Origin: Candidatus Zixiibacteriota bacterium
GTDB lineage: Bacteria; Zixibacteria; MSB-5A5; GN15; JAAZOE01
Assembly (NCBI GenBank): GCA_036480375.1
Contig: JAZGGI010000023.1
Location: forward strand, 1 to 64,000
DNA: 64,000 bases
Direction of reading: 5' to 3'
The first letter of the stretch is position 1. Every line of letters starts with the position of its first letter. Of the stretch, positions 1-64,000 are shown one piece after another. A model generated the notes under the pieces. That model made no database searches and was not told the DNA's origin. It was given only the letters and a program-made list of their open reading frames with translations. The position numbers were made by a program, and so were the translations under genes.

Positions 1-345
1 TTTTGGGTCATATCAACAGGCGGGGGCCTGTTTTTGGCTGTCGCGCGGTGTATCCACTTCATGTTAATAGTATTTGGTGCCGTGCAGGTGTCCACACCTG
101 CGCGGTAAAAATGGGTTTGTTTCCTCATATTAACGTTTTTGGTCATATCAACAGGCGAAAGCCTGTTTTCAGCTGTCGCGCGGTGTATATGAATTTTATG
201 TCAAATATTATAAGCTGAGTGCTTCTCAAAATGGGTTTGTTTCCTCAGATTAACGTTTTGGGTCATATCAAACCGGTGGTGATTACGACAGGCAAAAGGG
301 GATGTCATCCCTTTTTGGCTGTCGCGTAGATGACCTGAACTTTTG
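1..345. repeat. Left-edge tandem intergenic repeat, about 2.5 units
   Basis: Noncoding direct repeats run off the left edge. GGTCATATCA occurs at 6-15, 141-150 and 261-270. CTGTCGCGCGGTGTAT occurs at 38-53 and 173-188, with a partial copy from 319. ATGGGTTTGTTTCCTCA occurs at 111-127 and 231-247. Unit spacing is therefore 120-135 bases. Small palindromes are embedded, for example CAGGTGT/ACACCTG at 85-100. A 71-codon open frame across it follows the repeat and has no ribosome binding site, so I do not call a gene. Confidence 0.7.
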
Positions 346-384
346 ACAAGAAGTTAGTCATTTATCTTATTCCAACTAATTGTA

Positions 385-440
385 CACACCCCGTCCCCGT
401 TACACGGGGCCACCCCTCTCAAGAGGGGAAAAATAAATGC
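385..440. repeat. Short dispersed palindromic repeat (CACCCCTCTC.AGAGGGG type)
   Basis: The string CACCCCTCTC-A-AGAGGGGAAAA forms a short hairpin and recurs in near-identical form around 3986-4026. An embedded CCCCGT...ACGGGG hairpin precedes it. Both copies lie in the intergenic DNA flanking the STAND NTPase gene. This looks like a REP-type genome repeat and no coding potential is seen. Confidence 0.55.
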
Positions 441-498
441 GATTATTTGCCTATCAAACCCGCGAAGGATCCGAAGAGGTAATTGTGGGAATCCGGAA

Positions 499-863
499 GA
501 GTTATCCACAATTGCATTTCTAAAAAATCCTCATATGTGAATGTGTTTGTGTGGGTTACAGCGAATTGGGTTCGTTTTGTCCTTTTTAGTACTTTCGAAA
601 GTTCTATTGGATAAAAGGCGAAGAGTCATTGCCAAATCATCCATGTTAATATCGCTCTGAATTCGCTGTGTGAATTATTAGTTTTCATCCTATAAAACGT
701 GGATGATTTCGGAAAAAACATCAGAGTTATCGAATAATTGCAGATGGCCCATGTGGAACCTACGCAAAAAAGCGCTTCGCTTATTTTTTGGGCGGGCGAC
801 CGGTTGCATGCACGATCAAATCTTAATAAACGTTGACATAATTGTATTTATGCGGTTTATTAT
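499..863 (+). repeat. Dispersed ~330-365 bp element, copy A, with promoter at its 3' end
   Basis: This stretch is paralogous to 44806-45142. Shared landmarks, in order, are GAGTTATCCACA (499-510), an identical 38-base block at 554-591, GGATGATTTC, a GGAACC.AC.CAAAAAA.CGCTTCGC stretch, ACCGGT, and TTGACATAAT at the 3' end. The last of these doubles as a -35 box (833-838), with a TTTATT or TATTAT -10 candidate at 856-863, about 85 bases before the STAND gene. No ORF is seen inside. It is probably a mobile or amplified noncoding element that brings a promoter to the downstream gene. Confidence 0.65.
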
Positions 864-948
864 TAATCGCAATTAGGGCGTTATTTTAGATTGTGCGTTT
901 GGGAAACATCTGTGGATTTATTAAAATCTCATTAGTTACGAGGGTGAA

Positions 949-3525
949 ATGCTGTCTATTGCCTCCATTAACATTAAACTGGCAGATATAAATCTGGGGC
1001 CGTCGATAACCTGTATCGGGCAGTTGGGACGCGGAGATGAGAAAATCCCCGGCAATCAAGTAGCAGAGCTTGTTGTCCCGTGGCAGAAGATTTTGCCTGA
1101 CCCCAATTTATTTTCTCTTTTGAGCTGGCATACCCGCATCTCCGAATTTGCGGGACGAGACCGGGAAATGGCCCGGCTGGTAAAATGGGCAAAGAGCAAT
1201 CATCCGATTCGTATTAATTTTGTCGTGGGCGAGGGCGGAGCCGGAAAAAGCCGCCTGGCGGCGGAATTTGCCGAAAAAATGCAGGGCGAAAACTGGTCGG
1301 CCGGGTTTATAAATTTGCGCAAACCGATTAATTTCCCGATGAGCGATGCCGGTACGCTCCTGATTGTCGATTATCCGGAAGAATATGTGGACAGGGTAAA
1401 AGAACTGCTTGGCGATCTCGCTCATTTGGGTCCCAACTGCCAACTGAGGGTTTTATTTCTTACCCGGCAGTCTCCCGAAAGGTGGGCGGATATTATTACA
1501 TCGGCCAACGCCAATAATCTGGTTGACAGTAATTATATAACTTTGAATCGTCTCGATGCACAGGACGCAAAAATCATATACAACACGACCGCATGCAAAG
1601 CGGGTGAAACTCTGGGGCATACATCCCAATCCGATCCTGGCCATGCTCTGATTCCGTCGGATGCGATGGACGCATGGATGAAAATCGCCCCGGAAAATCA
1701 CCGTTCCCTTTTTATTATGGCCGCCGCTGTTCACAGCGCAGAAAATCCGGATGATGAAATCGTCAATTTTAGCGGTCGACAAATTGTCACATCTCTTGTT
1801 GAAAGAGAAATCAATCGGGTTATAAGGATTGCCGAAAGTAGAAAATTGAAAGATAAATATGCCCTGGCTCGTTTAATGGCTATGGCGGCAATCGCGGGCG
1901 AATTAACATTATCGGAAATCGAGTCTTATATATTGGATAACAACGCACTGTTTGGCTTTAATACAGATGGAGATATTAAAGAAGAATTGATTTCGACCGG
2001 GTTATTCACTGGTGATAAACTATTGGCTCCTACGCCGGATATTGTCGCGGCGGCGTTGACGGTTAATATTCTTGCTCAGCGCCCGGAACACGCTCCGGAT
2101 TTAATCTGGGCCGCGCTCCAAAATGACCTTGAAGGAGGATTGGAACGTATCGGCCGCTTGTGCTATGACGCTGAAATTGTACTTGGAATGCGTGAGCATA
2201 GTCTCAGCGATTGGCTGGCACAAAAAATAGACGGCGATTTTGATAAATGTAAAATGCTGGATGATATAATTACCGAAGATATTCTGTCAATGTTTTTATA
2301 TAAAATAGGGGCAGTGATCAATCGCACTTTAATTAAATATACTAAAAAAGACGAGGATAAATCCCGGTATTATAATAATCTGAGTTATTACTTAGGCGCG
2401 CTGGGCGACACGGCGGGGGCATTGACGGCCATTCGGGAAGCGGTTGAAATTTATTGTCGTTTATCGGAATCGAATCCGGCTAAGTATGAGCCTGACCTGG
2501 CTATGAGTCTGAACAATCTGTCAAAGTATTTATCTGAAGCCGGCGATACAAAGGAAGCATTGGCGGCAATTCGGGAAGCGGTTAAAATAAGACGTCGTTT
2601 ATCGGAGTCGAATCCGGCCAGATATAAGCCTGACCTGGCCATGAGTCTGAACAATCTATCAAGTAATTTGTTTGCCGACGGTGATACATCGGGGGCATTG
2701 ACGGCCATTCGGGAGGCGGTTGAAATTAATCGTCGTTTGTCGGAATCGAATTCGGCCAGATATGAGCCTGAATTGGCCATGAATTTGAACAATCTTTCGA
2801 ATCGATTATCTGAAGACGGTGATGCGGCGGGGGCATTGACGGCCATTCGGGAGGCGGTTGAAATAAGACGTCGTTTATCGGAATCGAATCCGGCCAGATA
2901 TAAGCCTGACCTGGCCATGAGTCTGTACAATCTATCGAGTGATTTGTCAGACAGCGGTGATACGGCGGGAGCTTTGGATGCGATTCGGGAAGCGGTTGAA
3001 ATAAGACGTCGTTTGTCAGAATTGAATCCGGCCAGATATGAGCCTGAATTGGCAGCAAGTTTGAACAATCTTTCGAATCGATTATCTGAAGACGGTGATG
3101 CGGCGGGGGCATTGACGGCCATTCGGGAGGCGGTTGAAATAAGACGTCGTTTATCGGAATCGAATCCGGCCAGATATGAGCCTTACCTGGCCATGAGTCT
3201 GTTCAATCTGTCCAGTTATTTATCTGCCCAGGGCGATACGGAGGGGGCTTTGACTGCCATTTGTGAAGCGGTTAAAATAAGACGCCGTTTGTCAGAATTG
3301 AATTCGGCCAGATATGAGCCAGACCTGGCACATAGCCTTGGTCTAAATGGACTTATACTATCATCACAGCGAGAATATTCGAAAGCGATTTCCTTGTTGA
3401 ATGAAGGAATTGAATTATTGCGCCCTCATGTAGAAAAATACCCGGAGGGGCCGCACGCAAAGCTTCTTGCCACTATGGAAAGTGTATTAAAAGATACCCT
3501 GAATAAGTATAATTCGGGCGAGTAG
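949..3525 (+). CDS. STAND-type P-loop NTPase with C-terminal TPR array
   Basis: This 858-residue protein has no signal peptide and is probably cytosolic. After ~65 N-terminal residues comes a FAGRDREMARLVKW entry motif, then a Walker A GEGGAGKSR near residue 95 and a Walker B-like LLIVDYPEEY near 140, an arrangement typical of STAND signalling ATPases. From about residue 475 it carries seven 46-residue tetratricopeptide units (GD...AL.AIREAV.IRRRLSE.NPARYEP.LA.SL.NLS) plus a degenerate eighth. Such proteins sense ligands through the TPRs and switch by NTP-driven oligomerisation, and many act in antiviral defence or regulation. No effector domain (TIR, nuclease, protease) is visible, so it is either a regulator or has an unrecognised short N-terminal effector. 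A GAGGGTG ribosome site precedes the ATG. It stands alone between repeat-rich spacers. Confidence 0.8.
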   Translation: MLSIASINIKLADINLGPSITCIGQLGRGDEKIPGNQVAELVVPWQKILPDPNLFSLLSWHTRISEFAGRDREMARLVKWAKSNHPIRINFVVGEGGAGKSRLAAEFAEKMQGENWSAGFINLRKPINFPMSDAGTLLIVDYPEEYVDRVKELLGDLAHLGPNCQLRVLFLTRQSPERWADIITSANANNLVDSNYITLNRLDAQDAKIIYNTTACKAGETLGHTSQSDPGHALIPSDAMDAWMKIAPENHRSLFIMAAAVHSAENPDDEIVNFSGRQIVTSLVEREINRVIRIAESRKLKDKYALARLMAMAAIAGELTLSEIESYILDNNALFGFNTDGDIKEELISTGLFTGDKLLAPTPDIVAAALTVNILAQRPEHAPDLIWAALQNDLEGGLERIGRLCYDAEIVLGMREHSLSDWLAQKIDGDFDKCKMLDDIITEDILSMFLYKIGAVINRTLIKYTKKDEDKSRYYNNLSYYLGALGDTAGALTAIREAVEIYCRLSESNPAKYEPDLAMSLNNLSKYLSEAGDTKEALAAIREAVKIRRRLSESNPARYKPDLAMSLNNLSSNLFADGDTSGALTAIREAVEINRRLSESNSARYEPELAMNLNNLSNRLSEDGDAAGALTAIREAVEIRRRLSESNPARYKPDLAMSLYNLSSDLSDSGDTAGALDAIREAVEIRRRLSELNPARYEPELAASLNNLSNRLSEDGDAAGALTAIREAVEIRRRLSESNPARYEPYLAMSLFNLSSYLSAQGDTEGALTAICEAVKIRRRLSELNSARYEPDLAHSLGLNGLILSSQREYSKAISLLNEGIELLRPHVEKYPEGPHAKLLATMESVLKDTLNKYNSGE

Positions 3526-3641
3526 GATTATAGCAGAAAATTCTGAAATTATCTCGTTAAATGAGATGAACTATGATATAATTGATAGGGAATTTGGCGC
3601 AGGTGTGGATGCTATCTCCGCGCAGATTTGGGATGCTATTT

Positions 3642-4061
3642 GTCGAAACCTCCTTCACTTGCCCCTTCGGGGCTTCGTTTCAGGACCTACGGCAGGGGTT
3701 TCGACCTACAGGTTATTCGGAATCACCATCGAATTAGTATAAGATCATAAAGATATTTCGAAGACGACAACTCGAGAGTTGTCGCTACGAGGCATATGGC
3801 TGGAGCCCGATGGGCTCCATCCCTACGACTGGATTCCCGACTCGATCCCGCTCGGCGGGATCTCTCGGGAATGACAGACAAAATGTCGGTACACCGGGGG
3901 CATACGCTAACCACGACAACTCCAGAGTTGTCGCTACACAAATGATTGGGTGATGAAAAACCGAGAGTTGTCGCTACACGGATTAACACACCCCGCCCCT
4001 TTGGGGCACCCCTCTCGAGAGGGGAAAATAGTCCTATTGTCGAAACCGCAGGGATTTCGAC
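3642..4061. repeat. Cluster of REP-like palindromic intergenic repeats
   Basis: Several palindrome families are packed between genes. GTCGAAACC...GGTTTCGAC occurs at 3642-3705, with a related form at 4039-4061. CGACAACTC-NN-GAGTTGTCG, followed by CTAC, occurs at 3765-3784 and 3914-3933, with a half copy at 3963-3979. GGAGCCC-GAT-GGGCTCC lies at 3802-3818. An ATTCCCGA...TCGGGAAT nested hairpin spans 3833-3872, and a CACCCCTCTC...GAGAGGGG copy ends near 4026. The first two families recur at 44654-44700. A 117-codon minus-strand open frame here only follows the repeats. Confidence 0.7.
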
Positions 4062-4130
4062 TGTTTGGGTCAACATGTTGTGTTTATTATAAAATCATAC
4101 ACTATATATAGTTATCGAAATAAATAATAG

Positions 4131-4200
4131 AAAAAATCAGAAAAAAATCAGAAAAAAATCAGAAAAAAATCAGAAAAAAACAAAAAAATAACGAAAAATC
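4131..4200 (+). promoter_or_regulatory. Phased A-tracts (11-bp period) upstream of a promoter
   Basis: Runs of six or seven A residues begin at 4131, 4141, 4152, 4163, 4174, 4182 and 4194. The first five are spaced 10-11 bases apart by a repeated ATCAG linker, close to one helical turn. Phased A-tracts are a known cause of intrinsic DNA curvature, and A-rich DNA directly upstream of a -35 box can act as an UP element. The block ends just before the -35 box at 4203. Confidence 0.6.
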
Positions 4201-4202
4201 AC

Positions 4203-4231
4203 TTGACTACTGCACAAATGTGCAGTATATT
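4203..4231 (+). promoter_or_regulatory. Promoter with LexA-box-like palindrome filling the spacer
   Basis: TTGACT (4203-4208) and TATATT (4226-4231) are separated by exactly 17 bases. A perfect 8-2-8 inverted repeat, ACTGCACA-AA-TGTGCAGT (4209-4226), fills the spacer. Its core TGCAC-AAAT-GTGCA fits the pattern TGCNC-N4-GTGCA, which I recall as the LexA site of Fibrobacter. A repressor bound here would block RNA polymerase. The promoter drives the zinc-ribbon gene and, with only 38 bases between them, the helicase. SOS control is an inference, since no lexA gene lies in the window. Confidence 0.65.
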
Positions 4232-4268
4232 GAATTTGCGCCGATAATATCAACAGACAGGAGATGTA

Positions 4269-4508
4269 ATGCTTTTCAAAACGAAAAATAAAGGAGACGT
4301 TTCTTCGGCGGTAAAACCGAAATCGCAGGCGTCATTTTCTCCATCAGCGACTGGGATAGCGCGGGACAGTATGTCCGTCAGCGTATCGGGGTATCATTCG
4401 AGTAATAAAACGGGCAATGCTGAGAGTTGTCCTGATTGCGGCGGGTATCTGGCCCGTATCGGGTACTGTTTTTCGTGTATTGCCTGCGGGTGGGGAGGAT
4501 GTTCCTAA
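4269..4508 (+). CDS. Small zinc-ribbon protein resembling the C-terminal tail of B12-dependent ribonucleotide reductase
   Basis: This is a 79-residue protein with a good ribosome site (ACAGGAGATGTA) just before its ATG. The first ~50 residues are Ser-rich and low complexity. The last ~28 hold six cysteines (54, 57, 67, 70, 73 and 78) in the order CPDCG...C..C.ACGW..C. That spacing resembles the C-terminal zinc/redox tail of class II (NrdJ) reductases. Here the tail stands alone. It is first in a probable operon with the helicase, behind the palindrome promoter, so a role linked to DNA damage or to reductase re-reduction is possible but not shown. Confidence 0.65.
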   Translation: MLFKTKNKGDVSSAVKPKSQASFSPSATGIARDSMSVSVSGYHSSNKTGNAESCPDCGGYLARIGYCFSCIACGWGGCS

Positions 4509-4546
4509 AAAACGCGGCTTGTTGCCGAATAGTAAGGGGAATGATT

Positions 4547-7171
4547 ATGCGGAAAAGATTATTACCATACAGTATTCCGGAGCCGGTCTTGAGTCAGTGG
4601 GAGAAACGGTATCGAGGCAAGTTGCTGCCTCTCCAGTATAGAGCTATTGAAGACTACAAATTAATGGAGGGGCGTTCTCTTCTTATCTCGGCGCCGACTT
4701 CGGCGGGCAAGACGTTTTGCGGAGAGATGGCTCTTATCCGGGCAATTCGGCAAAGGCAAAAGGCAATCTTTCTGGTGCCTCTCAAAGCCGTCGCCGAGGA
4801 AAAATATCGGTTATTCGAGGATTGTTACGGGGGCATCGGTTTGCGGGTTCTGATCGGGACTCACGATCACCCCGAAAATGATACCGATATCGAAAACGGA
4901 CGGTTCGATATTGCCGTTATAGTTTATGAAAAATTCAATTCCCTTCTTCTCACCAATCTTGATATTCTCGGACAAATCGGAACGATTGTCATCGATGAAT
5001 TGCAGATGCTGGAGGATGAAACGCGGGGGGCGCGGTTGGAATTGGCCCTGGCCAAATTGCTATACTGTGATTACAATCCTCAGATTGTGGCCTTATCGGC
5101 GGTTTTGGGTGAAGCTAATGATCTGGCCGAATGGCTGGGATGCCGGTTGCTTCTTGAGAAAAATCGTCCGGTGGAATTGCGCCGGGGCGTCGCGTCTGAC
5201 GGAAAATTCTATTTTCGCTGTCACAATTCGGGGGATACCGGCGAAGAATCGTGCCCTCGGGGCGAGAACACAATTGACACTCTTTTTAAAAATATCGAAG
5301 AAACCGTAAAATCTAATCAATCGGTGTTGGTGTTTCTCAAATCGAAAATCGACACCGTCAATGCCGCTCGGAAATTCGTTAAGTATGCCGGGCTTGAGCC
5401 GGACGATAAAAACCGCGAGTATTTTTTATCCCAATTGGGCGATGAGGAAAATTCATCGCTTCTTGATAATCTTATCAGCCTGCTTAGTTGCGGAATCGCC
5501 TTCCATAATGCCGATTTGACTATCGCGCAGAGGATGGCCGTCGAAGAGGGATATCGCAGGGGATATATTAGAGCCGTTTTCGCCACGACGACTCTATCGA
5601 CCGGGATCAATCTACCGGCCTCAACCGTATTTGTGGAAGCTCAGAAATACAACTTTCAAGGGTACACCGGGAAGCCGGGGTTGGAGCCGCTGAGTTGGGG
5701 TGAGTATGAAAGCATGTCGGGCCGGGCCGGACGGGTGGGTCTTTTGGATAAAGACATCAAAGCCGGCCGGGCGGTATTATTCGCCTCATGCGATCTGGAA
5801 AAATCAATTCTCTGGGATTACTATATCGATAATCGGGCCAATCCTTTGAATTCGCGATTGGATACCCTGCCGGTGGAGGATATTATCCTTGATTTATTCG
5901 GGTCCCAACTGGTAAGACGGCCGGAAGACATAAACGAATTATTATCCGGGACGTTTTTTGCCGCTCGCAATGGCCGTCAGCCAAAAATAAGCGCCGCAAT
6001 CTATGCTCAACTCATCGATGAAAGTTTCCTTAAGCGGCGGGACGACGACTTGGCAATAACGCCTCTGGGAATGGCCGTGGCTGTGACCGGTTTGGGAATT
6101 GGCACCGCCCGAAAAATCATCAGGGATTGGGATCTGTCCCGACCGAAAACGGATGAGGAAGTATTTTTTGATATTCTTGATACTTCCGCCGCTCAAAATA
6201 TGTATCTGCCGGGTGTTGGTTTTGGGGGCGGGGCAATCGCGCCCGCTCGACATTTACACGGTGGTAGTTCTCTGGTTCGAAATTTTTCGACCCGACGGGA
6301 CAAACTGACGGCCGATGAGATTCGCCGGGTGCGGTTGGCCTTTCTGCTGATTGATTGGAAAGGCGGTTTTTCGGCTCTGGATATTGAAAATGATTACCGC
6401 CTTCATCTGGGTATGATGGATTACCTGGCCCGCCAGATGGCCTGGCTCCTGTCGAGTTCGGCGGCTGTTATTAAAACCCTCGATAATTACTCGAAATTGC
6501 CGGGCCTGCTCAATGAATTGGCATTTTCCGTGGGAACCGGTCTTCCCTCTGAGCTTAAGGATATCTACGATGTCGCCGGAAATATTCTTCATCGGGGAGA
6601 AATTTTAAGCCTCTATCGAAAAGGGATAATCGACTTGAAGGAAATGCTCGATAAGGGGCTGGCCATAATCTCTCAACATATATCCTCGGAAACCCGGCTT
6701 AATAAAATCGAGAAACAATTCCAAAAAATAAAGGAGAGTAAAATGAATACTAACGCTCACATTGCCAGAATCGTGAATTCCTGGCCGAAATCGATTGAGA
6801 TTGATGGGACGCCGGTTCGGGAACGGTTCCGCGTCCGTATCAACGGCCAAACGATTAATCTGACCGGAAAATCCTTTAAGTATCTCTGCCGGCTGGCCTG
6901 GTCCCGGCTGACTCGCGATAACGGGTGGTTGTACAAGGAGGATTTGGAGCAGGGATTTAATCAGGCCCGGTACTTGTATCGTCTGCGCCAGGAAATCGGC
7001 CGTGATTTCCTCCCTGGCTGGCCGCTCTATGAAAACAATCGCTCCGGATATTATCGGCTGGCGGTGCCTCCCGATAGTATAAAGGTTAACGTCGATGCCT
7101 TAAGAGACAATCCGGATTTTGAAATCCGGCAAATGGGTGGGGATTTGAAGCCGTTTATGATGACCGGATGA
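4547..7171 (+). CDS. Ski2-like superfamily 2 DEAD/DEAH-box helicase
   Basis: I choose the ATG at 4547 (874 residues) because AAGGGGA lies six bases upstream. The open frame extends to 4436, but that part overlaps the zinc-ribbon gene. Helicase motifs include APTSAGKT (motif I, about residue 50), IVIDELQ (motif II, about 148, with Gln where DEAH/DEIH proteins have His), LSAVLG (motif III variant), TTTLSTGINLPA (motif V) and SMSGRAGRVG (motif VI). Ski2/Hel308-type enzymes unwind or remodel DNA or RNA with 3'-5' polarity. The C-terminal ~400 residues look like helical and winged-helix accessory domains and match nothing I can name. The upstream palindrome promoter suggests damage-inducible expression. 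Confidence 0.85.
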   Translation: MRKRLLPYSIPEPVLSQWEKRYRGKLLPLQYRAIEDYKLMEGRSLLISAPTSAGKTFCGEMALIRAIRQRQKAIFLVPLKAVAEEKYRLFEDCYGGIGLRVLIGTHDHPENDTDIENGRFDIAVIVYEKFNSLLLTNLDILGQIGTIVIDELQMLEDETRGARLELALAKLLYCDYNPQIVALSAVLGEANDLAEWLGCRLLLEKNRPVELRRGVASDGKFYFRCHNSGDTGEESCPRGENTIDTLFKNIEETVKSNQSVLVFLKSKIDTVNAARKFVKYAGLEPDDKNREYFLSQLGDEENSSLLDNLISLLSCGIAFHNADLTIAQRMAVEEGYRRGYIRAVFATTTLSTGINLPASTVFVEAQKYNFQGYTGKPGLEPLSWGEYESMSGRAGRVGLLDKDIKAGRAVLFASCDLEKSILWDYYIDNRANPLNSRLDTLPVEDIILDLFGSQLVRRPEDINELLSGTFFAARNGRQPKISAAIYAQLIDESFLKRRDDDLAITPLGMAVAVTGLGIGTARKIIRDWDLSRPKTDEEVFFDILDTSAAQNMYLPGVGFGGGAIAPARHLHGGSSLVRNFSTRRDKLTADEIRRVRLAFLLIDWKGGFSALDIENDYRLHLGMMDYLARQMAWLLSSSAAVIKTLDNYSKLPGLLNELAFSVGTGLPSELKDIYDVAGNILHRGEILSLYRKGIIDLKEMLDKGLAIISQHISSETRLNKIEKQFQKIKESKMNTNAHIARIVNSWPKSIEIDGTPVRERFRVRINGQTINLTGKSFKYLCRLAWSRLTRDNGWLYKEDLEQGFNQARYLYRLRQEIGRDFLPGWPLYENNRSGYYRLAVPPDSIKVNVDALRDNPDFEIRQMGGDLKPFMMTG

Positions 7172-7199
7172 GAATTTTGTAACCTTCTTTCCTCAAAGG

Positions 7200-7228
7200 T
7201 TGACAATTTCTTAAATGAGAGGTAAACT
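7200..7228 (+). promoter_or_regulatory. Probable promoter of the Lon-like gene
   Basis: TTGACA (7200-7205) and TAAACT (7223-7228) are separated by 17 bases. Transcription would start ~30 bases before the ATG at 7268. A small AACCTT/AAGGTT inverted repeat lies directly upstream. No heat-shock (CIRCE-like) operator is seen. Confidence 0.5.
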
Positions 7229-7267
7229 TCATTGAGAAAAGATTGTATAAGCCGATAAAGAGGAAAG

Positions 7268-9784
7268 ATGGGTAAAATAATAGAATCGCGCAAAAAATTA
7301 CCGTTTCTCTCCAACGAAAAAGAACAAACGGTTCCCGTATTGCCGATACGCTCGGCCGTGATTTTTCCGGGTGAAATACATACTCTTCAGATAGGGCGCC
7401 GGGAAAATTTGGCCTTGATTGACGCAGTTTCCAAAAAGAATAACCTGCTGGTATTATCCTTTATTCCTCAGCGTACGCCGACCGGCGGAACTCATAATCT
7501 GTCTCAAGTCGGAGTTCTGACTCGAATTCTGTCAAACAAAGAGGCTATGGCCGGTTCACAAATGGTAACGCTGGAGGGTGTCCGGCGGATAGCTTTGGCA
7601 GAAATAAAAGGCTCCGAGCCGTTCCTGACGGCATCGGTTGTTGAACTGGCCGAGGGTCCGGATGATGATCCTGAGTTGGAAAAAGACACGTCGGAAATTA
7701 TCGATCTTATATCGCAATTAACCCGTTTGGATACCCGCTACGCCGGAGAGTTGATTTATACTCTGGGAATGAGTCAGTCGTCTCCGTCTCATTTTGCCGA
7801 TCGGGTCGCGGCCGTGATTCATTTTCAACTCCACGATAAACAGGAAATCCTTGAATCGATTACAATTCCCGATAGATTTGAAACCATTCTCAGGTTACTT
7901 AGAACCGAAATTGAAAACATCTCAACCCTGGCGAGAATAAATGATCGGGTTACCGAATCTCTGGAACGGAAGAAAAAAGAGAGTTTTCTGCGCCAGCAAT
8001 TAATGGAAATTCGCCGCGAATTGGGCGATGAATTTATCGAGGAAGATCTCTCGCGGCGCTATCATAGGAAAATTAAGGAAAACAAATCGCTTCCGAAAGA
8101 AGTCACTGAATACCTTCTTTCCGAAGCCGATCGATTAAAGCATCTCTCATCGTCGTCGGCAGAGTACGGGTCAAGCAAGTATTATCTCGATCTGGTCCTG
8201 TCTTTGCCCTGGGGACTTGAACAAAAGGAATGCATTGACCTCAGGAAAGTCGAGGAATCGCTTAATACCGGTTATTATGGATCGGCCAAAATAAAAGAAC
8301 AGATTCTGGAATATCTGGCTTTACGGCGGATGAGTAAAGATCGGGAGGATTTGCCGATACTCTGCCTGACCGGAGCGATCGGAACAGGAAAAGCCTCGCT
8401 GGCCAAGGCCATGGCCTCGTCTCTTGGCCGGAAATTCGTACGCATCAACGGAACCAGTTTGATTGAGGTGGAAGATATCAATGGTACGTATCGAACAGAT
8501 ATTGGAGCCGGTCCGGGACACCTGATTCGAATTCTCCAGAGTGAAAAATCATTTAATCTCGTGATTTTTATTGAAGACCTGGAGTATGTTGTCGAATCGG
8601 AAGATACCAACGCCCTCCTGTCTTTGCTCGAAGCAATTGATCCGAGACAGAATAAAAAATTCGTCGATACTTTTCTGGGAATTCCGGTTGATCTGTCGCA
8701 GGTCCTCTTTGTCCTTAGCATTTCCTCTCTCGATGAGTTTCCCGAACCTTTTACGCATCGTTTAGAAATCGTAGAGATGCAGGGATATATCGAAAAAGAA
8801 AAGATTATCATCGCCAAGAAACATATCCTTCCCAAGCTATACAAAAGGCATGGACTGGCGCGAACCGAATTGAAATTCAGCGATAAGATTTTGAGTCGTA
8901 TCATTCGCCAATACACGATGGAAGCGGGACTTATCGGTTTGCAGCAACAACTTCAAAAAGTATTTCGCCGCATAACGCGCAAAAAAGCAATGGGGGATCC
9001 CTGCAAAATTATTCTTACCGAAAATACGCTCGATGAATTTCTTGGGACACCTCAGTTTATTCCGGAAAAGGCTATGACCGAACCTGAAATCGGCGTCGCC
9101 AACGGATTGGCCTGGACCGGAGCCGGCGGAGATTTGATGCTTATTGAAGGCCTCAAAATGAAGGGCACCGGAACGGTGGCCACGACCGGTCTTTTGGGCG
9201 AGATAATGAAGGAATCAATTCAGGCGGCTCATAGTTTTGTTCGCTCGCGGGCGGATATTCTCGGTATTGATCACGATGATTTTGCCAATTTTGATATTCA
9301 CATTCATTTTCCTATGGGTGCCATACCGAAAGACGGACCGTCTGCCGGAACCACCGTCGCGGTTGTCCTGGCATCGGTTATGGCCGAACGTCCGGTTCGT
9401 AATGATATCGCGATGACCGGTGAAGTTACCTTGAGAGGTAAGATTATTCCGGTGGGAGGAATAAAAGAAAAAGTATCCGCCGCATATCGGGCCGGTATAT
9501 TTACCATAATTCTGCCGAAAGAAAATAAAAAAGATATCAAGGAGATACCCAGAGAGATTGTAAGAAAAACGAAATTTATCTTTATCGATACCGTTGATGA
9601 ATTATTTGACCACGCCCTGCTTGACTTTCAACCGTCAACTTACACTCTGGAAAAACTCTTTGCTGAAGAAATAGAAAAAGCAAAGAAGCGCAAGGGGGCG
9701 CGCTCCAAATCAGCGGCAAAGAAAAAAACTGCAAAAGCGAAAAGCACCAGATCAACGAAAAAGGGGTCAAAAAAAACCAAATAA
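7268..9784 (+). CDS. Lon-family protease with degenerate AAA+ motifs and a lysine-rich tail
   Basis: This 838-residue protein has the LonA layout: N-terminal LON domain (about 22-200), helical/coiled region (about 200-320), AAA+ module (about 360-600) and Ser-Lys protease domain (about 605-785). The catalytic dyad is intact: Ser692 in PKDGPSAG and Lys733 in GGIKEK. The ATPase is eroded. Walker A reads GAIGTGKA, with Ala376 replacing Thr/Ser. The Walker B Asp-Glu pair is swapped to Glu436-Asp437. The pore-loop Tyr is Asp411, the sensor-1 Asn is Ile and the sensor-2 Arg is Ile556. The Arg finger (Arg498) remains. The last ~35 residues are an unusual Lys/Ser/Ala histone-H1-like tail. It may be a specialised Lon paralogue with weak or no ATP-driven unfolding. 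The start has an AGAGGAAAG ribosome site. Confidence 0.85.
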   Translation: MGKIIESRKKLPFLSNEKEQTVPVLPIRSAVIFPGEIHTLQIGRRENLALIDAVSKKNNLLVLSFIPQRTPTGGTHNLSQVGVLTRILSNKEAMAGSQMVTLEGVRRIALAEIKGSEPFLTASVVELAEGPDDDPELEKDTSEIIDLISQLTRLDTRYAGELIYTLGMSQSSPSHFADRVAAVIHFQLHDKQEILESITIPDRFETILRLLRTEIENISTLARINDRVTESLERKKKESFLRQQLMEIRRELGDEFIEEDLSRRYHRKIKENKSLPKEVTEYLLSEADRLKHLSSSSAEYGSSKYYLDLVLSLPWGLEQKECIDLRKVEESLNTGYYGSAKIKEQILEYLALRRMSKDREDLPILCLTGAIGTGKASLAKAMASSLGRKFVRINGTSLIEVEDINGTYRTDIGAGPGHLIRILQSEKSFNLVIFIEDLEYVVESEDTNALLSLLEAIDPRQNKKFVDTFLGIPVDLSQVLFVLSISSLDEFPEPFTHRLEIVEMQGYIEKEKIIIAKKHILPKLYKRHGLARTELKFSDKILSRIIRQYTMEAGLIGLQQQLQKVFRRITRKKAMGDPCKIILTENTLDEFLGTPQFIPEKAMTEPEIGVANGLAWTGAGGDLMLIEGLKMKGTGTVATTGLLGEIMKESIQAAHSFVRSRADILGIDHDDFANFDIHIHFPMGAIPKDGPSAGTTVAVVLASVMAERPVRNDIAMTGEVTLRGKIIPVGGIKEKVSAAYRAGIFTIILPKENKKDIKEIPREIVRKTKFIFIDTVDELFDHALLDFQPSTYTLEKLFAEEIEKAKKRKGARSKSAAKKKTAKAKSTRSTKKGSKKTK

Positions 9785-9873
9785 ATATTTGGGAAAATGC
9801 GATTGACAGGAGTTAGCTTTGTTATTAAATTGAACGTTCTGGCGGTCGATTTTAATCTTCTTCGGAGGTAAGA

Positions 9874-10398
9874 ATGAAATCATTGAATAATATTAGTGTG
9901 TTGGCGATCTGCATATTCATGCTAATCTCAATATCGTGGGCGGGCGATGAAAATGGTCCTGACTCTTTAATCATTGAGAAATTTTCTTTTGACGAAAATG
10001 GAAAGGCGGTGGCGGATTTTGTAATCATCAATGATCAGGATTTGGCAGCCGTTACGATTCCAATGATCCTACGGGGAGAAGGCGTTGCTATTGATTCTGT
10101 ATCATTTGCCGGAGGTCGCTTCGAATACCTGCAAATGCTGCCGGTTACAGTTGCGGAAAATAAGCTTTCGGTCGTCTTTGGAGCAATTGTGGTAACTGAG
10201 GAATATGTCGCTCCGGGGCGGGGATTGCTGGCCAAAATGTACTTGTCGAGCGATACGGCCAAGAAGGATATCTCGTGCGTGATTGATACAACAACGGTAG
10301 AACCGGCAACCCTAATGTTTACTAAAACAAACTCGGCTTCGTTCATTCCAACATTTATTAAGGGAACTATTACGGTCGAAGAGCCGGCAAAGGAATAA
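9874..10398 (+). CDS. Secreted cohesin-like domain protein
   Basis: This 174-residue protein starts with a signal peptide (hydrophobic residues ~8-22, cleavage near SWA). The rest is a single cohesin-like or Ig-like beta domain: LAAVTIPM..., IDSVSFAGGRFEYL, VVFGAIVVTEEYVAPGRGLLAKMYL and FIPTFIKGTITV. The same strand order occurs in the N-terminal domain of the next gene and inside the 1678-residue protein at 20778. Cohesins bind dockerins, and several dockerin proteins are encoded nearby. It has a strong GGAGG site and a clear terminator downstream, so it is probably transcribed alone. Its exact partner is unknown. Confidence 0.65.
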   Translation: MKSLNNISVLAICIFMLISISWAGDENGPDSLIIEKFSFDENGKAVADFVIINDQDLAAVTIPMILRGEGVAIDSVSFAGGRFEYLQMLPVTVAENKLSVVFGAIVVTEEYVAPGRGLLAKMYLSSDTAKKDISCVIDTTTVEPATLMFTKTNSASFIPTFIKGTITVEEPAKE

Positions 10399-10425
10399 TG
10401 CGATTACTAAATACTGAAGATTTTT

Positions 10426-10455
10426 AAACCCGGCCATTTCGACCGGGTTTTTTTT
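10426..10455 (+). terminator. Rho-independent terminator
   Basis: AAACCCGG (10426-10433) pairs with CCGGGTTT (10443-10450), followed by a T-run. It ends the preceding cohesin-like gene. Confidence 0.85.
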
Positions 10456-10529
10456 ATTCATCTTATGGCAATTTCTTAGTTAGTAAAGCGAAATATCCAC
10501 TTATAATGCTCTTCCAAACTCATTTATTC

Positions 10530-10557
10530 TTGACATAATCGTGCGGATGTATATTTT
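10530..10557 (+). promoter_or_regulatory. Probable promoter
   Basis: TTGACATAAT begins at 10530, with TATTTT at 10552-10557 (spacing 16) or TATATT at 10550. The extended -35 string TTGACATAAT is shared with the promoters at 833 and 45113. It would leave a ~80-base leader before the gene at 10647. Confidence 0.45.
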
Positions 10558-10646
10558 GACTTTGTAAGCAAGTACGGGCGGGTATTTCGTACAAATCAAT
10601 TAACGCGTCACAGATATAATTTTTTGGCATTGTACCGGGAGGTTTT

Positions 10647-12968
10647 ATGCGTAACAGGATGTTATGGATGCTTTTGGCAGCGTTATGTTTATCTGGCGCG
10701 GTATATGGTCAGAATTCCGATCCGGGATTTCCGGATACTGTCTATATAAGTTCCGTATCTGTCAACGCCGGGGAACAGGCGGTTCTTGAGGTCAATTTCA
10801 AAAGTGATGAAGATTTAGCCGCAATTACTTTGCCATTGCACTGGAGTTCCGATGATATATCACTTGACTCGGTATCAGTCGTCGGTTCGAGAGTCGAGTA
10901 TCTTTCCACTACCCCTTACATAATATACCCCGAAGAAAATACCGTCGTCTTTGGCGCGGTTGTGGTTATGGAGGCGGATATCGCCCCCGGTTACGGTTTA
11001 CTGGCAAAATTTTATTTTGATATTCCCCCCGGAACTCCCGATCAATTTATTTATGTGGATAGTATCACCAGAGATATCGCGTTTTTAATGTTTACCAATC
11101 CCAACTCCACCAGTTTTATTCCGGAATTTTTCCCCGGGGTGATAACGGCAGGGGATCCGAAATTGCCGCCACATATTAATCTTTCACCAACCTCAATGGT
11201 ATTTGAAGGAACGGTAGGTTTCCCCTCGCCTGCGCCGCAAGGATTAAATATCAGTAACGGCGGGGAAGGAGAATTGTCGTGGACGGCCGAATCTGATGAG
11301 GCCTGGCTTACAGTTGCCCCTGAAAACGGAATCGCACCATCCAACATTTCGGTTTTGGTTGACGCATTGGAACTCAGTGAGGGACAATATTCCGGCAATA
11401 TTATAATCTCGTGCGAAGAAGCTGATAATTCTCCTCAGTATTTTCCCGTTACTTTAAACATGATTAAATTGCCCCCGACCATTGTTGCCGATCCTCAGCA
11501 GATAACGGTATCGGCGGTACAGGGGGGCGATAATCCGGCCGATAGATTTTTATATATTTCCACCAGCGTCCTCGGCAGTGAATTAAACTGGACGGTTGCC
11601 AATTCGGAGAGTTGGTTAACTCTCAGCCCGCTTTCAGGATCGCCTCCGGATTCGGTTACGCTGTCGTTTGATATAACCGGGATGACGTTTGGAGAATACT
11701 ATGATGAGATTGTAATCATAGACCCGGAAGCGACAAATTCGCCCTTGGTTGTCCCTGTTTCTTTGCAGATTGTATCTGATTTGCCGGTGATTAAAATCGA
11801 ACCGGAAAGATTATCAGTTGTGATTGAAACCGGGTTAGATGCCGAATCAGCAAGTTTTTATATCTTCAACTCGGGCGAAGGCTCAATGGATTTCGAAATA
11901 TCTGAAACCAGCGAAAAAATCATTAGCGTTAACCCTGTCTCCGGTATTGCTCCTACAGATGTGGAATTGACATTTGATACCGAGTTATTGGAGGCGGGCA
12001 TCTATTATGATACAATAATGATAACATCCACCACGGCAATCAACTCACCTTTTGAATATATTATTAAGTACACCGTAATGGCTAACCCGCCTGAATTATA
12101 TGTTATTCCCTCAGGTCTCAATTTTACTTACTACGAATGCTGGCAAGGAGTTAATCCCCGGCCGGATTATAAACATTTCCAGATTGAAAATCACGGTGGC
12201 GGTTCTCTCTTTTGGGAAGCGGCCAATAAGGCGGAGTGGCTGGACGTTCTATATGAATCGGGGACGGAACCCATAATTAATACGGCTAAACTTAATGCTG
12301 ATGGATTGCCGGTTGGAGTTTATTATGACACGATCGTCATAACGGCCGATAACGCTACGCATAGCCCCAGGAAAATTGCCGTTACCCTCAGCATAGTGGC
12401 AGGCACAGAAACGCCTGAAATGACCATTCGCATATCAAGTGATTCGGTTTATGCGCAGGAAGTTTTTGGAGATGTTTATGTGGAGAAATTCAGTAATTGC
12501 TGGGAAATTAATATGAATACGAATACGAGGTGCGTAGCTCGCATAGAGAATCTTTATCCGGGCTGTATGGATTATTCAATTGAAGAAAATATTCCATGGT
12601 TGAAGTTTGTAGAAACGACTGGTCAAGCTCCCAACTGGATAGAGGCAATAGTCGAAATTGGAGATTACAAATACGGGATTTATGACGATCATTTCTTTAT
12701 TCATTCGGAATCGGCGTCAAATTCACCTATCAGGGTCGACTTAACGCTTCAGGTTTGGCGTTTACATGGCGATGTGGACTGGAACAACCGTATTGACCTC
12801 GGCGATGCCGTCAAAATGGTTAATCATGTTTTTAAGTTTGGTCCTCCACCGATCCCCGAGTATATAGTTGGCGACTGCAATTGCGATAATCGCTACAATA
12901 TCGGTGATATAGTGGTTGTCATTAATTATATATTTAGTATCGGCGATAAACCGTGCGGTAATCTATAA
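10647..12968 (+). CDS. Secreted multidomain protein: cohesin-like, BACON-like repeats, dockerin
   Basis: This is a 773-residue exported protein with a signal peptide ending near AVYGQ. The first domain (about 28-165) repeats the cohesin-like fold of the upstream gene. It is followed by about five BACON/Ig-like modules, recognisable by the recurring pattern GxLxWxxxxxxxWLxxxPxxGxxPxxxxxxxDxxxLxxGxYxxxIxIxxxxAxNSP. The last ~65 residues form a type I dockerin pair (GDVDWNNRIDLGDAVKMVNHVF and DCNCDNRYNIGDIVVVINYIF), each half with calcium-loop Asp/Asn residues. It is probably a surface or secreted scaffold that assembles through cohesin-dockerin contacts. The start is supported by GGGAGG six bases upstream. 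Confidence 0.75.
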   Translation: MRNRMLWMLLAALCLSGAVYGQNSDPGFPDTVYISSVSVNAGEQAVLEVNFKSDEDLAAITLPLHWSSDDISLDSVSVVGSRVEYLSTTPYIIYPEENTVVFGAVVVMEADIAPGYGLLAKFYFDIPPGTPDQFIYVDSITRDIAFLMFTNPNSTSFIPEFFPGVITAGDPKLPPHINLSPTSMVFEGTVGFPSPAPQGLNISNGGEGELSWTAESDEAWLTVAPENGIAPSNISVLVDALELSEGQYSGNIIISCEEADNSPQYFPVTLNMIKLPPTIVADPQQITVSAVQGGDNPADRFLYISTSVLGSELNWTVANSESWLTLSPLSGSPPDSVTLSFDITGMTFGEYYDEIVIIDPEATNSPLVVPVSLQIVSDLPVIKIEPERLSVVIETGLDAESASFYIFNSGEGSMDFEISETSEKIISVNPVSGIAPTDVELTFDTELLEAGIYYDTIMITSTTAINSPFEYIIKYTVMANPPELYVIPSGLNFTYYECWQGVNPRPDYKHFQIENHGGGSLFWEAANKAEWLDVLYESGTEPIINTAKLNADGLPVGVYYDTIVITADNATHSPRKIAVTLSIVAGTETPEMTIRISSDSVYAQEVFGDVYVEKFSNCWEINMNTNTRCVARIENLYPGCMDYSIEENIPWLKFVETTGQAPNWIEAIVEIGDYKYGIYDDHFFIHSESASNSPIRVDLTLQVWRLHGDVDWNNRIDLGDAVKMVNHVFKFGPPPIPEYIVGDCNCDNRYNIGDIVVVINYIFSIGDKPCGNL

Positions 12969-12992
12969 TAGATACAATAAAGTAATAATGCG

Positions 12993-13023
12993 AACCGCTT
13001 CAGCTGCGGGAGCGGTTTTTTTT
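12993..13023 (+). terminator. Rho-independent terminator
   Basis: AACCGCT (12993-12999) pairs with AGCGGTT (13011-13017), followed by eight T residues. It ends the dockerin protein gene. Confidence 0.85.
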
Positions 13024-13137
13024 GCCCGAAATTGTATTCCCACATTTTATGGTGTCAATAAAGTCGAAGAATTTAATGGACAATAACTTCAAAATCTCTT
13101 TATTAAACATCTGAGTCATATATTTGGAGGTTTTTTT

Positions 13138-13824
13138 ATGTCAGAATTTAACCAAAAAGATTTTGATGAATTCGTTGCTGAGAATGGAGTTTACGGTTTT
13201 TTCGAGGAAGCGATTACCCTCAAATCCGGACGCCAATCTCATTTTTACGCCAATTGGAGAAACGTTGTCGAAGATGCCTGGTTGACAGAAAAACTTATAG
13301 GTTTTGTCCTGGAGTTTATTGAGGATAAGAGTATATCCGTGGATACGTTTTATGGCGTCCCGGAAGGCGCTACCAAGTTAGGGATACTGACGCAATATAC
13401 GTGGGCTAAAAAATCATCAGGTTTCGCCAGGGGCAGTCATACTCTGGCTATGGGTCGAGCCAAACCCAAGGACCATGGCGCTCCCAAGGATAAGTATTTT
13501 GTAGGTAAGCCCCAGGGCAAAACTCTCGTTTTGGAAGATGCTACGACAACAGGCGGGGCACTTATTAATACCCTGGATTTTCTTATCGAAGCCGGGGTAG
13601 ATGTAATCGGGGTGATTAGTCTCACCAATCGCATGGAAAAAAGAAACGATGGCATGAGCGTCGAAGAAGTATTTGTTCAAAAAGGCATTCCTTTTTATGG
13701 TATGAGTTCGGCTTTGGATGTATTACCGATAGTATATGAGAAACTCAAACCCGGTATTGAGATCGCGAAATCAATTGAATCAGAGTATGAGGAATATGGA
13801 GTCGCAAAGATCAGGCTGCTTTAG
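13138..13824 (+). CDS. pyrE: Orotate phosphoribosyltransferase-like protein
   Basis: This 228-residue cytosolic enzyme probably joins orotate to PRPP to give OMP in pyrimidine synthesis. The N-terminus has the OPRTase signature ITLKSGRQSHFYANWR. The PRPP-binding loop LVLEDATTTGGALI lies near residue 135, with the acidic pair followed by TTTGG as in type I phosphoribosyltransferases. The length is typical of PyrE. GGAGG lies eight bases before the ATG. No other pyrimidine gene is adjacent, and it converges with lgt. A different PRTase specificity cannot be excluded. Confidence 0.85.
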   Translation: MSEFNQKDFDEFVAENGVYGFFEEAITLKSGRQSHFYANWRNVVEDAWLTEKLIGFVLEFIEDKSISVDTFYGVPEGATKLGILTQYTWAKKSSGFARGSHTLAMGRAKPKDHGAPKDKYFVGKPQGKTLVLEDATTTGGALINTLDFLIEAGVDVIGVISLTNRMEKRNDGMSVEEVFVQKGIPFYGMSSALDVLPIVYEKLKPGIEIAKSIESEYEEYGVAKIRLL

Positions 13825-13837
13825 CGTCAATCCGCAA

Positions 13838-14665
13838 TTATAATTCTGATTTAGGCTGTTGCCCGGATTTAATTATAAAAATCGTACCCAGTATAATCAT
13901 GAATAGACTATAAAAAATCCCCCGGCTCATGCCCAAAATCGGGGGAGAGTCATATTCGCGAAATTGCTCTCCGATAATGCGGACAATGGCGTACAAAATT
14001 AAAAATTCACCGCTGATGCGGCCCGGTGACTTCAAAGCATCGGTTCTCCATATTCGCCATTGAGTATATATAAAAAGAAAGAGACCCTCCAGGGCGGCCT
14101 CATATAATTGTGACGGATGGCGCGGTTGGATTAATTCGACCGGCGTTCCCACCGGGGCGCTGGAAGGAAAAATGACCGCCCATGATACATTCGATGGAGT
14201 GCCCCATAATTCTCCGTTTATAAAATTGGCGATTCGTCCCAACATCAGACCCGGAGCAGCCATGGTTGCTAAAAAATCACCAAGTTTGAAAAACGGCATC
14301 CCTATCTTTCGGGTTATAATCCAGCCGGCGATAATTACACCGATAAAGCCGCCATGGCTGGCCATACCGCCTTTCCAGACGGCAAAAATAGATAGGGGAT
14401 TTGAAATAGTATCCTGAAAATCATAAAAAAGAACATATCCCAAGCGACCGCCGATTAATACTCCCAACACTAAGGCGAAAAGAAGTGAGCTTTGCTGCTC
14501 GGCGGTAATGGCAATAAATCCTTTTTTTCGATATTGTATAAATAGGTAAATTGCGATAAGAAATCCCAAAGCATAGGCAATTCCATAGTAACGAATGCCA
14601 AACTCACCCCAGATATGGAGTAGCACGGGATCGATATCATGAACGTAGTATCCGACAATGGGCAT
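13838..14665 (-). CDS. lgt: Prolipoprotein diacylglyceryl transferase
   Basis: This 275-residue inner-membrane enzyme transfers diacylglycerol from phosphatidylglycerol to the lipobox Cys of prolipoproteins, the first step of lipoprotein maturation. Family signatures are GIRYYGIAYALGF, GGRLGYVLFYD, HGGFIGV (conserved His), GRIANFINGELWG (the Lgt signature, with essential Asn and Glu) and PRHPSQLYEA. About seven membrane segments are visible. It is convergent with pyrE, with only 13 bases between the stops, and is not in an obvious operon. Confidence 0.95.
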   Translation of the reverse strand: MPIVGYYVHDIDPVLLHIWGEFGIRYYGIAYALGFLIAIYLFIQYRKKGFIAITAEQQSSLLFALVLGVLIGGRLGYVLFYDFQDTISNPLSIFAVWKGGMASHGGFIGVIIAGWIITRKIGMPFFKLGDFLATMAAPGLMLGRIANFINGELWGTPSNVSWAVIFPSSAPVGTPVELIQPRHPSQLYEAALEGLFLFIYTQWRIWRTDALKSPGRISGEFLILYAIVRIIGEQFREYDSPPILGMSRGIFYSLFMIILGTIFIIKSGQQPKSEL

Positions 14666-14777
14666 AGTGGATATATCCTACCTTACTGTTACAAAGTATA
14701 ATGTCATGTCAGTCAGACTAAATATAAATGAGCTCATCGGGAAAGTAAATTAATAAATTTCCAGATAACTTTGCACT

Positions 14778-14806
14778 AAAAAAAAAGCCGCCATATTCGG
14801 CGGCTT
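14778..14806 (-). terminator. Rho-independent terminator of rpmG
   Basis: On the minus strand AAGCCGCC pairs with GGCGGCTT (14785-14806), followed by a run of Ts (As at 14778-14786 on the plus strand). It lies just after the rpmG stop. Confidence 0.85.
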
Positions 14807-14827
14807 GAAATTTTCAATATAAATCAA

Positions 14828-14989
14828 TTATCGTGTTTCTTTGAAGATAACATGTTTGCGAACCAGCGGATCGAATTTCTTAATCTGGATCCTATCCGGC
14901 GTATTTCTTTTATTCTTAGTAGTGGTGTACATATACCCGCTTTCGGTGCTTTTCAGTCTGATTATTATTCGGTTTCCTGCCTTAGCCAT
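14828..14989 (-). CDS. rpmG: 50S ribosomal protein L33
   Basis: This short gene encodes 53 residues and is easily missed by length filters. The product begins [19 protein letters not shown], continues [19 protein letters not shown] and ends [15 protein letters not shown], a clear L33 of the cysteine-free type (no CxxC zinc knuckles). An AAAGGA ribosome site precedes the ATG and a strong terminator follows the stop. In many bacteria rpmG is followed by secE, nusG or a tRNA-Trp, but none is seen here and the gene stands alone. Confidence 0.95.
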
Positions 14990-15225
14990 CGCGTTAATTC
15001 CTTTCTCTATCTCAAATAACTGATTTTCTAATTTATATCGACCGTTCTAAACACGAATTCAGTCGAGCAATATCCCGAAATCATAGCGTATATATCGGTA
15101 AAGCCCCAATAAGATAATCGATTTCCCGATTTAAGCAAGTTATTTAAGTCTTTTGATTTATAAAACACTCCATTTTTATCACGCTGTTTTGGTGGCCCTA
15201 AATGCTATTTATACAACGCGTTATA

Positions 15226-16617
15226 CTAATCACAGCCGGGCGAGGGGCCGTTTCGAAATATATAATTTATCAAAAATACGGCATCTCCGACATTAACCTG
15301 TAAATCACAATTATTATCGCTGGCTTGATTTACGACAGGGGAGGGTCCGTTTTTGTAAATATGATTGATTAGGAATACAACGTCGCCCAAATTGACCTTA
15401 AGATTGCTATCTATATCACCATTTACAAATACAGATAAAGGAAAAACTATTCTACCGTCACCCAACGTTGATATATATTCTGAGTTTAAATCGTCAATGT
15501 TGATTGAATAGCGTCTTATACGGTTGATAATTTCCTGATTACTCTCTTCAGGATGGGCTTGAAACGCAAGCGCGGCCAATCCCGATACAAACGGCGCCGC
15601 AAACGATGTTCCGCCCCACCATCCCCATCCCTCATCATACGACAACGGACCATAGACATTGACTCCCGGCGCAGTCAGGCTAACGCTGTACCAATAATTT
15701 GAAAAATCCGCTTTTTTATCCAGCGAATCGACGGCAGTTACGTTAACGACGCAGTCATGACCGGCAGGGAATTTATTTATAAACTGGCCTTCATTTCCGG
15801 CCGCCGCAACCAGAAGCACGTTGTTTTCGCATGCTCGATCGAGCTCTTTGGAAATAACAGGATCAAATTCATCCATACCAAAACTCATATTAATAACTCG
15901 GGCCCCATGTTCAACGGCGTAACTGATGCTTTGCGCTATCCGAAAACTGGTACTGTTGCCGCTGCTGTTAAAACTTTTTAATATCATTAATGACGCTTCG
16001 GGAGCGCTGCGAGCGACAATCCCGGCAACAAAAGTACCATGATCTGCCATTCGACCCAGGCTTACCCATGGAGCCGCATCGTTTGATACAAAGTCATAAG
16101 ATAATTCGCTTAAATGGTTGTAAAAAATCGGGTGATTATTATCCAGTCCCCCGTCGATAATTGCAATTAATATATTTTCGCCGCGGCATATTTGATGGGC
16201 CGCATCAATAGAAATACCCGTTTGAGAATATTGCTGATAATAATGCTCCGGACTAACCCCTTCCTGGAATGGCGGAGCATCATAATCAACAAAAGGCTGG
16301 CTGATTTGATAGGGATTAATGGCGCAGTAAATATAATTTGGCTGGGCCATTTCTACTTCCGGCATGTCGCTTAATTTTTCCACCACCGTTTCTACATCGC
16401 TCGCACTGGGGAGACGAAGAAGAAAAAGATTACTCTCGTCAATTTCAGCTATAATAGTCGCGCCAAGCGAGTCAAGGATATTCTCAATTTCCTGCGGGGA
16501 ATAAACCTGGCAAATGATTCGATCCTCTTCGATGATGGCGTAATTGAATGAAGAAAAACACAGCAAGATTAGAGTGAATAAGGCGCGATAGTAATGTCTC
16601 TGAATTCTTATATTCAT
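15226..16617 (-). CDS. Secreted subtilisin-like (S8) protease with dockerin
   Basis: This is a 463-residue exported protease. A signal peptide (hydrophobic 12-25) is followed by an inhibitor-I9-like propeptide (about 30-100). The catalytic domain has Asp155 (AIIDGGLD), His193 (DHGTFVAGI), oxyanion Asn275 (AAAGNEG) and Ser338 (GGTSFAAP), so it should be active. Residues ~399-463 form a type I dockerin pair (GDIDSNLKVNLGDVVFLINHIY, then DNNCDLQVNVGDAVFLINYIF). It is the last gene of the sigma/CHAT operon. Its ribosome site (AAGGAAGAAA) overlaps the end of the CHAT gene, with a 10-base gap. It may be a downstream effector, or be matured by, the same regulatory unit. Confidence 0.9.
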   Translation of the reverse strand: MNIRIQRHYYRALFTLILLCFSSFNYAIIEEDRIICQVYSPQEIENILDSLGATIIAEIDESNLFLLRLPSASDVETVVEKLSDMPEVEMAQPNYIYCAINPYQISQPFVDYDAPPFQEGVSPEHYYQQYSQTGISIDAAHQICRGENILIAIIDGGLDNNHPIFYNHLSELSYDFVSNDAAPWVSLGRMADHGTFVAGIVARSAPEASLMILKSFNSSGNSTSFRIAQSISYAVEHGARVINMSFGMDEFDPVISKELDRACENNVLLVAAAGNEGQFINKFPAGHDCVVNVTAVDSLDKKADFSNYWYSVSLTAPGVNVYGPLSYDEGWGWWGGTSFAAPFVSGLAALAFQAHPEESNQEIINRIRRYSINIDDLNSEYISTLGDGRIVFPLSVFVNGDIDSNLKVNLGDVVFLINHIYKNGPSPVVNQASDNNCDLQVNVGDAVFLINYIFRNGPSPGCD

Positions 16618-16627
16618 TGTTTCTTCC

Positions 16628-19390
16628 TTATCCTGGCCCCAATAGGTAAAATGAAGCCCAATGTCGAGTGTCGTCGGTTAATGACTTCATTTCAAATATT
16701 GCGCCCCTTAAGGCTTCTCCGCAATTCATTCCAGAGGTCAGATGACGGTATAAGAAATCCATAAACACGCCGGTTATATCATCCGAGATAGGCCAATAGC
16801 TCGCCATGACCGCCTTTGCCCCAGAAAATAAAAACGATTGCGCCAGAGATGTAGTATTCCCTTTATAAAATAAGCCCGGATCACCGGTTTGGCAACCGGA
16901 AAGTATGATCAACCGGGAATTAATTTGACACGAATAGATGTCAAATGTATACAGGGGGCCATCGTCTAAAAGAATTTGCGAAAATAATTCATTTTCATAT
17001 GACTGGCGAGCGTGAGCCGCTATATGGACAAGACCGTTTGTTTCGCGCATACTGTTACGCAATTGATCGCTATTGGCATTTTGTCCGGCATAAATCCTTG
17101 CCTTTGGGAAATGTTTCCGAATAATGTTTTTTTCTGATTCTATGCCCGGAAGGTTATCGCCGGTGACCGCGAAAACATCAATATTTTTCGGGAATACTTT
17201 ATTCTTCCCGCCTTTCGATAGAAATGAAGCCGAGGGCAAGATGCGAGTTGAGTACTTTTCCGCTATTAAGCTACCGTCATCACAACTCAAAGCATAGAAT
17301 GGAATACGATTAACGAATCCATCTGGGATAATAAATAGCTTTTTGGCGTTGGGCATTTTGGATTCTATTTTATTCCAGATAATTTCAGATATTTCGGACA
17401 GGATATTTTTCGTGATCTGATTATCTAAAGCGTCATAAATCGATTTGACAACTATAAAATAAAAATTGCGAGTGAGTTTCCTGACGCCGTTCATTTCCGA
17501 AGCAAGAGATATAAAATCCGATGAATAATTACTTATGACAAAAGCTCCCGGGTGCTGATTGCGGATGGCATATTGGATTAAAACTTCCCCATCTGAAAGC
17601 CTGTCCTGAATTGATAACAAGTCGACGGGTATGGATTTATCCGGATAGATTTTATTAGTATCCGGTAACGAGCGGTTAATTTTCCAAATTTTTCTCTCAA
17701 CGCCATGAATTTTTTTATTATTATTCAGGATTCGCTCCGAAGATTCCGTTCCAACCGGCATAAGAGCTTTTCTCAGAGAAGCTTTTAGCGATTTATACTC
17801 ATCCCATAGTTCGCTTGAGGATTTAGTCTTTTGCCTTTTAATATCAAAAGAATCGTTCTTGTCAAATAGAATTGCTTTTCCCCGGTTGAGAATATCAAAA
17901 GCCTGTTTGTACTTCTTTTCCGCCAGGTAAATAGATACCAATTTTTCATAAGTGCTTAATTTGTCTATCCAGTAAAACCGTCGCATTTCATACGGGAAAA
18001 TACTAAGTTGAGATTTTTCCGCGACTTTGATGGCTCGGCGATACAATTTTGTTGCGCGATTTATATCTTGTCGTTTAGAATAAAGGTCGCCGGCAAGCGT
18101 ATAATATATGTATTTCTGATAACCAGCCATACCAGAAGTCGATTTTAGTAAAATATTATATAATCTGATTGCCTGTCCTGCTTTGTTTTGCGAGATTAAT
18201 CCATCAAGGAGCGCGAGCCGTACATCGATATATTTGCGAATGTTTCCACTGGTCTTATAATACCGAGAAATATGTTGTAGTGATTTAATAGCCGCTTCCG
18301 GTCGATTTTCACATATGTTTAATCTGGCCTTAAGGAACCTGCATGCCATCCGCCAGTGAACATTACTATGTTCAAATAGTTTAGTTGCTTTAATCAATAA
18401 TTGATTCACTCTTTCAAAATCACCGTGCGCGAAATAAGCTTCTGCCGAAAAATAGATAGATTTAGCCTGCTCATAAGACATGTTTAGATTTTCAAAATCT
18501 TTTGCAATGTCTGAAGCATCCTCAATCACCTGCCCATATAAATTCAGGTGCAAATTAATTTCGGTGCAGTCAAGTTCTGCTAATGCGACACATCTTTTAT
18601 CTCCCAAAGAAGCAAATTTATTTGCTACCTCTGAAAATTCCTTGAGGGAGTGGCTGTATTCGCCTTTTAGATAGCTAATATACGCCAGTGAATATTCGGC
18701 TTGGCAGGCGAACAAACTCAAATTTATCGATTCATAAATCTTGGCCGAGTTTCTGTATAATGACTCAGCCTGATTGATACGATTCAAATTCACCAGGACA
18801 TTGGCTTGATTGAATTGCACAAGAGCAATGGCATATTTATTTTTTCGCCGCGTAAAAACTTTGAGAGCTTTATCATAATAACGCAGGGCCGTTTTGTTTT
18901 CATCAATGCGATGATAGAGATTTCCAATATTGGTCATAACCTGGGCATAATCATCGGTAAGATCGGAACGTTTAAAATAATAGAGCGCCCGGCGACCCAT
19001 TTGAAGCGCTTCTTCTTTTTTCCCGCGATAAATTAAGACGTCCAAAAGAGCTTTTTGGATTTTCGCACGATTGAGAAAATCTCGCAATTCAGTGAAACTG
19101 TTTTCCGCTCTGATATACCATTTGTATGCATCGTTATATTTCCCGGATAGATGATAATGACGGCCTCGTATGCGATAGAGATGAGCTTTATATTTATCAG
19201 GCAATAAATTGTCCATAGAATTGAGTTTATTGATAAACTGTTCGGATTTATTCAAATCCGTACGAATAAGATTATCAGCCTCCGCGCCTAATTTTCCAAA
19301 AAATATTTCGACCGAACCCTGATAATGTTTATTCAAATATCCGGTAAAGGATTTTGAGGCTTTAGTATATTTTAACGATGGCATTTTCAT
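16628..19390 (-). CDS. TPR-CHAT caspase-like protease
   Basis: This 920-residue protein has no signal peptide. Roughly residues 1-480 are TPR-like helical repeats (for example YAQVMTNIGNLYHRIDENKTALRYY and KYAIALVQFNQANVLVNLN...A). After a linker, a CHAT domain fills the last ~300 residues, with the caspase-type dyad His793 (VHIAAHA) and Cys833 (LSGCQTG). CHAT proteases are relatives of separase and caspases and are often held inactive by their TPRs until a partner binds. The gene starts inside the stop of the preceding gene (ATGA overlap), which implies translational coupling. It shares an operon with a sigma factor and a subtilisin. Confidence 0.9.
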   Translation of the reverse strand: MKMPSLKYTKASKSFTGYLNKHYQGSVEIFFGKLGAEADNLIRTDLNKSEQFINKLNSMDNLLPDKYKAHLYRIRGRHYHLSGKYNDAYKWYIRAENSFTELRDFLNRAKIQKALLDVLIYRGKKEEALQMGRRALYYFKRSDLTDDYAQVMTNIGNLYHRIDENKTALRYYDKALKVFTRRKNKYAIALVQFNQANVLVNLNRINQAESLYRNSAKIYESINLSLFACQAEYSLAYISYLKGEYSHSLKEFSEVANKFASLGDKRCVALAELDCTEINLHLNLYGQVIEDASDIAKDFENLNMSYEQAKSIYFSAEAYFAHGDFERVNQLLIKATKLFEHSNVHWRMACRFLKARLNICENRPEAAIKSLQHISRYYKTSGNIRKYIDVRLALLDGLISQNKAGQAIRLYNILLKSTSGMAGYQKYIYYTLAGDLYSKRQDINRATKLYRRAIKVAEKSQLSIFPYEMRRFYWIDKLSTYEKLVSIYLAEKKYKQAFDILNRGKAILFDKNDSFDIKRQKTKSSSELWDEYKSLKASLRKALMPVGTESSERILNNNKKIHGVERKIWKINRSLPDTNKIYPDKSIPVDLLSIQDRLSDGEVLIQYAIRNQHPGAFVISNYSSDFISLASEMNGVRKLTRNFYFIVVKSIYDALDNQITKNILSEISEIIWNKIESKMPNAKKLFIIPDGFVNRIPFYALSCDDGSLIAEKYSTRILPSASFLSKGGKNKVFPKNIDVFAVTGDNLPGIESEKNIIRKHFPKARIYAGQNANSDQLRNSMRETNGLVHIAAHARQSYENELFSQILLDDGPLYTFDIYSCQINSRLIILSGCQTGDPGLFYKGNTTSLAQSFLFSGAKAVMASYWPISDDITGVFMDFLYRHLTSGMNCGEALRGAIFEMKSLTDDTRHWASFYLLGPG

Positions 19391-19974
19391 CTTAGTTCAA
19401 GTGTATCCACCATTGTTTTGGTTTTATCCCACGTTAAGTATAAACTGTATTGACCGGGGTTTACAACCGCGAATGAAAAGAAACCGTTGGCGTCGATCCG
19501 AGAGTTATAGATTTTTCTTCCGCGCAATTGAGCCCTGATTGATATTATTGATTCCCGGTCGATCTTTCCGGTCAACTCGAATTTTCCTGGGAATACCGGT
19601 AAAATGGCCAGCTCAATAAGTCCGGAATCAAATACATATCTCATCCGTCGTTCAGAGATCATTGACCGCCTGAGTCCTTCCGGAAGGGGGACGTAACGGC
19701 TGTCGAAAAATAATCGCGCCCGCGCAATTTTGGACTTTTTATTCCGTTTGCGATAATTATCAAAGATGGCATTAGCCATATCTATCGCCGGTTGTCGATT
19801 GCTGTTAAAATTAAGACTTTGGAACATATTAAATAGTTTTTTCAACACAGTCGCCTTTGATCGACTTTCGGGATCATTTTCAATAAACTTTGACCAGTAT
19901 TTCATAATATCTTTATTCCCTTTGACGTATTGCGCCAATATTTTGAGATCAGGTTTTTTTACCTTATTCTTCAT
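19387..19974 (-). CDS. Small protein with C-terminal Ig/carboxypeptidase-regulatory-like beta domain
   Basis: This is a protein of about 195 residues with no signal peptide. I prefer the ATG at 19974 to the in-frame TTG at 19980. The N-terminal ~95 residues are helical and basic. The C-terminal half has beta-rich strands ending GKFELTGKIDRESIISIRAQ and INANGFFSF-like DANGFFSFAVVNPGQYSLYL, a pattern like carboxypeptidase-regulatory or transthyretin-like folds. It overlaps the sigma gene by 11 bases and the CHAT gene by 4. The position suggests an anti-sigma, adaptor or substrate linking the two, but this is inference. Confidence 0.6.
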   Translation of the reverse strand: MKNKVKKPDLKILAQYVKGNKDIMKYWSKFIENDPESRSKATVLKKLFNMFQSLNFNSNRQPAIDMANAIFDNYRKRNKKSKIARARLFFDSRYVPLPEGLRRSMISERRMRYVFDSGLIELAILPVFPGKFELTGKIDRESIISIRAQLRGRKIYNSRIDANGFFSFAVVNPGQYSLYLTWDKTKTMVDTLELR

Positions 19975-20539
19975 AGCCAAATTCTTTCATTTTGAGACGA
20001 AGTTTTCCCAGGCATCGGCCCCGGGTAGGACCGATTGATGAGACGGGCATACCGAGCTTTTTGGCGATATTCTTATATGAGGCGTTATCCGTATCAAAAA
20101 ACAATAAATTAAGTAGTGTGCGACATTTTTTTGAAAGCGCGGAGAAGGCCCGGACTAAAATCGTTAAATCATCTTTTTGAATCAATTTTGGCAAATTCGA
20201 ATCGCAGGGGTTAAAAAAATATCGATTCAGGCCAATCTGTTTTATCTTCTCTCTCAACTTTCGGTCACGAGCTTTCAAGGCTCCTGCTTCCCGAGAACTG
20301 GCTGTTAATACGTATCCGTAAATTTGACGTTCATCCCTGATAGCCCCGAGATTCTCAAGTAACATCAGTGATATTTTCCCAAAGACATCAAAGCTTTCTT
20401 CTCGAGATAAACCAAATTTATGACACGCCGAAAATATAATCGGCGTGAGCCTGTCAATCAGCTCGGACCAGTCGTTTTTATTGCCACGCCGGCAGCCGTC
20501 GACTAATTTCTCAATACTTTTATTTTGAACTCCAGCCAT
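19964..20539 (-). CDS. ECF-like sigma-70 family factor heading the CHAT operon
   Basis: This 191-residue protein has a sigma region 2-like segment (about 15-85: LVDGCRRGNKNDWSELIDRL...VFGKISLMLLENL). Its region 4 helix-turn-helix lies at about 130-185 (LSKKCRTLLNLLFFDTDNASYKNIAKKLGMPVSSIGPTRGRCLGKLRLKM). The sequence is divergent in region 2, so promoter recognition may be unusual. It is the first gene of the operon sigma, beta-domain protein, CHAT and subtilisin, and is likely autoregulated. GGGGGAA lies just before the ATG. A palindrome-bearing promoter lies ~85-110 bases upstream. Confidence 0.8.
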   Translation of the reverse strand: MAGVQNKSIEKLVDGCRRGNKNDWSELIDRLTPIIFSACHKFGLSREESFDVFGKISLMLLENLGAIRDERQIYGYVLTASSREAGALKARDRKLREKIKQIGLNRYFFNPCDSNLPKLIQKDDLTILVRAFSALSKKCRTLLNLLFFDTDNASYKNIAKKLGMPVSSIGPTRGRCLGKLRLKMKEFGYEE

Positions 20540-20622
20540 TTCCCCCGGTGATGCATCTTTAATAAATGTTGAAGTTATCGCTTAACTATAATATAGAGAA
20601 TTATAACGAGATTTTGATACAA

Positions 20623-20652
20623 AAAATATTATCCGCACGGATAATTTGTCAA
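20623..20652 (-). promoter_or_regulatory. Promoter with palindromic operator for the sigma/CHAT operon
   Basis: On the minus strand TTGACA (20652-20647) is followed by a perfect 8-2-8 inverted repeat, ATTATCCG-NN-CGGATAAT (20628-20645). A TATTTT -10 candidate lies at 20628-20623 (18-base spacing; an ATATTT reading one base upstream gives 17). The palindrome almost exactly fills the spacer, as in the helicase promoter, but the half-site sequence differs. A dedicated dimeric repressor is likely, though its identity is unknown. Confidence 0.55.
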
Positions 20653-20678
20653 TTCAGGGAAAATCCTTTGATTTTTAG

Positions 20679-20777
20679 AAAAAAGATGTATCTTTTTTAT
20701 GGAAATGCTCTCTTCAGGGTAGAGACTCACAGGTAGTCTAAAACCTATTAAAAAGAGAATGAGAGCAGGAGGGAAAT
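20679..20777 (+). promoter_or_regulatory. Structured leader upstream of the 1678-residue secreted protein
   Basis: A 20-base palindrome with 9-bp arms (AAAAAAGAT/ATCTTTTTT, 20679-20698) is followed by a leader. Its outer stem GCTCTC/GAGAGC (20707-20712 with 20761-20766) encloses an AGACT/AGTCT hairpin (20723-20739). An alternative CTCT/AGAG pairing overlaps it. The 3' arm of the outer stem abuts the AGGAGGG ribosome site (20767-20773), so folding could affect translation. It matches no riboswitch class I can name. Confidence 0.4.
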
Positions 20778-23700
20778 ATGAACAGGGGCACGCGCGTCAT
20801 CACTTTTATATTAATCGTGTTTGGATATAGCCTATCAATGGGGGGCGGTACATCATTTGTTAATATTGCGACTGACCCAAGTTCAGGTTTATACTACTCA
20901 GATTTTTCCATGGGAACGGCGGTTTTTGATTTTAATAATGATGGGCTGGACGATATTGTCGTTACCAATTATGCCGTTAACAAGGACCGCCTGTATATGT
21001 CGAACGGCGATGGTACGTTTACCGATATGTCCGAAATGGCCGGCGTAGCTACCCCGGTAAAAACTCTGGGCATAGCGACGGCGGATATTGATGCCAACGG
21101 ATTTATGGATTTTATGGTTTTTACAGAAGTTACATACTCTTCAGGTAGTTCAAATCCGGGGTATTTATATTTGAACAACGGCGATCAGACTTTTTCCGAT
21201 GCGGGTATATCGGAGCTTGTCTCATCTCATGGTTATGTCGGATATGCGGCGGCTTTTGCCGATATTAATCGCGACGGCAATCTTGATGTTTATTATGGCG
21301 GTCGAATGTTTCTTAATGATGGGAATCTGAATTTTAATGATGTTACCGAAAGCAGCGGTATCGGTTCGATCGGTTCTATTTCGCACGTCGCTTTTGGTGA
21401 TATTGATAATGATTTTGATCCTGATTTAGTGGTCTGCAGACAATATAACGGAAACACATCGCTTTTTCTGAATGATGGCACCGGTAATTTTTCATCGGGA
21501 GACTATTTAATTCCCGGATCTCCTTATGGGCTGTGTGCTACATTTGGAGATGTTGAAAATGACGGCGATTTGGATTTATTTCTATCTTATAGCAATAAGA
21601 TGTATTTAAACGACGGTTCCGGTCAATTCTCTATTAACTCGAATTGCGATGCTGTTCCCGCATATACTCGCGGAGCTATCCTTGCTGATTTTGATAATGA
21701 CGGTGATCCAGATTTATTTTTGCCCCAAGAAGGCATGCATCCTACTTATCATGAAAATATGGGTGGGGGAATTTTTATTGATAAAACTGATGAAGTTGGG
21801 ATCTTACCCGGAGAAGATAAGGCTGGTGGTATTGCCATTGGAGATTTTGAGGGCGATGGCGATTTGGATATATATATCGCCAAGACCGATAATCTTATAA
21901 ATCCATGTTTTATCAACCAACTGGATAATAACAACTCTATAGTTATTACTCCTCGGGGTACGATATCGAATTTCTCTGGTATCGGCGCCAAAGCATATAT
22001 TTATGAGAATGGATATGTCGGCGAAGTAACTCATCAGGTAGGAATGGCGGAATTGACATCAACCTCCGGTTTTTGTGCCGGTACCACGGGGAGAATTCAT
22101 TTGGGTACCGGAGGGCCGGGACTTTTTGATGTCCGAGTTGTGTTTCCGAGCGGCGCTGTGGTAGATGAAGCCGGGGTTGCTTCCGGAAGTCGCCTGATAA
22201 TTTACGAATCGGGAGATATCCCAAACTTTTTATATGTTTCTCCCAGTTCCAAGGTACTTGAATTGTCACAGGGCAGCGATCCCGAAATCGTTGAGTTTTC
22301 CATAACCGATTCCAAAGGCGAATCGATTGAATGGACGGCAAGCAGTCAAACTTCATTTATTGAGATATTGACGCCATCGGGAACAACACCGGCGACATTA
22401 CAAGTCCGGGCAAATCCATCCGGTTTGGGGCTCGGTAACCATACCGGTCAGATCGTTATAACCTCACCGGATGCCGTTAATACACCCAATCTCAATATAA
22501 CGATTGTAATTCATAATCGCTTCTTGCAGAATATAGCGGTTGAATCAGGCATGGCGCACAGCGATTTCAGTTTCGGAGCCGCGTTTTTCGATTATGATCT
22601 CGATGGTGACGATGATATTTTCGTTAATAATATAAACGGGCAATGCCGTCTTTATCAATCAAATGGGACAATATTTGAAAATGTTGCAGTATCGTCCGGG
22701 GTAGAGGCTGGTTTCCACAATCTGGGAGTCTTTGGAGGGGATCTAAACGCTGATGATTGGCCCGATATTTTATCATTTACGGAAGATAAAGAGGTTGGGT
22801 TTACTTATCTAAACACGGGATACGGCAATTTTGTTGACGCTCAGATACAGGAATTTTCGACGGCCGATGGTTTTAATGGTTATGCCGCGTCCGCGGCGGA
22901 TATAGATAATGACGGTGATCTGGATGTCTTTTATGGGGCCAAGCTATTTCGTAATGACGGAAATTTCGCGTTTGCCGACATTACCGAAGAAGCGGGGCTT
23001 TTGAATATACCGTTCACCTGTCGGGCGGCGTTCGGCGATGTCGATAATGACGGTGATATGGATATTTTTATGAATCGGCAAAATCGCGCGCCCTCACTTC
23101 TCTTTATAAATGACGGTACCGGTCATTTCTTAGAATCTTCTTATTATAAATCCAGTTTAGGTTACTTCCCGACCGCGGTGGGGGTATCGTTTGGAGACGT
23201 CGATAATGATGGAGATCTGGACATGTACACATGCGCCGGGTATTCCGATCCGAATAAATTATTCATTAATGACGGCAACGGGTATTTTACAGATAATACC
23301 GGTCCTTCGGGTACATCATGCACAAATTATAGCCGCGGGTCCGAATTTGTTGACATAGATCTGGATGGCGACCTGGATTTGATTGTCGCAAATGAAAACA
23401 GGTCAGCGCAGTTATTTGCCAACGACGGCAGTGGCATTTTTACAGATATAACCGATGCATGTGGAATTGATGATGGGCTTGCCAAGGCGGGAGCCGCTGT
23501 CGTTGGGGATTATGATAACGATGGCGACATGGATATATTCATTACCCGCACTGATTATATCATAAATTCATTTTTTGAAAACAACATCAATTTGGGACAA
23601 TATATCACTATTCAACCGGTGGGAATCGTCTCCAATCGAGCCGCGGTGGGAACCAAAGCCTACTTATATCCCGCCGGCCAATTGGGAAATCAGGATGCCC

Positions 23701-25814
23701 TGTATGCTTTTCGGGAATACAATATTTCCAATGGCTTTAATGGGTCGGGATCCAATCGAATTCATTTTGGCACGGGTACTGGAGACTTTTTTGATTTGAG
23801 ACTTATTTTCCCCTCAGGCGCCGTCTATGAACAAACCGGGATAACTCCGGGAATGCAATTAACCGTATATGAATCGGGTGAAATTCAGGATTATCTGGTT
23901 TTAATTCCCGGCAATTTCAATTTTAATTTTAAGGAAGGCGATGATGGGGCTTCAGCCGATTTGACGATTCGCAATTCCGCCGGTAACGCCATTCCATGGA
24001 CAGCGGTCGTGGATGACTCCTGGTGTCAGCTTAGTGAGTATTCAGGTGTAACCGATGACGAAATAACGATTACCGTAAATCCGTTTGAATTATCCGCAGG
24101 GTATTATGAAGCCAATATAACTATAACTGCTAATGATGCCATCAATTCTCCCCGAACAATATCTGTACGCATGATTATCGAAAGCGATCAACCGGTACTG
24201 GCATTATCCTCCGATAATTTATATTTCACGGCCGAATACATGGGATTTAATCCCTGGCCGCAATCGTTTACCATCCTGAATACAGGTCAGGGTACTCTTG
24301 ATTGGACGCTGACGACTTCAGGCGAAGAATGGCTGGAGGTGTATCCATTATCAGGTTCTGCTCCGACCAATGTACAAGTAACCTGCGCGATCAACGGATT
24401 GGAGCCGGGACTATATACTTCGACAATCACGGTAACATCACCGGAAGCAATTGGTAGCCCTGCTCAACTTACCGTTAATTTAGAGGTAATTCCGGGAGAT
24501 ACACCTGAGAAAGATACCGTTCGAATTGAATCTGTAACGGTTGAGCCGGGTCAACAAGTAGAAGTACCGGTTTACCTCAACAATGTTACCGAAGCAGCGG
24601 CTTTTAGCATACCTCTGAAATTTGACAATACCGTTTTAATGTGCGATTCGGTCTCTTATGCCGATACGCGCGTTGACTATATAAACGTAGTAACCTCAAA
24701 TATTGATTCGGCTAACGGCCAGGTTCTACTGGGGATGGTCGTATTTATGGAAGATAATTTGGCCCCCGGAGAGGGCATGGTTGCGAGAATGTTTATGACT
24801 ATTTATCCGGATGCGGAGGAGCAAGTATCGGTAATCGACACCTTGTTTTTCCCGCCGGGGGGAGAGTTTTCGCTTTTCGATCCGACTTCGGCGCAAATTG
24901 TTCCGGAATTCATAAAGAGTAATATATTCATTTCTCTTAATCCTGAAGGGGATGCCGACGGCAGTGGAACGATAAATGTCGGAGACGCGGTTTATCTCGT
25001 TAATTATTGCTTCAAGGGACAGCGTCCGCCGATTCCTATTCAAGCCGGCGATGCGAATACTGACGAGAATGTCAACGTCGGTGACGTGGTTTACCTGATT
25101 AATTATATCTTCCGCCACGGACCACCGCCGAACGCCAAACCCAAAACATCAACGTCTCCGGTTTATTATTATACGGAGGAAATTCCAGGCAAAAATGGAA
25201 CGGAATTCAGACTATATCTCAATAGTGATGTAGCCCTGGGCGGAGTCCAATGCGAATTCTACGATAGGGGCGAATATTTGACCATCTCCGACGTTCAAAT
25301 CGGTGAACTTGTAGAAGGTCTGGATCTATACGGCGGAAAGTCGGGCAAATCTTATCGATTTGGCATTGTCGATTTGGAGGGCGCCGGAGAAGTTCGGGCC
25401 GGAGAGGGAGCGTTATTATCGCTTACATATGATCGGGCGCTTAGCTTCGAGATGAATTCATTTATGGTATTTGATAAATTCGGCAATGAATTACCGGTTT
25501 ATAACGGTCACGGAAATAAACCGGATGTCCTGCCTTCGCATTATAGCCTGGAACAAAATTATCCCAATCCTTTCAACCCATCGACTACGATTAAATACGC
25601 AATTGCCAATGAAGGGCATGTTAAGTTATCGATATATAACGTCCTTGGTCAAAAAGTTGTCGATTTGGTTAACACCAATCAGAAGCCGGGAGCTTATACA
25701 GTAATATGGGATGGCAATAATAATGCCGGATCGGCGGTCGCATCCGGAGTGTATTTCTATCGACTTAAAACTGAAGTATATACGGATTCGAAAAAGATGA
25801 TTCTTTTGAAATAA
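20778..25814 (+). CDS. Very large secreted protein: VCBS/ASPIC repeats, BACON-like, cohesin-like, dockerin, sorting domain
   Basis: This is a 1678-residue exported protein. A signal peptide precedes two tandem blocks of FG-GAP/VCBS calcium-binding repeats (D.DNDGDLDLF, DIDNDGDLDVFYG and the like). Each block ends in an ASPIC/UnbV-like domain (IGAKAYIYENG...FGTG...FDLRLIFPSGAV). Between and after them are BACON-like Ig modules, then a cohesin-like domain (about 1240-1390), a type I dockerin (about 1395-1450) and a C-terminal type IX-like sorting domain (SLEQNYPNPFNPSTTIKYAI ... WDG ... SGVYFYRLK ... KMILLK). It is probably anchored at or released from the outer surface. The role is unknown, with adhesion or substrate binding most likely. 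Strong AGGAGGG ribosome site. Confidence 0.85.
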   Translation: MNRGTRVITFILIVFGYSLSMGGGTSFVNIATDPSSGLYYSDFSMGTAVFDFNNDGLDDIVVTNYAVNKDRLYMSNGDGTFTDMSEMAGVATPVKTLGIATADIDANGFMDFMVFTEVTYSSGSSNPGYLYLNNGDQTFSDAGISELVSSHGYVGYAAAFADINRDGNLDVYYGGRMFLNDGNLNFNDVTESSGIGSIGSISHVAFGDIDNDFDPDLVVCRQYNGNTSLFLNDGTGNFSSGDYLIPGSPYGLCATFGDVENDGDLDLFLSYSNKMYLNDGSGQFSINSNCDAVPAYTRGAILADFDNDGDPDLFLPQEGMHPTYHENMGGGIFIDKTDEVGILPGEDKAGGIAIGDFEGDGDLDIYIAKTDNLINPCFINQLDNNNSIVITPRGTISNFSGIGAKAYIYENGYVGEVTHQVGMAELTSTSGFCAGTTGRIHLGTGGPGLFDVRVVFPSGAVVDEAGVASGSRLIIYESGDIPNFLYVSPSSKVLELSQGSDPEIVEFSITDSKGESIEWTASSQTSFIEILTPSGTTPATLQVRANPSGLGLGNHTGQIVITSPDAVNTPNLNITIVIHNRFLQNIAVESGMAHSDFSFGAAFFDYDLDGDDDIFVNNINGQCRLYQSNGTIFENVAVSSGVEAGFHNLGVFGGDLNADDWPDILSFTEDKEVGFTYLNTGYGNFVDAQIQEFSTADGFNGYAASAADIDNDGDLDVFYGAKLFRNDGNFAFADITEEAGLLNIPFTCRAAFGDVDNDGDMDIFMNRQNRAPSLLFINDGTGHFLESSYYKSSLGYFPTAVGVSFGDVDNDGDLDMYTCAGYSDPNKLFINDGNGYFTDNTGPSGTSCTNYSRGSEFVDIDLDGDLDLIVANENRSAQLFANDGSGIFTDITDACGIDDGLAKAGAAVVGDYDNDGDMDIFITRTDYIINSFFENNINLGQYITIQPVGIVSNRAAVGTKAYLYPAGQLGNQDALYAFREYNISNGFNGSGSNRIHFGTGTGDFFDLRLIFPSGAVYEQTGITPGMQLTVYESGEIQDYLVLIPGNFNFNFKEGDDGASADLTIRNSAGNAIPWTAVVDDSWCQLSEYSGVTDDEITITVNPFELSAGYYEANITITANDAINSPRTISVRMIIESDQPVLALSSDNLYFTAEYMGFNPWPQSFTILNTGQGTLDWTLTTSGEEWLEVYPLSGSAPTNVQVTCAINGLEPGLYTSTITVTSPEAIGSPAQLTVNLEVIPGDTPEKDTVRIESVTVEPGQQVEVPVYLNNVTEAAAFSIPLKFDNTVLMCDSVSYADTRVDYINVVTSNIDSANGQVLLGMVVFMEDNLAPGEGMVARMFMTIYPDAEEQVSVIDTLFFPPGGEFSLFDPTSAQIVPEFIKSNIFISLNPEGDADGSGTINVGDAVYLVNYCFKGQRPPIPIQAGDANTDENVNVGDVVYLINYIFRHGPPPNAKPKTSTSPVYYYTEEIPGKNGTEFRLYLNSDVALGGVQCEFYDRGEYLTISDVQIGELVEGLDLYGGKSGKSYRFGIVDLEGAGEVRAGEGALLSLTYDRALSFEMNSFMVFDKFGNELPVYNGHGNKPDVLPSHYSLEQNYPNPFNPSTTIKYAIANEGHVKLSIYNVLGQKVVDLVNTNQKPGAYTVIWDGNNNAGSAVASGVYFYRLKTEVYTDSKKMILLK

Positions 25815-25861
25815 ATTGGTTTTTTGGAGGTGAGTGACGCTGTGAGAACCGGCCTTATTTA

Positions 25862-25908
25862 GGCCGCCTCAGACTGATGACAGAGGGCAGTTTTTTGAAC
25901 TGCCTTTT
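25862..25908. repeat. 47-bp repeat containing a terminator hairpin (inverted copy at 41636)
   Basis: This 47-base block is identical to the reverse complement of 41636-41682. It contains GGCAGTT-N5-AACTGCC (25886-25904) followed by TTTT, so it can act as the terminator of the large secreted protein gene. A partly related CAGTCTGAG.CGGCCAT.ATGG.CG string lies at about 26038-26064, and a fuller form lies at 41668-41694 beside the IS1182 remnant. Confidence 0.7.
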
Positions 25909-26068
25909 GTATTTGTGACGATTCCTGCCATTGAAACATTACGCTCCTTGATTTATCTGATTAAGTATTGGCTCTTTCTAATAATGAAAGGGAAAAAACA
26001 TATAGCAATTAGAAAAGGAGTTGACTGACTGTGTTAACAGTCTGAGACGGCCATGATGGTCGCCTTTT

Positions 26069-27547
26069 TTATTTAATCAAAATCATTTGTTTGACTTCGG
26101 AGTATTTTTCGGTTTGCAGGCGATAAATATATATTCCGGTTGCCGCATTTTCACCGTATCCGTTTTGGCCGTCCCATATTATGGAATATGTTCCGGGCGA
26201 AAAAATATAATCCTCCCATTGCCTGATGGCCTGCCCCAGAATATTATAAATTGTCAGCGTATAATTTGAGGCCCGCGGCAAAGTAAATGATATTGTCGTC
26301 GAGGCATTAAACGGATTGGGGTAATTCTGTGAAAGTTCGTAGTAATTATCGCTCAGCGGCAAAGTCTCTTCAACCGGCGTTGACGCGGAACCCTGCAGCT
26401 TTACGATATAAACATCGCTGCCTCCATTGGTGGAAGAATATGTATATCCAATGGCATGAAAATCATTACCGCCGTCGGGTATTATGGAGTTGCAGTAATC
26501 TGATTGATTGCCGCCGTATTGGGCATTCCATTCGGTATTGCCTCCCCCGTCAACCTTTATAACAAACATATCTATTTTTCTGGAGCCGCTGCCTTCGGTT
26601 GAACCACCATATATATATCCACCATCAGGTGTTAATTGAATCGAGTAGAATTGGTCTTCGTAATTGCCGCCATAAGTGCTATCCCATTCAACCGTTCCCA
26701 AAGAATCAAGCTTGACGGCATAGGCATTATAATAAAAATCCCCGTCTTCTACGGTGGCGCCGCCGATTATATATCCTTTGTCATTGGTAATTTCAATTGT
26801 ATTTCCCAGATCGGCTCGATCGTTCCCGTAGGAAGAAGTCCACAGAGTATCTCCGAGGCTGTCGGTTCTGACAAGATAGATGCTGCAGTAACCAACGCCG
26901 TATGAACCGGTATTACCCACGATGGCAAATCCGTTATCACTGGTTTCTCTAATCGAGGCTCCTGTCTCTCCAGCGCTTCCCCCGTAGGTTTTTGCCCATA
27001 ATGAATCGCCGGAGCTATTTGTTTTTATTAAATAAATATCGGTGTTGGAACCGTACGAACTGGTCGTCCCACATATAATTAGTCCGTTATCGCCGCATTC
27101 TCTAATAGAGCGACCATAATCATTCTCGATTCCACCGAATGTTTTGCTCCAAAGTTCATTGCCCGATTCATCCAATTTAACCAGGTATATATCTCTTTTC
27201 CCGGCGCCGTATGACGTTGTTGAACCGACTAAGGCAAAGCCGTTATCAGACGTTAAGACTATATCATAACCGTATTCAATGCCGGTTCCGCCAAATGATT
27301 TTTGCCAGATTAGATTTCCGGTCGAATCGGTTTTAACCAGGTACATATCATGTTCACCCGCGCCGAACGAATATGTGGAACCAAGGATTAGAATATCTCC
27401 ATTAAGCATTTGTACCGATGAATTACCACAATCATTATATAAGCCGCCATAACTTGCAGCCCAAAGAGAATCTTGCGAAAATGATTCGGAAACCAGAATC
27501 AATAGTAGCAGAAGAACATACGCAAATATGTAATAACCTCGGGACAT
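26069..27547 (-). CDS. Secreted beta-propeller-like repeat protein with sorting domain
   Basis: This is a 492-residue exported protein (signal peptide ~1-24). It carries about seven repeats of ~52 residues with the pattern ASYGG...DYG.SI..T.DNGFAIVGSTxSYGxGxxDIYLVKTDSxGDxLW, which resemble beta-propeller blades. A type IX-like sorting domain ends the protein (ELSQNYPNPFNASTTISFTL ... NGYGENAATGIYIYRLQ ... KQMILIK). It is a surface or released protein of unknown function. It points towards the preceding large gene, and the 254-base spacer between them is filled by repeats. Confidence 0.8.
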   Translation of the reverse strand: MSRGYYIFAYVLLLLLILVSESFSQDSLWAASYGGLYNDCGNSSVQMLNGDILILGSTYSFGAGEHDMYLVKTDSTGNLIWQKSFGGTGIEYGYDIVLTSDNGFALVGSTTSYGAGKRDIYLVKLDESGNELWSKTFGGIENDYGRSIRECGDNGLIICGTTSSYGSNTDIYLIKTNSSGDSLWAKTYGGSAGETGASIRETSDNGFAIVGNTGSYGVGYCSIYLVRTDSLGDTLWTSSYGNDRADLGNTIEITNDKGYIIGGATVEDGDFYYNAYAVKLDSLGTVEWDSTYGGNYEDQFYSIQLTPDGGYIYGGSTEGSGSRKIDMFVIKVDGGGNTEWNAQYGGNQSDYCNSIIPDGGNDFHAIGYTYSSTNGGSDVYIVKLQGSASTPVEETLPLSDNYYELSQNYPNPFNASTTISFTLPRASNYTLTIYNILGQAIRQWEDYIFSPGTYSIIWDGQNGYGENAATGIYIYRLQTEKYSEVKQMILIK

Positions 27548-27847
27548 AATCCATTATCCCAACTTAAATCCTATTTGACCAATCTGCTGTTCGAATTTTG
27601 AACAACGTTTCTATTTGAAATATCGGAATCATTTTGGGGAACTTTAGCTGAATAAAAAACTATTACTCCTGAAAATTTCCTTTTCAAAATTGATTAAACA
27701 TTTCAATTTACGAGTTGTACAACTTATGATTTCAATCTACGCAGTATAGGTTTCTTCCCATTCTTATATCGCCGTCAGGACTGGAATATCGCAGGATTAT
27801 TGTTCATATATTATTGTAGCGCCAACAGTTATAAATTCCATAAAAGC
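27548..27847. other. Intergenic region before the fimbrial cluster
   Basis: This is AT-rich spacer with no coding potential. It contains a perfect 12-base palindrome AGTTGTACAACT near 27713-27724, of unknown role. It lies between divergent genes and leads into the sigma-54-like promoter. Confidence 0.4.
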
Positions 27848-27866
27848 CCGGCATCCTCCTTGCATT
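27848..27866 (+). promoter_or_regulatory. Candidate sigma-54 (-24/-12) promoter of the first DUF4402 gene
   Basis: CCGGCATCCTCCTTGCATT has GG (27850-27851) and GC (27862-27863) ten bases apart, matching TGGCAC-N5-TTGC apart from the first T. Transcription would start about 35 bases before the ATG at 27909. No activator gene is in the window, so this rests on sequence match alone. Confidence 0.45.
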
Positions 27867-27908
27867 ATTCCCTTCTGGAAAAATAGCATCTCTTGAAGGA
27901 GGTTTAAA

Positions 27909-28436
27909 ATGAAGCGGATATTAGGCTTCATATTCTTATTTTGTGTTATTGGAGTACTAAATCCGGTTAGTACTCTGGCGCAGGAATCAGGGACTATTCA
28001 GGCCATAGCCACAGTTGTTTCAAGTCTGCAGGTTATCGGCATCAATAACCTGAATTTTGGAACGGTTACTCCTGGTGTCAACAAATCTGTCAATAAGGCT
28101 GACGCCGGTTTCGCCGGTGAATGGCAGGTTAACGGTACGCCATCAGCCCAGATGACAGTCGATATCGCGATACCCCCGGTATTAATGCATTCCGATTCGT
28201 CGGCGACACTCATAGTGACCTATACAAGCACCGACGCTTCTTATGATGATGGCACCGGTGGAGGACAATCCAATCCTTCGGGGACTCTGGATCCCAACGG
28301 CCAGAGTATATTGAATCTGGGGCCGGGAGGTACAATGAATGTTTGGATTGGTGGTACGGCTCAACCGACAGTTGCGCAAACGGGAGGAAATTACAGCGCT
28401 GACGTTGTATTAAGCGTGGCTTATACCGGCAATTAA
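27909..28436 (+). CDS. DUF4402 fimbrial subunit-like protein 1
   Basis: This 175-residue exported protein has a signal peptide ending near TLAQE and then one DUF4402 beta domain: GTIQAIATVVSSLQVIGINNLNFGTVTPGV near the start and SADVVLSVAYTGN at the end. The final alternating hydrophobic strand with a near-terminal Tyr is what chaperone-usher pilins offer to their chaperone. It is the first of six tandem genes of this type before a PapD-like chaperone and an usher. AAGGAGG lies before the ATG, and a sigma-54-like site lies upstream. Confidence 0.8.
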   Translation: MKRILGFIFLFCVIGVLNPVSTLAQESGTIQAIATVVSSLQVIGINNLNFGTVTPGVNKSVNKADAGFAGEWQVNGTPSAQMTVDIAIPPVLMHSDSSATLIVTYTSTDASYDDGTGGGQSNPSGTLDPNGQSILNLGPGGTMNVWIGGTAQPTVAQTGGNYSADVVLSVAYTGN

Positions 28437-28488
28437 CAGGCCGCTGCGCAGGGTCACTGTTTTAATTAAAGTTCTCCCAAATGCTTAA

Positions 28489-28516
28489 TTGACATTTTGG
28501 GTAAATGCGGTATATT
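28489..28516 (+). promoter_or_regulatory. Promoter TTGACA-N16-TATATT
   Basis: TTGACA (28489-28494) and TATATT (28511-28516) are 16 bases apart, so the start point would be near 28523. The next gene begins with TTG at 28552. This gives the second subunit gene its own promoter inside the cluster. Confidence 0.55.
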
Positions 28517-28551
28517 AGAGATGTACACATCTTGTTACATCGGATACCGTT

Positions 28552-28983
28552 TTGCGCCCAAAATTTGTCTTATTATACGCGATTTTTGTTTTCTGGCTAA
28601 CTCCGTTGCCTAATGAAATGATAGTTTTTGCGGGGGAGCCAACTATCCGTTCAGCGTCGGCGGAAATATCGGCGATGGCGACAGTTATAAATCCCCTTGG
28701 ATTTTCTTCTTTAAAAGATGGTAACAGCTCAATGGTAAAAGCCAATCATAATTTTCTGGATAATCTAAACGAAAATTGTGAACGCGACTATTATAGAGTA
28801 CTTTGGCTGCCGAATAATCAAAATGTGGCGATTATGATAAATAATAATAAAGGCCTCGGACATGCCGACCTTTTATCCGGATCGTCAGAAGAAATCTTAT
28901 ATATCAATCTTTCCGATCTGATAATGACTAATCAAAAGATTGATTCAGCTATTGTAATTACTATCGCTCCGATCGATAATTGA
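28552..28983 (+). CDS. Divergent DUF4402-like subunit
   Basis: This 143-residue exported protein has a TTG start and no strong ribosome site. A signal peptide (about 1-28) is followed by IRSASAEISAMATVINPLGF, matching the first strand of the neighbouring DUF4402 proteins. It ends DSAIVITIAPIDN, like their last strand. The middle is unrelated and shorter. It may be a minor or tip subunit of the same fimbria. Sequence similarity is weak and the assignment depends on position and on the conserved edge strands. Confidence 0.55.
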   Translation: MRPKFVLLYAIFVFWLTPLPNEMIVFAGEPTIRSASAEISAMATVINPLGFSSLKDGNSSMVKANHNFLDNLNENCERDYYRVLWLPNNQNVAIMINNNKGLGHADLLSGSSEEILYINLSDLIMTNQKIDSAIVITIAPIDN

Positions 28984-29001
28984 ATCCGAATTTATTTAAT
29001 A

Positions 29002-29028
29002 TTGACATAGGCGGGCGGCGCCTATAAC
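29002..29028 (+). promoter_or_regulatory. Promoter directly abutting the start codon at 29037
   Basis: TTGACA (29002-29007) and TATAAC (29023-29028) are 15 bases apart. The expected start point (about 29035) falls at the ATG at 29037, and no Shine-Dalgarno is present. This suggests a leaderless mRNA. Confidence 0.45.
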
Positions 29029-29036
29029 TTGCTTTT

Positions 29037-29510
29037 ATGCGGTTCTATATTTTATTTATAGCCTCGATTTCAATTTTTTTTATTATTCCCGCGATTTGCG
29101 TATCCCAAAATATTACTATAGATAATAATCTGACCTTCGGGACAGTTATTCCGGGTATTCCCAAAATTATCGATAAAACCAATGCCGGTTCGGCGTCCGA
29201 ATTTCAGGTCAGCGGTGTAGCCGGAAACGAGATAACTATTGATTTTAGCCTGCCGACATATATGAATTCCGGCAGTAATAATATTCAACTGGTTTTTTCG
29301 GAAACTGATTGCTCTATTGATACCAGCGCCGTCCCCGACCAGAGTAGTCCCATCTTTGATGATCTGGACCCGTGGCATACACTGACCTATCGCCTGGGAG
29401 CTAATGGAATGACGATCTGGCTGGGGGGTATGGCCATTCCAGGTCTGGTACAACCGGCGGGCAGTTATTCGGGGGTAATAGTTCTTACGGTAGCCTATAC
29501 GGGCAGCTAA
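29037..29510 (+). CDS. DUF4402 fimbrial subunit-like protein 2
   Basis: This 157-residue exported protein has a signal peptide ending near ICVSQ and then a compact DUF4402 domain (NLTFGTVIPGIPKIIDKTNAG ... MTIWLGGMAIPGLVQPAGSY ... IVLTVAYTGS). It is most like the subunit at 27909. It lacks a visible ribosome site and may be translated from a leaderless transcript. Confidence 0.75.
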   Translation: MRFYILFIASISIFFIIPAICVSQNITIDNNLTFGTVIPGIPKIIDKTNAGSASEFQVSGVAGNEITIDFSLPTYMNSGSNNIQLVFSETDCSIDTSAVPDQSSPIFDDLDPWHTLTYRLGANGMTIWLGGMAIPGLVQPAGSYSGVIVLTVAYTGS

Positions 29511-29678
29511 TATTTAATCCACGTAATAATTGTTCATTCCATAAACAACCTTGCAGATTAAGACATTTTTTTCACGGCAAAATATGGCATAATGCCTCAA
29601 TTAAGACGAATACAGAATTGGAAAGCATAATTTGCCTTGATGGGAAAGGCATAAAGAGAATAAATTTCGGAGAGCAAC

Positions 29679-30254
29679 ATGGATACAAAATATTTTACCC
29701 GACATGGCCAGCTATCAGCGTTTTTAATTTCAATTCTGCTTTTACTCGTTTTTCAACCAGCCCAGGCCCAGGATGTTGCTAACGGTTCTGCCACCGCCAC
29801 CGTATTGGCTGCCTTGCAGGTAGTAGCGACATCACCCTTAGCCTTTGGAAACGTTTATCAGGGCGTCGCCAAAACGATTGATAAAAATACCGCTGATGCC
29901 GGGATATTTGACATTACCGGAGCCGCCAACGCCGATTTACTTATGTATATGAATTTGCCCGAGTATATTGCCACTGCTACCGGCGATGATCGTATGACCA
30001 TCGCGTTCAGTTCTTCCAGTTGCGATATGGATACCGCCCTGGCGGCTCAGCCGGGCGACCCGACATCATTCATCGATGGCTGGCAGGCTATTGATCCTCA
30101 TGATATTATGAATGTTGCCGGAGCCGATCCTTGTTTGGGCGATGCCGGATTTTGCGCCATTTTTATCGGCGGGAAAGTAACACCGCGCATAAATCAAACA
30201 GCCGGAGCCTATAGCGGCGATATTATTCTAACTGTAGCATACCAGGGAACTTAG
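29679..30254 (+). CDS. DUF4402 fimbrial subunit-like protein 3
   Basis: This 191-residue exported protein has a signal peptide ending in PAQAQ and a DUF4402 domain: ANGSATATVLAALQVVATSP, FGNVYQGVAKTI and the closing GDIILTVAYQGT. It carries a two-Cys segment (DPCLGDAGFCAIFIGGK), probably a disulphide. It belongs to a closely similar trio with the two following genes. CGGAGAG precedes the ATG, and the gene has its own terminator. Confidence 0.8.
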   Translation: MDTKYFTRHGQLSAFLISILLLLVFQPAQAQDVANGSATATVLAALQVVATSPLAFGNVYQGVAKTIDKNTADAGIFDITGAANADLLMYMNLPEYIATATGDDRMTIAFSSSSCDMDTALAAQPGDPTSFIDGWQAIDPHDIMNVAGADPCLGDAGFCAIFIGGKVTPRINQTAGAYSGDIILTVAYQGT

Positions 30255-30278
30255 ATCATAAATTCCCAAAGAGGGGAA

Positions 30279-30318
30279 AAGGATGGGATGGCGCTCATAA
30301 GGGTACCATCCTTTTTTA
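30279..30318 (+). terminator. Rho-independent terminator within the fimbrial cluster
   Basis: AAGGATGG (30279-30286) pairs with CCATCCTT (30306-30313), with a 19-base loop and a T-run. It separates the third subunit gene from the later ones. Confidence 0.7.
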
Positions 30319-30656
30319 TTGCCTTTCAACAACTTCCATAAATCAGACAAAATATAGTGCCACCGTTTAGGGTACTTTAGTCATTACCGCCCAATTTATT
30401 CCTTGAAAACTGCAATAGCGTTTTGCGAGAATTTTTCAAACTCTTGCAAATTGCCTGTTTTTTTTTGCAATAACTGTAAAGCTTTTGAACTGTATGACGA
30501 TGTACATAATAAGAAACTGGCTAATGGTTCAAATGTTGGACAATTAGAAAAGAGGGAGTGCCGTCCACAGGGGAGTTAAATATTCAATGGATTTGAAGGT
30601 TCGAAATGAAAATAAAAAAAACATATAAAGGGAATTTTTATTTCAAGGAGAGAAGT

Positions 30657-31232
30657 ATGTTTACATCATCAAGGATGAACAAAGGCTTTATTCTTCTGGT
30701 TGCCGTGATGACAATGATGATATTGGGTCATGCCACCGTCCAGGCGCAGGATGTAGCCAATGGTTCAGCCACAGCCACGGTCGTAACAGCTTTGACTGTC
30801 GCAGCTACCAGTCCTTTGGTCTTCGGTACGGTTTATCAGGGCGTACCCAAATCAATTAGTAAAAACGTCGCCGAAGCTGCTATTTTCGATATCGCCGGTC
30901 AAGCCAACGCTGATTTGTTGCTTTATCTGTCGCTTCCGGAATTTGTCGCTACCGCTACCGGTGACGACCGAATGGTAGTTGCTTTTGGCGTCGCCGATGC
31001 CGATATCGATACCGGATTGGCCGCTCAGCCGGGTGACCCGACCGGTTTCGTTAGTGGTTGGCAGGGCGAAGATCCTCATAATTTGATGGGCGTCGCGGGC
31101 GAAACACCCTGTCTCGGTGATGCCGGATTTTGCGCCATATTCGTTGGCGGTAAAGTTATCCCAACTCTGGACCAGACTGCGGGAGCTTACACTGGCGACA
31201 TTATCTTAACTGTCGCTTATGATGGAACCTGA
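30657..31232 (+). CDS. DUF4402 fimbrial subunit-like protein 4
   Basis: This 191-residue exported protein is preceded by AAGGAGAGAAGT. An in-frame ATG at 30606 lacks such a site. The signal peptide ends at TVQAQ. The mature part is very similar to the next gene product (ANGSATATVVTALTVAATSP, FGTVYQGVPKSISKNV, LLLYLSLPEFVATATGDDRM), with the same two-Cys loop (TPCLGDAGFCAIF). The high similarity indicates a recent tandem duplication. It is preceded by ~340 bases of noncoding DNA that probably holds its promoter. Confidence 0.8.
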   Translation: MFTSSRMNKGFILLVAVMTMMILGHATVQAQDVANGSATATVVTALTVAATSPLVFGTVYQGVPKSISKNVAEAAIFDIAGQANADLLLYLSLPEFVATATGDDRMVVAFGVADADIDTGLAAQPGDPTGFVSGWQGEDPHNLMGVAGETPCLGDAGFCAIFVGGKVIPTLDQTAGAYTGDIILTVAYDGT

Positions 31233-31257
31233 TTTTACTTGCTTAAAGGAGATGAAA

Positions 31258-31833
31258 ATGCAAGTTAATTCACGGATGAATAATAAAATTTTATGGATTA
31301 TTCTGGCTCTAATCGCCGTTTTGATTTCCAATTCGGCAATTATGGCACAGGATGTGGCCAATGCTCAAATCACTGCCACCGTCGTAACGGCGCTGACAGT
31401 GGCGGCCACCAGTCCTTTGGCGTTCGGTACGGTTTATCAGGGCGTGCCCAAGTCAATCAGCAAAAACGTCGCGGATGCCGCTATCTTTGATATCGCTGGT
31501 CAGGCTAACGCTGATTTGTTGCTTTATCTTTCCCTTCCGGAGTTTGTCGCTACGGCGACAGGTGATGATCGTATGACGGTTGTCTTTGGAGCCACCGTCG
31601 CCGATATCGACACCGCTCTGGCGGCTCAACCCGGCGATCCGACCAGTTTTACTGACGGTTGGCAGGCTGAAGATCCACATGATCTGATGGCGGTCGCTGG
31701 CGCTACTCCCTGTCTTGGTGATGCCGGATTTTGCGCTATTTTTATAGGCGGTAAGGTAATTCCTACTTTGGATCAAACTGCGGGAGCTTACACCGGCGAC
31801 ATTATCTTGACTGTTGCCTATGATGGAACCTAA
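31258..31833 (+). CDS. DUF4402 fimbrial subunit-like protein 5
   Basis: This is a 191-residue exported protein. I choose the ATG at 31258, six bases after AAAGGAG. Other in-frame ATGs at 31219 and 31252 are less well placed. The signal peptide ends at AIMAQ. The mature domain is nearly identical in pattern to subunit 4 over its whole length and ends GDIILTVAYDGT. It lies 25 bases after subunit 4, so the two are co-transcribed. It is probably a major or alternative pilin subunit. Confidence 0.8.
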   Translation: MQVNSRMNNKILWIILALIAVLISNSAIMAQDVANAQITATVVTALTVAATSPLAFGTVYQGVPKSISKNVADAAIFDIAGQANADLLLYLSLPEFVATATGDDRMTVVFGATVADIDTALAAQPGDPTSFTDGWQAEDPHDLMAVAGATPCLGDAGFCAIFIGGKVIPTLDQTAGAYTGDIILTVAYDGT

Positions 31834-31862
31834 ATTTAGATTGAGCTGAAGAAATAAGATTC

Positions 31863-31906
31863 GCCTCTTTTCGGAGCCGCGATGGAATGTTGTTCTGAAA
31901 AGAGGC
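31863..31906 (+). promoter_or_regulatory. Stem-loop in the leader of the chaperone gene
   Basis: GCCTCTTTTC (31863-31872) pairs perfectly with GAAAAGAGGC (31897-31906) across a 24-base loop. It lies between the last subunit and the chaperone start. It has no T-run, so it may be a processing or stability element that lowers chaperone expression relative to subunits. Confidence 0.45.
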
Positions 31907-31935
31907 TTAGATTTATAAAACATGGGATGGTTATT

Positions 31936-32817
31936 ATGTCTGTATCAAACAATTCCCAATCAGTCAAATTGAGATATCTTTTGGGCAAAGTTTATATCGT
32001 CGTCATTGCGACGATATTATTTGCGTTTATGGTATCCAATGTCATAGCGGGAGTTTTAGTGGCTCCAACGGTGGTAATTCTATCGGACAAAAGCCGGACG
32101 GGTCGCCTGAATCTTGAAAATCCCTCCAACAAACCCAAGGAGATTGAAGTATTTTTCAGTTTCGGCATTCCCGAATCAGACAGCCTCGGCAATATCGAAT
32201 TGACTCTGCAGGATTCCAATGTGACCGATCCGAAATCAGCGCTGGGATGGATCCGTGTTTTTCCTCGGAAGCTGGTTCTGCCCCCTAACGGATCGCAGGT
32301 GGTCAGGCTGGTCGCTCATCCTCCGAAAGATTTGCCCGACGGTGAATACTGGGCCCGTATAATTATCCGCTCTCAGGAGGGCGAGACATCGATACCGGCG
32401 TCAACCGATAATACTCAGATTACTACGCAACTGAACATGGTCATGCAAACCGCTATTTCCCTCAAGTATCGGACCGGGGAATTGGCGGCGAAAATCGATT
32501 TGGCGAATTTCAACGCGCAATATAAAGACGGTGGGGTGGAAGTATTGGCCGATTTGATTAATCAGGGCAATGTTTCCTATCTGGGGGTCGTTACCTGCCG
32601 CCTGCTCGACGCCGATAATCGTTTAATAAGCTCCAGCGACGGAAATCTGGCTGTTTATAGGAACATTCGAAAACGCATGAATCTTGGAATTCCGGAAGGC
32701 GATTTCAAACAGCCTTATCAAGTCGAATTGAAAATTAGCTGTGAAGGACGAACCGATATCGCACGAAACGATATTGTTTTTGGCAATGACATAAACTATA
32801 CCGCTATCGTAGATTAG
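31936..32817 (+). CDS. PapD-like fimbrial chaperone
   Basis: The exported protein has about 293 residues (signal peptide ending near VIAGV). Typical chaperone strands are visible: VLVAPTVVILSDKSRTGRLNLENPSNKPKEIEV (strands A-B, with Arg as in PapD-type subunit binding), LGWIRVFPRKLVLPPNGSQVVRLVAHPP (strands F-G, with alternating hydrophobics) and DGEYWARIIIRS. In-frame ATGs also occur at 31882 and 31927. I prefer 31936 because the first lies inside a stem-loop. It should cap DUF4402 subunits in the periplasm and hand them to the usher encoded next. Confidence 0.8.
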   Translation: MSVSNNSQSVKLRYLLGKVYIVVIATILFAFMVSNVIAGVLVAPTVVILSDKSRTGRLNLENPSNKPKEIEVFFSFGIPESDSLGNIELTLQDSNVTDPKSALGWIRVFPRKLVLPPNGSQVVRLVAHPPKDLPDGEYWARIIIRSQEGETSIPASTDNTQITTQLNMVMQTAISLKYRTGELAAKIDLANFNAQYKDGGVEVLADLINQGNVSYLGVVTCRLLDADNRLISSSDGNLAVYRNIRKRMNLGIPEGDFKQPYQVELKISCEGRTDIARNDIVFGNDINYTAIVD

Positions 32818-32845
32818 CGGTTTTAATTCGGTCCAGTTTGAACAT

Positions 32846-35473
32846 ATGGATATGTTCACATTAAAATATTCGAATAAAACATCGGGATATATCTTCCTGA
32901 TTTGCCTGCTTCTGATTTTCTCAGGGGGTACGGTTCAGGCTCAATTCGACAATTTTGAGGAAATTGTCGTTAACTTTGATATTCCTCGACTACTCAACAA
33001 AGATATATTCGTTCAATACGACGGCCAGACAATATTCCTGCCGGTTATCGAAATCATCGGTTTACTAGAGCTCAAAATAACTCATGACCAGCCCGGCCGA
33101 CGTATGTTTGGGTATATCCTTTCTGAGGATGATAAGTTTCTCATTGATATCGGGCAGGGCAAAATCAAAACAAAAAAAGAGGAATTTGACTTATTACGGG
33201 ATCAATATTTTTACAACGGATACGAATTATACCTGCGACATGATTTATTTACCCTATGTTTTAATCTGAATACTAAATTTGATTTTTCCCAGTTAAAAGT
33301 GTCTTTGCCATTAAATAAAGATTTTCCCGCTTATCAACGCCTCAAACGAAAACAGGCCCAGGAAAAATTGATGGCCAGGCGCGAAGTCGAAAAAAAGATT
33401 TATGCTCTTCCCTTTAAGCGCGCCTGGTTCAGAGGCGGTGTCGCTGACTGGATGATCGCCACCAATCCGATTGGAACCCGACAGGTGCAATATTTCAGCC
33501 TGAATACCGGCAGTATGGTCGCCGGAGGCGATTTAATGATATCCGGCAACGGTAGTGTAGTCATGGGAAATGATCCAACGGTTACCGGCGACAATAAGAT
33601 TAGAAACCGCTTTGAAATTGATGATCTAAGATACAAATGGCATTATTTCGTCGCTAATCAACAATATATTTCCCAGATTGAAGCCGGAAATGTTTTCACC
33701 GGGGGCAGATTATCCCGGGCTTTGGAAGGAGTTCTGGCAACCAATAAACCGCAGGTTAGAAGAAAACATTTTCAGACCATTATAGTATCCGATTATATCG
33801 GCGAAGGGTGGGAAATCGAATTATATATAGATAATCGCCTCATCGATTTTATTCGAACCGACGAATCGGGAAAGTATGATTTTAATATAGATATTTTCTA
33901 TGGCGCCTCATTGATAAATTTGAAAATGTACGGCCCCGGCGGAGAAATCAGGGAAAAAGAAATCAATATCAAAATACCTTATAATTTGATTCCCAAAAAT
34001 GAAGTTGAATATACCGTCGCGATTGGAAAAGACGACAATCCATTCTCAAGCGGAATTTTCGGCCAGGCCAATTGCTTCTATGGAGTCACAACCCGGCTGA
34101 CGGCCGGAATAAGCGCCGATTTACCAATATCGACCGAGGATAGTTCAAGATTCGGATTCGCCGGAGAGTTTTCATATCAACCGCTGACCAATCTAACGTT
34201 TAATGGATACGCCTCGCCGGGGCAGATGGTCAACGCCGCAATGACCTTTAGCAAACCGTCCATCGTCAGCATAAATGGGAGCTTTACGAATTACTTATCC
34301 AAAGGATATCGCAACCTGGCCGGACGTCTGCAAACTTATTCGATTTCAGCGACATCACCGATCAAAATAGGCGGCCGCAGGATTAGTCTGAGATGCAATA
34401 CTTTTGTTGATCGCTTCCCTAAGGCGACCGAAATCAATACTTATTATGGATTGAGCACCTCAATTAGTCGAATATATATCAATTATTTCGGAAAATACGG
34501 TATCAATAAAAATCTCGAAAATGGATTGACAACAACCGACATATCGAGCCAGCTTCTGATGTCCACAACGCTTCTGAGATGGATACGGCCCCAGATTAGA
34601 TTCGATTATGATCATAGCCGGAAACAAATCAGAAAAGTCGGAGTCTACCTAACCAAACGGGTTTTCAGAACCGGGCAAATCTCTTTATCGCTTGAGAAAA
34701 ACGTTATAGCGAAATCCAATCTGATAATGGCGACCTTTACCCTTTATGGCGGATTCGCGAGTTTTAATACTCGGGCGGTAACGACCGGAGATCAGATCGC
34801 GGTTACTCAGATCCAACGAGGCTCAATCAGATATAACCAGGAAACCAATTCGTTCCATTTTGATCGTCGCGCGGGAGTAGGTCAGGGTTCGGCGGTTTTA
34901 AGGCCTTTTCTGGATCGCAATTTCAACGGCCGTTTCGACGAAAAAATCGATGAAATAATCCCCGGTCTGACCGCCAAAATCAAGGGAGCCAACGGACGCT
35001 TAACAAACGATGGAACCGTTTTCTATTTTGATCGCCTGAGAGCCTACGATGAATACGTCGTGGAAATCAACGAATATAGTCTCGACGATCCATTACTGAA
35101 GCCTATTCACGAAGGATATCGAATGAATTTCAATCCGAATATGGTCACCGCTATTGATGTCCCTATCGTAATGGCCGGTGAAATCAACGGGAGCGTAAAA
35201 CGGCAAACCGCAAGCGGACAAGCAGGATTGGGTGGCGCTAAAATTATCCTGGTCAACCTGTCCACCGGCGAACGGCATGAGATAACGACGTTCAATAATG
35301 GAGAATTTTATTACCTGGGATTGATTCCCGGACGATACCGCGCCGAAATCGACAACAATCAATTAATCTCATCAGGTTATAAATCGACGCCGGAGTATAT
35401 TGATTTTGAACTTAAGCCCTCCGAACAGGGCGCAATTGTCGAAGATATTAATTTTCTGTTAATTCCACGATAG
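32846..35473 (+). CDS. Outer-membrane usher-like protein
   Basis: This 875-residue exported protein (signal peptide ending at TVQAQ) has a PapC/CooC-like central part. The segments WEIELYIDNRLIDFIRTDESGKYDFNIDIFYG and LKMYGPGGEIREKEINI match the usher barrel/plug signature, followed by ~400 residues of beta-barrel sequence. The N-terminal ~170 residues differ from the classical usher N-domain. The C-terminus (about 700-875) carries carboxypeptidase-regulatory/SdrD-like modules (LDRNFNGRFDEKIDEIIPGL, GLIPGRYRAEID) instead of the usual two C-domains. It lies 28 bases after the chaperone gene. It should secrete and assemble the DUF4402 subunits. Confidence 0.75.
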   Translation: MDMFTLKYSNKTSGYIFLICLLLIFSGGTVQAQFDNFEEIVVNFDIPRLLNKDIFVQYDGQTIFLPVIEIIGLLELKITHDQPGRRMFGYILSEDDKFLIDIGQGKIKTKKEEFDLLRDQYFYNGYELYLRHDLFTLCFNLNTKFDFSQLKVSLPLNKDFPAYQRLKRKQAQEKLMARREVEKKIYALPFKRAWFRGGVADWMIATNPIGTRQVQYFSLNTGSMVAGGDLMISGNGSVVMGNDPTVTGDNKIRNRFEIDDLRYKWHYFVANQQYISQIEAGNVFTGGRLSRALEGVLATNKPQVRRKHFQTIIVSDYIGEGWEIELYIDNRLIDFIRTDESGKYDFNIDIFYGASLINLKMYGPGGEIREKEINIKIPYNLIPKNEVEYTVAIGKDDNPFSSGIFGQANCFYGVTTRLTAGISADLPISTEDSSRFGFAGEFSYQPLTNLTFNGYASPGQMVNAAMTFSKPSIVSINGSFTNYLSKGYRNLAGRLQTYSISATSPIKIGGRRISLRCNTFVDRFPKATEINTYYGLSTSISRIYINYFGKYGINKNLENGLTTTDISSQLLMSTTLLRWIRPQIRFDYDHSRKQIRKVGVYLTKRVFRTGQISLSLEKNVIAKSNLIMATFTLYGGFASFNTRAVTTGDQIAVTQIQRGSIRYNQETNSFHFDRRAGVGQGSAVLRPFLDRNFNGRFDEKIDEIIPGLTAKIKGANGRLTNDGTVFYFDRLRAYDEYVVEINEYSLDDPLLKPIHEGYRMNFNPNMVTAIDVPIVMAGEINGSVKRQTASGQAGLGGAKIILVNLSTGERHEITTFNNGEFYYLGLIPGRYRAEIDNNQLISSGYKSTPEYIDFELKPSEQGAIVEDINFLLIPR

Positions 35474-35483
35474 ACATCAAAAA

Positions 35484-36086
35484 TTATTTGCGCAAATATT
35501 TCATGTAGTAAATCGCTCGGCCCTCATCGCGCCATTTATTTTCAAAAAACGAGGGGCTATAATCATCAATCGCGTCAATATCGGTAAACAACGGCTTGCC
35601 TTCGCTTCGCAATCTTCCAATTTGTTTCAAATTATCGGCAGCCCAAATCGCGTAAGGCCAATAATCAGTCGCGGAATAAAGATGACCTCCCGGCTTTAAA
35701 AGCCCCATGATCAAACGTAAAAATTCGATTGACATTAATCGATGCGGGATGTGACGTTTTTTGGGCCAGGGATCGGGAAACAGAATATAAATTTTATCAA
35801 ACAGCGCATTATCAAAATACTCGTTAATTACAATTCGGGCATTACCGTTGATGAGAATAATATTGGATAAGCCTTTCTTTTCAATGCGCGGAATCATTTT
35901 ATAATAACGGCGCTTACCCAGTTCAATGGTGGCAAATTTCCTATCCGGGTATTTTCCCGCCACCGACAGCAAAAAATCGCCTCGCCCGGGGCCGATTTCC
36001 AATGAATGGGCAGAGAAATCATCCGGCCGGTTGGGATAAAACTGAATTTCCTTGCGAGCTTCAAATTCATACGGAAAAGTTTTCAC
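35484..36086 (-). CDS. trmB: tRNA (guanine-N7-)-methyltransferase
   Basis: This is an SAM-dependent enzyme of about 200 residues that methylates G46 in the variable loop of tRNAs. It has the SAM motif LEIGPGRGDFLL, the TrmB hallmark LFPDPWPKKRH with the following R, and GGHLYSATDYWPYA. I place the start at the GTG at 36086, eight bases after GGAG. An in-frame GTG at 36092 is too close to that site. It ends a minus-strand gene group with the CHAP and YhaN/YhaO genes. Confidence 0.93.
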   Translation of the reverse strand: MKTFPYEFEARKEIQFYPNRPDDFSAHSLEIGPGRGDFLLSVAGKYPDRKFATIELGKRRYYKMIPRIEKKGLSNIILINGNARIVINEYFDNALFDKIYILFPDPWPKKRHIPHRLMSIEFLRLIMGLLKPGGHLYSATDYWPYAIWAADNLKQIGRLRSEGKPLFTDIDAIDDYSPSFFENKWRDEGRAIYYMKYLRK

Positions 36087-36153
36087 TATCACAACTCCAG
36101 CGCCAAAAACATCGCGCCAATATAAGATAATTCGATCATATCGCCAATGGTAT

Positions 36154-36939
36154 TTACGACATGGCGGTCGCCAATTCCGGGTTTATTAAATTTATGTTTC
36201 TCAAGACTCGCCGTTTTCGCATAACTCTGTCGCCATTATAACGGCCCATCTCATTTGTGTTGCCTTCAATTGAGTTTATATAATTTCCATCGGATGACGT
36301 AACGATTCCGGCATGAACCCAATCCGATTTTTTCCTTCGCTTCAAAAAAATCATTCCCGGCTTTATAGTCATTTCCCTTAGTTGAGACTCTTCAATAAAA
36401 ATATTTTTCTCCATCGCGTCATGAGCAAGTTCATCGCAGGAAAATGTATAATCGAGTATCAACTCGTTTGATAATGTCGCGAATGTTTGCATAAGTATAA
36501 AGGATACAAATCCGGCGCACCATGACCATTGCCTGCCTTCATTCCCCTTCATAAAAAGGCGCACCCAGGGACCTCTATTTTGACCGCCGATTTCGTGCGG
36601 GCATTCTCTCAGGTGCTGTTCGGCATATGATACAATTATATGATTAGGGGAGTCATTATTTAAACTTTGCATCGCAATGGCTCGGCGAATAGGCAGGGTC
36701 AAACGATTAAAAGTGTCGGCGTCAACCAAACCTGATTCTTTAATTCCCCTGGCATGCTGAAATCTTATGATTGCTCTTCGGGTATTTGCTCCATATTTGC
36801 CGTCAATAACTAATTCTATCCCATGCAGATTTAGCCATTCCTGAGCCATTTTTACATCCGGTCCCGATTGACCAAATGAAAGAGTTCTTTCGAACGTCAA
36901 TTCTTTCGCAATATGGTCTGTGTCAATTAAATTGCGCAT
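36154..36939 (-). CDS. Peptidoglycan-binding CHAP-domain hydrolase
   Basis: This 261-residue protein has an N-terminal PGBD-1 domain (about 18-85: LSFGQSGPDVKMAQEWLNLHGIELVIDGKYGANTRRAIIRFQ). A CHAP-type NlpC/P60-like amidase or endopeptidase follows (about 105-245), with catalytic Cys in WSWCAGFVSF, His in DWVHAGIV and the third residue in IEGNTN. No signal peptide is visible, unusual for a cell-wall enzyme, so export would need a holin-like or nonclassical route, or the true N-terminus is not recognised. It is co-oriented with yhaN and trmB. A phage-derived endolysin is an alternative reading. Confidence 0.75.
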   Translation of the reverse strand: MRNLIDTDHIAKELTFERTLSFGQSGPDVKMAQEWLNLHGIELVIDGKYGANTRRAIIRFQHARGIKESGLVDADTFNRLTLPIRRAIAMQSLNNDSPNHIIVSYAEQHLRECPHEIGGQNRGPWVRLFMKGNEGRQWSWCAGFVSFILMQTFATLSNELILDYTFSCDELAHDAMEKNIFIEESQLREMTIKPGMIFLKRRKKSDWVHAGIVTSSDGNYINSIEGNTNEMGRYNGDRVMRKRRVLRNINLINPELATAMS

Positions 36940-36987
36940 TTTACATTGTCCCGAATTAATTAGAGAATTACTGATTTGAATAAATAT

Positions 36988-39681
36988 TTACGCGAACTCT
37001 ATGAGCTTAGAGCCCAATCCCAAAAATAAATCGCGTGTTTGACGGCGGCAGGCGAAAATAATCACCTGACGCTTTTGAGAAAATCTTTTAATCGCCTCTG
37101 CAGCTAAATCAATCCGATCATCGTCAAAATTGGCAAAAATATCATCGAAGATTATTGGCATCGACTCCGATAATTTCTCGTATTCCTCGATCAGTCCCAA
37201 TCGCATCGCCAGATATAACTGTTCCCGTGTTCCCCGGCTTAACATATCGACTGACTTTATCTGGTGGGATGCGGACTCTTCAATATGCAGCGTCTCATTA
37301 TCGGCCGGTTTATAGACATTATTATATCTTCCCCCCGTAAATTTCTCAAAATTCGAGGCGGCTGCTTTGATTACATTGGGTTGGCGATTCTTTTCGGCGG
37401 ATTTTAGTACGTTTTCAAAAACTACTTTTGCGATAGTCGCGGCCGCCCATTCCTGAGCTTTATCTATCATGTTCTGACGAACTATTTCCAAATTATGCTG
37501 GGCCGCCAATATATCTTCCCGCGTATTTAATTCCTTAATCCGCCCGCGCAACTCGCCTATTTTTTGTTCCTTTTGAGTTTTTTCCGAAGTTATTTCACCG
37601 ATTTGGTAACCCAGTTTCTCAATCCTGGACGCGGTTTCGGACGGAGACATTTCATTGAGATCATTGATAAATTTATCATAATTTTCACCTACGCCGGCTG
37701 ATAATTGAATCTTTTCCTTACTTGTCTTTATCCCCGTAGATAAATTATCTTGCTCTATTGTTAATCTATGATATTCCTTTAATTGGCTTAATGAATTTGC
37801 CCCAACCTTTGCAAGCAGTTCGGATAAATTATTTTCCTGCTGACTTATTTTTTTATTTAAAGATTCGGTTTTGGAATTCAGTTGCTCGATTTGTTCGATG
37901 ATTCCATTTCGCTCATGCAATAAGGTTTCGCCCTCATTCAATTCATTGCCAATTATTCCTATAGCCATTGAAACTTCCGTATTGCTATCTACAGAATGCG
38001 ATGCTCCCAATACAGTTGAAAGTTGCCTCTCGACAGATGTGATAGTTTCATCCATCAAATCGATACGCTCGGTAAGCTTGGTTTCTTGCTTGATACTATT
38101 TTTAATGTCTTTAATTGCGGCAAAATATTCCAATGCGGCTTCGGGGGTCAGCTTCCGATCTAATCCGATATTCCCGATATACTCTCGCCATTCAGATAAA
38201 GCGTCCTCCCATTCATTGAATCCCGAATCCGCATCTTCATCCGCTTTATCTATACTCGATAGATCTTTATTAACTTTCTTAGCCATGACATTTTTTATGA
38301 CCATTGGAGTACTCAACAGGAAAACAGCCGCCGCGAATCCTGCCGCCAGTAAATTACCGATTGTGAGGCTGATCACAATCCCGGCCAAACTTAAAGCGGA
38401 TAATCCATATAAAGCATAGCTATAAAATTCAGGCAATCTCCCCGACTGAGTCTCGGATTTCGCCTTGTCTTCAAATTCAATTTCCTGAACTCGCCGACGA
38501 TAATATTCAGCCTCCTGTAGACGCTTTTTGTATTCTTTAATGTTATCTTCCGCGGTAATGCTAAGAGTAAAATCGGAAACAGACTTTCTCGACCAGTTGT
38601 CTCCCAAACGAATTATTTCCGAATCTATCAGGATCGAAAGTTCTTTTTTTTCATCCCTTACTCGGATTATATCACGCGCGGCATCGCGATAACTTTTGAG
38701 GTGTTCTTTCAACGATTCGATTGTGGGTTTATGCTCAAGCAGGGAGTGATTGATATTAATTTGATCTTTTCGAATTTGCAGCTTGTTTTTTTCGTCAACC
38801 AATTCTTCATGCCGCAATTTCAGATTTGAAACCTCTAAAGATAACTCCTCGCATTCTTTCAGTTGCTTATCAGAGATTTTTGGTGAATCCGGTAAACCGT
38901 CAATCTCTTTTTGCTTCGTAGTCATCTCCTGAAAGACCGGAAACATCTTTATCAATGCTTCAAGTTTTTGCTTTCCTTCTTCGGCGTTTTCGATTTTTGT
39001 TTTCAATTCATCCGATTCGGCGCCGGAATTTTCTCTTTGCTGTACCAAATGATCGTATTGATCTATCTCATTCTGGCATTGCTTAATCTCTGTTCGCAAT
39101 TCATTCATCTCTTTGTATAATTGGATTAAAGGCTGTGTTCGCCCGCGTTTTAAATAAAGGGAATTTTGCCACCCTGCGATTTCCCGAGATATGGTAACCG
39201 GTGATATCTTTCCCAGCCCCAACCCGGTACCGTAAATGAAATTACTAATTTCTTCATCTTCCAGAGATTCAACAATCTGAAGTTCGTTCAACCCGAAGGC
39301 ATAAACATTGTTAAAAACATTTTCGGTTATAGAACCGATAAATTTGCGCAATGCATCAGGCCCGGAAATCATTTTATCGGATACGGTAATTGTTAATTTA
39401 CGTTTTCCATTCCCACCCAATCTTGATATCCGAAGCTTTTCTCCTGAACTTATCAGGCATTCGAGTACGCCCCCATATTGGCCGCCATCCAAAGGCAAAT
39501 ATTGATTCAATGACTTACTTGCGCGCGGAAAGCCGAATAAAACTCTCCGAATAAATTCAAGTATGGTGCTTTTACCAAACTCGTTGGGTCCGTAAACAAC
39601 ATTGATTCCGTGGTCAAATCCGTTAATCGATTTATTGGAGAAAACACCAAAACCATTGATATGTGCGTTTTTTATTATCAT
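36988..39681 (-). CDS. YhaN-like SbcC/Rad50-family ATPase
   Basis: This 897-residue protein starts with FGVFSNKSINGF and Walker A YGPNEFGKST (about residue 34). Two long coiled-coil arms (about 170-390 and 490-740) follow, with two membrane-like hydrophobic segments between them (about 415-460). The distal half has the ABC signature LSRGTREQLYLAMRLGL and Walker B MPIIFDDIFANFDDDR near 845. This matches B. subtilis YhaN, a Rad50-like protein with a membrane hairpin at the apex of the coiled coil. It starts one base after the stop of the YhaO-like gene, so the pair probably forms a nuclease complex acting on DNA ends near the membrane. Confidence 0.88.
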   Translation of the reverse strand: MIIKNAHINGFGVFSNKSINGFDHGINVVYGPNEFGKSTILEFIRRVLFGFPRASKSLNQYLPLDGGQYGGVLECLISSGEKLRISRLGGNGKRKLTITVSDKMISGPDALRKFIGSITENVFNNVYAFGLNELQIVESLEDEEISNFIYGTGLGLGKISPVTISREIAGWQNSLYLKRGRTQPLIQLYKEMNELRTEIKQCQNEIDQYDHLVQQRENSGAESDELKTKIENAEEGKQKLEALIKMFPVFQEMTTKQKEIDGLPDSPKISDKQLKECEELSLEVSNLKLRHEELVDEKNKLQIRKDQININHSLLEHKPTIESLKEHLKSYRDAARDIIRVRDEKKELSILIDSEIIRLGDNWSRKSVSDFTLSITAEDNIKEYKKRLQEAEYYRRRVQEIEFEDKAKSETQSGRLPEFYSYALYGLSALSLAGIVISLTIGNLLAAGFAAAVFLLSTPMVIKNVMAKKVNKDLSSIDKADEDADSGFNEWEDALSEWREYIGNIGLDRKLTPEAALEYFAAIKDIKNSIKQETKLTERIDLMDETITSVERQLSTVLGASHSVDSNTEVSMAIGIIGNELNEGETLLHERNGIIEQIEQLNSKTESLNKKISQQENNLSELLAKVGANSLSQLKEYHRLTIEQDNLSTGIKTSKEKIQLSAGVGENYDKFINDLNEMSPSETASRIEKLGYQIGEITSEKTQKEQKIGELRGRIKELNTREDILAAQHNLEIVRQNMIDKAQEWAAATIAKVVFENVLKSAEKNRQPNVIKAAASNFEKFTGGRYNNVYKPADNETLHIEESASHQIKSVDMLSRGTREQLYLAMRLGLIEEYEKLSESMPIIFDDIFANFDDDRIDLAAEAIKRFSQKRQVIIFACRRQTRDLFLGLGSKLIEFA

Positions 39682-39682
39682 A

Positions 39683-40945
39683 CTATGCGTCAGTAAATAT
39701 TTTTTCCAGGGTTCGATTGCGAGCTATCAAAGATAATTTCATTATATCTTCATTTGAGAGCGGGTCCAGAAAAGCGCCCCCGGGCCAATCTTTATATAAC
39801 GCCTCCAATTCGGCCCGAATTAATCTGAGATATTCCGGATCTTCTGAACTGATTGCGTCATACGCCGAAATAACATCGCTCACAAAACTCTTTTCGCTAC
39901 GAAACGATTCAATATCAAATTCGCCATTAGTCGATAGATTTATCTTGTCAACCCAGACTATCGGATCACGACTTGCATATTGATCGCGCAAATCCTCGGA
40001 AATGCTCTGTATAAAATCGCGACGTCTTAATTCGGTATTTAAATTTGTCTGGCCATAAATATCCAATGAAAATATTAAGTGCCGATTATCTGATTTTCCA
40101 ATCAAATCTTCAATATGCCCGGTAATTTCATCGGGGATTTCTTCAATGGATTTACATGAAGTGATATCTATTCTTATGGACTCATAGCGAACCATATCAA
40201 TCGGTTTAAATTCAACATTAAAACCCAATTGGCGCGAGTAATCAACCAGGCAATATCCTTTGGGGCCGCGTTCGGATGATTTTATCGCCTGTATGTTTCC
40301 CGAATAAACTATCGTGGGATTTTCTTTTCTGATTATCTTATAACTATGCACATGACCCAGTGCCCAATAATCAAATCCCCGATTGACAATATCATCCACG
40401 GTAGCCGGCGCGTAAGGTTCGTGTCCGGTATTTTCTCCGACGTTACAATGCAATACCGCAATTGCCGGTAATTCGTCCTCTCGTTTAAATTTCAGTGCGA
40501 GGTTTTCTTTAATATCCCGAGTCCCATAACTAATTCCATATACTCTCGCTACCGGCTTACCTTTCACAATGACCTGCCGGCTGTATACATTGTCAGCGTC
40601 GAAGCCAATAACATTTTCCGGAATTTTCATTTTTGTTGACCAGCTATTAAGGGGATCATGATTCCCATGGGCAATAAATACCGGAATGTCGTTATCAGAA
40701 AGATGTTTTAATCCTCGATAAAAATTATATTGGGCCCGAATACTCTTATCGGCGGTATTGAAAATGTCACCCGCAATAACTACAAAATCGACCTTATCCT
40801 CTACCGCCTGAGCTACCATATTAAAATAGGATTTATATGGGGCGTCTCTGAGAATCTTGCCGATTTCATCATTGGATGATGAAATTCCCGCGAAAGGAGC
40901 ATCCAGATGCAAATCGGAGCAATGTATAAATTTGAAGTCATCCAT
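39683..40945 (-). CDS. YhaO-like SbcD/Mre11-family nuclease
   Basis: This 420-residue metallophosphoesterase carries the five motifs: FIHCSDLHLDAPF (residues 6-18), VVIAGDIFN, FIAHGNHDP, AVLHCNVGEN and WALGHVHS. All metal ligands (Asp, His, Asp, Asn, His, His, His) are in place. The family are Mre11-like exo/endonucleases that work with Rad50-like ATPases. It is the first gene of the minus-strand run nuclease, ATPase, CHAP hydrolase and trmB. It is probably involved in DNA repair or restriction of foreign DNA. Confidence 0.9.
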   Translation of the reverse strand: MDDFKFIHCSDLHLDAPFAGISSSNDEIGKILRDAPYKSYFNMVAQAVEDKVDFVVIAGDIFNTADKSIRAQYNFYRGLKHLSDNDIPVFIAHGNHDPLNSWSTKMKIPENVIGFDADNVYSRQVIVKGKPVARVYGISYGTRDIKENLALKFKREDELPAIAVLHCNVGENTGHEPYAPATVDDIVNRGFDYWALGHVHSYKIIRKENPTIVYSGNIQAIKSSERGPKGYCLVDYSRQLGFNVEFKPIDMVRYESIRIDITSCKSIEEIPDEITGHIEDLIGKSDNRHLIFSLDIYGQTNLNTELRRRDFIQSISEDLRDQYASRDPIVWVDKINLSTNGEFDIESFRSEKSFVSDVISAYDAISSEDPEYLRLIRAELEALYKDWPGGAFLDPLSNEDIMKLSLIARNRTLEKIFTDA

Positions 40946-41178
40946 CGAATATTTCCATGTACCATTTGGTAAACGTTATTTATATATTTTCCTCATGAAT
41001 AATTCAATTAAAAAATTGAAATGTCAATCACCAATAAATCGCGCAAAAAAAAGAACCGGCTTGAATAAGGCTCCCCAGACTTTTGACAAAGTCGGTCGAA
41101 ACCTTTTTTAATTGATATATGTTTTTCCTTCATTATTAGAAACAGTCAATATTATGATTCAGATTAATTAAGGAGTGT

Positions 41179-41595
41179 ACTGTTTCAACGGCAGGAATAG
41201 CCGGCTCGAATGAGTATGTTTCCGATCCCAGGCTATGCGGTAAATGCCGGATGCTATCCGAATGCACCGAGTCACGGAATCATGTTCGAGTTATAACCCG
41301 TCATGTCTGGCAGAGGTATCGGGAACAGATATGGAAAACACCATTGGGTAAATATCTTCGTCAGAAGCGTCGGGAGACGGTGAAGCGATCATTTGCCGAT
41401 GCCAAAGAGTTGCATGGTCTGCGGTATGCACGTTATTGCGGGTTGAAGAATGTCAGCGAGCAATGTTTGATGACGGCGATTGCGATGAACATCGAGAAGA
41501 TGGCTCGCCATCTTTCTTATTGTATCATTTATTGCCTGAAAAAGCGCTTCCTGTTGGCAAATAATCATCGAAAATATCGATTCTCGACAATTTAA
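41179..41595 (+). pseudogene. IS1182-family transposase remnant (C-terminal part)
   Basis: An open frame of ~135 codons has typical IS1182 C-terminal motifs: YVSDPRLCGKCRMLSECTES, RHVWQRYREQ, RRETVKRSFADAKELHGLRYARY and EQCLMTAIAMNIEKMARHL. The frame continues upstream of the first ATG (41251) to about 41179, but the N-terminal two thirds of the DDE transposase are missing. No intact terminal inverted repeats were found. It is a decayed insertion. The palindromic repeat at 41636 lies just beyond its 3' end. Confidence 0.85.
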
Positions 41596-41635
41596 GAAAA
41601 AACTCTCCGAGACAGATCAAAATCGTCATAAAAAT

Positions 41636-41698
41636 AAAAGGCAGTTCAAAAAACTGCCCTCTGTCATCAGTCTGAGGCGGCCATCATGGCCGTCTTAA
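41636..41698. repeat. Palindromic repeat, inverted copy of 25862-25908
   Basis: The first 47 bases are the exact reverse complement of 25862-25908. They hold the GGCAGTT/AACTGCC hairpin (41640-41658), followed by a GACGGCCAT/ATGGCCG-type hairpin up to 41694. It lies between the transposase remnant and the PEP-CTERM gene and could terminate transcription from either side. Confidence 0.7.
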
Positions 41699-41720
41699 TT
41701 GCTTTGTCTGAAGCTTGATT

Positions 41721-42314
41721 CTATTTAAATCTGCGATAAAATCCAAATCCGGCTAAACCAAGACCGATTAAAATTACAGTGCTCGGTTCGGGAACGGAAG
41801 CTGATGTAAAGACCGTTAGTTGAATTTCTCTATTGAAATAATGACAATCGGCGTCAATTGCGAATCCGAAAATTCCGTCCGATGAATATGCGATGAAGTC
41901 ATCGAGTATCCCAATATCCGAAAATGAGTATGTCAGGTCTATGCCCGGGGGGCCACCGTTGGGATCGCTCCAGATATCGATTAAAATGCCCTCATTGGCA
42001 AAATAATCAGTTCCACTGGAGTTACTAATCGGATCGCTAAGAGCGAAGGTACCCACGGGTGGATTGTCAAGCATATGAATATAAAGCCAATTATCTTCCG
42101 ATTTCCAGTTGTAAATGTCAAAAAAGGTCAATTTTGCCTCAATAATCTGTTCTTCAGGAAAATCCCAGCTTATGCCCCAGGTATAAGCCTGATCGTGGGA
42201 GAGGTCCCATAAATCGGCGGGAGAAGGCTGGAAAGTATAAATCGCCGCCTGCGATCCGATAGTTCCAGCTAACATTAGAAAGAGCGTCATCAATATTGTC
42301 AATTTTGTCTTCAT
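41721..42314 (-). CDS. PEP-CTERM sorting-domain protein
   Basis: I choose the ATG at 42314, giving a 197-residue protein with a clean signal peptide (MKTKLTILMTLFLMLAGTIG, cleavage near SQA). An upstream in-frame ATG at 42371 adds 19 poor residues. The mature domain is beta-rich with no known match. The C-terminus SVPEPSTVILIGLGLAGFGF plus YRRFK is a textbook PEP-CTERM tail: PEP motif, membrane helix and basic end, processed by an exosortase. No exosortase lies nearby. It is likely an exopolysaccharide-associated surface protein. Confidence 0.85.
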   Translation of the reverse strand: MKTKLTILMTLFLMLAGTIGSQAAIYTFQPSPADLWDLSHDQAYTWGISWDFPEEQIIEAKLTFFDIYNWKSEDNWLYIHMLDNPPVGTFALSDPISNSSGTDYFANEGILIDIWSDPNGGPPGIDLTYSFSDIGILDDFIAYSSDGIFGFAIDADCHYFNREIQLTVFTSASVPEPSTVILIGLGLAGFGFYRRFK

Positions 42315-42371
42315 ATCAAAATCCCATAAAAATTTACTTATCTGTCTATATTTGAGCAAAAACCAGGCCAA

Positions 42372-42667
42372 AGGAGTATTTAACTTTGGTATTACAATAA
42401 GCTATTGTTAATCAGACGCATGGCCTTTCTTCGCACTCATTCTGATTTTTCTCGATTTTGGTGTGAATTGTCCAGAATTCCGACACTGCTTAATGCGATT
42501 ATTCATATAATCGCCCCATCTCATTTAATCGTAACGCATTACGGCTATTTAAGATAATGTCGGTTCGGGGGACACATTTTATTATGAATTCGTCCCAATT
42601 TTTGGTATTATTGACAGTGTAAGAAAAGGCAGGCAAAAATCTTAATAGGATACATCGGGAAATATTC
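42372..42667. other. Intergenic region, no feature recognised
   Basis: This spacer lies between the divergent PEP-CTERM and TerB-like genes. I see no coding potential, clear promoter or palindrome. A 94-codon minus-strand open frame overlapping the TerB-like gene is not convincing. Confidence 0.4.
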
Positions 42668-43126
42668 GTGAGACGATTTTTACAAAATTTAATGGGACAG
42701 GGGCGAGGGGAGAGCGGTTCCGAGCAATCAAGCGAACATGATCTGCAAGTTGCCACGGCGGCTTTGCTTTTAGAAATCGCCAAAATCGATGATGAGTTTT
42801 CCGGCGATGAGCGAGTCGAAATAATAAAGGTTTTGAAAGAACATTTTGAGATCAGTGAGGACGAGGTTGGGAAAATATTGGAAACTTCTCAAAAAGAGAT
42901 CAATAATCAGCTTGACCTTTATTATTTCACCAAACAGATAAATGATCAATTCGATATCGATGATAAAATCAAAATAATCGAGATGGTCTGGCGGGTTATA
43001 TATACTGACCAGCATTTAAACGGCCATGAAGATTTTCTGGTTCACAGGTTCGCCCGGCTTTTGCATCTTGATCATGACAAACTTATTGACGCCAAACTTC
43101 GAATCAAAAAAGAAATGAAGTTATAA
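42668..43126 (+). CDS. TerB-like tellurite-resistance family protein
   Basis: This 152-residue cytosolic protein has a GTG start. It resembles TerB: AAALLLEIAKIDDEFSGDERVEIIKVLKEHFEIS, then IKIIEMVWRVIYTDQHLNGHEDFLVHRFARLLHL, an all-helical bundle with paired acidic residues that bind metal in TerB. The family is linked to stress and membrane-associated sensing, often not tellurite itself. A GC-rich low-complexity stretch (GQGRGESGSEQSSEH) precedes the domain. It stands alone before the aminotransferase gene. Confidence 0.75.
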   Translation: MRRFLQNLMGQGRGESGSEQSSEHDLQVATAALLLEIAKIDDEFSGDERVEIIKVLKEHFEISEDEVGKILETSQKEINNQLDLYYFTKQINDQFDIDDKIKIIEMVWRVIYTDQHLNGHEDFLVHRFARLLHLDHDKLIDAKLRIKKEMKL

Positions 43127-43291
43127 TTCAAAACGTTATTCCCTTTCGATGAATTTTATCCTTAACCGGCCGAATCCTTGAAAATGGGGTTGCCACCGGA
43201 TTTTAAACTATTATATTGACGCGGCAATAACCGGTATGTAAACAACCGGAACGGTAACTGAACTGATGAATTTCCTGACTCGGAGGTGCCT

Positions 43292-44584
43292 ATGAAAGCA
43301 CAAGATATTAAAGCGGCTGAAAACGCAATCAAATTGGGATTTTCTGCGCTGACCGATGATGAGATCGTCGGATACGAATCCAAATACGGGGCCGATCATT
43401 ACGGACGGTTGAAAACAATCGTCCGCAAGGCGGAAGGTCCCTGGCTTTATACTCAGGATGGACACAAAGTAATCGACTGTCTGGCGGCGTATTCGGCGGC
43501 CAACCAGGGTCATCATCATCCCAAAATTGTCCAGGCGGCGGTTGATGCTATTCAGGGACATTACGCGTCCGTTCTTTCAAATGTCGTCTATACCGATTTG
43601 CTGGCTCTGTTTCTCAAGAAAGCGGCGACGATGCTTCCTCAGATCGCTCCGCGCTTCGGAGAGCATGGCAACAAGGTTCTGCCAAAAAACGGCGGCGTGG
43701 AATCGGTGGAGACAGCTATCAAACTTGCAAGATATTTTGGATGGAAACATAAAGGCATTCCGGATGGAAATCAGGAAATCATCGTTTTTGATAATAACTT
43801 TCACGGCCGGATGACGACCGTTATATCGTTCTCGACGTCGAAGAAATATAAAGAGGGCTTCGGACCGCTGACACCCGGATTTACATCGGTTGCGTACGGC
43901 GATATTGAAGCCGTCAAAAGTAAGATAAACAAGAACACTTGCGCTATCCTCATTGAGCCAATGCAGGGTGAGGGCGGTATGTATCAGCCCCCGGAAGGAT
44001 TCCTCCAAAGTTTGCGCGATCTGTGCGACGAGAATGATATGCTGCTTCTCTTTGATGAAATCCAGGTTGGTCTGGGACGAACCGGTAAGATGTTCTGTTT
44101 TGAGCATGAAAATGTTATTCCCGATTGTATGATTTTGGGCAAGGCGATCTCGGGCGGACTGGCTCCGCTTTCGGTGATGGTTACCAGCCGGCATCTGATG
44201 GATATGGTTTTCAGTCTTGGAAGCGACGGATCGACTTTCGGCGGGTATCCGTTTGCCTGCGCCTGCGGGATTGCCGCGCTGGAAGTTATCGAAGATGAAA
44301 AGCTGGCTCAGCGGTCGGCCGAGATGGGCGCGATTCTGAAAAAGAAAATCGAGGATATCGCGTCGCGCTCGAAGCATGTCAAGGAAGTGCGGGGGAAAGG
44401 GCTTTTCATCGGCATCGAAGTAAAATCGGGCGATGCAATGCATTTCTGCCGTGAGCTTCTCGCTATGGATATGCTGGTCAACGACAGTCACGGTCATACG
44501 ATTCGTATCAGCCCGCCTTTGATTATCGGTAAAAGCGAAATCGATTATATCTGCGAGCGCCTCGAGAAGGTGCTGGTAGGATAA
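43292..44584 (+). CDS. Class III aminotransferase, probable ornithine aminotransferase
   Basis: This 430-residue PLP enzyme starts at the ATG at 43292, five bases after GGAGG. The class III signature is complete: LLFDEIQVGLGRTG, then ILGKAISGGLAPLSVM with the PLP-binding Lys, and GSTFGGYPFACACG. The ornithine-type features LAAYSAANQGHHHPKI and FHGRMTTVISFS suggest ornithine--oxoacid transaminase, converting ornithine to glutamate semialdehyde. Acetylornithine or another omega-amino substrate is possible. An amidinohydrolase gene 2.8 kb downstream also fits arginine/ornithine metabolism. A terminator follows. Confidence 0.85.
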   Translation: MKAQDIKAAENAIKLGFSALTDDEIVGYESKYGADHYGRLKTIVRKAEGPWLYTQDGHKVIDCLAAYSAANQGHHHPKIVQAAVDAIQGHYASVLSNVVYTDLLALFLKKAATMLPQIAPRFGEHGNKVLPKNGGVESVETAIKLARYFGWKHKGIPDGNQEIIVFDNNFHGRMTTVISFSTSKKYKEGFGPLTPGFTSVAYGDIEAVKSKINKNTCAILIEPMQGEGGMYQPPEGFLQSLRDLCDENDMLLLFDEIQVGLGRTGKMFCFEHENVIPDCMILGKAISGGLAPLSVMVTSRHLMDMVFSLGSDGSTFGGYPFACACGIAALEVIEDEKLAQRSAEMGAILKKKIEDIASRSKHVKEVRGKGLFIGIEVKSGDAMHFCRELLAMDMLVNDSHGHTIRISPPLIIGKSEIDYICERLEKVLVG

Positions 44585-44617
44585 TTTTTCGGTTGTTTCA
44601 TAAATTTGTTTTTTCTC

Positions 44618-44646
44618 AAAACCCGGTAATATGACCGGGTTTTTTT
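44618..44646 (+). terminator. Rho-independent terminator
   Basis: AAACCCGGT (44618-44627 region) pairs with ACCGGGTTT (from 44634), with a six-base loop and a T-run. It ends the aminotransferase gene. Confidence 0.85.
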
Positions 44647-44653
44647 CTGGTCG

Positions 44654-44700
44654 GTCGAAACCCCCGCGGTTTCGACAATGCGACAACTCAAGAGTTGTCG
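44654..44700. repeat. REP-like palindromes, same families as 3642-4061
   Basis: GTCGAAACC...GGTTTCGAC (44654-44676) is followed directly by CGACAACTC-AA-GAGTTGTCG (44681-44700) and CTACAC. A GTCATTGCGAACGAG repeat of the common enterobacterial-like REP style follows near 44762. Confidence 0.7.
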
Positions 44701-44805
44701 CTACACAATAAAAATAATCTTGTAGGGCAGAAGCCCAACGGGCTCCAGCCATTCCATCCCCGTCATTGCGAACGAGCGTCGCGAGTGTGGCAATCTATGG
44801 TTTAA

Positions 44806-45142
44806 GAGTTATCCACACTTTATTTTTGTAAAATCCTTGTTAGTATATATCCCTATTTAGGTTACAGCGAATTGGGTTCGTTTTGTCCTTTTTAGTATTT
44901 TTGGATTTGGCCATTTCCCCGCGAATCACACATGTACGGCAATAGATTTATATCATCTATAGTTGCGGATGATTTCAGAAACAGGGGTTGAATTGAGTGA
45001 TAATTGTGAATGGAATGCGACGGAACCCACCCAAAAAACCGCTTCGCGGGAGGACAATGGGCCACCGGTCTTTTGGACTATTTCATATTCTTATAAGTCT
45101 TAAAATTAATGATTGACATAATGGGTTTTTGCACGTTTTAAT
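44806..45142 (+). repeat. Dispersed ~330 bp element, copy B, with promoter at its 3' end
   Basis: This is the second copy of the element at 499-863. It shares GAGTTATCCACA (44806-44817), an identical 38-base block (44860-44897), the GGATGATTTC and GGAACCCACCCAAAAAACCG segments, and TTGACATAAT at its 3' end. Here the -35 TTGACA (45113-45118) pairs with TTTAAT (45137-45142). The start codon at 45148 then falls at the expected transcription start, which implies a leaderless mRNA. Confidence 0.65.
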
Positions 45143-45147
45143 AATGT

Positions 45148-47178
45148 ATGAAAAAATATATTTTGCCGATCCTGATATGCGCGGCATTGGCTATTCCCTC
45201 GTTCGCGCAGGAATCTGAAAATGATTCAACGATAATTAATTCCGATAGCCTTCTCAACGCTGGGCTGGATCAGTTGCTGTCGTATATGTTGTTTACACGC
45301 GATGATTTTACTTTTCGTGATGATTATATGCCTCGCGATCCGTATCGTTTGAAAATCGTTGACAGCCTGATGAAACACCCGCTTTTGATGGATGATTTTG
45401 CCGATAGCTGCGCGGTGGAATTATCCAGATTTTTTGAAGAACCAAATGAATGTATTAATTATTTGGACATACTGCAAGGAGATAGACATCCACCCGGACT
45501 TGAACGATATATTGCCAGATGTGGCTATGGAACACCTCCCGGCCCTTATCCTTCTGAAGAATTGTCAAAACGGCTGCGTGATGTAACTGGCTCATTTAAG
45601 TGGAAATATAGTTATATGCTTCAGCAGTTCCATATTTATATAGACTGCTGGCCAGAAGTATTTCCAACTGTTGTGGGTTATGATAAAGAGTTTAGACAAG
45701 GGGCGACAGTTATACCGGATGATAAAAAATCAGAGATATTCAAATTTGTTTTCAGGGATTATAAGGAGTTAATTCTTGATTATCCGGATTATAGAGTTCA
45801 TAGCAATGAGAAATTAGATTCGTTACAGCAATTGGAAGAAGAATTCGCAAAGGAATTCGTTCAACTTAGCGATAATATTATTGACACAGATATTTCAGGA
45901 TTCCCTCCAAAACTTTTAAATTCACTGGATACAATATATAAGCTACTGGCAGAAGATAGTATGTCATATCAGGAGACATTTAATAAGGTAAAGTCAGAAC
46001 CATATTCTTGGTTTACAGATTTTGGGCGCTTAGCAATAGGCACTTCCGGTAACGACACATACACCGGGGACTACTTCATGATTATCGATCCAGGGGGGGA
46101 TGATGTTTATAATATTTCGTACGATATCGAAAATCCGCATCCGACTCTGATTGTCGATTATTCAGGCAATGATATATATAAAGCTGAAACTGATTTTGCG
46201 CTGGCATCGGGAGCGCTGTCGTATTCGCTTTTGATTGACTATGAAGGCGACGACATTTATTGGGGTAAGAATTTCTCGCTCGGGTCGGGGTATTTCGGCG
46301 TTGGGATTCTGTGGGATAAAAAAGGAAACGATAAATATTTCGGAGATACGTTCGTTCAGGGAGCCGGGACGTTCGGGCTGGGGCTTCTGATTGACGAGGA
46401 CGGATCGGATACGTATACCTGCCATTTTCAGAGCCAGGGGTTCGGGTTCGTGCGAGGAATCGGTGGGATTGCCGACTATGCTGGAAATGATGCTTACATA
46501 GTCCAACCCAAATACAAAGAGTTTTTTCATGCCGGGGATCATTATCAATCGTTGTCGCAGGGATTCGCAATCGGTGTGCGGCCGTATATGTCTGGAGGAT
46601 TCGGGTTTATTTGTGATTATGGCGGGAATGATTCGTATATCGCCGATTTCTTCGCGCAGGGATCATCGTACTGGTGGTCGCTGGGGATGATTTATGATAA
46701 ATCGGGCAATGATTTGTACGCGTCGTATCAGTATGCCCAGGGAGCCGGGGCGCATATGGCGCTTGGGCTTCTGCTCGACGGCGGGGGGGATGATATTTAT
46801 CGCTCTCATGGTTTGTGTCATGGAGTCGGGCATGATTATTCATGCGGATGGCTTCTTGACCGGGGCGGTAACGACGTTTATTCGGCGCAGGGACTGGCGC
46901 AGGGAGGCGGGCAGGCAAACGGCATCGGGATATTTACGGATTTAAATGGCGACGACGGATATTTTACGACCCATACGCATAATACGCAGGGGTATGGTAA
47001 TCCTCGACGGGATTACGGGTCGATCGGATTGTTTTTGGATATGGATGGTGATGATCGTTACGGCGCCAATGGCGGTAATGGTAAGTTCTGGAAAGTCCCC
47101 GGCAAATGGGGCGGGGGATTGGATTTGAAGAAGATTGAGGTGCTTCCGTCCGATTCGACGGCGGTCGATAAAAAATAG
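45148..47178 (+). CDS. Secreted GND-repeat protein of unknown function
   Basis: This 676-residue exported protein (signal peptide ending near PSFAQ) is unrecognised as a family. The N-terminal ~285 residues are helical and acidic. The C-terminal ~370 residues contain about twelve units of ~30 residues with the pattern AQGxGxxxGxGxLxDxxGNDxY (examples DYSGNDIY, DYEGDDIY, DKKGNDKY, DYGGNDSY, DGGGDDIY and DRGGNDVY). The regular GND.Y turns suggest a calcium-binding parallel beta-helix or roll. It differs from RTX repeats in spacing and in the conserved Tyr. No sorting tail is seen. It sits directly behind the promoter of the dispersed element. Confidence 0.75.
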   Translation: MKKYILPILICAALAIPSFAQESENDSTIINSDSLLNAGLDQLLSYMLFTRDDFTFRDDYMPRDPYRLKIVDSLMKHPLLMDDFADSCAVELSRFFEEPNECINYLDILQGDRHPPGLERYIARCGYGTPPGPYPSEELSKRLRDVTGSFKWKYSYMLQQFHIYIDCWPEVFPTVVGYDKEFRQGATVIPDDKKSEIFKFVFRDYKELILDYPDYRVHSNEKLDSLQQLEEEFAKEFVQLSDNIIDTDISGFPPKLLNSLDTIYKLLAEDSMSYQETFNKVKSEPYSWFTDFGRLAIGTSGNDTYTGDYFMIIDPGGDDVYNISYDIENPHPTLIVDYSGNDIYKAETDFALASGALSYSLLIDYEGDDIYWGKNFSLGSGYFGVGILWDKKGNDKYFGDTFVQGAGTFGLGLLIDEDGSDTYTCHFQSQGFGFVRGIGGIADYAGNDAYIVQPKYKEFFHAGDHYQSLSQGFAIGVRPYMSGGFGFICDYGGNDSYIADFFAQGSSYWWSLGMIYDKSGNDLYASYQYAQGAGAHMALGLLLDGGGDDIYRSHGLCHGVGHDYSCGWLLDRGGNDVYSAQGLAQGGGQANGIGIFTDLNGDDGYFTTHTHNTQGYGNPRRDYGSIGLFLDMDGDDRYGANGGNGKFWKVPGKWGGGLDLKKIEVLPSDSTAVDKK

Positions 47179-47190
47179 GAATTGTTCTGT

Positions 47191-47275
47191 CGGTTCCTCA
47201 GCGAAGCGGTGAACCGACGGTTGAGATTGTCAGGTCACTTTCCCGTAAATAAGGAAACAGGACTTGGCGGGACAT
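47191..47275. repeat. Repeat-like spacer before the amidinohydrolase
   Basis: CGGTTC/GAACCG forms a small hairpin (47191-47216), followed by TTGAGATTGTC (47221-47231), GGTCAC and CAGGAC. The last three recur in order at 48298-48338, on the other side of the amidinohydrolase gene. This is probably a degraded dispersed repeat. Confidence 0.4.
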
Positions 47276-47405
47276 GATAAAACTTGAAATTATCTTAATT
47301 TCAACCGAGGCTATAGTAGGTTGGCCGACTTTGGAATTACAAATAATTAAGTTTGGATTCATGTCCCAAGTATTTATAAATTTCAGAGAAAAGGAGATAC
47401 CCAAA

Positions 47406-48257
47406 ATGCACTACGGTTGTCAAAGCATGATCGATCAACTCAAAGTAGTCTTGGTTCGCCGTCCTGATGCTTCATTCGCAGTTGATGATCCCCAGCTATG
47501 GGGCTATCCGTCAAGCCCAAATATGTTATTGGCACAGCAGGAACACGATAAATTTGTTGATATATTAAATGATGTGGGCGTGAAGGTTCTTTACCATGAT
47601 GAGGATCTGGTTGATTGTGCAGACGCAATCTTTGTGCGTGATCCCGCAATTATCATATCCGATGGAGCTATAATTTTCCAAATGGCAAAAAAACTCCGCC
47701 TCGGTGAAGGAGAAGGCATTCGCCGATGTCTGGAAAAGCTGGGTATTCCAATTCTCCATCAATTTTCAGGAGATGTATTTATTGACGGCGGGGATTTGGT
47801 TTGGATTGATAATCATACTTTAGCGGTTGGACAGGGTCCACGTACAGGAAAAGCCGGATTTGATCAATTGGAAAAACTATTATCGCGCCACGGAATTCAA
47901 GTACTGCCGGTTCCCTTTTCTAATGCGCTGCATCTTGCATCGGTTTTTTGCCCTATCCATCATAACATAGCGGTTGTCTTGCCAAATTACCTGCCCGAGT
48001 CGTTCACCGATTTTCTTGTAAAACGCGGATTTAATCTTATTACTTTACCAGATGAGGAAGATGACTCGCTTGGAATCAGCATTTTAACTTTATCACCCGG
48101 CAAATGTCTCATGCTGGAAGGAAATCCTGTTACGATGCGACGACTGCAGTCTGCTGGTTGCGACGTTATGACGTATCAGGGAGATGAAATATCTCTAAAA
48201 GGAGGAGGGGGGGCGCTATGCTTAACGCAGCCGCTGCTCCGTGAATCGAAAATTTGA
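47406..48257 (+). CDS. Amidinotransferase-fold hydrolase (DDAH/arginine deiminase-like)
   Basis: I choose the ATG at 47406 (283 residues), placed after AAAGGAGATACCCAAA. Earlier in-frame starts at 47274 and 47361 lack such a site. The guanidino-modifying fold is clear: IFVRDPAIII, GDVFIDGGDLVWID, FSNALHLASVFCPI (catalytic His) and GGGGALCLTQPL (catalytic Cys272). This is the dimethylarginine dimethylaminohydrolase/arginine deiminase branch, which hydrolyses the guanidinium of (methyl)arginine to citrulline, or ornithine and relatives. The exact substrate cannot be read. Its proximity to the ornithine aminotransferase gene supports arginine catabolism. Confidence 0.8.
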   Translation: MHYGCQSMIDQLKVVLVRRPDASFAVDDPQLWGYPSSPNMLLAQQEHDKFVDILNDVGVKVLYHDEDLVDCADAIFVRDPAIIISDGAIIFQMAKKLRLGEGEGIRRCLEKLGIPILHQFSGDVFIDGGDLVWIDNHTLAVGQGPRTGKAGFDQLEKLLSRHGIQVLPVPFSNALHLASVFCPIHHNIAVVLPNYLPESFTDFLVKRGFNLITLPDEEDDSLGISILTLSPGKCLMLEGNPVTMRRLQSAGCDVMTYQGDEISLKGGGGALCLTQPLLRESKI

Positions 48258-48373
48258 TTTTTATTGATAGTTCCTTAATAGCGCGATGAATCGGTTGTTG
48301 AGATTGTCGGTCACAATTTTGCTTCACAAAATCAGGACCTGACAGCACAAAAAAGCTTAATTAGGATTTGGAG

Positions 48374-49348
48374 ATGAAAAAACATTTTTTGATTTCAATA
48401 TTGTTGGCAGTGTCGCCTGGTCTGTCTTTACCGGTAAATGCCAAACTAACGCAGGAGACGGTCGATTCGATGTTTGTTATCGCGTCGTCGGGAGCGATGA
48501 AATATAGGGATATGGTTCAGCCGACGATTGATGATATGGCCGGATACGGCGTCGAGATCGTTCCGTTTTTGATAGACAAGCTGGGGACGATAGATGCCCG
48601 CGAGCGAGTGACTCTGAGGCAAATCCTTGCAAAGATCGGAAAACCGGCAGTACCGCTTTTGAACGACGCGCTTCTCACCGTCGAGGATTCATTGCAATTG
48701 TCGCGGGTGTCGTTGATACTTTTTTATATACCCGATTCATCTTCGGTGGAAAATCTGCTGAAAGTCAAAGACCATTCGTATTACTGGGTACGGTATCAGA
48801 CGATCCGGGCGCTGGGGAAAATCGGTGATCGGCGGGGCTTGGACGCGATTAAAGAGGCACTACAGGACGAGAATGAACTGGTGCGGACGATGGCGGCTGT
48901 ATCGGCGGGGCGGATGGTTGATGATGAAGAGTTGTTCGACATTCTCGTTCCGGTATTGGATGATAAATACTACGGCGTCCGTTTTAGCGCGTATGAGGCG
49001 TTAAAGAACTTGGATTGTGAAGTGAAGAAGAAATATATATTTAAATATATTGATGATGACAATTCGCATTTTAAGGAATCATATTTGGCCCGGATTATTG
49101 CCGAAGATAGTTGCGAATATAATGTCGAAAAAATAAAAGCACATTGTCAGGGCACTTATATAAATAGCTTTATGTTTCAAGCCTTATGGAAATTTGATTG
49201 TGAAGCAGCCATGGAGCTTATGCGTATGAGCATTATGACCGATAGTAATACTCGTTCGATAATGAAACGCGAGTCATATATAGATCATCTGAAGCCAGGT
49301 CTAACTTCCTGTGATGAAAAAGAAGAAGCGGCTACAGACTCTCGATAA
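48374..49348 (+). CDS. Exported HEAT-repeat protein
   Basis: This protein of about 324 residues begins MKKHFLISILLAVSPGLSLP (signal peptide, cleavage near VNA). From about residue 70 on it has HEAT/PBS-lyase-type repeats: AVPLLNDALLT, YYWVRYQTIRALGKIGDRRGLDAIKEALQDENELVRTMAAVSAGR and YYGVRFSAYEALKNL. HEAT arrays are protein-interaction scaffolds. The 3' end overlaps the next gene by 38 bases in a different frame, so the two are translationally linked even though the products act in different compartments. Confidence 0.75.
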   Translation: MKKHFLISILLAVSPGLSLPVNAKLTQETVDSMFVIASSGAMKYRDMVQPTIDDMAGYGVEIVPFLIDKLGTIDARERVTLRQILAKIGKPAVPLLNDALLTVEDSLQLSRVSLILFYIPDSSSVENLLKVKDHSYYWVRYQTIRALGKIGDRRGLDAIKEALQDENELVRTMAAVSAGRMVDDEELFDILVPVLDDKYYGVRFSAYEALKNLDCEVKKKYIFKYIDDDNSHFKESYLARIIAEDSCEYNVEKIKAHCQGTYINSFMFQALWKFDCEAAMELMRMSIMTDSNTRSIMKRESYIDHLKPGLTSCDEKEEAATDSR

Positions 49349-50525
49349 GTTTTATGATTTGCCGGGAGATGATTTTACCGGCGATGAGAATCTTCCCAAG
49401 TTGGCCGAAATTCTCGGGGCGGAAATCATCCAAATCGACGGAAGCATCGTTCTCAAAATTGTCGATGACCTCGATATTTTTCCGTACTCAGATTTAAAAG
49501 ATATTCACGATCATCTTGGTTCCGATCTTTATCAAAATTGGCATTTCAATACCGGCGGAGATGAGTCGAATTATAATCCAGAGCGGTTTGTTTTTTTCGA
49601 TACCGAAACGACCGGGCTTTCGGGTGCGGGGATGGTGGTGTTCTTGTGCGGATTCGGGTATTTTCATAAAAACTGTTTTCGCGTCGTGCAATATTTTTTG
49701 CCCGATTATCCTCATGAATCATTGTTTCTAAAATTATCATCCGAGTATTTGACGCCTGAAACGATTCTTGTAACTTACAATGGTAAATCATTCGACTGGC
49801 CAATGATATCGGGGAGGTATACGATTAACCGCATGGATGTTCCCGAAATCGGCGATCATATCGATGTTTTGCATCCGGCCCGATCGCTGTTTCGCAGGCT
49901 GGGGGAAGACTGCACGCTGATTACTCTCGAAAAATATCTCTTATCGTTTGACCGGGGCGAGGATATTCCCGGATATCTTATCCCGACCAGGTATTTCGAT
50001 TATCTCTATGATCGTCAGCCGGGATTGATTCCCGAAATTATCCGGCATAATCGTCTGGATGTAATTTCGTTGGCGCTTGTAACGCGGTATATTCCCGAAG
50101 TACTCATTCGCCCCGAGAGAACGAATTCGGTGGCATTAATGGAAGGGGTTATAAATCATTTTTTCAAGAACAAGCGATTTGAACAATTGCTTGAATATGT
50201 TAAATATATCCGCCGGGGTTATATGGATGAAAGTTCATTAGTAACTCAATTGCAATATTCATTAACCTTAAAAAAGGTGGGGTATCTGGATGAGGCCAGT
50301 CAGATTTGGAAAAATTCCGAATCCCGATTGGACGATCCGCAGGTTTTCAAGCATTTATTGGAATTGGCTAAGTATCAAGAGCATACGGAGAAAGACCCGG
50401 TTGCGGCGTCGGAGGTGGTCGAATTGATGCTCAATTTGGAGATGACAGCGACTCAAAAAAAACAGTTAATTCATCGGAAAAAACGACTAATAGGCAGGTG
50501 CCTGCGAATATCCTCTAAATCTTAA
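49311..50525 (+). CDS. YprB-like RNase H-fold exonuclease with TPR-like tail
   Basis: This 404-residue cytosolic protein has a DEDD-type nuclease core: FVFFDTETTGLSG (about 90), ILVTYNGKSFDWPMI (about 155) and IIRHNRLDVISLALV (about 245). Its Asp-Glu, Asp and Asp ligands match YprB/RNase_H_2 proteins. The C-terminal ~130 residues are helical repeats. YprB-like proteins are often paired with DEAD helicases elsewhere, and here the neighbour is a HEAT protein. The substrate (RNA or DNA) is unknown. The start ATG overlaps the HEAT gene. Confidence 0.85.
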   Translation: MMKKKKRLQTLDKFYDLPGDDFTGDENLPKLAEILGAEIIQIDGSIVLKIVDDLDIFPYSDLKDIHDHLGSDLYQNWHFNTGGDESNYNPERFVFFDTETTGLSGAGMVVFLCGFGYFHKNCFRVVQYFLPDYPHESLFLKLSSEYLTPETILVTYNGKSFDWPMISGRYTINRMDVPEIGDHIDVLHPARSLFRRLGEDCTLITLEKYLLSFDRGEDIPGYLIPTRYFDYLYDRQPGLIPEIIRHNRLDVISLALVTRYIPEVLIRPERTNSVALMEGVINHFFKNKRFEQLLEYVKYIRRGYMDESSLVTQLQYSLTLKKVGYLDEASQIWKNSESRLDDPQVFKHLLELAKYQEHTEKDPVAASEVVELMLNLEMTATQKKQLIHRKKRLIGRCLRISSKS

Positions 50526-50560
50526 TAAGATACTGTCGATACCCTGTTTAGGGTAATGAT

Positions 50561-51877
50561 ATGTCGGAAGAACAGATATTTAATTTGCTAAAGGACAACC
50601 GGGAGCTTGCTTCGCTGCCGCAGGTGTTGGCGGAGGTCATTCGCGTCGCTGATGATGAGAATTCTACGGCTAACGCTCTGGCCGATGTAATCCTGAAAGA
50701 TCCATCCTTAACGGCTCGACTTTTGAGAATCGTCAATTCTCCGTTCTACGGGCTGGCCCGGGAAATTACGACCGTGAACCAGGCGGTGGTAGCGATGGGT
50801 TTGCGGGCAGTCAAGGCAATGGCATTATCGACGGGGCTTTATCATAAATTTGATATCAAAAATTCGATTGTAAATCGGGTTCATTTCTGGCGGCATTCAC
50901 TGGAGGTCGCGATCGCCTGCCGGGAGATTGCCAATATTTGCACCTATCGCCCGGCCGAAGAAGCGTTTGTGGCCGGTCTGATGCATGATCTGGGAGTTTT
51001 GGTTCTTCAGGCGAATTTCCCTGACCAATTCAAACGAATCTGGAAACTGGTCGAAGCCGGTGAGAACCAGATTAAGCTTGAGGAAGCGGCCTGGAGCACC
51101 AATCATGCCCGGGTGGCCAAGTTTCTTTTGGATCAGTGGAAGATACCGAGATTTATCGGCGAAGCTATCGCCGGACATCATGATGACGTTCATGATGAAA
51201 ATTCAATACCGAGCGATAGGTTGGGACAGATTGTCTGTCTCGGAAATCTGATTTCAAGATTCAAGGTTTGCCAGACTCCGCCGCTTGATAAGTCTGATGT
51301 CGAAAAGGTTGATTATTTATCACAGACTCTGGGGATAGGTCCGACCGTTCTGTCCGAGTTGCAGGAACGGATAATGAAGATGTTAGTCCAGGAATCGGAG
51401 TTTCTCGATATCCAGATCGGTTCGCCGATTGATCTTTTGGAAGCCGCCAATAGTTTGATATACAAGCAATATATTCTGGTGGAATCGGTCCTGCGGGAAA
51501 ACCGGAAAATGCAGGCCCAGATTGCCCGCGACCAGATGAAAAAAGCGGCCCTCGATTCGTTGAAAACAATAACGGCAACTCTATCGCATTACATCAATAA
51601 CGCCTCGGCGACTATTTTGGGGCGGGCGCAGTTGGTGGAGCTGGCTGTATCCAAAGGAACCATAACCGACGATAATAATACCGCCGCCAATTCAATGGAT
51701 GTAATTATAAAATCGGTGGAGACGATTTCGTTAGTACTGGAAGAACTTAAAGAGATGTCGAGTTTTGATACGACCGTTTATCATGATGAGACGTCGATTC
51801 TCGATATCGAGGATAAGCTGCGAAACCAGATAGCCAAAATCGAAGCCGATAAGAGAATTACCGCCAAATCGAAATAA
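50561..51877 (+). CDS. HDOD-domain signalling protein with histidine-kinase-like DHp helices
   Basis: This is a 438-residue cytosolic protein. An HDOD domain fills about 10-210 (LPQVLAEVIRVADDENSTANALADVILKDPSLTARLLRIVNSPFYGL, FVAGLMHDLGVLVLQ). About residues 330-410 look like a dimerisation/phosphoacceptor helical hairpin (ALDSLKTITATLSHYINNASATILGRAQLVE...MDVIIKSVETISLVLEELKEMS), with a His at the usual position (LSHYINN). No ATPase domain follows. It could be a two-component adaptor that receives or relays phosphate, but this is not shown. HDOD proteins act in stress and c-di-GMP-related signalling. Confidence 0.8.
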   Translation: MSEEQIFNLLKDNRELASLPQVLAEVIRVADDENSTANALADVILKDPSLTARLLRIVNSPFYGLAREITTVNQAVVAMGLRAVKAMALSTGLYHKFDIKNSIVNRVHFWRHSLEVAIACREIANICTYRPAEEAFVAGLMHDLGVLVLQANFPDQFKRIWKLVEAGENQIKLEEAAWSTNHARVAKFLLDQWKIPRFIGEAIAGHHDDVHDENSIPSDRLGQIVCLGNLISRFKVCQTPPLDKSDVEKVDYLSQTLGIGPTVLSELQERIMKMLVQESEFLDIQIGSPIDLLEAANSLIYKQYILVESVLRENRKMQAQIARDQMKKAALDSLKTITATLSHYINNASATILGRAQLVELAVSKGTITDDNNTAANSMDVIIKSVETISLVLEELKEMSSFDTTVYHDETSILDIEDKLRNQIAKIEADKRITAKSK

Positions 51878-52147
51878 TTTTTCAATCCGCAATTAATAAT
51901 TAAAAATTGATCAGCAAATAATTTGCGATATCAATGGCATTTTATTCTGACCCAAATATGGGAATTGAAACAATTCATTAATAACGCCGTACTAATAAAA
52001 AATAGTAATCCAAATAATAATCTCATGATAAATGACTCGAGTAATGAATGAAAGTCATATTTGGAAGAGGTTAGTCATAAGAAAATCGATTCAACGTTAA
52101 ATAAATAACTTGTATTAGGCCAATATTTTTCAGGAGGTTTATTAGGG

Positions 52148-54502
52148 ATGCATTATATTAAATCGGCGATCCGGAATATATGGAAAAATAAATCATATTC
52201 AATCATTTCAATGATTGGGTTATCCGTCGGTCTCTCCTGCTGTTTTGCGTTATTTATATTTGTCAATCATGAACTTTCATTTGATTCATTTCACAGTCGA
52301 AGCAATGAAATCTATCGTGTGGTGGAAGAGATGCGAAGCTCCGATGGATTCTTTAGAACTCGTCCGTATACCGGGACACCGCTGGCACCGTTGGTTGAGG
52401 CTGAAGTGCCTTCGGTTGAACACGCTATTCGAATATCGCTATGGGAAGGATTGATTAAATACGAAGAGAATTGCTTCAGAGAAAAACATGTTTGTTTTGC
52501 CGATCCTGCTTTTTTTGATCTGTTTTCTTTTCCTATTCTCACCGGTGATTCTGCAAAGTCCCTTTCTTCGCCAAACTCTGTATTGATTAGCGATAAAATG
52601 GCAAAAAAATATTTTGGCGAGGAAAATCCGACCGGGAAGACCATAATTTTTGAAAACGCCATAAATCTTACTGTAACCGGAATCATTGATGTAATTCCAG
52701 CCAACTCGCATTTGCAATTTGATTTTGTGGCATCATTTTCCACGCTCGAAAACGCTTATCAGGGGTGGTCCAATCATTGGGATTCACGCACGGCAACATA
52801 TTTGTTATTGAATGATAAAGAGTCATCGCCTCTTATAACTGAGCGCCTGAATATTTTGGCAGATAAATATCGAAATAACGCCGATAAGAAGGTTGTCTAT
52901 TCATTAGAATCCGTTAAAGATATCCATCTCCGGTGGGATACCAATTCCGAAAAGCTATACATCTTCGCGGCTTTGGCAATCAGTATCCTGATTATTGCCA
53001 TCGTCAATTATATCAATATTTCAACGGCTCTGATCTTTGATAGATTACGCGGTATCAGTATGCGGAAGATTCTGGGTGCGAAAACACGCCACATCGTATA
53101 TCAATTTTTCGTGGAGTCATTTATCATTACCATTTTGGGATCGCTCATTGCGTTATTATTCATGAACCTTTTTCAAACTTCGTTTGGGTTGTTATCTGAA
53201 ACGGGCCGTCAAATAAGTTTTTGGGGTGATACCAACGCATTTTTAATTGTTGGTCTGGTGACAGTATTAACCGGAATTGTTACGGGGATATGCCCGGCCC
53301 TGGTATTATCATCGAATATTTCCCTCAAGATATTCGGTGCCAACCGAACTGGCAAAAAATCAACATCCCGAACAAGATCAGGATTGGTTATTTTTCAATT
53401 TTCATGTACTGTCATTTTACTTTTTGCCGTACTAACCGTCAATAAACAGTATAATTTACTTATGAATAAGGATCTGGGTTATAATAAGAGCGGGCTAATT
53501 GTGATCCCTATCGGTATTGATGAGGCATATAAAAAACAACGAATCCTCAAATCGGAAATGATTAAACTTGCCAATGTAACGGGAGTGGCCGCCGCATCAA
53601 AAAGTCCCGCTGAAACTGACTGCAACGCTTTGTCATATGCTTCCGAGGAAGATAGGAATCTGAAGGTTGTTCCCACCCTCTGGATCGACAGTTCATTTAT
53701 CAAGACAATGGGTGTCAGATTGAAGGATGACCAAATCGCATATGATATGGATTGCGGATTTATCCTGAATGAATCCGCCCGCAAGTATTTAAATTTGATT
53801 ATGGACAATAATCTAAAAACACGATTAAGAGCTTTTGCGGGATCATCATCGGAGGGAGAACCCTGGTACGATAATGAAGTAATCGGGGTTGTACAGGATT
53901 TCCATTTTCGATACCTTCGGAACAGTTTGCAGCCCTTGATAATGGTTTTAGATGATAGCCGATGCAATTATCTTTTGGTCAGGGTAAATGATTCAAACAA
54001 TGACAATACAATTATTGGGATGCAAAATATTTGGAAAGATATTGTAGGCCTGAATGTTCCTTTTGAGTATTCAGTGCTTTCCGATGATTTAAATAACCTA
54101 TACGGTTCAGAGAACAAAAGTGTAAAAATCTTAACCTATTCAAGTATCCTTTCGATTCTTATCGCGGCCCTTGGATTGTTAGGGTTGTCTGCATTTACGG
54201 TTCGGCACCGAATGAAAGAAATCTGTATTCGAAAGGTATTAGGCGCTTCAGTAATAAGCATAATCTCACTGCTGGTCCGCAAATATTTGTTATTGGTGAC
54301 CATTTCAAATTTAATAGCATTGCCTATTGGGTTCCTGTTATTAAATGACTGGTTAAAAAATTTCGTATATCGCGTTGAACCCGGATGGGAAATATTTGTA
54401 ACGGTTGGAATATTGACTATCGCAATTGCGCTCGTGGTCGTGACTGTCAGGACAATTAATGCCGCGAACATTAATCCGGCACAAATCCTGAAATGTGAAT
54501 AA
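52148..54502 (+). CDS. MacB/FtsX-type ABC transporter permease
   Basis: This 784-residue membrane protein begins IKSAIRNIWKNKSYSIISMIGLSVGLSCCFALF, the N-terminal helix of MacB_PCD permeases, followed by a ~240-residue periplasmic domain (NSVLISDKMAKKYFGEENPTGKTI). It has helices near 275-300, 325-350, 370-395 and 415-430, a second periplasmic domain and a final FtsX core (LGLSAFTVRHRMKEICIRKVLGAS). The duplicated layout is typical of exporters of peptides, lipoproteins or antibiotics. No ATPase gene is adjacent. AGGAGG lies ten bases before the ATG. Confidence 0.9.
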   Translation: MHYIKSAIRNIWKNKSYSIISMIGLSVGLSCCFALFIFVNHELSFDSFHSRSNEIYRVVEEMRSSDGFFRTRPYTGTPLAPLVEAEVPSVEHAIRISLWEGLIKYEENCFREKHVCFADPAFFDLFSFPILTGDSAKSLSSPNSVLISDKMAKKYFGEENPTGKTIIFENAINLTVTGIIDVIPANSHLQFDFVASFSTLENAYQGWSNHWDSRTATYLLLNDKESSPLITERLNILADKYRNNADKKVVYSLESVKDIHLRWDTNSEKLYIFAALAISILIIAIVNYINISTALIFDRLRGISMRKILGAKTRHIVYQFFVESFIITILGSLIALLFMNLFQTSFGLLSETGRQISFWGDTNAFLIVGLVTVLTGIVTGICPALVLSSNISLKIFGANRTGKKSTSRTRSGLVIFQFSCTVILLFAVLTVNKQYNLLMNKDLGYNKSGLIVIPIGIDEAYKKQRILKSEMIKLANVTGVAAASKSPAETDCNALSYASEEDRNLKVVPTLWIDSSFIKTMGVRLKDDQIAYDMDCGFILNESARKYLNLIMDNNLKTRLRAFAGSSSEGEPWYDNEVIGVVQDFHFRYLRNSLQPLIMVLDDSRCNYLLVRVNDSNNDNTIIGMQNIWKDIVGLNVPFEYSVLSDDLNNLYGSENKSVKILTYSSILSILIAALGLLGLSAFTVRHRMKEICIRKVLGASVISIISLLVRKYLLLVTISNLIALPIGFLLLNDWLKNFVYRVEPGWEIFVTVGILTIAIALVVVTVRTINAANINPAQILKCE

Positions 54503-54530
54503 GCCGGAAATAAGAATTAGTTTTTATGCA

Positions 54531-54560
54531 GAAAAAGGGCCGGGAGAAGTCCGGCCCTTA
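54531..54560. terminator. Bidirectional terminator between convergent genes
   Basis: AAGGGCCGG (54535-54543) pairs with CCGGCCCTT (54551-54559). On the minus strand it is followed by a run of Ts (As at 54532-54536), so it best serves the DUF4097 operon. It may also act on the permease transcript. Confidence 0.8.
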
Positions 54561-54683
54561 TAATCGTCCACCAACTGAAAAATTTACCTATCCGCGATTT
54601 TATTATCTTCTACTATTTAATTCGTAGAAACGATTCCAAAGTTTCGTTTATTTTTGGTTCTGATTAATTATACACGCAAAGAG

Positions 54684-56894
54684 TTAGTTGGTTGAAATTT
54701 TTATTGAGGAATTATCTCCGTGAATGGTCAGGGTGGGCTTATTGTCATCAATAATTACTTCACCGTAGGTAATATTGCCGTTAGTGGAAATCTTTAACGG
54801 CAAATCTGAGTCAATTCTTCCCAGTGATGTGTAGGCGTTCAGGTTATAGCTGATGTCTTCAGGAAGTTCCAGTTCAATATTGCCGTATCGTGTAGAAATC
54901 TGGCAATCATGAGATATATCCAGAATGCGCATTAATTCTATTGAACCGTTGTTATTGGTAATTTGAAAATCGCCTTTGATATTTTCTCCCGAGATGAGAC
55001 CAAAACTGGTGCTGACTACGGATCGACCGCCAATATTAACGAAATCAATCGATGAGTTTTGATTGGCTATATCAATATCACCCTCGATTGAATATAAAGA
55101 GATTGGATAATTTTGGTTTGACACGATAACATTTCCGGCGACATCGGAGATATTCACCGGGGCGCTGGTATTATTAATCCTGACAAATCCGCCTGCGCCT
55201 TCAACGTCAATCTGTCCAAAGCGGCCGCTGATATCGACGTCCCCCTCGGCTTGTTCAATGTATATTCGGCAATTGGAAGATTCGATATCGATGCTCTTGC
55301 CAACCTGAACAATACTAATGGATGCCATTCGGTTTGTAACTTCCAGGGTGCCGCCAACGTTGTTGATTTCGATTTCGGCGTTGATATTTTCCACAATGGC
55401 GTTGCCGCCAATGTTCTCGACCAAAATATCACCGAATGAATTGGAGGCTTCGAGATTTCCGGAGATATCGTAAATTTCCATTTTGCCGTTGCTCGATTGA
55501 ATCTCGGCGTCGCCCTCGAGGTGATTAATTATGACTTTCCCCGATGTGTTTATTTCGAGTTCTCCGATTGATTTAGAAATTGTTACGGGGGCATAACTGT
55601 TTCGAATTATAGATCTTCCATTGAGCATTGATGCTTCAATGGGCCCGAAAGAGTTTGTTATTTCAGAATGGCCGGAGATATCTTTAAGGAAAATTTCTCC
55701 CGTTGAGTTGGTAACATATACGTCTCCGTCAACGTGCAGCATTTCAATGTTTGAAAAACTTGAATTGAGAATTATTTTATTGTGATGGCCGGTGATCGAT
55801 ACCGGTCCGAAGGCGTTGGATAGTCTAAGAGGATTATCGCGGGGAATTTTTATATCCAGATGAGATGATACGATCCCGATAGCCTTTTCATTATTATCGG
55901 AAAATGGATAGACTACTTCAACTATGATGCCATCATTCCCCGAACCGTTCCGTAAATTCGATTCCGCTTTTAATTTGATTCGTTCGGCAATTCTTTTGCT
56001 CGTATTCGAATGTTCAGAATAATTGATAGTCAATTCAGCGACAATCTCTGAACTATTTCGCGCCGTGACCGTAATACCACCGATATTATTAATTATCGCG
56101 ATAGTCGCATCGCTGCCAGTGGAAGATACGGACGCGGATTTTTCCAGATGGGAGTCAAATTCATGAAAGAAATTGGGCATAGCGGGCATAGCCGGAATGG
56201 CCAGGTTTTTCATTAGGCTATCTAAATCAAGTAGATCTTCAATATTAGGAAGCTCAATTCCGGATTTTCGCTCCTTTTCACGGTATTTTTTATGGGCTTC
56301 TCGATATTCCCGTTGAGCCTGACGGAGGGCGTTATCGATTATAATTGAGATATTTTCGTCATTCGATGTCTCATATTCATCAAAATCATCTTTCATCTCT
56401 TCCAATTGATCTTTTATATCTTCGAGATCATTACCCAGAGACCTTAAATGCCGGAGATGTTTCCTTTTGATTTTGGTTTTGCCCTCGCGCAGTTCTGTGT
56501 GCAGCTCATCCAGATTTTCCATAGCTTTATCGAGAGCAATAGAAAGATTTTTGATCATTTCATCAGTGACGTCTTTTGAAAATTCATTATCGATAGATTC
56601 TTCTAATATCTCGAGAGCCGTCATTGTTTCGTCAAGGGTATAAAGACTATACGTCTCAAAGTAATCTTCGAATTCGCCGATAACTGATTCCAGTTGTTCA
56701 ATAAGCTGACTATAGTTTTGACTGATGGCCAGGATCCGGGTATCATAATCATCGCCTTTATCAAGTCCGTATTTGGGTGAAGGTTTTGAAGCGTTTTCTT
56801 CTTCCTGGGCACAAACGGCATTAAATGAGAAAATCAGCAGACTACTCATTACCATTAATACGGATAGCGAATATTTTCCAAGTTTGCCGTACAT
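54684..56894 (-). CDS. Secreted DUF4097 beta-helix protein with N-terminal coiled coil
   Basis: This 736-residue exported protein has a signal peptide ending near AVCAQ. About residues 40-230 are acidic coiled coil (LEILEESIDNEFSKDVTDEMIKNL, DIKDQLEEMKDDFDEY). The remaining ~480 residues hold many short units of the DUF4097/putative auto-adhesin type (GDVYVTNSTGEIFLKDISGHSEITNSFGPIEA...), which form a right-handed beta-helix. It is the third gene of an ECF sigma/anti-sigma operon and lies 12 bases from the anti-sigma gene. It is probably an envelope protein whose level that sigma factor controls. Confidence 0.8.
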   Translation of the reverse strand: MYGKLGKYSLSVLMVMSSLLIFSFNAVCAQEEENASKPSPKYGLDKGDDYDTRILAISQNYSQLIEQLESVIGEFEDYFETYSLYTLDETMTALEILEESIDNEFSKDVTDEMIKNLSIALDKAMENLDELHTELREGKTKIKRKHLRHLRSLGNDLEDIKDQLEEMKDDFDEYETSNDENISIIIDNALRQAQREYREAHKKYREKERKSGIELPNIEDLLDLDSLMKNLAIPAMPAMPNFFHEFDSHLEKSASVSSTGSDATIAIINNIGGITVTARNSSEIVAELTINYSEHSNTSKRIAERIKLKAESNLRNGSGNDGIIVEVVYPFSDNNEKAIGIVSSHLDIKIPRDNPLRLSNAFGPVSITGHHNKIILNSSFSNIEMLHVDGDVYVTNSTGEIFLKDISGHSEITNSFGPIEASMLNGRSIIRNSYAPVTISKSIGELEINTSGKVIINHLEGDAEIQSSNGKMEIYDISGNLEASNSFGDILVENIGGNAIVENINAEIEINNVGGTLEVTNRMASISIVQVGKSIDIESSNCRIYIEQAEGDVDISGRFGQIDVEGAGGFVRINNTSAPVNISDVAGNVIVSNQNYPISLYSIEGDIDIANQNSSIDFVNIGGRSVVSTSFGLISGENIKGDFQITNNNGSIELMRILDISHDCQISTRYGNIELELPEDISYNLNAYTSLGRIDSDLPLKISTNGNITYGEVIIDDNKPTLTIHGDNSSIKISTN

Positions 56895-56906
56895 GATTGG
56901 ATCTCG

Positions 56907-57602
56907 TTAATTTATTATACGTTTCGGGCTAAGATTACCCATAAGCTGGTAGCGCGACGGTATTTCAAGGCGTTTATAAATACTTATTTTCTGTTTATAA
57001 ACCTCAGCCAGTCGAAGTTTGATTTCCTGATTATGCGGATGACGCTCCATGGCGGTTTTGATGATCGCAATTTTTTCATTAAGCCCGTTTAATTGACTAA
57101 TGAAATAATCCTGCACTTCCGGCGGATATTTATCGCCCTGGCTCATCATAAACAATGAAACGTACGCTACCTCAGGATTTATTTCACCCGCCTGAACCTG
57201 ATTGTTATTGCCGCCCATATCGGTCGATAAATCCGGCATCAAGGTTAATATTATTACCAATAATACGGTCGCTACAACACCCGCTAAAGGTATGGAATTT
57301 TTATACGAATGTAAAAAGGAAAATTGAAAAATCGGATGGGAATTATCGCCTTCTTCCCAGGGATGTTCATCAACCGCCAGGGAAATCCTTTCCCATAAAT
57401 AATTGGGTGGTTGAAAATTCCCCAATTTTGGGGAAACGTTAGATAATTCGACGTAAAAATCGGCTTCTTTCCTGCAATCTTCGCAGATTTCCAGGTGTTT
57501 TTGCACCTTGTTTTCGATCTTCGGACGTAAGGGATCATCGGTCCTGTCCGAAAGGAGCCTTTTTATGAGTTGGCATTTATAATGAAAAAGTGGCATAATC
57601 AT
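56907..57602 (-). CDS. Membrane anti-sigma factor with zinc-finger motif
   Basis: This 231-residue protein has an N-terminal cytosolic part with H-x3-C-x2-C (KHLEICEDCRKEADFY), the zinc-binding anti-sigma signature. One membrane helix follows (about 105-122: SIPLAGVVATVLLVIILTLM), then a periplasmic tail with helical repeats (KTAMERHPHNQEIKLRLAEVYKQKI). It starts three bases after the sigma gene stop. It should hold the ECF sigma factor at the membrane until a signal triggers its release. Confidence 0.85.
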   Translation of the reverse strand: MIMPLFHYKCQLIKRLLSDRTDDPLRPKIENKVQKHLEICEDCRKEADFYVELSNVSPKLGNFQPPNYLWERISLAVDEHPWEEGDNSHPIFQFSFLHSYKNSIPLAGVVATVLLVIILTLMPDLSTDMGGNNNQVQAGEINPEVAYVSLFMMSQGDKYPPEVQDYFISQLNGLNEKIAIIKTAMERHPHNQEIKLRLAEVYKQKISIYKRLEIPSRYQLMGNLSPKRIIN

Positions 57603-57605
57603 ATC

Positions 57606-58181
57606 CTAACCGACCAGAATTTTCCTCAGCATGGCTCGGGCTTTGGAAAGTTGAGATTTTGAGGTGCCTTCGGCCAAATTCAATCTTTCGGCGATTTCTC
57701 GATGATTGAAGCCTTCAATATCATGCAAAACGAAAACCATGCGACAGCCGTGAGGGAGGTGCTTGATTGCTTTATCCAACTTTTGCCGCAGAATCATTTT
57801 CTTTTGATCCGGCTCAACGACACCGCAGTTTACGTCATTTAAATCCTCAAATGTGCCTTTCTTCTTTCTAAGATATTCAAGTCCGACATTAACGCATATC
57901 CGGTATAGCCAGCTTGACAGGGTAGATCGTCCGGCAAAAAGATTGATTTTCTGGTAAGCTCGGACAAATGTATCCTGGACGATATCTTCAGCCTCCGCCG
58001 CGGTTTTAGTCAATCGTCTGGCCAAATTATAAAGAACGGAAACGTTGCGGTCATAAATATCTCTGAATAATTCTCTGTTTCCGGCCGCGATATCCTGGGC
58101 AATTCGGTAATCTTCAGCATAAGTATTTGGTATTTGAGCTTCCTGAATAACCAATCCGGCACTAACCGTAGAGTTTTTCAT
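57606..58181 (-). CDS. RpoE-type ECF sigma factor
   Basis: This 191-residue protein has region 2 at about 30-105 (LFRDIYDRNVSVLYNLARRLTKTAAEAEDIVQDTFVRAYQKINLF, STLSSWLYRICVNVGLEYLRKKKG) and region 4 at about 135-185 (LPHGCRMVFVLHDIEGFNHREIAERLNLAEGTSKSQLSKARAMLRKIL). It is typical of RpoE/SigW-like factors. It is the first gene of the operon sigma, anti-sigma and DUF4097 envelope protein. It probably answers an envelope signal. Confidence 0.93.
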   Translation of the reverse strand: MKNSTVSAGLVIQEAQIPNTYAEDYRIAQDIAAGNRELFRDIYDRNVSVLYNLARRLTKTAAEAEDIVQDTFVRAYQKINLFAGRSTLSSWLYRICVNVGLEYLRKKKGTFEDLNDVNCGVVEPDQKKMILRQKLDKAIKHLPHGCRMVFVLHDIEGFNHREIAERLNLAEGTSKSQLSKARAMLRKILVG

Positions 58182-58490
58182 AGTTTAATCCAAATCGTTT
58201 CAATATTATGACGCAAAATACAGTCGGAACGTTGTTTCCTATTATTACGAAATTCGGCGTTAACAGTTTCACGCAAGTACTTGACAAATAAAGAATTTTT
58301 TCTATATTTGATTTATAGAGGTTTTCAAAACTTCTATATTTGTACCCGCCGCCGGAATATGTAATTTTCTGCCCGCGAGGGTTTTGCAAAGTATGCAATG
58401 AAATTACCATTTGCAGTGATTTCGGACTGATTTATGGTGTTGATATTGCAGTGATTTGTATGAGTCTATTTTGGTGTTATTCCTTGTGAG
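58182..58490. other. Intergenic region between divergent genes
   Basis: About 310 bases without a convincing gene. An 82-codon minus-strand open frame (58162-58410) has no ribosome site or family features. It presumably holds the promoters of the ECF sigma operon and of the gene at 58602, but I could not assign them with confidence. Confidence 0.35.
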
Positions 58491-58595
58491 GCAACAGGTA
58501 AGGAGATTTCGCGGAAGCTCAAAGGCTAAAGGATCGTCGGTTTAAGGCAACCGGCATATCAGTTGCACGAAAGCCTATGAATTTATAGCCGGGGA
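58491..58595 (+). ncRNA. Structured 5' leader, possible riboswitch of unassigned class
   Basis: Several pairings nest within ~105 bases. An outer stem GCAAC/GTTGC (58491-58495 with 58562-58566) encloses a strong GTCGGTT/AACCGGC hairpin (58536-58555, six-base loop) and a short AGC/GCT hairpin (58516-58527). A CTAT/ATAG hairpin (58575-58588) precedes the ribosome site CCGGGGA. Pieces such as GGCAACC and CGAAAGCC recall c-di-GMP-I (GEMM) aptamers, but the tetraloop-receptor layout does not fit. It lies directly before a secreted sorting-domain protein. Confidence 0.35.
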
Positions 58596-58601
58596 CGAAT
58601 T

Positions 58602-61364
58602 ATGAAAAATAATTTTTCTTACCTGTTAGTAATTTTTATCTCAATCGCGACTTTTGCCCTCGTTACCGCGGGGGAAACGGCAACGATTGAAAACGCTCAA
58701 CAATTCAGAAATCATCAGCATAAAACATTTTTGAAGAATGAATTACTCGGAAAGATTGAGACGCCACAAATCTTTACCGAAGGCAAAAGTGTTTCGTCTC
58801 TGGCTCTTAATTTTGATGATTTGTTGGTTTCGGAAACCTCCGGCCCGGCAAATTTTGCGCAGGAAAACGCCGATTTAGCGGCCCTGTCAGGTGGTCGTAT
58901 AGCCGCGGCTTGGGAAGATAATCGTTCCGGTCCCGTTTCAATTTATCTCCAGATATTTGATGCCAACGGTAATCCAATTGGAAGTAATGAACTGTTAGTT
59001 TTCGGAAACGGTTATGATATTACTGATCCACATATCTGTCCTGACGCGGATGGGAATTTTTATGTCATTTGGAGGGAAGACGCAAATGGTTTTCTTCAGG
59101 CGGCCCGTTTTGATTCAACCGGCGCCATAATAACTGACTTGTTTTTTGTATCGGATACCCTGTTTGTCAGTTACGCCGGGGAATTTGACGCAGCCTGCCT
59201 CTTGGACGGTAAATTAGTTGTGGTCTGGGAAAATTATTCGATTGGCAATGATATTGCCTATAGGATTTTTAATACCAGCGGTGTCCCAACAACTTCGGTC
59301 ATGTTGGCCAACAGCGATGGACCTTTTAATCAGCACTGGTCGCCTGCCGTTGCCAGGGGTGAAAATAACAATTTCGCGATTACCTGGGAAGATTACCGGG
59401 GAGATAAAGCCGATATTTATTTTCGTCGGTTCGACCCTCTGGGTAATCCTTATGCCGCTGAATATGAACTGTCCGATGCCGACGCAAGGGATTCAGCGCG
59501 ATTTCTGCCTTCCATAATTTTTAATGCTTCCAACGGATATGTTGTCGCGTGGGTTGATCTGCGCGACGGACGGAATATTTACGGTCAGACGCTTTCCTCG
59601 ACCGGAACAATACAGGGCACGAATGTACTAATCAGCGATGAAACATCATCGGCTTCCAACTGGGAAATAGATTTATCAACCGGATCTTCCAATTCAATCC
59701 TGGCGGCCTGGACCGTTTATGCTCAGCGAAATACAATTATTCTGCAGCGTTTCTCGGCAAGCCTGGAGAAAAACGGAACCAATATTGAAGTCTCGGATGC
59801 CACCGAAAAGCTTCGCTTTTCTCCGGCCGTCGCCGGCGGTGAGACGGGCAATGCGGTTATCGTCTGGACTGATTTAAGCTCAAGCAGCATAGATATATTT
59901 GCCGATGTAATAAACTCTTCGGATTTAAGCCTGGGATCGGATTTTGTCGTTAATGATGATAGTACCGGCGCTCCCTCCATTGAACCGGCTGTGGCCGACT
60001 TTGGATCGTATGAGTGGGAAATTGTTTTTACCGATTTGCGCCGTGATGCCGGTGATATTATGTTACAACGGGCATATGTCGGTGGTTCATTAAACGGCGT
60101 TAATCGCAGGATTAATTCCGACACGACCGGAGGGTATCAATCACAACCGGCCATCGCTTCCGATAATGACAAACTTTGTATAAGCTGGACGGATGTCCGC
60201 AGTAATGGCATTAACGGCCAAAATATCGTATGCTGTTTCGTGCGCCCCCATTATAATTTGACCGATGAAATTGTCGTCAATGATGACAACATCGGTTCAG
60301 CGTCTCATTTTGGTTCCGATTGCGCCATTAATCTGCTGGGAATTACTCTGATAACATGGACCGACACCCGGATGGGCAATAATAAAGTCTTTGGCCAGTT
60401 ATTTGGGTCGGATTTTTCACCCCTCGGCGCAAATTTCCTGATCGGTCCCGATAATCCCGCTAAAATTGGCGAGCTTTCCAAAATTGCCGTTGATGAAAAC
60501 GGAAACTTCATTGTCGTTTATTTGAATCGTTTATTCAGCGGCGGTCCTGCCATTGAGCTTAAAAAAGTTACCACCGCGGGCGTTGTATGGGATTTGTTTA
60601 CGTTCCAGTCAGATCAAAACGGATATCAGATCGATGAATTTGATTTAGTAATAAATGATGCCGGTGATATTATTGTAGTATGGCATGGTTACAGTTTTTC
60701 GGGCACAGAATTGTTTTTGACGGTGTTCGATAACATCGGAAATGTAACAACCGCTACGTTTCCGATAATAGACGATCCGGCGGCTATGCCCGGACAGGCT
60801 TCAACGTCGATTGATTCAGATGGATACCTGTTTATTACCTGGCTGGATAGTCGCACCGGTTCGAAATCTCCTTTTAAGCAGATTTTTGAATCAGGCTTGA
60901 CGCCTTTGCAGGGTAACGTCCCGGTTTCGGCAACCGAAGCGCCATTCATGCAGAATCCGGTTGCCGCTAACAATCGAGGACGAGGCGTAGCCATCTGGGC
61001 CGATGCCCGTGAAAACGGTATGAATATTTATGCCGCCCAGGATTTGTACGCTCCAACTTCAGCCGAAAACGACGTTATCATTCCGACTGAATATAGTCTG
61101 GCACAAAATCACCCCAATCCTTTCAATCCTTTTACGACTATTGATTTTTCACTGCCCCAGGCGGGAGATGTCAAACTTGAAATATTCAATCTTCTCGGTC
61201 AGCGGGTTCGCCTACTGAGCGACTCGCATTTTCCGGCCGGAACGCATAAGATAATCTGGGATGGTTTAACCGACGCAGGTCGGCAATCGGCCTCGGGAAT
61301 TTATCTCTATCGTCTTACAAGCGAAGAATTTCAGCAAACCCGAAAGATGATGCTCCTGAAATAG
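58602..61364 (+). CDS. Secreted repeat protein with C-terminal sorting domain
   Basis: This 920-residue exported protein (signal peptide ~1-24) has about nine repeats marked by W.D.R....(D/N)IY.Q, for example AAWEDNRSGPVSIYLQ, ITWEDYRGDKADIYFRR, WVDLRDGRNIYGQ, SWTDVRSNGINGQ and TWTDTRMGNNKVFGQ. They resemble beta-propeller or sialidase-like blades. The C-terminus is a type IX-like sorting domain (YSLAQNHPNPFNPFTTIDFSL ... WDG ... SGIYLYRLT ... KMMLLK). The role is unknown. The stop is next to the start of the M23 peptidase gene, suggesting co-expression. Confidence 0.8.
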   Translation: MKNNFSYLLVIFISIATFALVTAGETATIENAQQFRNHQHKTFLKNELLGKIETPQIFTEGKSVSSLALNFDDLLVSETSGPANFAQENADLAALSGGRIAAAWEDNRSGPVSIYLQIFDANGNPIGSNELLVFGNGYDITDPHICPDADGNFYVIWREDANGFLQAARFDSTGAIITDLFFVSDTLFVSYAGEFDAACLLDGKLVVVWENYSIGNDIAYRIFNTSGVPTTSVMLANSDGPFNQHWSPAVARGENNNFAITWEDYRGDKADIYFRRFDPLGNPYAAEYELSDADARDSARFLPSIIFNASNGYVVAWVDLRDGRNIYGQTLSSTGTIQGTNVLISDETSSASNWEIDLSTGSSNSILAAWTVYAQRNTIILQRFSASLEKNGTNIEVSDATEKLRFSPAVAGGETGNAVIVWTDLSSSSIDIFADVINSSDLSLGSDFVVNDDSTGAPSIEPAVADFGSYEWEIVFTDLRRDAGDIMLQRAYVGGSLNGVNRRINSDTTGGYQSQPAIASDNDKLCISWTDVRSNGINGQNIVCCFVRPHYNLTDEIVVNDDNIGSASHFGSDCAINLLGITLITWTDTRMGNNKVFGQLFGSDFSPLGANFLIGPDNPAKIGELSKIAVDENGNFIVVYLNRLFSGGPAIELKKVTTAGVVWDLFTFQSDQNGYQIDEFDLVINDAGDIIVVWHGYSFSGTELFLTVFDNIGNVTTATFPIIDDPAAMPGQASTSIDSDGYLFITWLDSRTGSKSPFKQIFESGLTPLQGNVPVSATEAPFMQNPVAANNRGRGVAIWADARENGMNIYAAQDLYAPTSAENDVIIPTEYSLAQNHPNPFNPFTTIDFSLPQAGDVKLEIFNLLGQRVRLLSDSHFPAGTHKIIWDGLTDAGRQSASGIYLYRLTSEEFQQTRKMMLLK

Positions 61365-61365
61365 G

Positions 61366-62499
61366 ATGATGAGCCAAATGCGTATTTTTGTACACATAAT
61401 TTTCGTCGTCTGCCTGATCATTTCCATGCCTCTCAGTTCAATGGCTCTGGACTGGCCGATCAAGGACGCCAACATGAAGCATCAAATCGGAAACTCGCAC
61501 GGTGAGTTTCAGTTTTACGGTGGGCAGCCTTATTTTCATCCCGGCATTGATATTCTGGCTCCGGCGGGAACCCCGGTTTACGCCGTTGAATCCGGTTATG
61601 TGAAAGCCGTTTTAACGACTTCGGCCGATTTGCATTGGCGTGTCGTTATTGGCGATAATAAAGGCGCGGATGAATGTGACGGCTGGCTGTACGCTCATCT
61701 TGATGAATCTTCAATAACCGTTGAGGAGGGTCAGTGGATTGAGGCCGGGACAATGATTGGAAGATTGGTAAAGTGGCCGGTCGCCGGTTTTCATCATTTG
61801 CATTTCGCGAAAGTCAGACATTCGGGAAAAGTATGGGATTCAAACTGGAAATTTATTGGAAATCCCCTTGATGAACTCGACCCTCTCGATGATAAGATCG
61901 CTCCCGTATTCGAAAATGCCATCGGCAATCGACTTCTGGCATTCAGCGTAAATGAGTCAGAGTATTATTTCAATGAGGGAGAGGCGTTATCGGGTGACGT
62001 TGATATTATCGCACGGGTTTATGATTATATTAATGATGAAAATTGGAAAGTAGCTCCGTATCAGATAGAATATATGATCGCGGGCAAAGCCACAATAAAG
62101 TGGACGAACGCAGTAAATTTCACAGGGAATATTGATTTTGATAAAAATGTCGAAGTGATTTATAAAAGAGATCAGCTTTGTTCTACCCGCGGGAATTATG
62201 ATTATCGTCAATTTTTCCATGTAATAACCAATACCGATGGTGACGATAAAATAGAAAAATCTGACGCCGGTTTTTCATGGGAAACGGGAAAATTCCCCGA
62301 TGGTCAATATACTATTTATATTCGAGCGGCGGATAAGGCGGGAAATGCGACTGTAGCTTCCATGGATGTCACCGTCGCCAATAGCTTTGCCAGGGACGAC
62401 AAATCGATGCTGAAAGGCGCAGACAAGGATAATCTCGTTTCATCGGATGAAATTAATGCCGGACCCGAGACAACGGATTCCGGTAATAGCGGCATTTAA
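61366..62499 (+). CDS. Secreted M23-family peptidase
   Basis: This 377-residue exported protein has a signal peptide ending near SSMA, then an LytM/M23 domain (about 40-160). Zinc ligands are in FHPGIDILAPAGTPV (His and Asp) and FHHLHFAKV (HxH), with the conserved DECDGWLYAHLDE strand. The C-terminal half is beta-rich with a DDKIAPVFENA segment like Ig-like modules. It would cleave peptidoglycan cross-links or act on secreted proteins. The ATG lies one base after the stop of the upstream gene (a second ATG follows immediately), so it is probably co-translated. Confidence 0.85.
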   Translation: MMSQMRIFVHIIFVVCLIISMPLSSMALDWPIKDANMKHQIGNSHGEFQFYGGQPYFHPGIDILAPAGTPVYAVESGYVKAVLTTSADLHWRVVIGDNKGADECDGWLYAHLDESSITVEEGQWIEAGTMIGRLVKWPVAGFHHLHFAKVRHSGKVWDSNWKFIGNPLDELDPLDDKIAPVFENAIGNRLLAFSVNESEYYFNEGEALSGDVDIIARVYDYINDENWKVAPYQIEYMIAGKATIKWTNAVNFTGNIDFDKNVEVIYKRDQLCSTRGNYDYRQFFHVITNTDGDDKIEKSDAGFSWETGKFPDGQYTIYIRAADKAGNATVASMDVTVANSFARDDKSMLKGADKDNLVSSDEINAGPETTDSGNSGI

Positions 62500-63248
62500 A
62501 AATGCTCAAATAAAAATACCGCAAAAAAATCCTGAATAAAGTGAGCTAAAATACCGGGCCAGATTGAACGAGTCAGGGCGTACAAAATCGCGAACATCGT
62601 TCCGTAAACCAGAATAACGAGAAATCCACCCAATCCCTGGTACAAATGTCCGGTCGCGAAGGCCATTGACGAAATCAAAACGGGAACCGTCCAGCCCCAT
62701 CCGGTCAGGCCCTTGATACGGCTCATTACATATCCTCGAAATGAAACTTCCTCGCATATCGCGGCCGTGATCGACACTCCCAGCCACCACCAGATATACT
62801 CCTGCGCCTTTTTTAGAATTTCCTCAATGTTATTGCTGAATTCGATTCCAATCATCTCAAGGAATATCTGAACGACCGCCAGAATGATATTTGAAGCGAT
62901 AATAAAAACTAAGGCATATCCCAGATATGATAATTTGAATCTGCCCAGACCAATTGAGGATAAAGGAGCTTTTTCGCGCCAAACGGCCAATAATACCGCC
63001 AAAGCAATCATCCATAACATTGCCATCGTCGGGACAAAGAAAAACCAGACCGGATCGAATAAATCGAGGTTCATTTCATTATCGAAAAGTAAGGCGATGA
63101 GAATATTAAGTCCCGGAAAAATTATTAAGAGAAATATCAGGACGATATAGGTTCCGATACTGGTTCGATAAGGAAAAGCCGATTCCTTCGAATTTCTTTC
63201 GGGGTCACTCTCAGGGTATTCAGGGATGTTTGGATTTATATCTTCCAT
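62496..63248 (-). CDS. CPBP-family intramembrane metalloprotease
   Basis: This 250-residue membrane protein has about eight hydrophobic segments. The Abi/CPBP (Rce1-like) motifs are present: EEVSFRG (EExxxR), AFATGH (FxxxH) and WPGILAHFIQD (HxxxD/N-like). These proteases cleave prenylated or other membrane substrates. In bacteria they serve bacteriocin immunity or maturation and stress signalling. It overlaps the M23 gene by four bases, tail to tail. Confidence 0.85.
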   Translation of the reverse strand: MEDINPNIPEYPESDPERNSKESAFPYRTSIGTYIVLIFLLIIFPGLNILIALLFDNEMNLDLFDPVWFFFVPTMAMLWMIALAVLLAVWREKAPLSSIGLGRFKLSYLGYALVFIIASNIILAVVQIFLEMIGIEFSNNIEEILKKAQEYIWWWLGVSITAAICEEVSFRGYVMSRIKGLTGWGWTVPVLISSMAFATGHLYQGLGGFLVILVYGTMFAILYALTRSIWPGILAHFIQDFFAVFLFEHF

Positions 63249-63466
63249 TCAATTTTCTCAGCCAATATGTAATATCATCGTCATGTTGAGCGATAAAGTA
63301 ATCAATTTTCCAGTCTTGTCAAATCAACTTGTCAGGAAAGTGACTCACAATGATATAAAAGTGTTTCAAGTTTTTGGGAGAGATTGTATGTGATGTGCTT
63401 GTAATAGACAGAATTCTGATATATCCGTATTTTCCTCGTGCACTTTGAAACGGGCAAGGAGGAATT
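63249..63466. other. Intergenic region with hairpin over the ribosome site
   Basis: No gene is recognised. TTCCTC near 63431 can pair with GAGGAA in the AAGGAGGAA ribosome site of the next gene, which might restrain its translation. This is inferred from complementarity only. Confidence 0.3.
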
Positions 63467-63982
63467 ATGAGAAAAGAACGGATAATTTATCAGGACTGGA
63501 TTGTCACGCTGGGACGAGACCCGTCGATACCGTGCGATGGACGGGCCGAGAAAAACAGCGATCAATATAATTGTGATATTATCATGGCTGTCAATCGAGC
63601 GCTTGAGATTCTCAACAAAGATGAAGCGTCATTTATTCATGCGTTTTATATGGATGGGATGGGATATCGGCAAATTAGCGAGAAATCAGGGCGCGCAATT
63701 TATAAATTGGAAGCGTTGCATAATCGAGCCTTAAGAAAATTAAAGAGACATCTTTATCAATCATTAAAAGGCAAGGTTAATCTCCCCGAGCCAAAGCAAA
63801 TCGAATGCTGTTTGTGTCGCCATCCTCAGTTGGAGGATATAAATCAATTGATAATGGCCAAGAGAAAAAGTGAAACATGGAAATATGTCATCAAAACTTT
63901 AAAAGATGAATACGGGATTTTTATAAAGACTCCCCAACGATTAATCGGTCATCTTAAATATCATATTATCAAGGAGGCATAA
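63467..63982 (+). CDS. Sigma-region-4-like HTH protein with C-terminal Cys/His module
   Basis: This 171-residue cytosolic protein has residues ~40-95 (MAVNRALEILNKDEASFIHAFYMDGMGYRQISEKSGRAIYKLEALHNRALRKLKRHL) that match the sigma-70 region 4 helix-turn-helix. No region 2 precedes it. The last ~60 residues (ECCLCRHPQLEDINQLI ... WKYVIKTLKDEYGI ... LIGHLKYH) resemble the C-x2-C...H-x3-H modules found next to HTHs in phage and mobile-element proteins. It has a strong AAGGAGG site, and another start follows at 63983. It may open a mobile element or a regulatory unit continuing beyond the window. Confidence 0.6.
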   Translation: MRKERIIYQDWIVTLGRDPSIPCDGRAEKNSDQYNCDIIMAVNRALEILNKDEASFIHAFYMDGMGYRQISEKSGRAIYKLEALHNRALRKLKRHLYQSLKGKVNLPEPKQIECCLCRHPQLEDINQLIMAKRKSETWKYVIKTLKDEYGIFIKTPQRLIGHLKYHIIKEA

Positions 63983-64000
63983 GTGAAGCAGATTAAAAGT
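63983..64000 (+). CDS. Start of a truncated gene at the right edge
   Basis: A GTG at 63983 lies directly after the TAA of the previous gene and a few bases after its internal AAGGAGG, and opens a frame (VKQIKS...) that leaves the window. Only six codons are visible, so the product is unknown. The spacing suggests translational coupling with the HTH gene. Confidence 0.4.

Follow-up and report, generated by a model that had tools for sequence, protein, structure and literature searches.

A sigma factor, anti-sigma-like protein and TPR-CHAT protease cassette with a predicted secreted subtilase, conserved in Candidatus Zixiibacteriota

Introduction

What would a caspase-like protease act upon when it is encoded in one operon with an ECF-type sigma factor, a small protein and a subtilase predicted to leave the cell? 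Such an operon lies in the first 64,000 nucleotides of contig JAZGGI010000023.1 of a Candidatus Zixiibacteriota bacterium (the whole of this stretch is referred to as the window). The preliminary description, made from the DNA alone, recognised a four-gene operon (sigma factor, beta-domain protein, TPR-CHAT protease and secreted dockerin subtilisin), proposed that the CHAT protease may cut the beta-domain protein or the sigma factor, with the exported subtilisin as output, and called the whole a strong candidate for an undescribed unit of proteolytic signalling. 'Undescribed' is too strong. The ECF54 section of a review (PMC8999054), which summarises the neighbourhood studies of Huang 2015 and Casas-Pastor 2021, already reports conserved carboxypeptidase(-like), subtilase and CHAT genes beside the sigma gene and proposes that control is proteolytic, with no anti-sigma factor involved. 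The gene neighbourhood itself is thus known and not new. Two characterised systems are close in design. In the first, Craspase, Csx29 cleaves Csx30, an anti-sigma factor that binds CASP-sigma and inhibits it (PMC10028731). In the second, DdvA is the anti-sigma factor of DdvS (PMC4374960), which has an antiphage island under its control (PMC12288465). We have analysed the conservation of the operon, the domains of its products and their relationship to these systems.

Results

Organisation of the operon

The operon is on the minus strand, and its four open reading frames follow one another as sigma, P2 (the small second protein), TPR-CHAT and S8 subtilase, which confirms the preliminary description. 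The sigma gene (20539-19964, 191 aa) overlaps the P2 gene (19974-19387, 195 aa from the ATG) by 11 bases (ATGAAGAATAA). P2 in turn overlaps the TPR-CHAT gene (19390-16628, 920 aa) by the four bases ATGA, and a gap of 10 bases separates TPR-CHAT from the subtilase gene (16617-15226, 463 aa); all three junctions are exactly as claimed. The upstream limit given earlier for the operon, 20652, is the end of a promoter -35 hexamer and not of coding sequence; the sigma gene starts at 20539. This putative promoter (20623..20652, minus strand) is sigma70-like, with TTGACA as the -35 and AATATT or TATTTT as the -10 element; it is a consensus match only, at 10 of 12 positions. Between the -35 and -10 elements is a perfect 8-bp dyad, ATTATCCG-NN-CGGATAAT (20628..20645), that by its sequence looks like a repressor operator. 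A search of the genome for an exact second copy of ATTATCCG-NN-CGGATAAT found none, so no regulon can be traced from the dyad. Comparison by eye of the DNA upstream of 41 sigma genes revealed no obvious shared autoregulatory ECF promoter; several of these genes have promoters of the TTGACA type.

The sigma factor is a divergent member of the ECF group. It consists of the sigma2 and sigma4 regions only, with the length of about 190 residues typical of the group, and matches TIGR02937 over residues 24-184 (1.6e-8, below the curated cut-off) and Sigma70_r4_2 (0.0026). The sigma4 region of the cassette sigma factors holds a conserved motif, IPVSSIGPTRxRCL. The genome encodes a single sigma factor of the cassette type (1.8e-64, with the next match at 1e-17).

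The two proteases

Pfam identifies a CHAT domain (1.2e-39) and TPRs in the third protein. The TPRs span about residues 27-510, and the CHAT domain residues 663-918 (16637..17404, minus strand). His793 and Cys833, named earlier as an intact active site, are indeed present, and the His and Cys are kept in all 43 CHAT proteins that we aligned, as are H789 and D817. The protein has the domain and catalytic residues of a CHAT caspase-like protease. It is the only CHAT protein encoded in the genome. Its AlphaFold2 model (pLDDT 84.5) was compared with the PDB using Foldseek. The best match is Csx29 in the Cas7-11/Csx29/Csx30 complex (8EEY, E 2.5e-15, probability 1.00), followed by further Craspase TPR-CHAT proteins, human separase and DdvA of Myxococcus (8RW5/8ROT). 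The model shares the TPR-CHAT fold of Craspase, though whole-chain TM-scores are only 0.31-0.38 for Csx29 and about 0.25-0.45 across the bacterial matches; these low values place the likeness at the level of domains, and the geometry of the TPRs differs. Sequence searches of the PDB matched no CHAT-type chains other than those of the Craspase TPR-CHAT and, weakly, of DdvA.

The subtilase has a signal-like N-terminus, an inhibitor-like propeptide of the fervidolysin type (Fervidolysin_NPro-like, 3.6e-10), an S8 domain (Peptidase_S8, 5.9e-37) and a dockerin module at residues 400-453 (15259..15420, minus strand; Dockerin_1, 3.1e-6). The triad Asp155/His193/Ser338 is in place as the preliminary description stated; across 42 subtilases the Asp and the His are kept in every sequence and the Ser in 41, the remaining one having a gap. 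At the C-terminus, most relatives have a dockerin-like module and three an NPFN-type motif. An N-terminus resembling a signal peptide is found in 40 of the 42 subtilases, and a hydrophobic segment in none of 35 P2 proteins. The sigma factor, P2 and the CHAT protein are therefore predicted to be cytoplasmic and the subtilase to be exported. Downstream of the cassette there is often (L036, L043, L046, L047, L050 and L068) another large secreted protein of about 800-900 aa that resembles the S8/dockerin protein; it is a possible fifth component or target.

Conservation of the cassette

Absence of the gene order from every related genome had been put forward as one finding that would refute the preliminary reading; the order does recur in relatives. 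A scan of genome contigs with the single CHAT sequence gave no match; a scan with an alignment did, and its best matches are metagenome-assembled genomes of Candidatus Zixiibacteriota. CHAT homologues were found in 44 of 60 relatives. Wide regions were fetched around 40 CHAT homologues. Another 39 named loci were added, of which many lie on the same contigs. The order sigma - P2 - TPR-CHAT - subtilase recurs across the phylum, often in two or more copies per genome. Among 36 long CHAT genes, with all genes on one strand, a sigma gene is just upstream in 31, a P2-sized gene lies between the two in 30, and an S8 gene is just downstream in 34. Pooling the named loci for group A with the fetched regions for group B (the groups are defined below) gives 43 CHAT proteins, 36 sigma factors, 35 P2 proteins, 42 subtilases and 33 complete cassettes; several of the incomplete cassettes are at contig ends (L074, L079, L085, L089, L093). 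The catalytic residues of both proteases are kept, and the unit is a conserved and co-inherited one, which supports the preliminary reading on this point.

The cassettes fall into two groups by the identity of their CHAT protein to that of the window: group A (30-45%), to which the window belongs, and group B (about 25%). In most group A loci the end of P2 and the start of CHAT overlap by ATGA. Recurrence of the order in relatives whose CHAT proteins share only 30-45% identity places it far beyond chance on the sequence comparison. The full order is also found once in Acidobacteria, at locus L098 of a metagenome-assembled genome. Locus L049 (G034:C2:525000-538500) is rearranged, with sigma, P2 and S8 genes on one strand and CHAT divergent. 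The match to P2 there (G034:C2:528873-529412) lies between sigma and S8, so at this locus P2 has stayed with the sigma factor and not with CHAT.

Protein distances over 21 group A cassettes are correlated in Mantel tests, most strongly for P2 and CHAT (r 0.84), with the other pairs at 0.57-0.65; the weakest is sigma and CHAT (0.57). For each pair, all 2000 permutations fell short of the observed correlation. Shared ancestry accounts for part of the signal, which is evidence of co-inheritance rather than contact. The N-terminal domain of P2 co-varies with the TPR part of CHAT at 0.70, as against 0.45 with the sigma factor. This fits a contact of P2 with CHAT and could also be noise from a short domain; P2 may primarily be a partner of CHAT.

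P2 contains a cryptic anti-sigma domain

P2 was described at the outset as a beta-domain protein. This holds for its C-terminal part; the N-terminal half, whose helical nature was missed, has an anti-sigma domain in the first 75 residues. No Pfam family matches P2 convincingly. The AlphaFold2 model (29 sequences, pLDDT 89) has four helices followed by a beta sandwich. The helices (residues 10-75, 19750..19947, minus strand) form the anti-sigma domain, from which the zinc ligands have been lost; its assignment draws on the model, hhalign comparison and genome-wide retrieval. The sandwich (residues 109-194, from residue 87 in the model; 19393..19650, minus strand) is of the Ig-like or carboxypeptidase-regulatory-like type. 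Between them is the most conserved segment of P2 (residues 90-109, 19648..19707, minus strand), with the pattern FDS..xPLPeGvR......R, in which D91, S92 and R102 are invariant across groups A and B (29 and 33 sequences). The model gives it mostly as a loop (residues 92-108), with confidence slightly reduced there. We regard this junction as a candidate region for recognition or cleavage by CHAT.

The N-terminal part of P2 was aligned by hhalign with a reference alignment of 27 zf-HC2 anti-sigma domains taken from related genomes. Group A scores 40.1 (probability 93) and group B 41.3 (probability 95), compared with maxima of 13.8 (group A) and 19.7 (group B) in 100 column-shuffled decoys; helical windows of CHAT/TPR or the sigma factor score at most 14.0. 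The clade of P2 nearest to the window, which with 5 sequences is too shallow, gives no anti-sigma match when used alone (hhalign probability 2.6). An HxxxCxxC-type zinc motif (Hx3-4Cx2C) is present near the N-terminus in 10 of 13 P2 proteins from group B and Acidobacteria, the acidobacterial one among the ten, and has been lost in group A (0 of 46, including the window).

In a scan of 134 genomes from the phylum, a P2 profile had matches in 81 (E <= 1e-4). The match is strong in about 56 of the 81 and confined to the N-terminus in the rest. Twenty of the N-terminal-only matches were fetched: 19 have the zinc motif, 19 are directly downstream of an ECF sigma gene, and all 20 show at least one of the two features. 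By sequence, the genome-wide profile is retrieving classical anti-sigma factors beside ECF sigma factors. A profile of 28 zinc-less group A P2 proteins, run against the 1549 ORFs of 50 such loci, matched only proteins of anti-sigma type; this set is rich in anti-sigma factors by construction, and its other ORFs were not matched. Pfam detects the domain weakly, with zf-HC2 found at E <= 0.05 in 3 of 29 members (best 0.0032). A Foldseek search of the PDB with whole P2 returned Ig/FN3-like matches to the beta domain only and no anti-sigma structure, and PDB sequence searches with P2 returned no anti-sigma chain. Judged by the profile comparisons, the N-terminus of P2 is a cryptic anti-sigma domain homologous to the ZAS/zf-HC2 domains of class I anti-sigma factors. 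The arrangement may have been described as lacking an anti-sigma factor because Pfam misses this domain.

Comparison with known systems

P2 shares with class I anti-sigma factors the homologous N-terminal domain, and most group B members still have the zinc motif; group A proteins, that of the window included, differ in having no zinc ligands. HxxxCxxC marks the ZAS subset and not the whole class, in which zinc-less members are common (PMC7406223). A further difference is that P2 is fused to an Ig-like domain with the FDS...GvR motif and not to a transmembrane helix.

The operon resembles the ECF54 context in having an ECF sigma gene beside CHAT, subtilase and carboxypeptidase(-like) genes. 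It differs in the anti-sigma domain of P2, where the ECF54 description has no anti-sigma factor in the context, in the dockerin subtilase that is predicted to be exported, and in phylum. The best match to the sigma factor in a plasmid collection is from Nonomuraea, beside S8 and CHAT genes. This cassette (Nonomuraea gerenzanensis, L111:5883-10563) has the order S8 - sigma - short ORF - CHAT, consistent with the ECF54 context; its P2-like ORF is much shorter and without an evident anti-sigma domain, and its S8 protein has no evident signal peptide. Another CHAT gene of Nonomuraea (L148) lies outside any cassette. Two sigma matches on Streptomyces plasmids (L112, L113) were discarded as cassettes, there being no CHAT, P2 or S8 match adjoining.

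The type III-E system (Csx29/Csx30/CASP-sigma) provides the best fold match and likewise encodes a TPR-CHAT protein, an anti-sigma partner and an ECF sigma factor together. Here there is no Cas7-11 beside the cassette, no RNA trigger is expected, a secreted subtilase is added, and P2 is much smaller than Csx30. The genome has no cas1, and no Cas genes are evident among the ORFs of the window that were inspected. Myxococcus xanthus DdvS/DdvA (PDB 8ROT, 8RW5) also links an ECF sigma factor and an anti-sigma factor to CHAT. DdvA, however, is a single chain that comprises an anti-sigma domain, a transmembrane helix and a CHAT domain, whereas the window encodes two soluble proteins plus the subtilase. 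On the features compared, the cassette would work in the manner of Craspase/Csx30 and of a split DdvA, but it belongs to neither. As far as we have checked, three things are new: that P2 has an anti-sigma domain, that the cassette is spread across the phylum with paralogues, and that its subtilase is predicted to be secreted and bears a dockerin.

Discussion

Our preferred reading, to which we assign a probability of about 0.55, is that the operon encodes a cytoplasmic sigma/anti-sigma switch run by a caspase-like protease that cuts P2. The helical N-terminal domain of P2 would bind and inhibit the ECF sigma factor, and the C-terminal sandwich would be a docking or regulatory part. The TPR-CHAT protein would be a signal-gated endopeptidase whose TPR superhelix senses the cue. 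When active, it would cut P2, most likely in or beside the conserved junction; the fragments would be degraded and the sigma factor freed. The exported dockerin subtilase would be co-produced as an output or as an effector on the envelope side. The binding of P2 to sigma, its cleavage and the site, and the existence of a signal and a regulon are what we infer; gene order, co-inheritance, catalytic residues, the anti-sigma homology of P2 and the fold likeness of CHAT to Csx29 and DdvA are observed. Both P2 and the sigma factor had been proposed as targets of CHAT; the anti-sigma domain makes P2, rather than sigma, the logical candidate substrate, and we favour it.

The same components could operate without cleavage of P2. 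TPR-CHAT might control an anti-sigma P2 by binding, through partner switching or scaffolding as in a DdvA divided over two chains, while proteolysis is directed at CHAT itself or at another substrate. DdvA is an anti-sigma factor that bears a CHAT domain and matches in fold and in sequence, and it is with the TPR part that the N-terminus of P2 shows its strongest co-variation (r 0.70). A pure scaffold would have no need of the catalytic His and Cys and nearby Asp, invariant in 43 of 43 CHAT proteins, and the Csx29-Csx30 precedent is proteolytic; control by binding is in our judgement unlikely. Still less probable is degradation or trimming of the sigma factor by CHAT, an idea put forward from this same gene neighbourhood for ECF54 groups believed to have no anti-sigma factor (PMC8999054), since P2 carries such a domain and sigma and CHAT are the most weakly co-varying pair (0.57).

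Other readings shift the purpose of the operon. Csx29 and Csx30 belong to a CRISPR system, DdvS has control of an antiphage island, and the cassette might be a defence or death module, with CHAT as the sensor of infection and the sigma factor and subtilase as the arm that carries out the response. The PADLOC model matches are weak and partial and concern single proteins only, the genome has no cas1, and the predicted export of a dockerin-bearing subtilase argues against this, as do the several cassettes per genome and clade-wide inheritance, which resemble ordinary signalling; we find a defence role improbable. The subtilase, as the most faithfully kept neighbour of CHAT (42 of 43), could alternatively be the protease under control, with CHAT and sigma serving only to regulate secreted proteolysis and P2 acting as a protease inhibitor or chaperone. 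The signal-like N-terminus in 40 of 42 subtilases points to another compartment, however, and the P2 N-terminus matches anti-sigma factors and not protease inhibitors, which makes this arrangement very improbable.

Under the preferred reading of P2 cleavage by CHAT, a wider and more tentative suggestion can be made. A free-standing, CRISPR-independent TPR-CHAT/anti-sigma/sigma switch, found widely in Zixiibacteriota and also in Acidobacteria, is a possible source of both Csx29-Csx30-CASP-sigma (by CRISPR recruitment) and DdvA (by fusion), although we would not put this above a modest chance. If true, anti-sigma cleavage by caspase-like proteases would be a general route of bacterial signalling, with secreted proteolysis as an output. 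The preferred reading itself places Craspase and DdvA in a wider CHAT/anti-sigma/sigma family, which bears on the roles of bacterial caspase-like proteases outside cell death. For ECF54-like loci, it gives a concrete and testable mechanism in which the missing anti-sigma factor is the small 'carboxypeptidase-like' protein. Such cassettes would also offer transcription switches gated by a protease and independent of an RNA guide.

Flanking DNA

Several features of the window outside the operon were recorded. A divergent gene (20778-25814), whose start is 238 bases from the sigma gene, encodes a secreted protein of 1678 aa with FG-GAP/VCBS-like repeats, a dockerin and the C-terminus YPNPFNPSTTI. 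A tandem run of small secreted paralogues of the TVVTALTVAATSPLxFGTVYQG type (27909-32817) is followed by PapD-like chaperone-like and large usher-like proteins (32846-35473), and together these look like a surface-fibre locus. At 949-3525 is a P-loop NTPase-like protein with long, near-identical TPR repeats, an array that has been recently amplified. The window also contains a second, ordinary pair of an ECF sigma factor and a zf-HC2 membrane anti-sigma factor (56907-58181), followed by a large protein (54684-56894).
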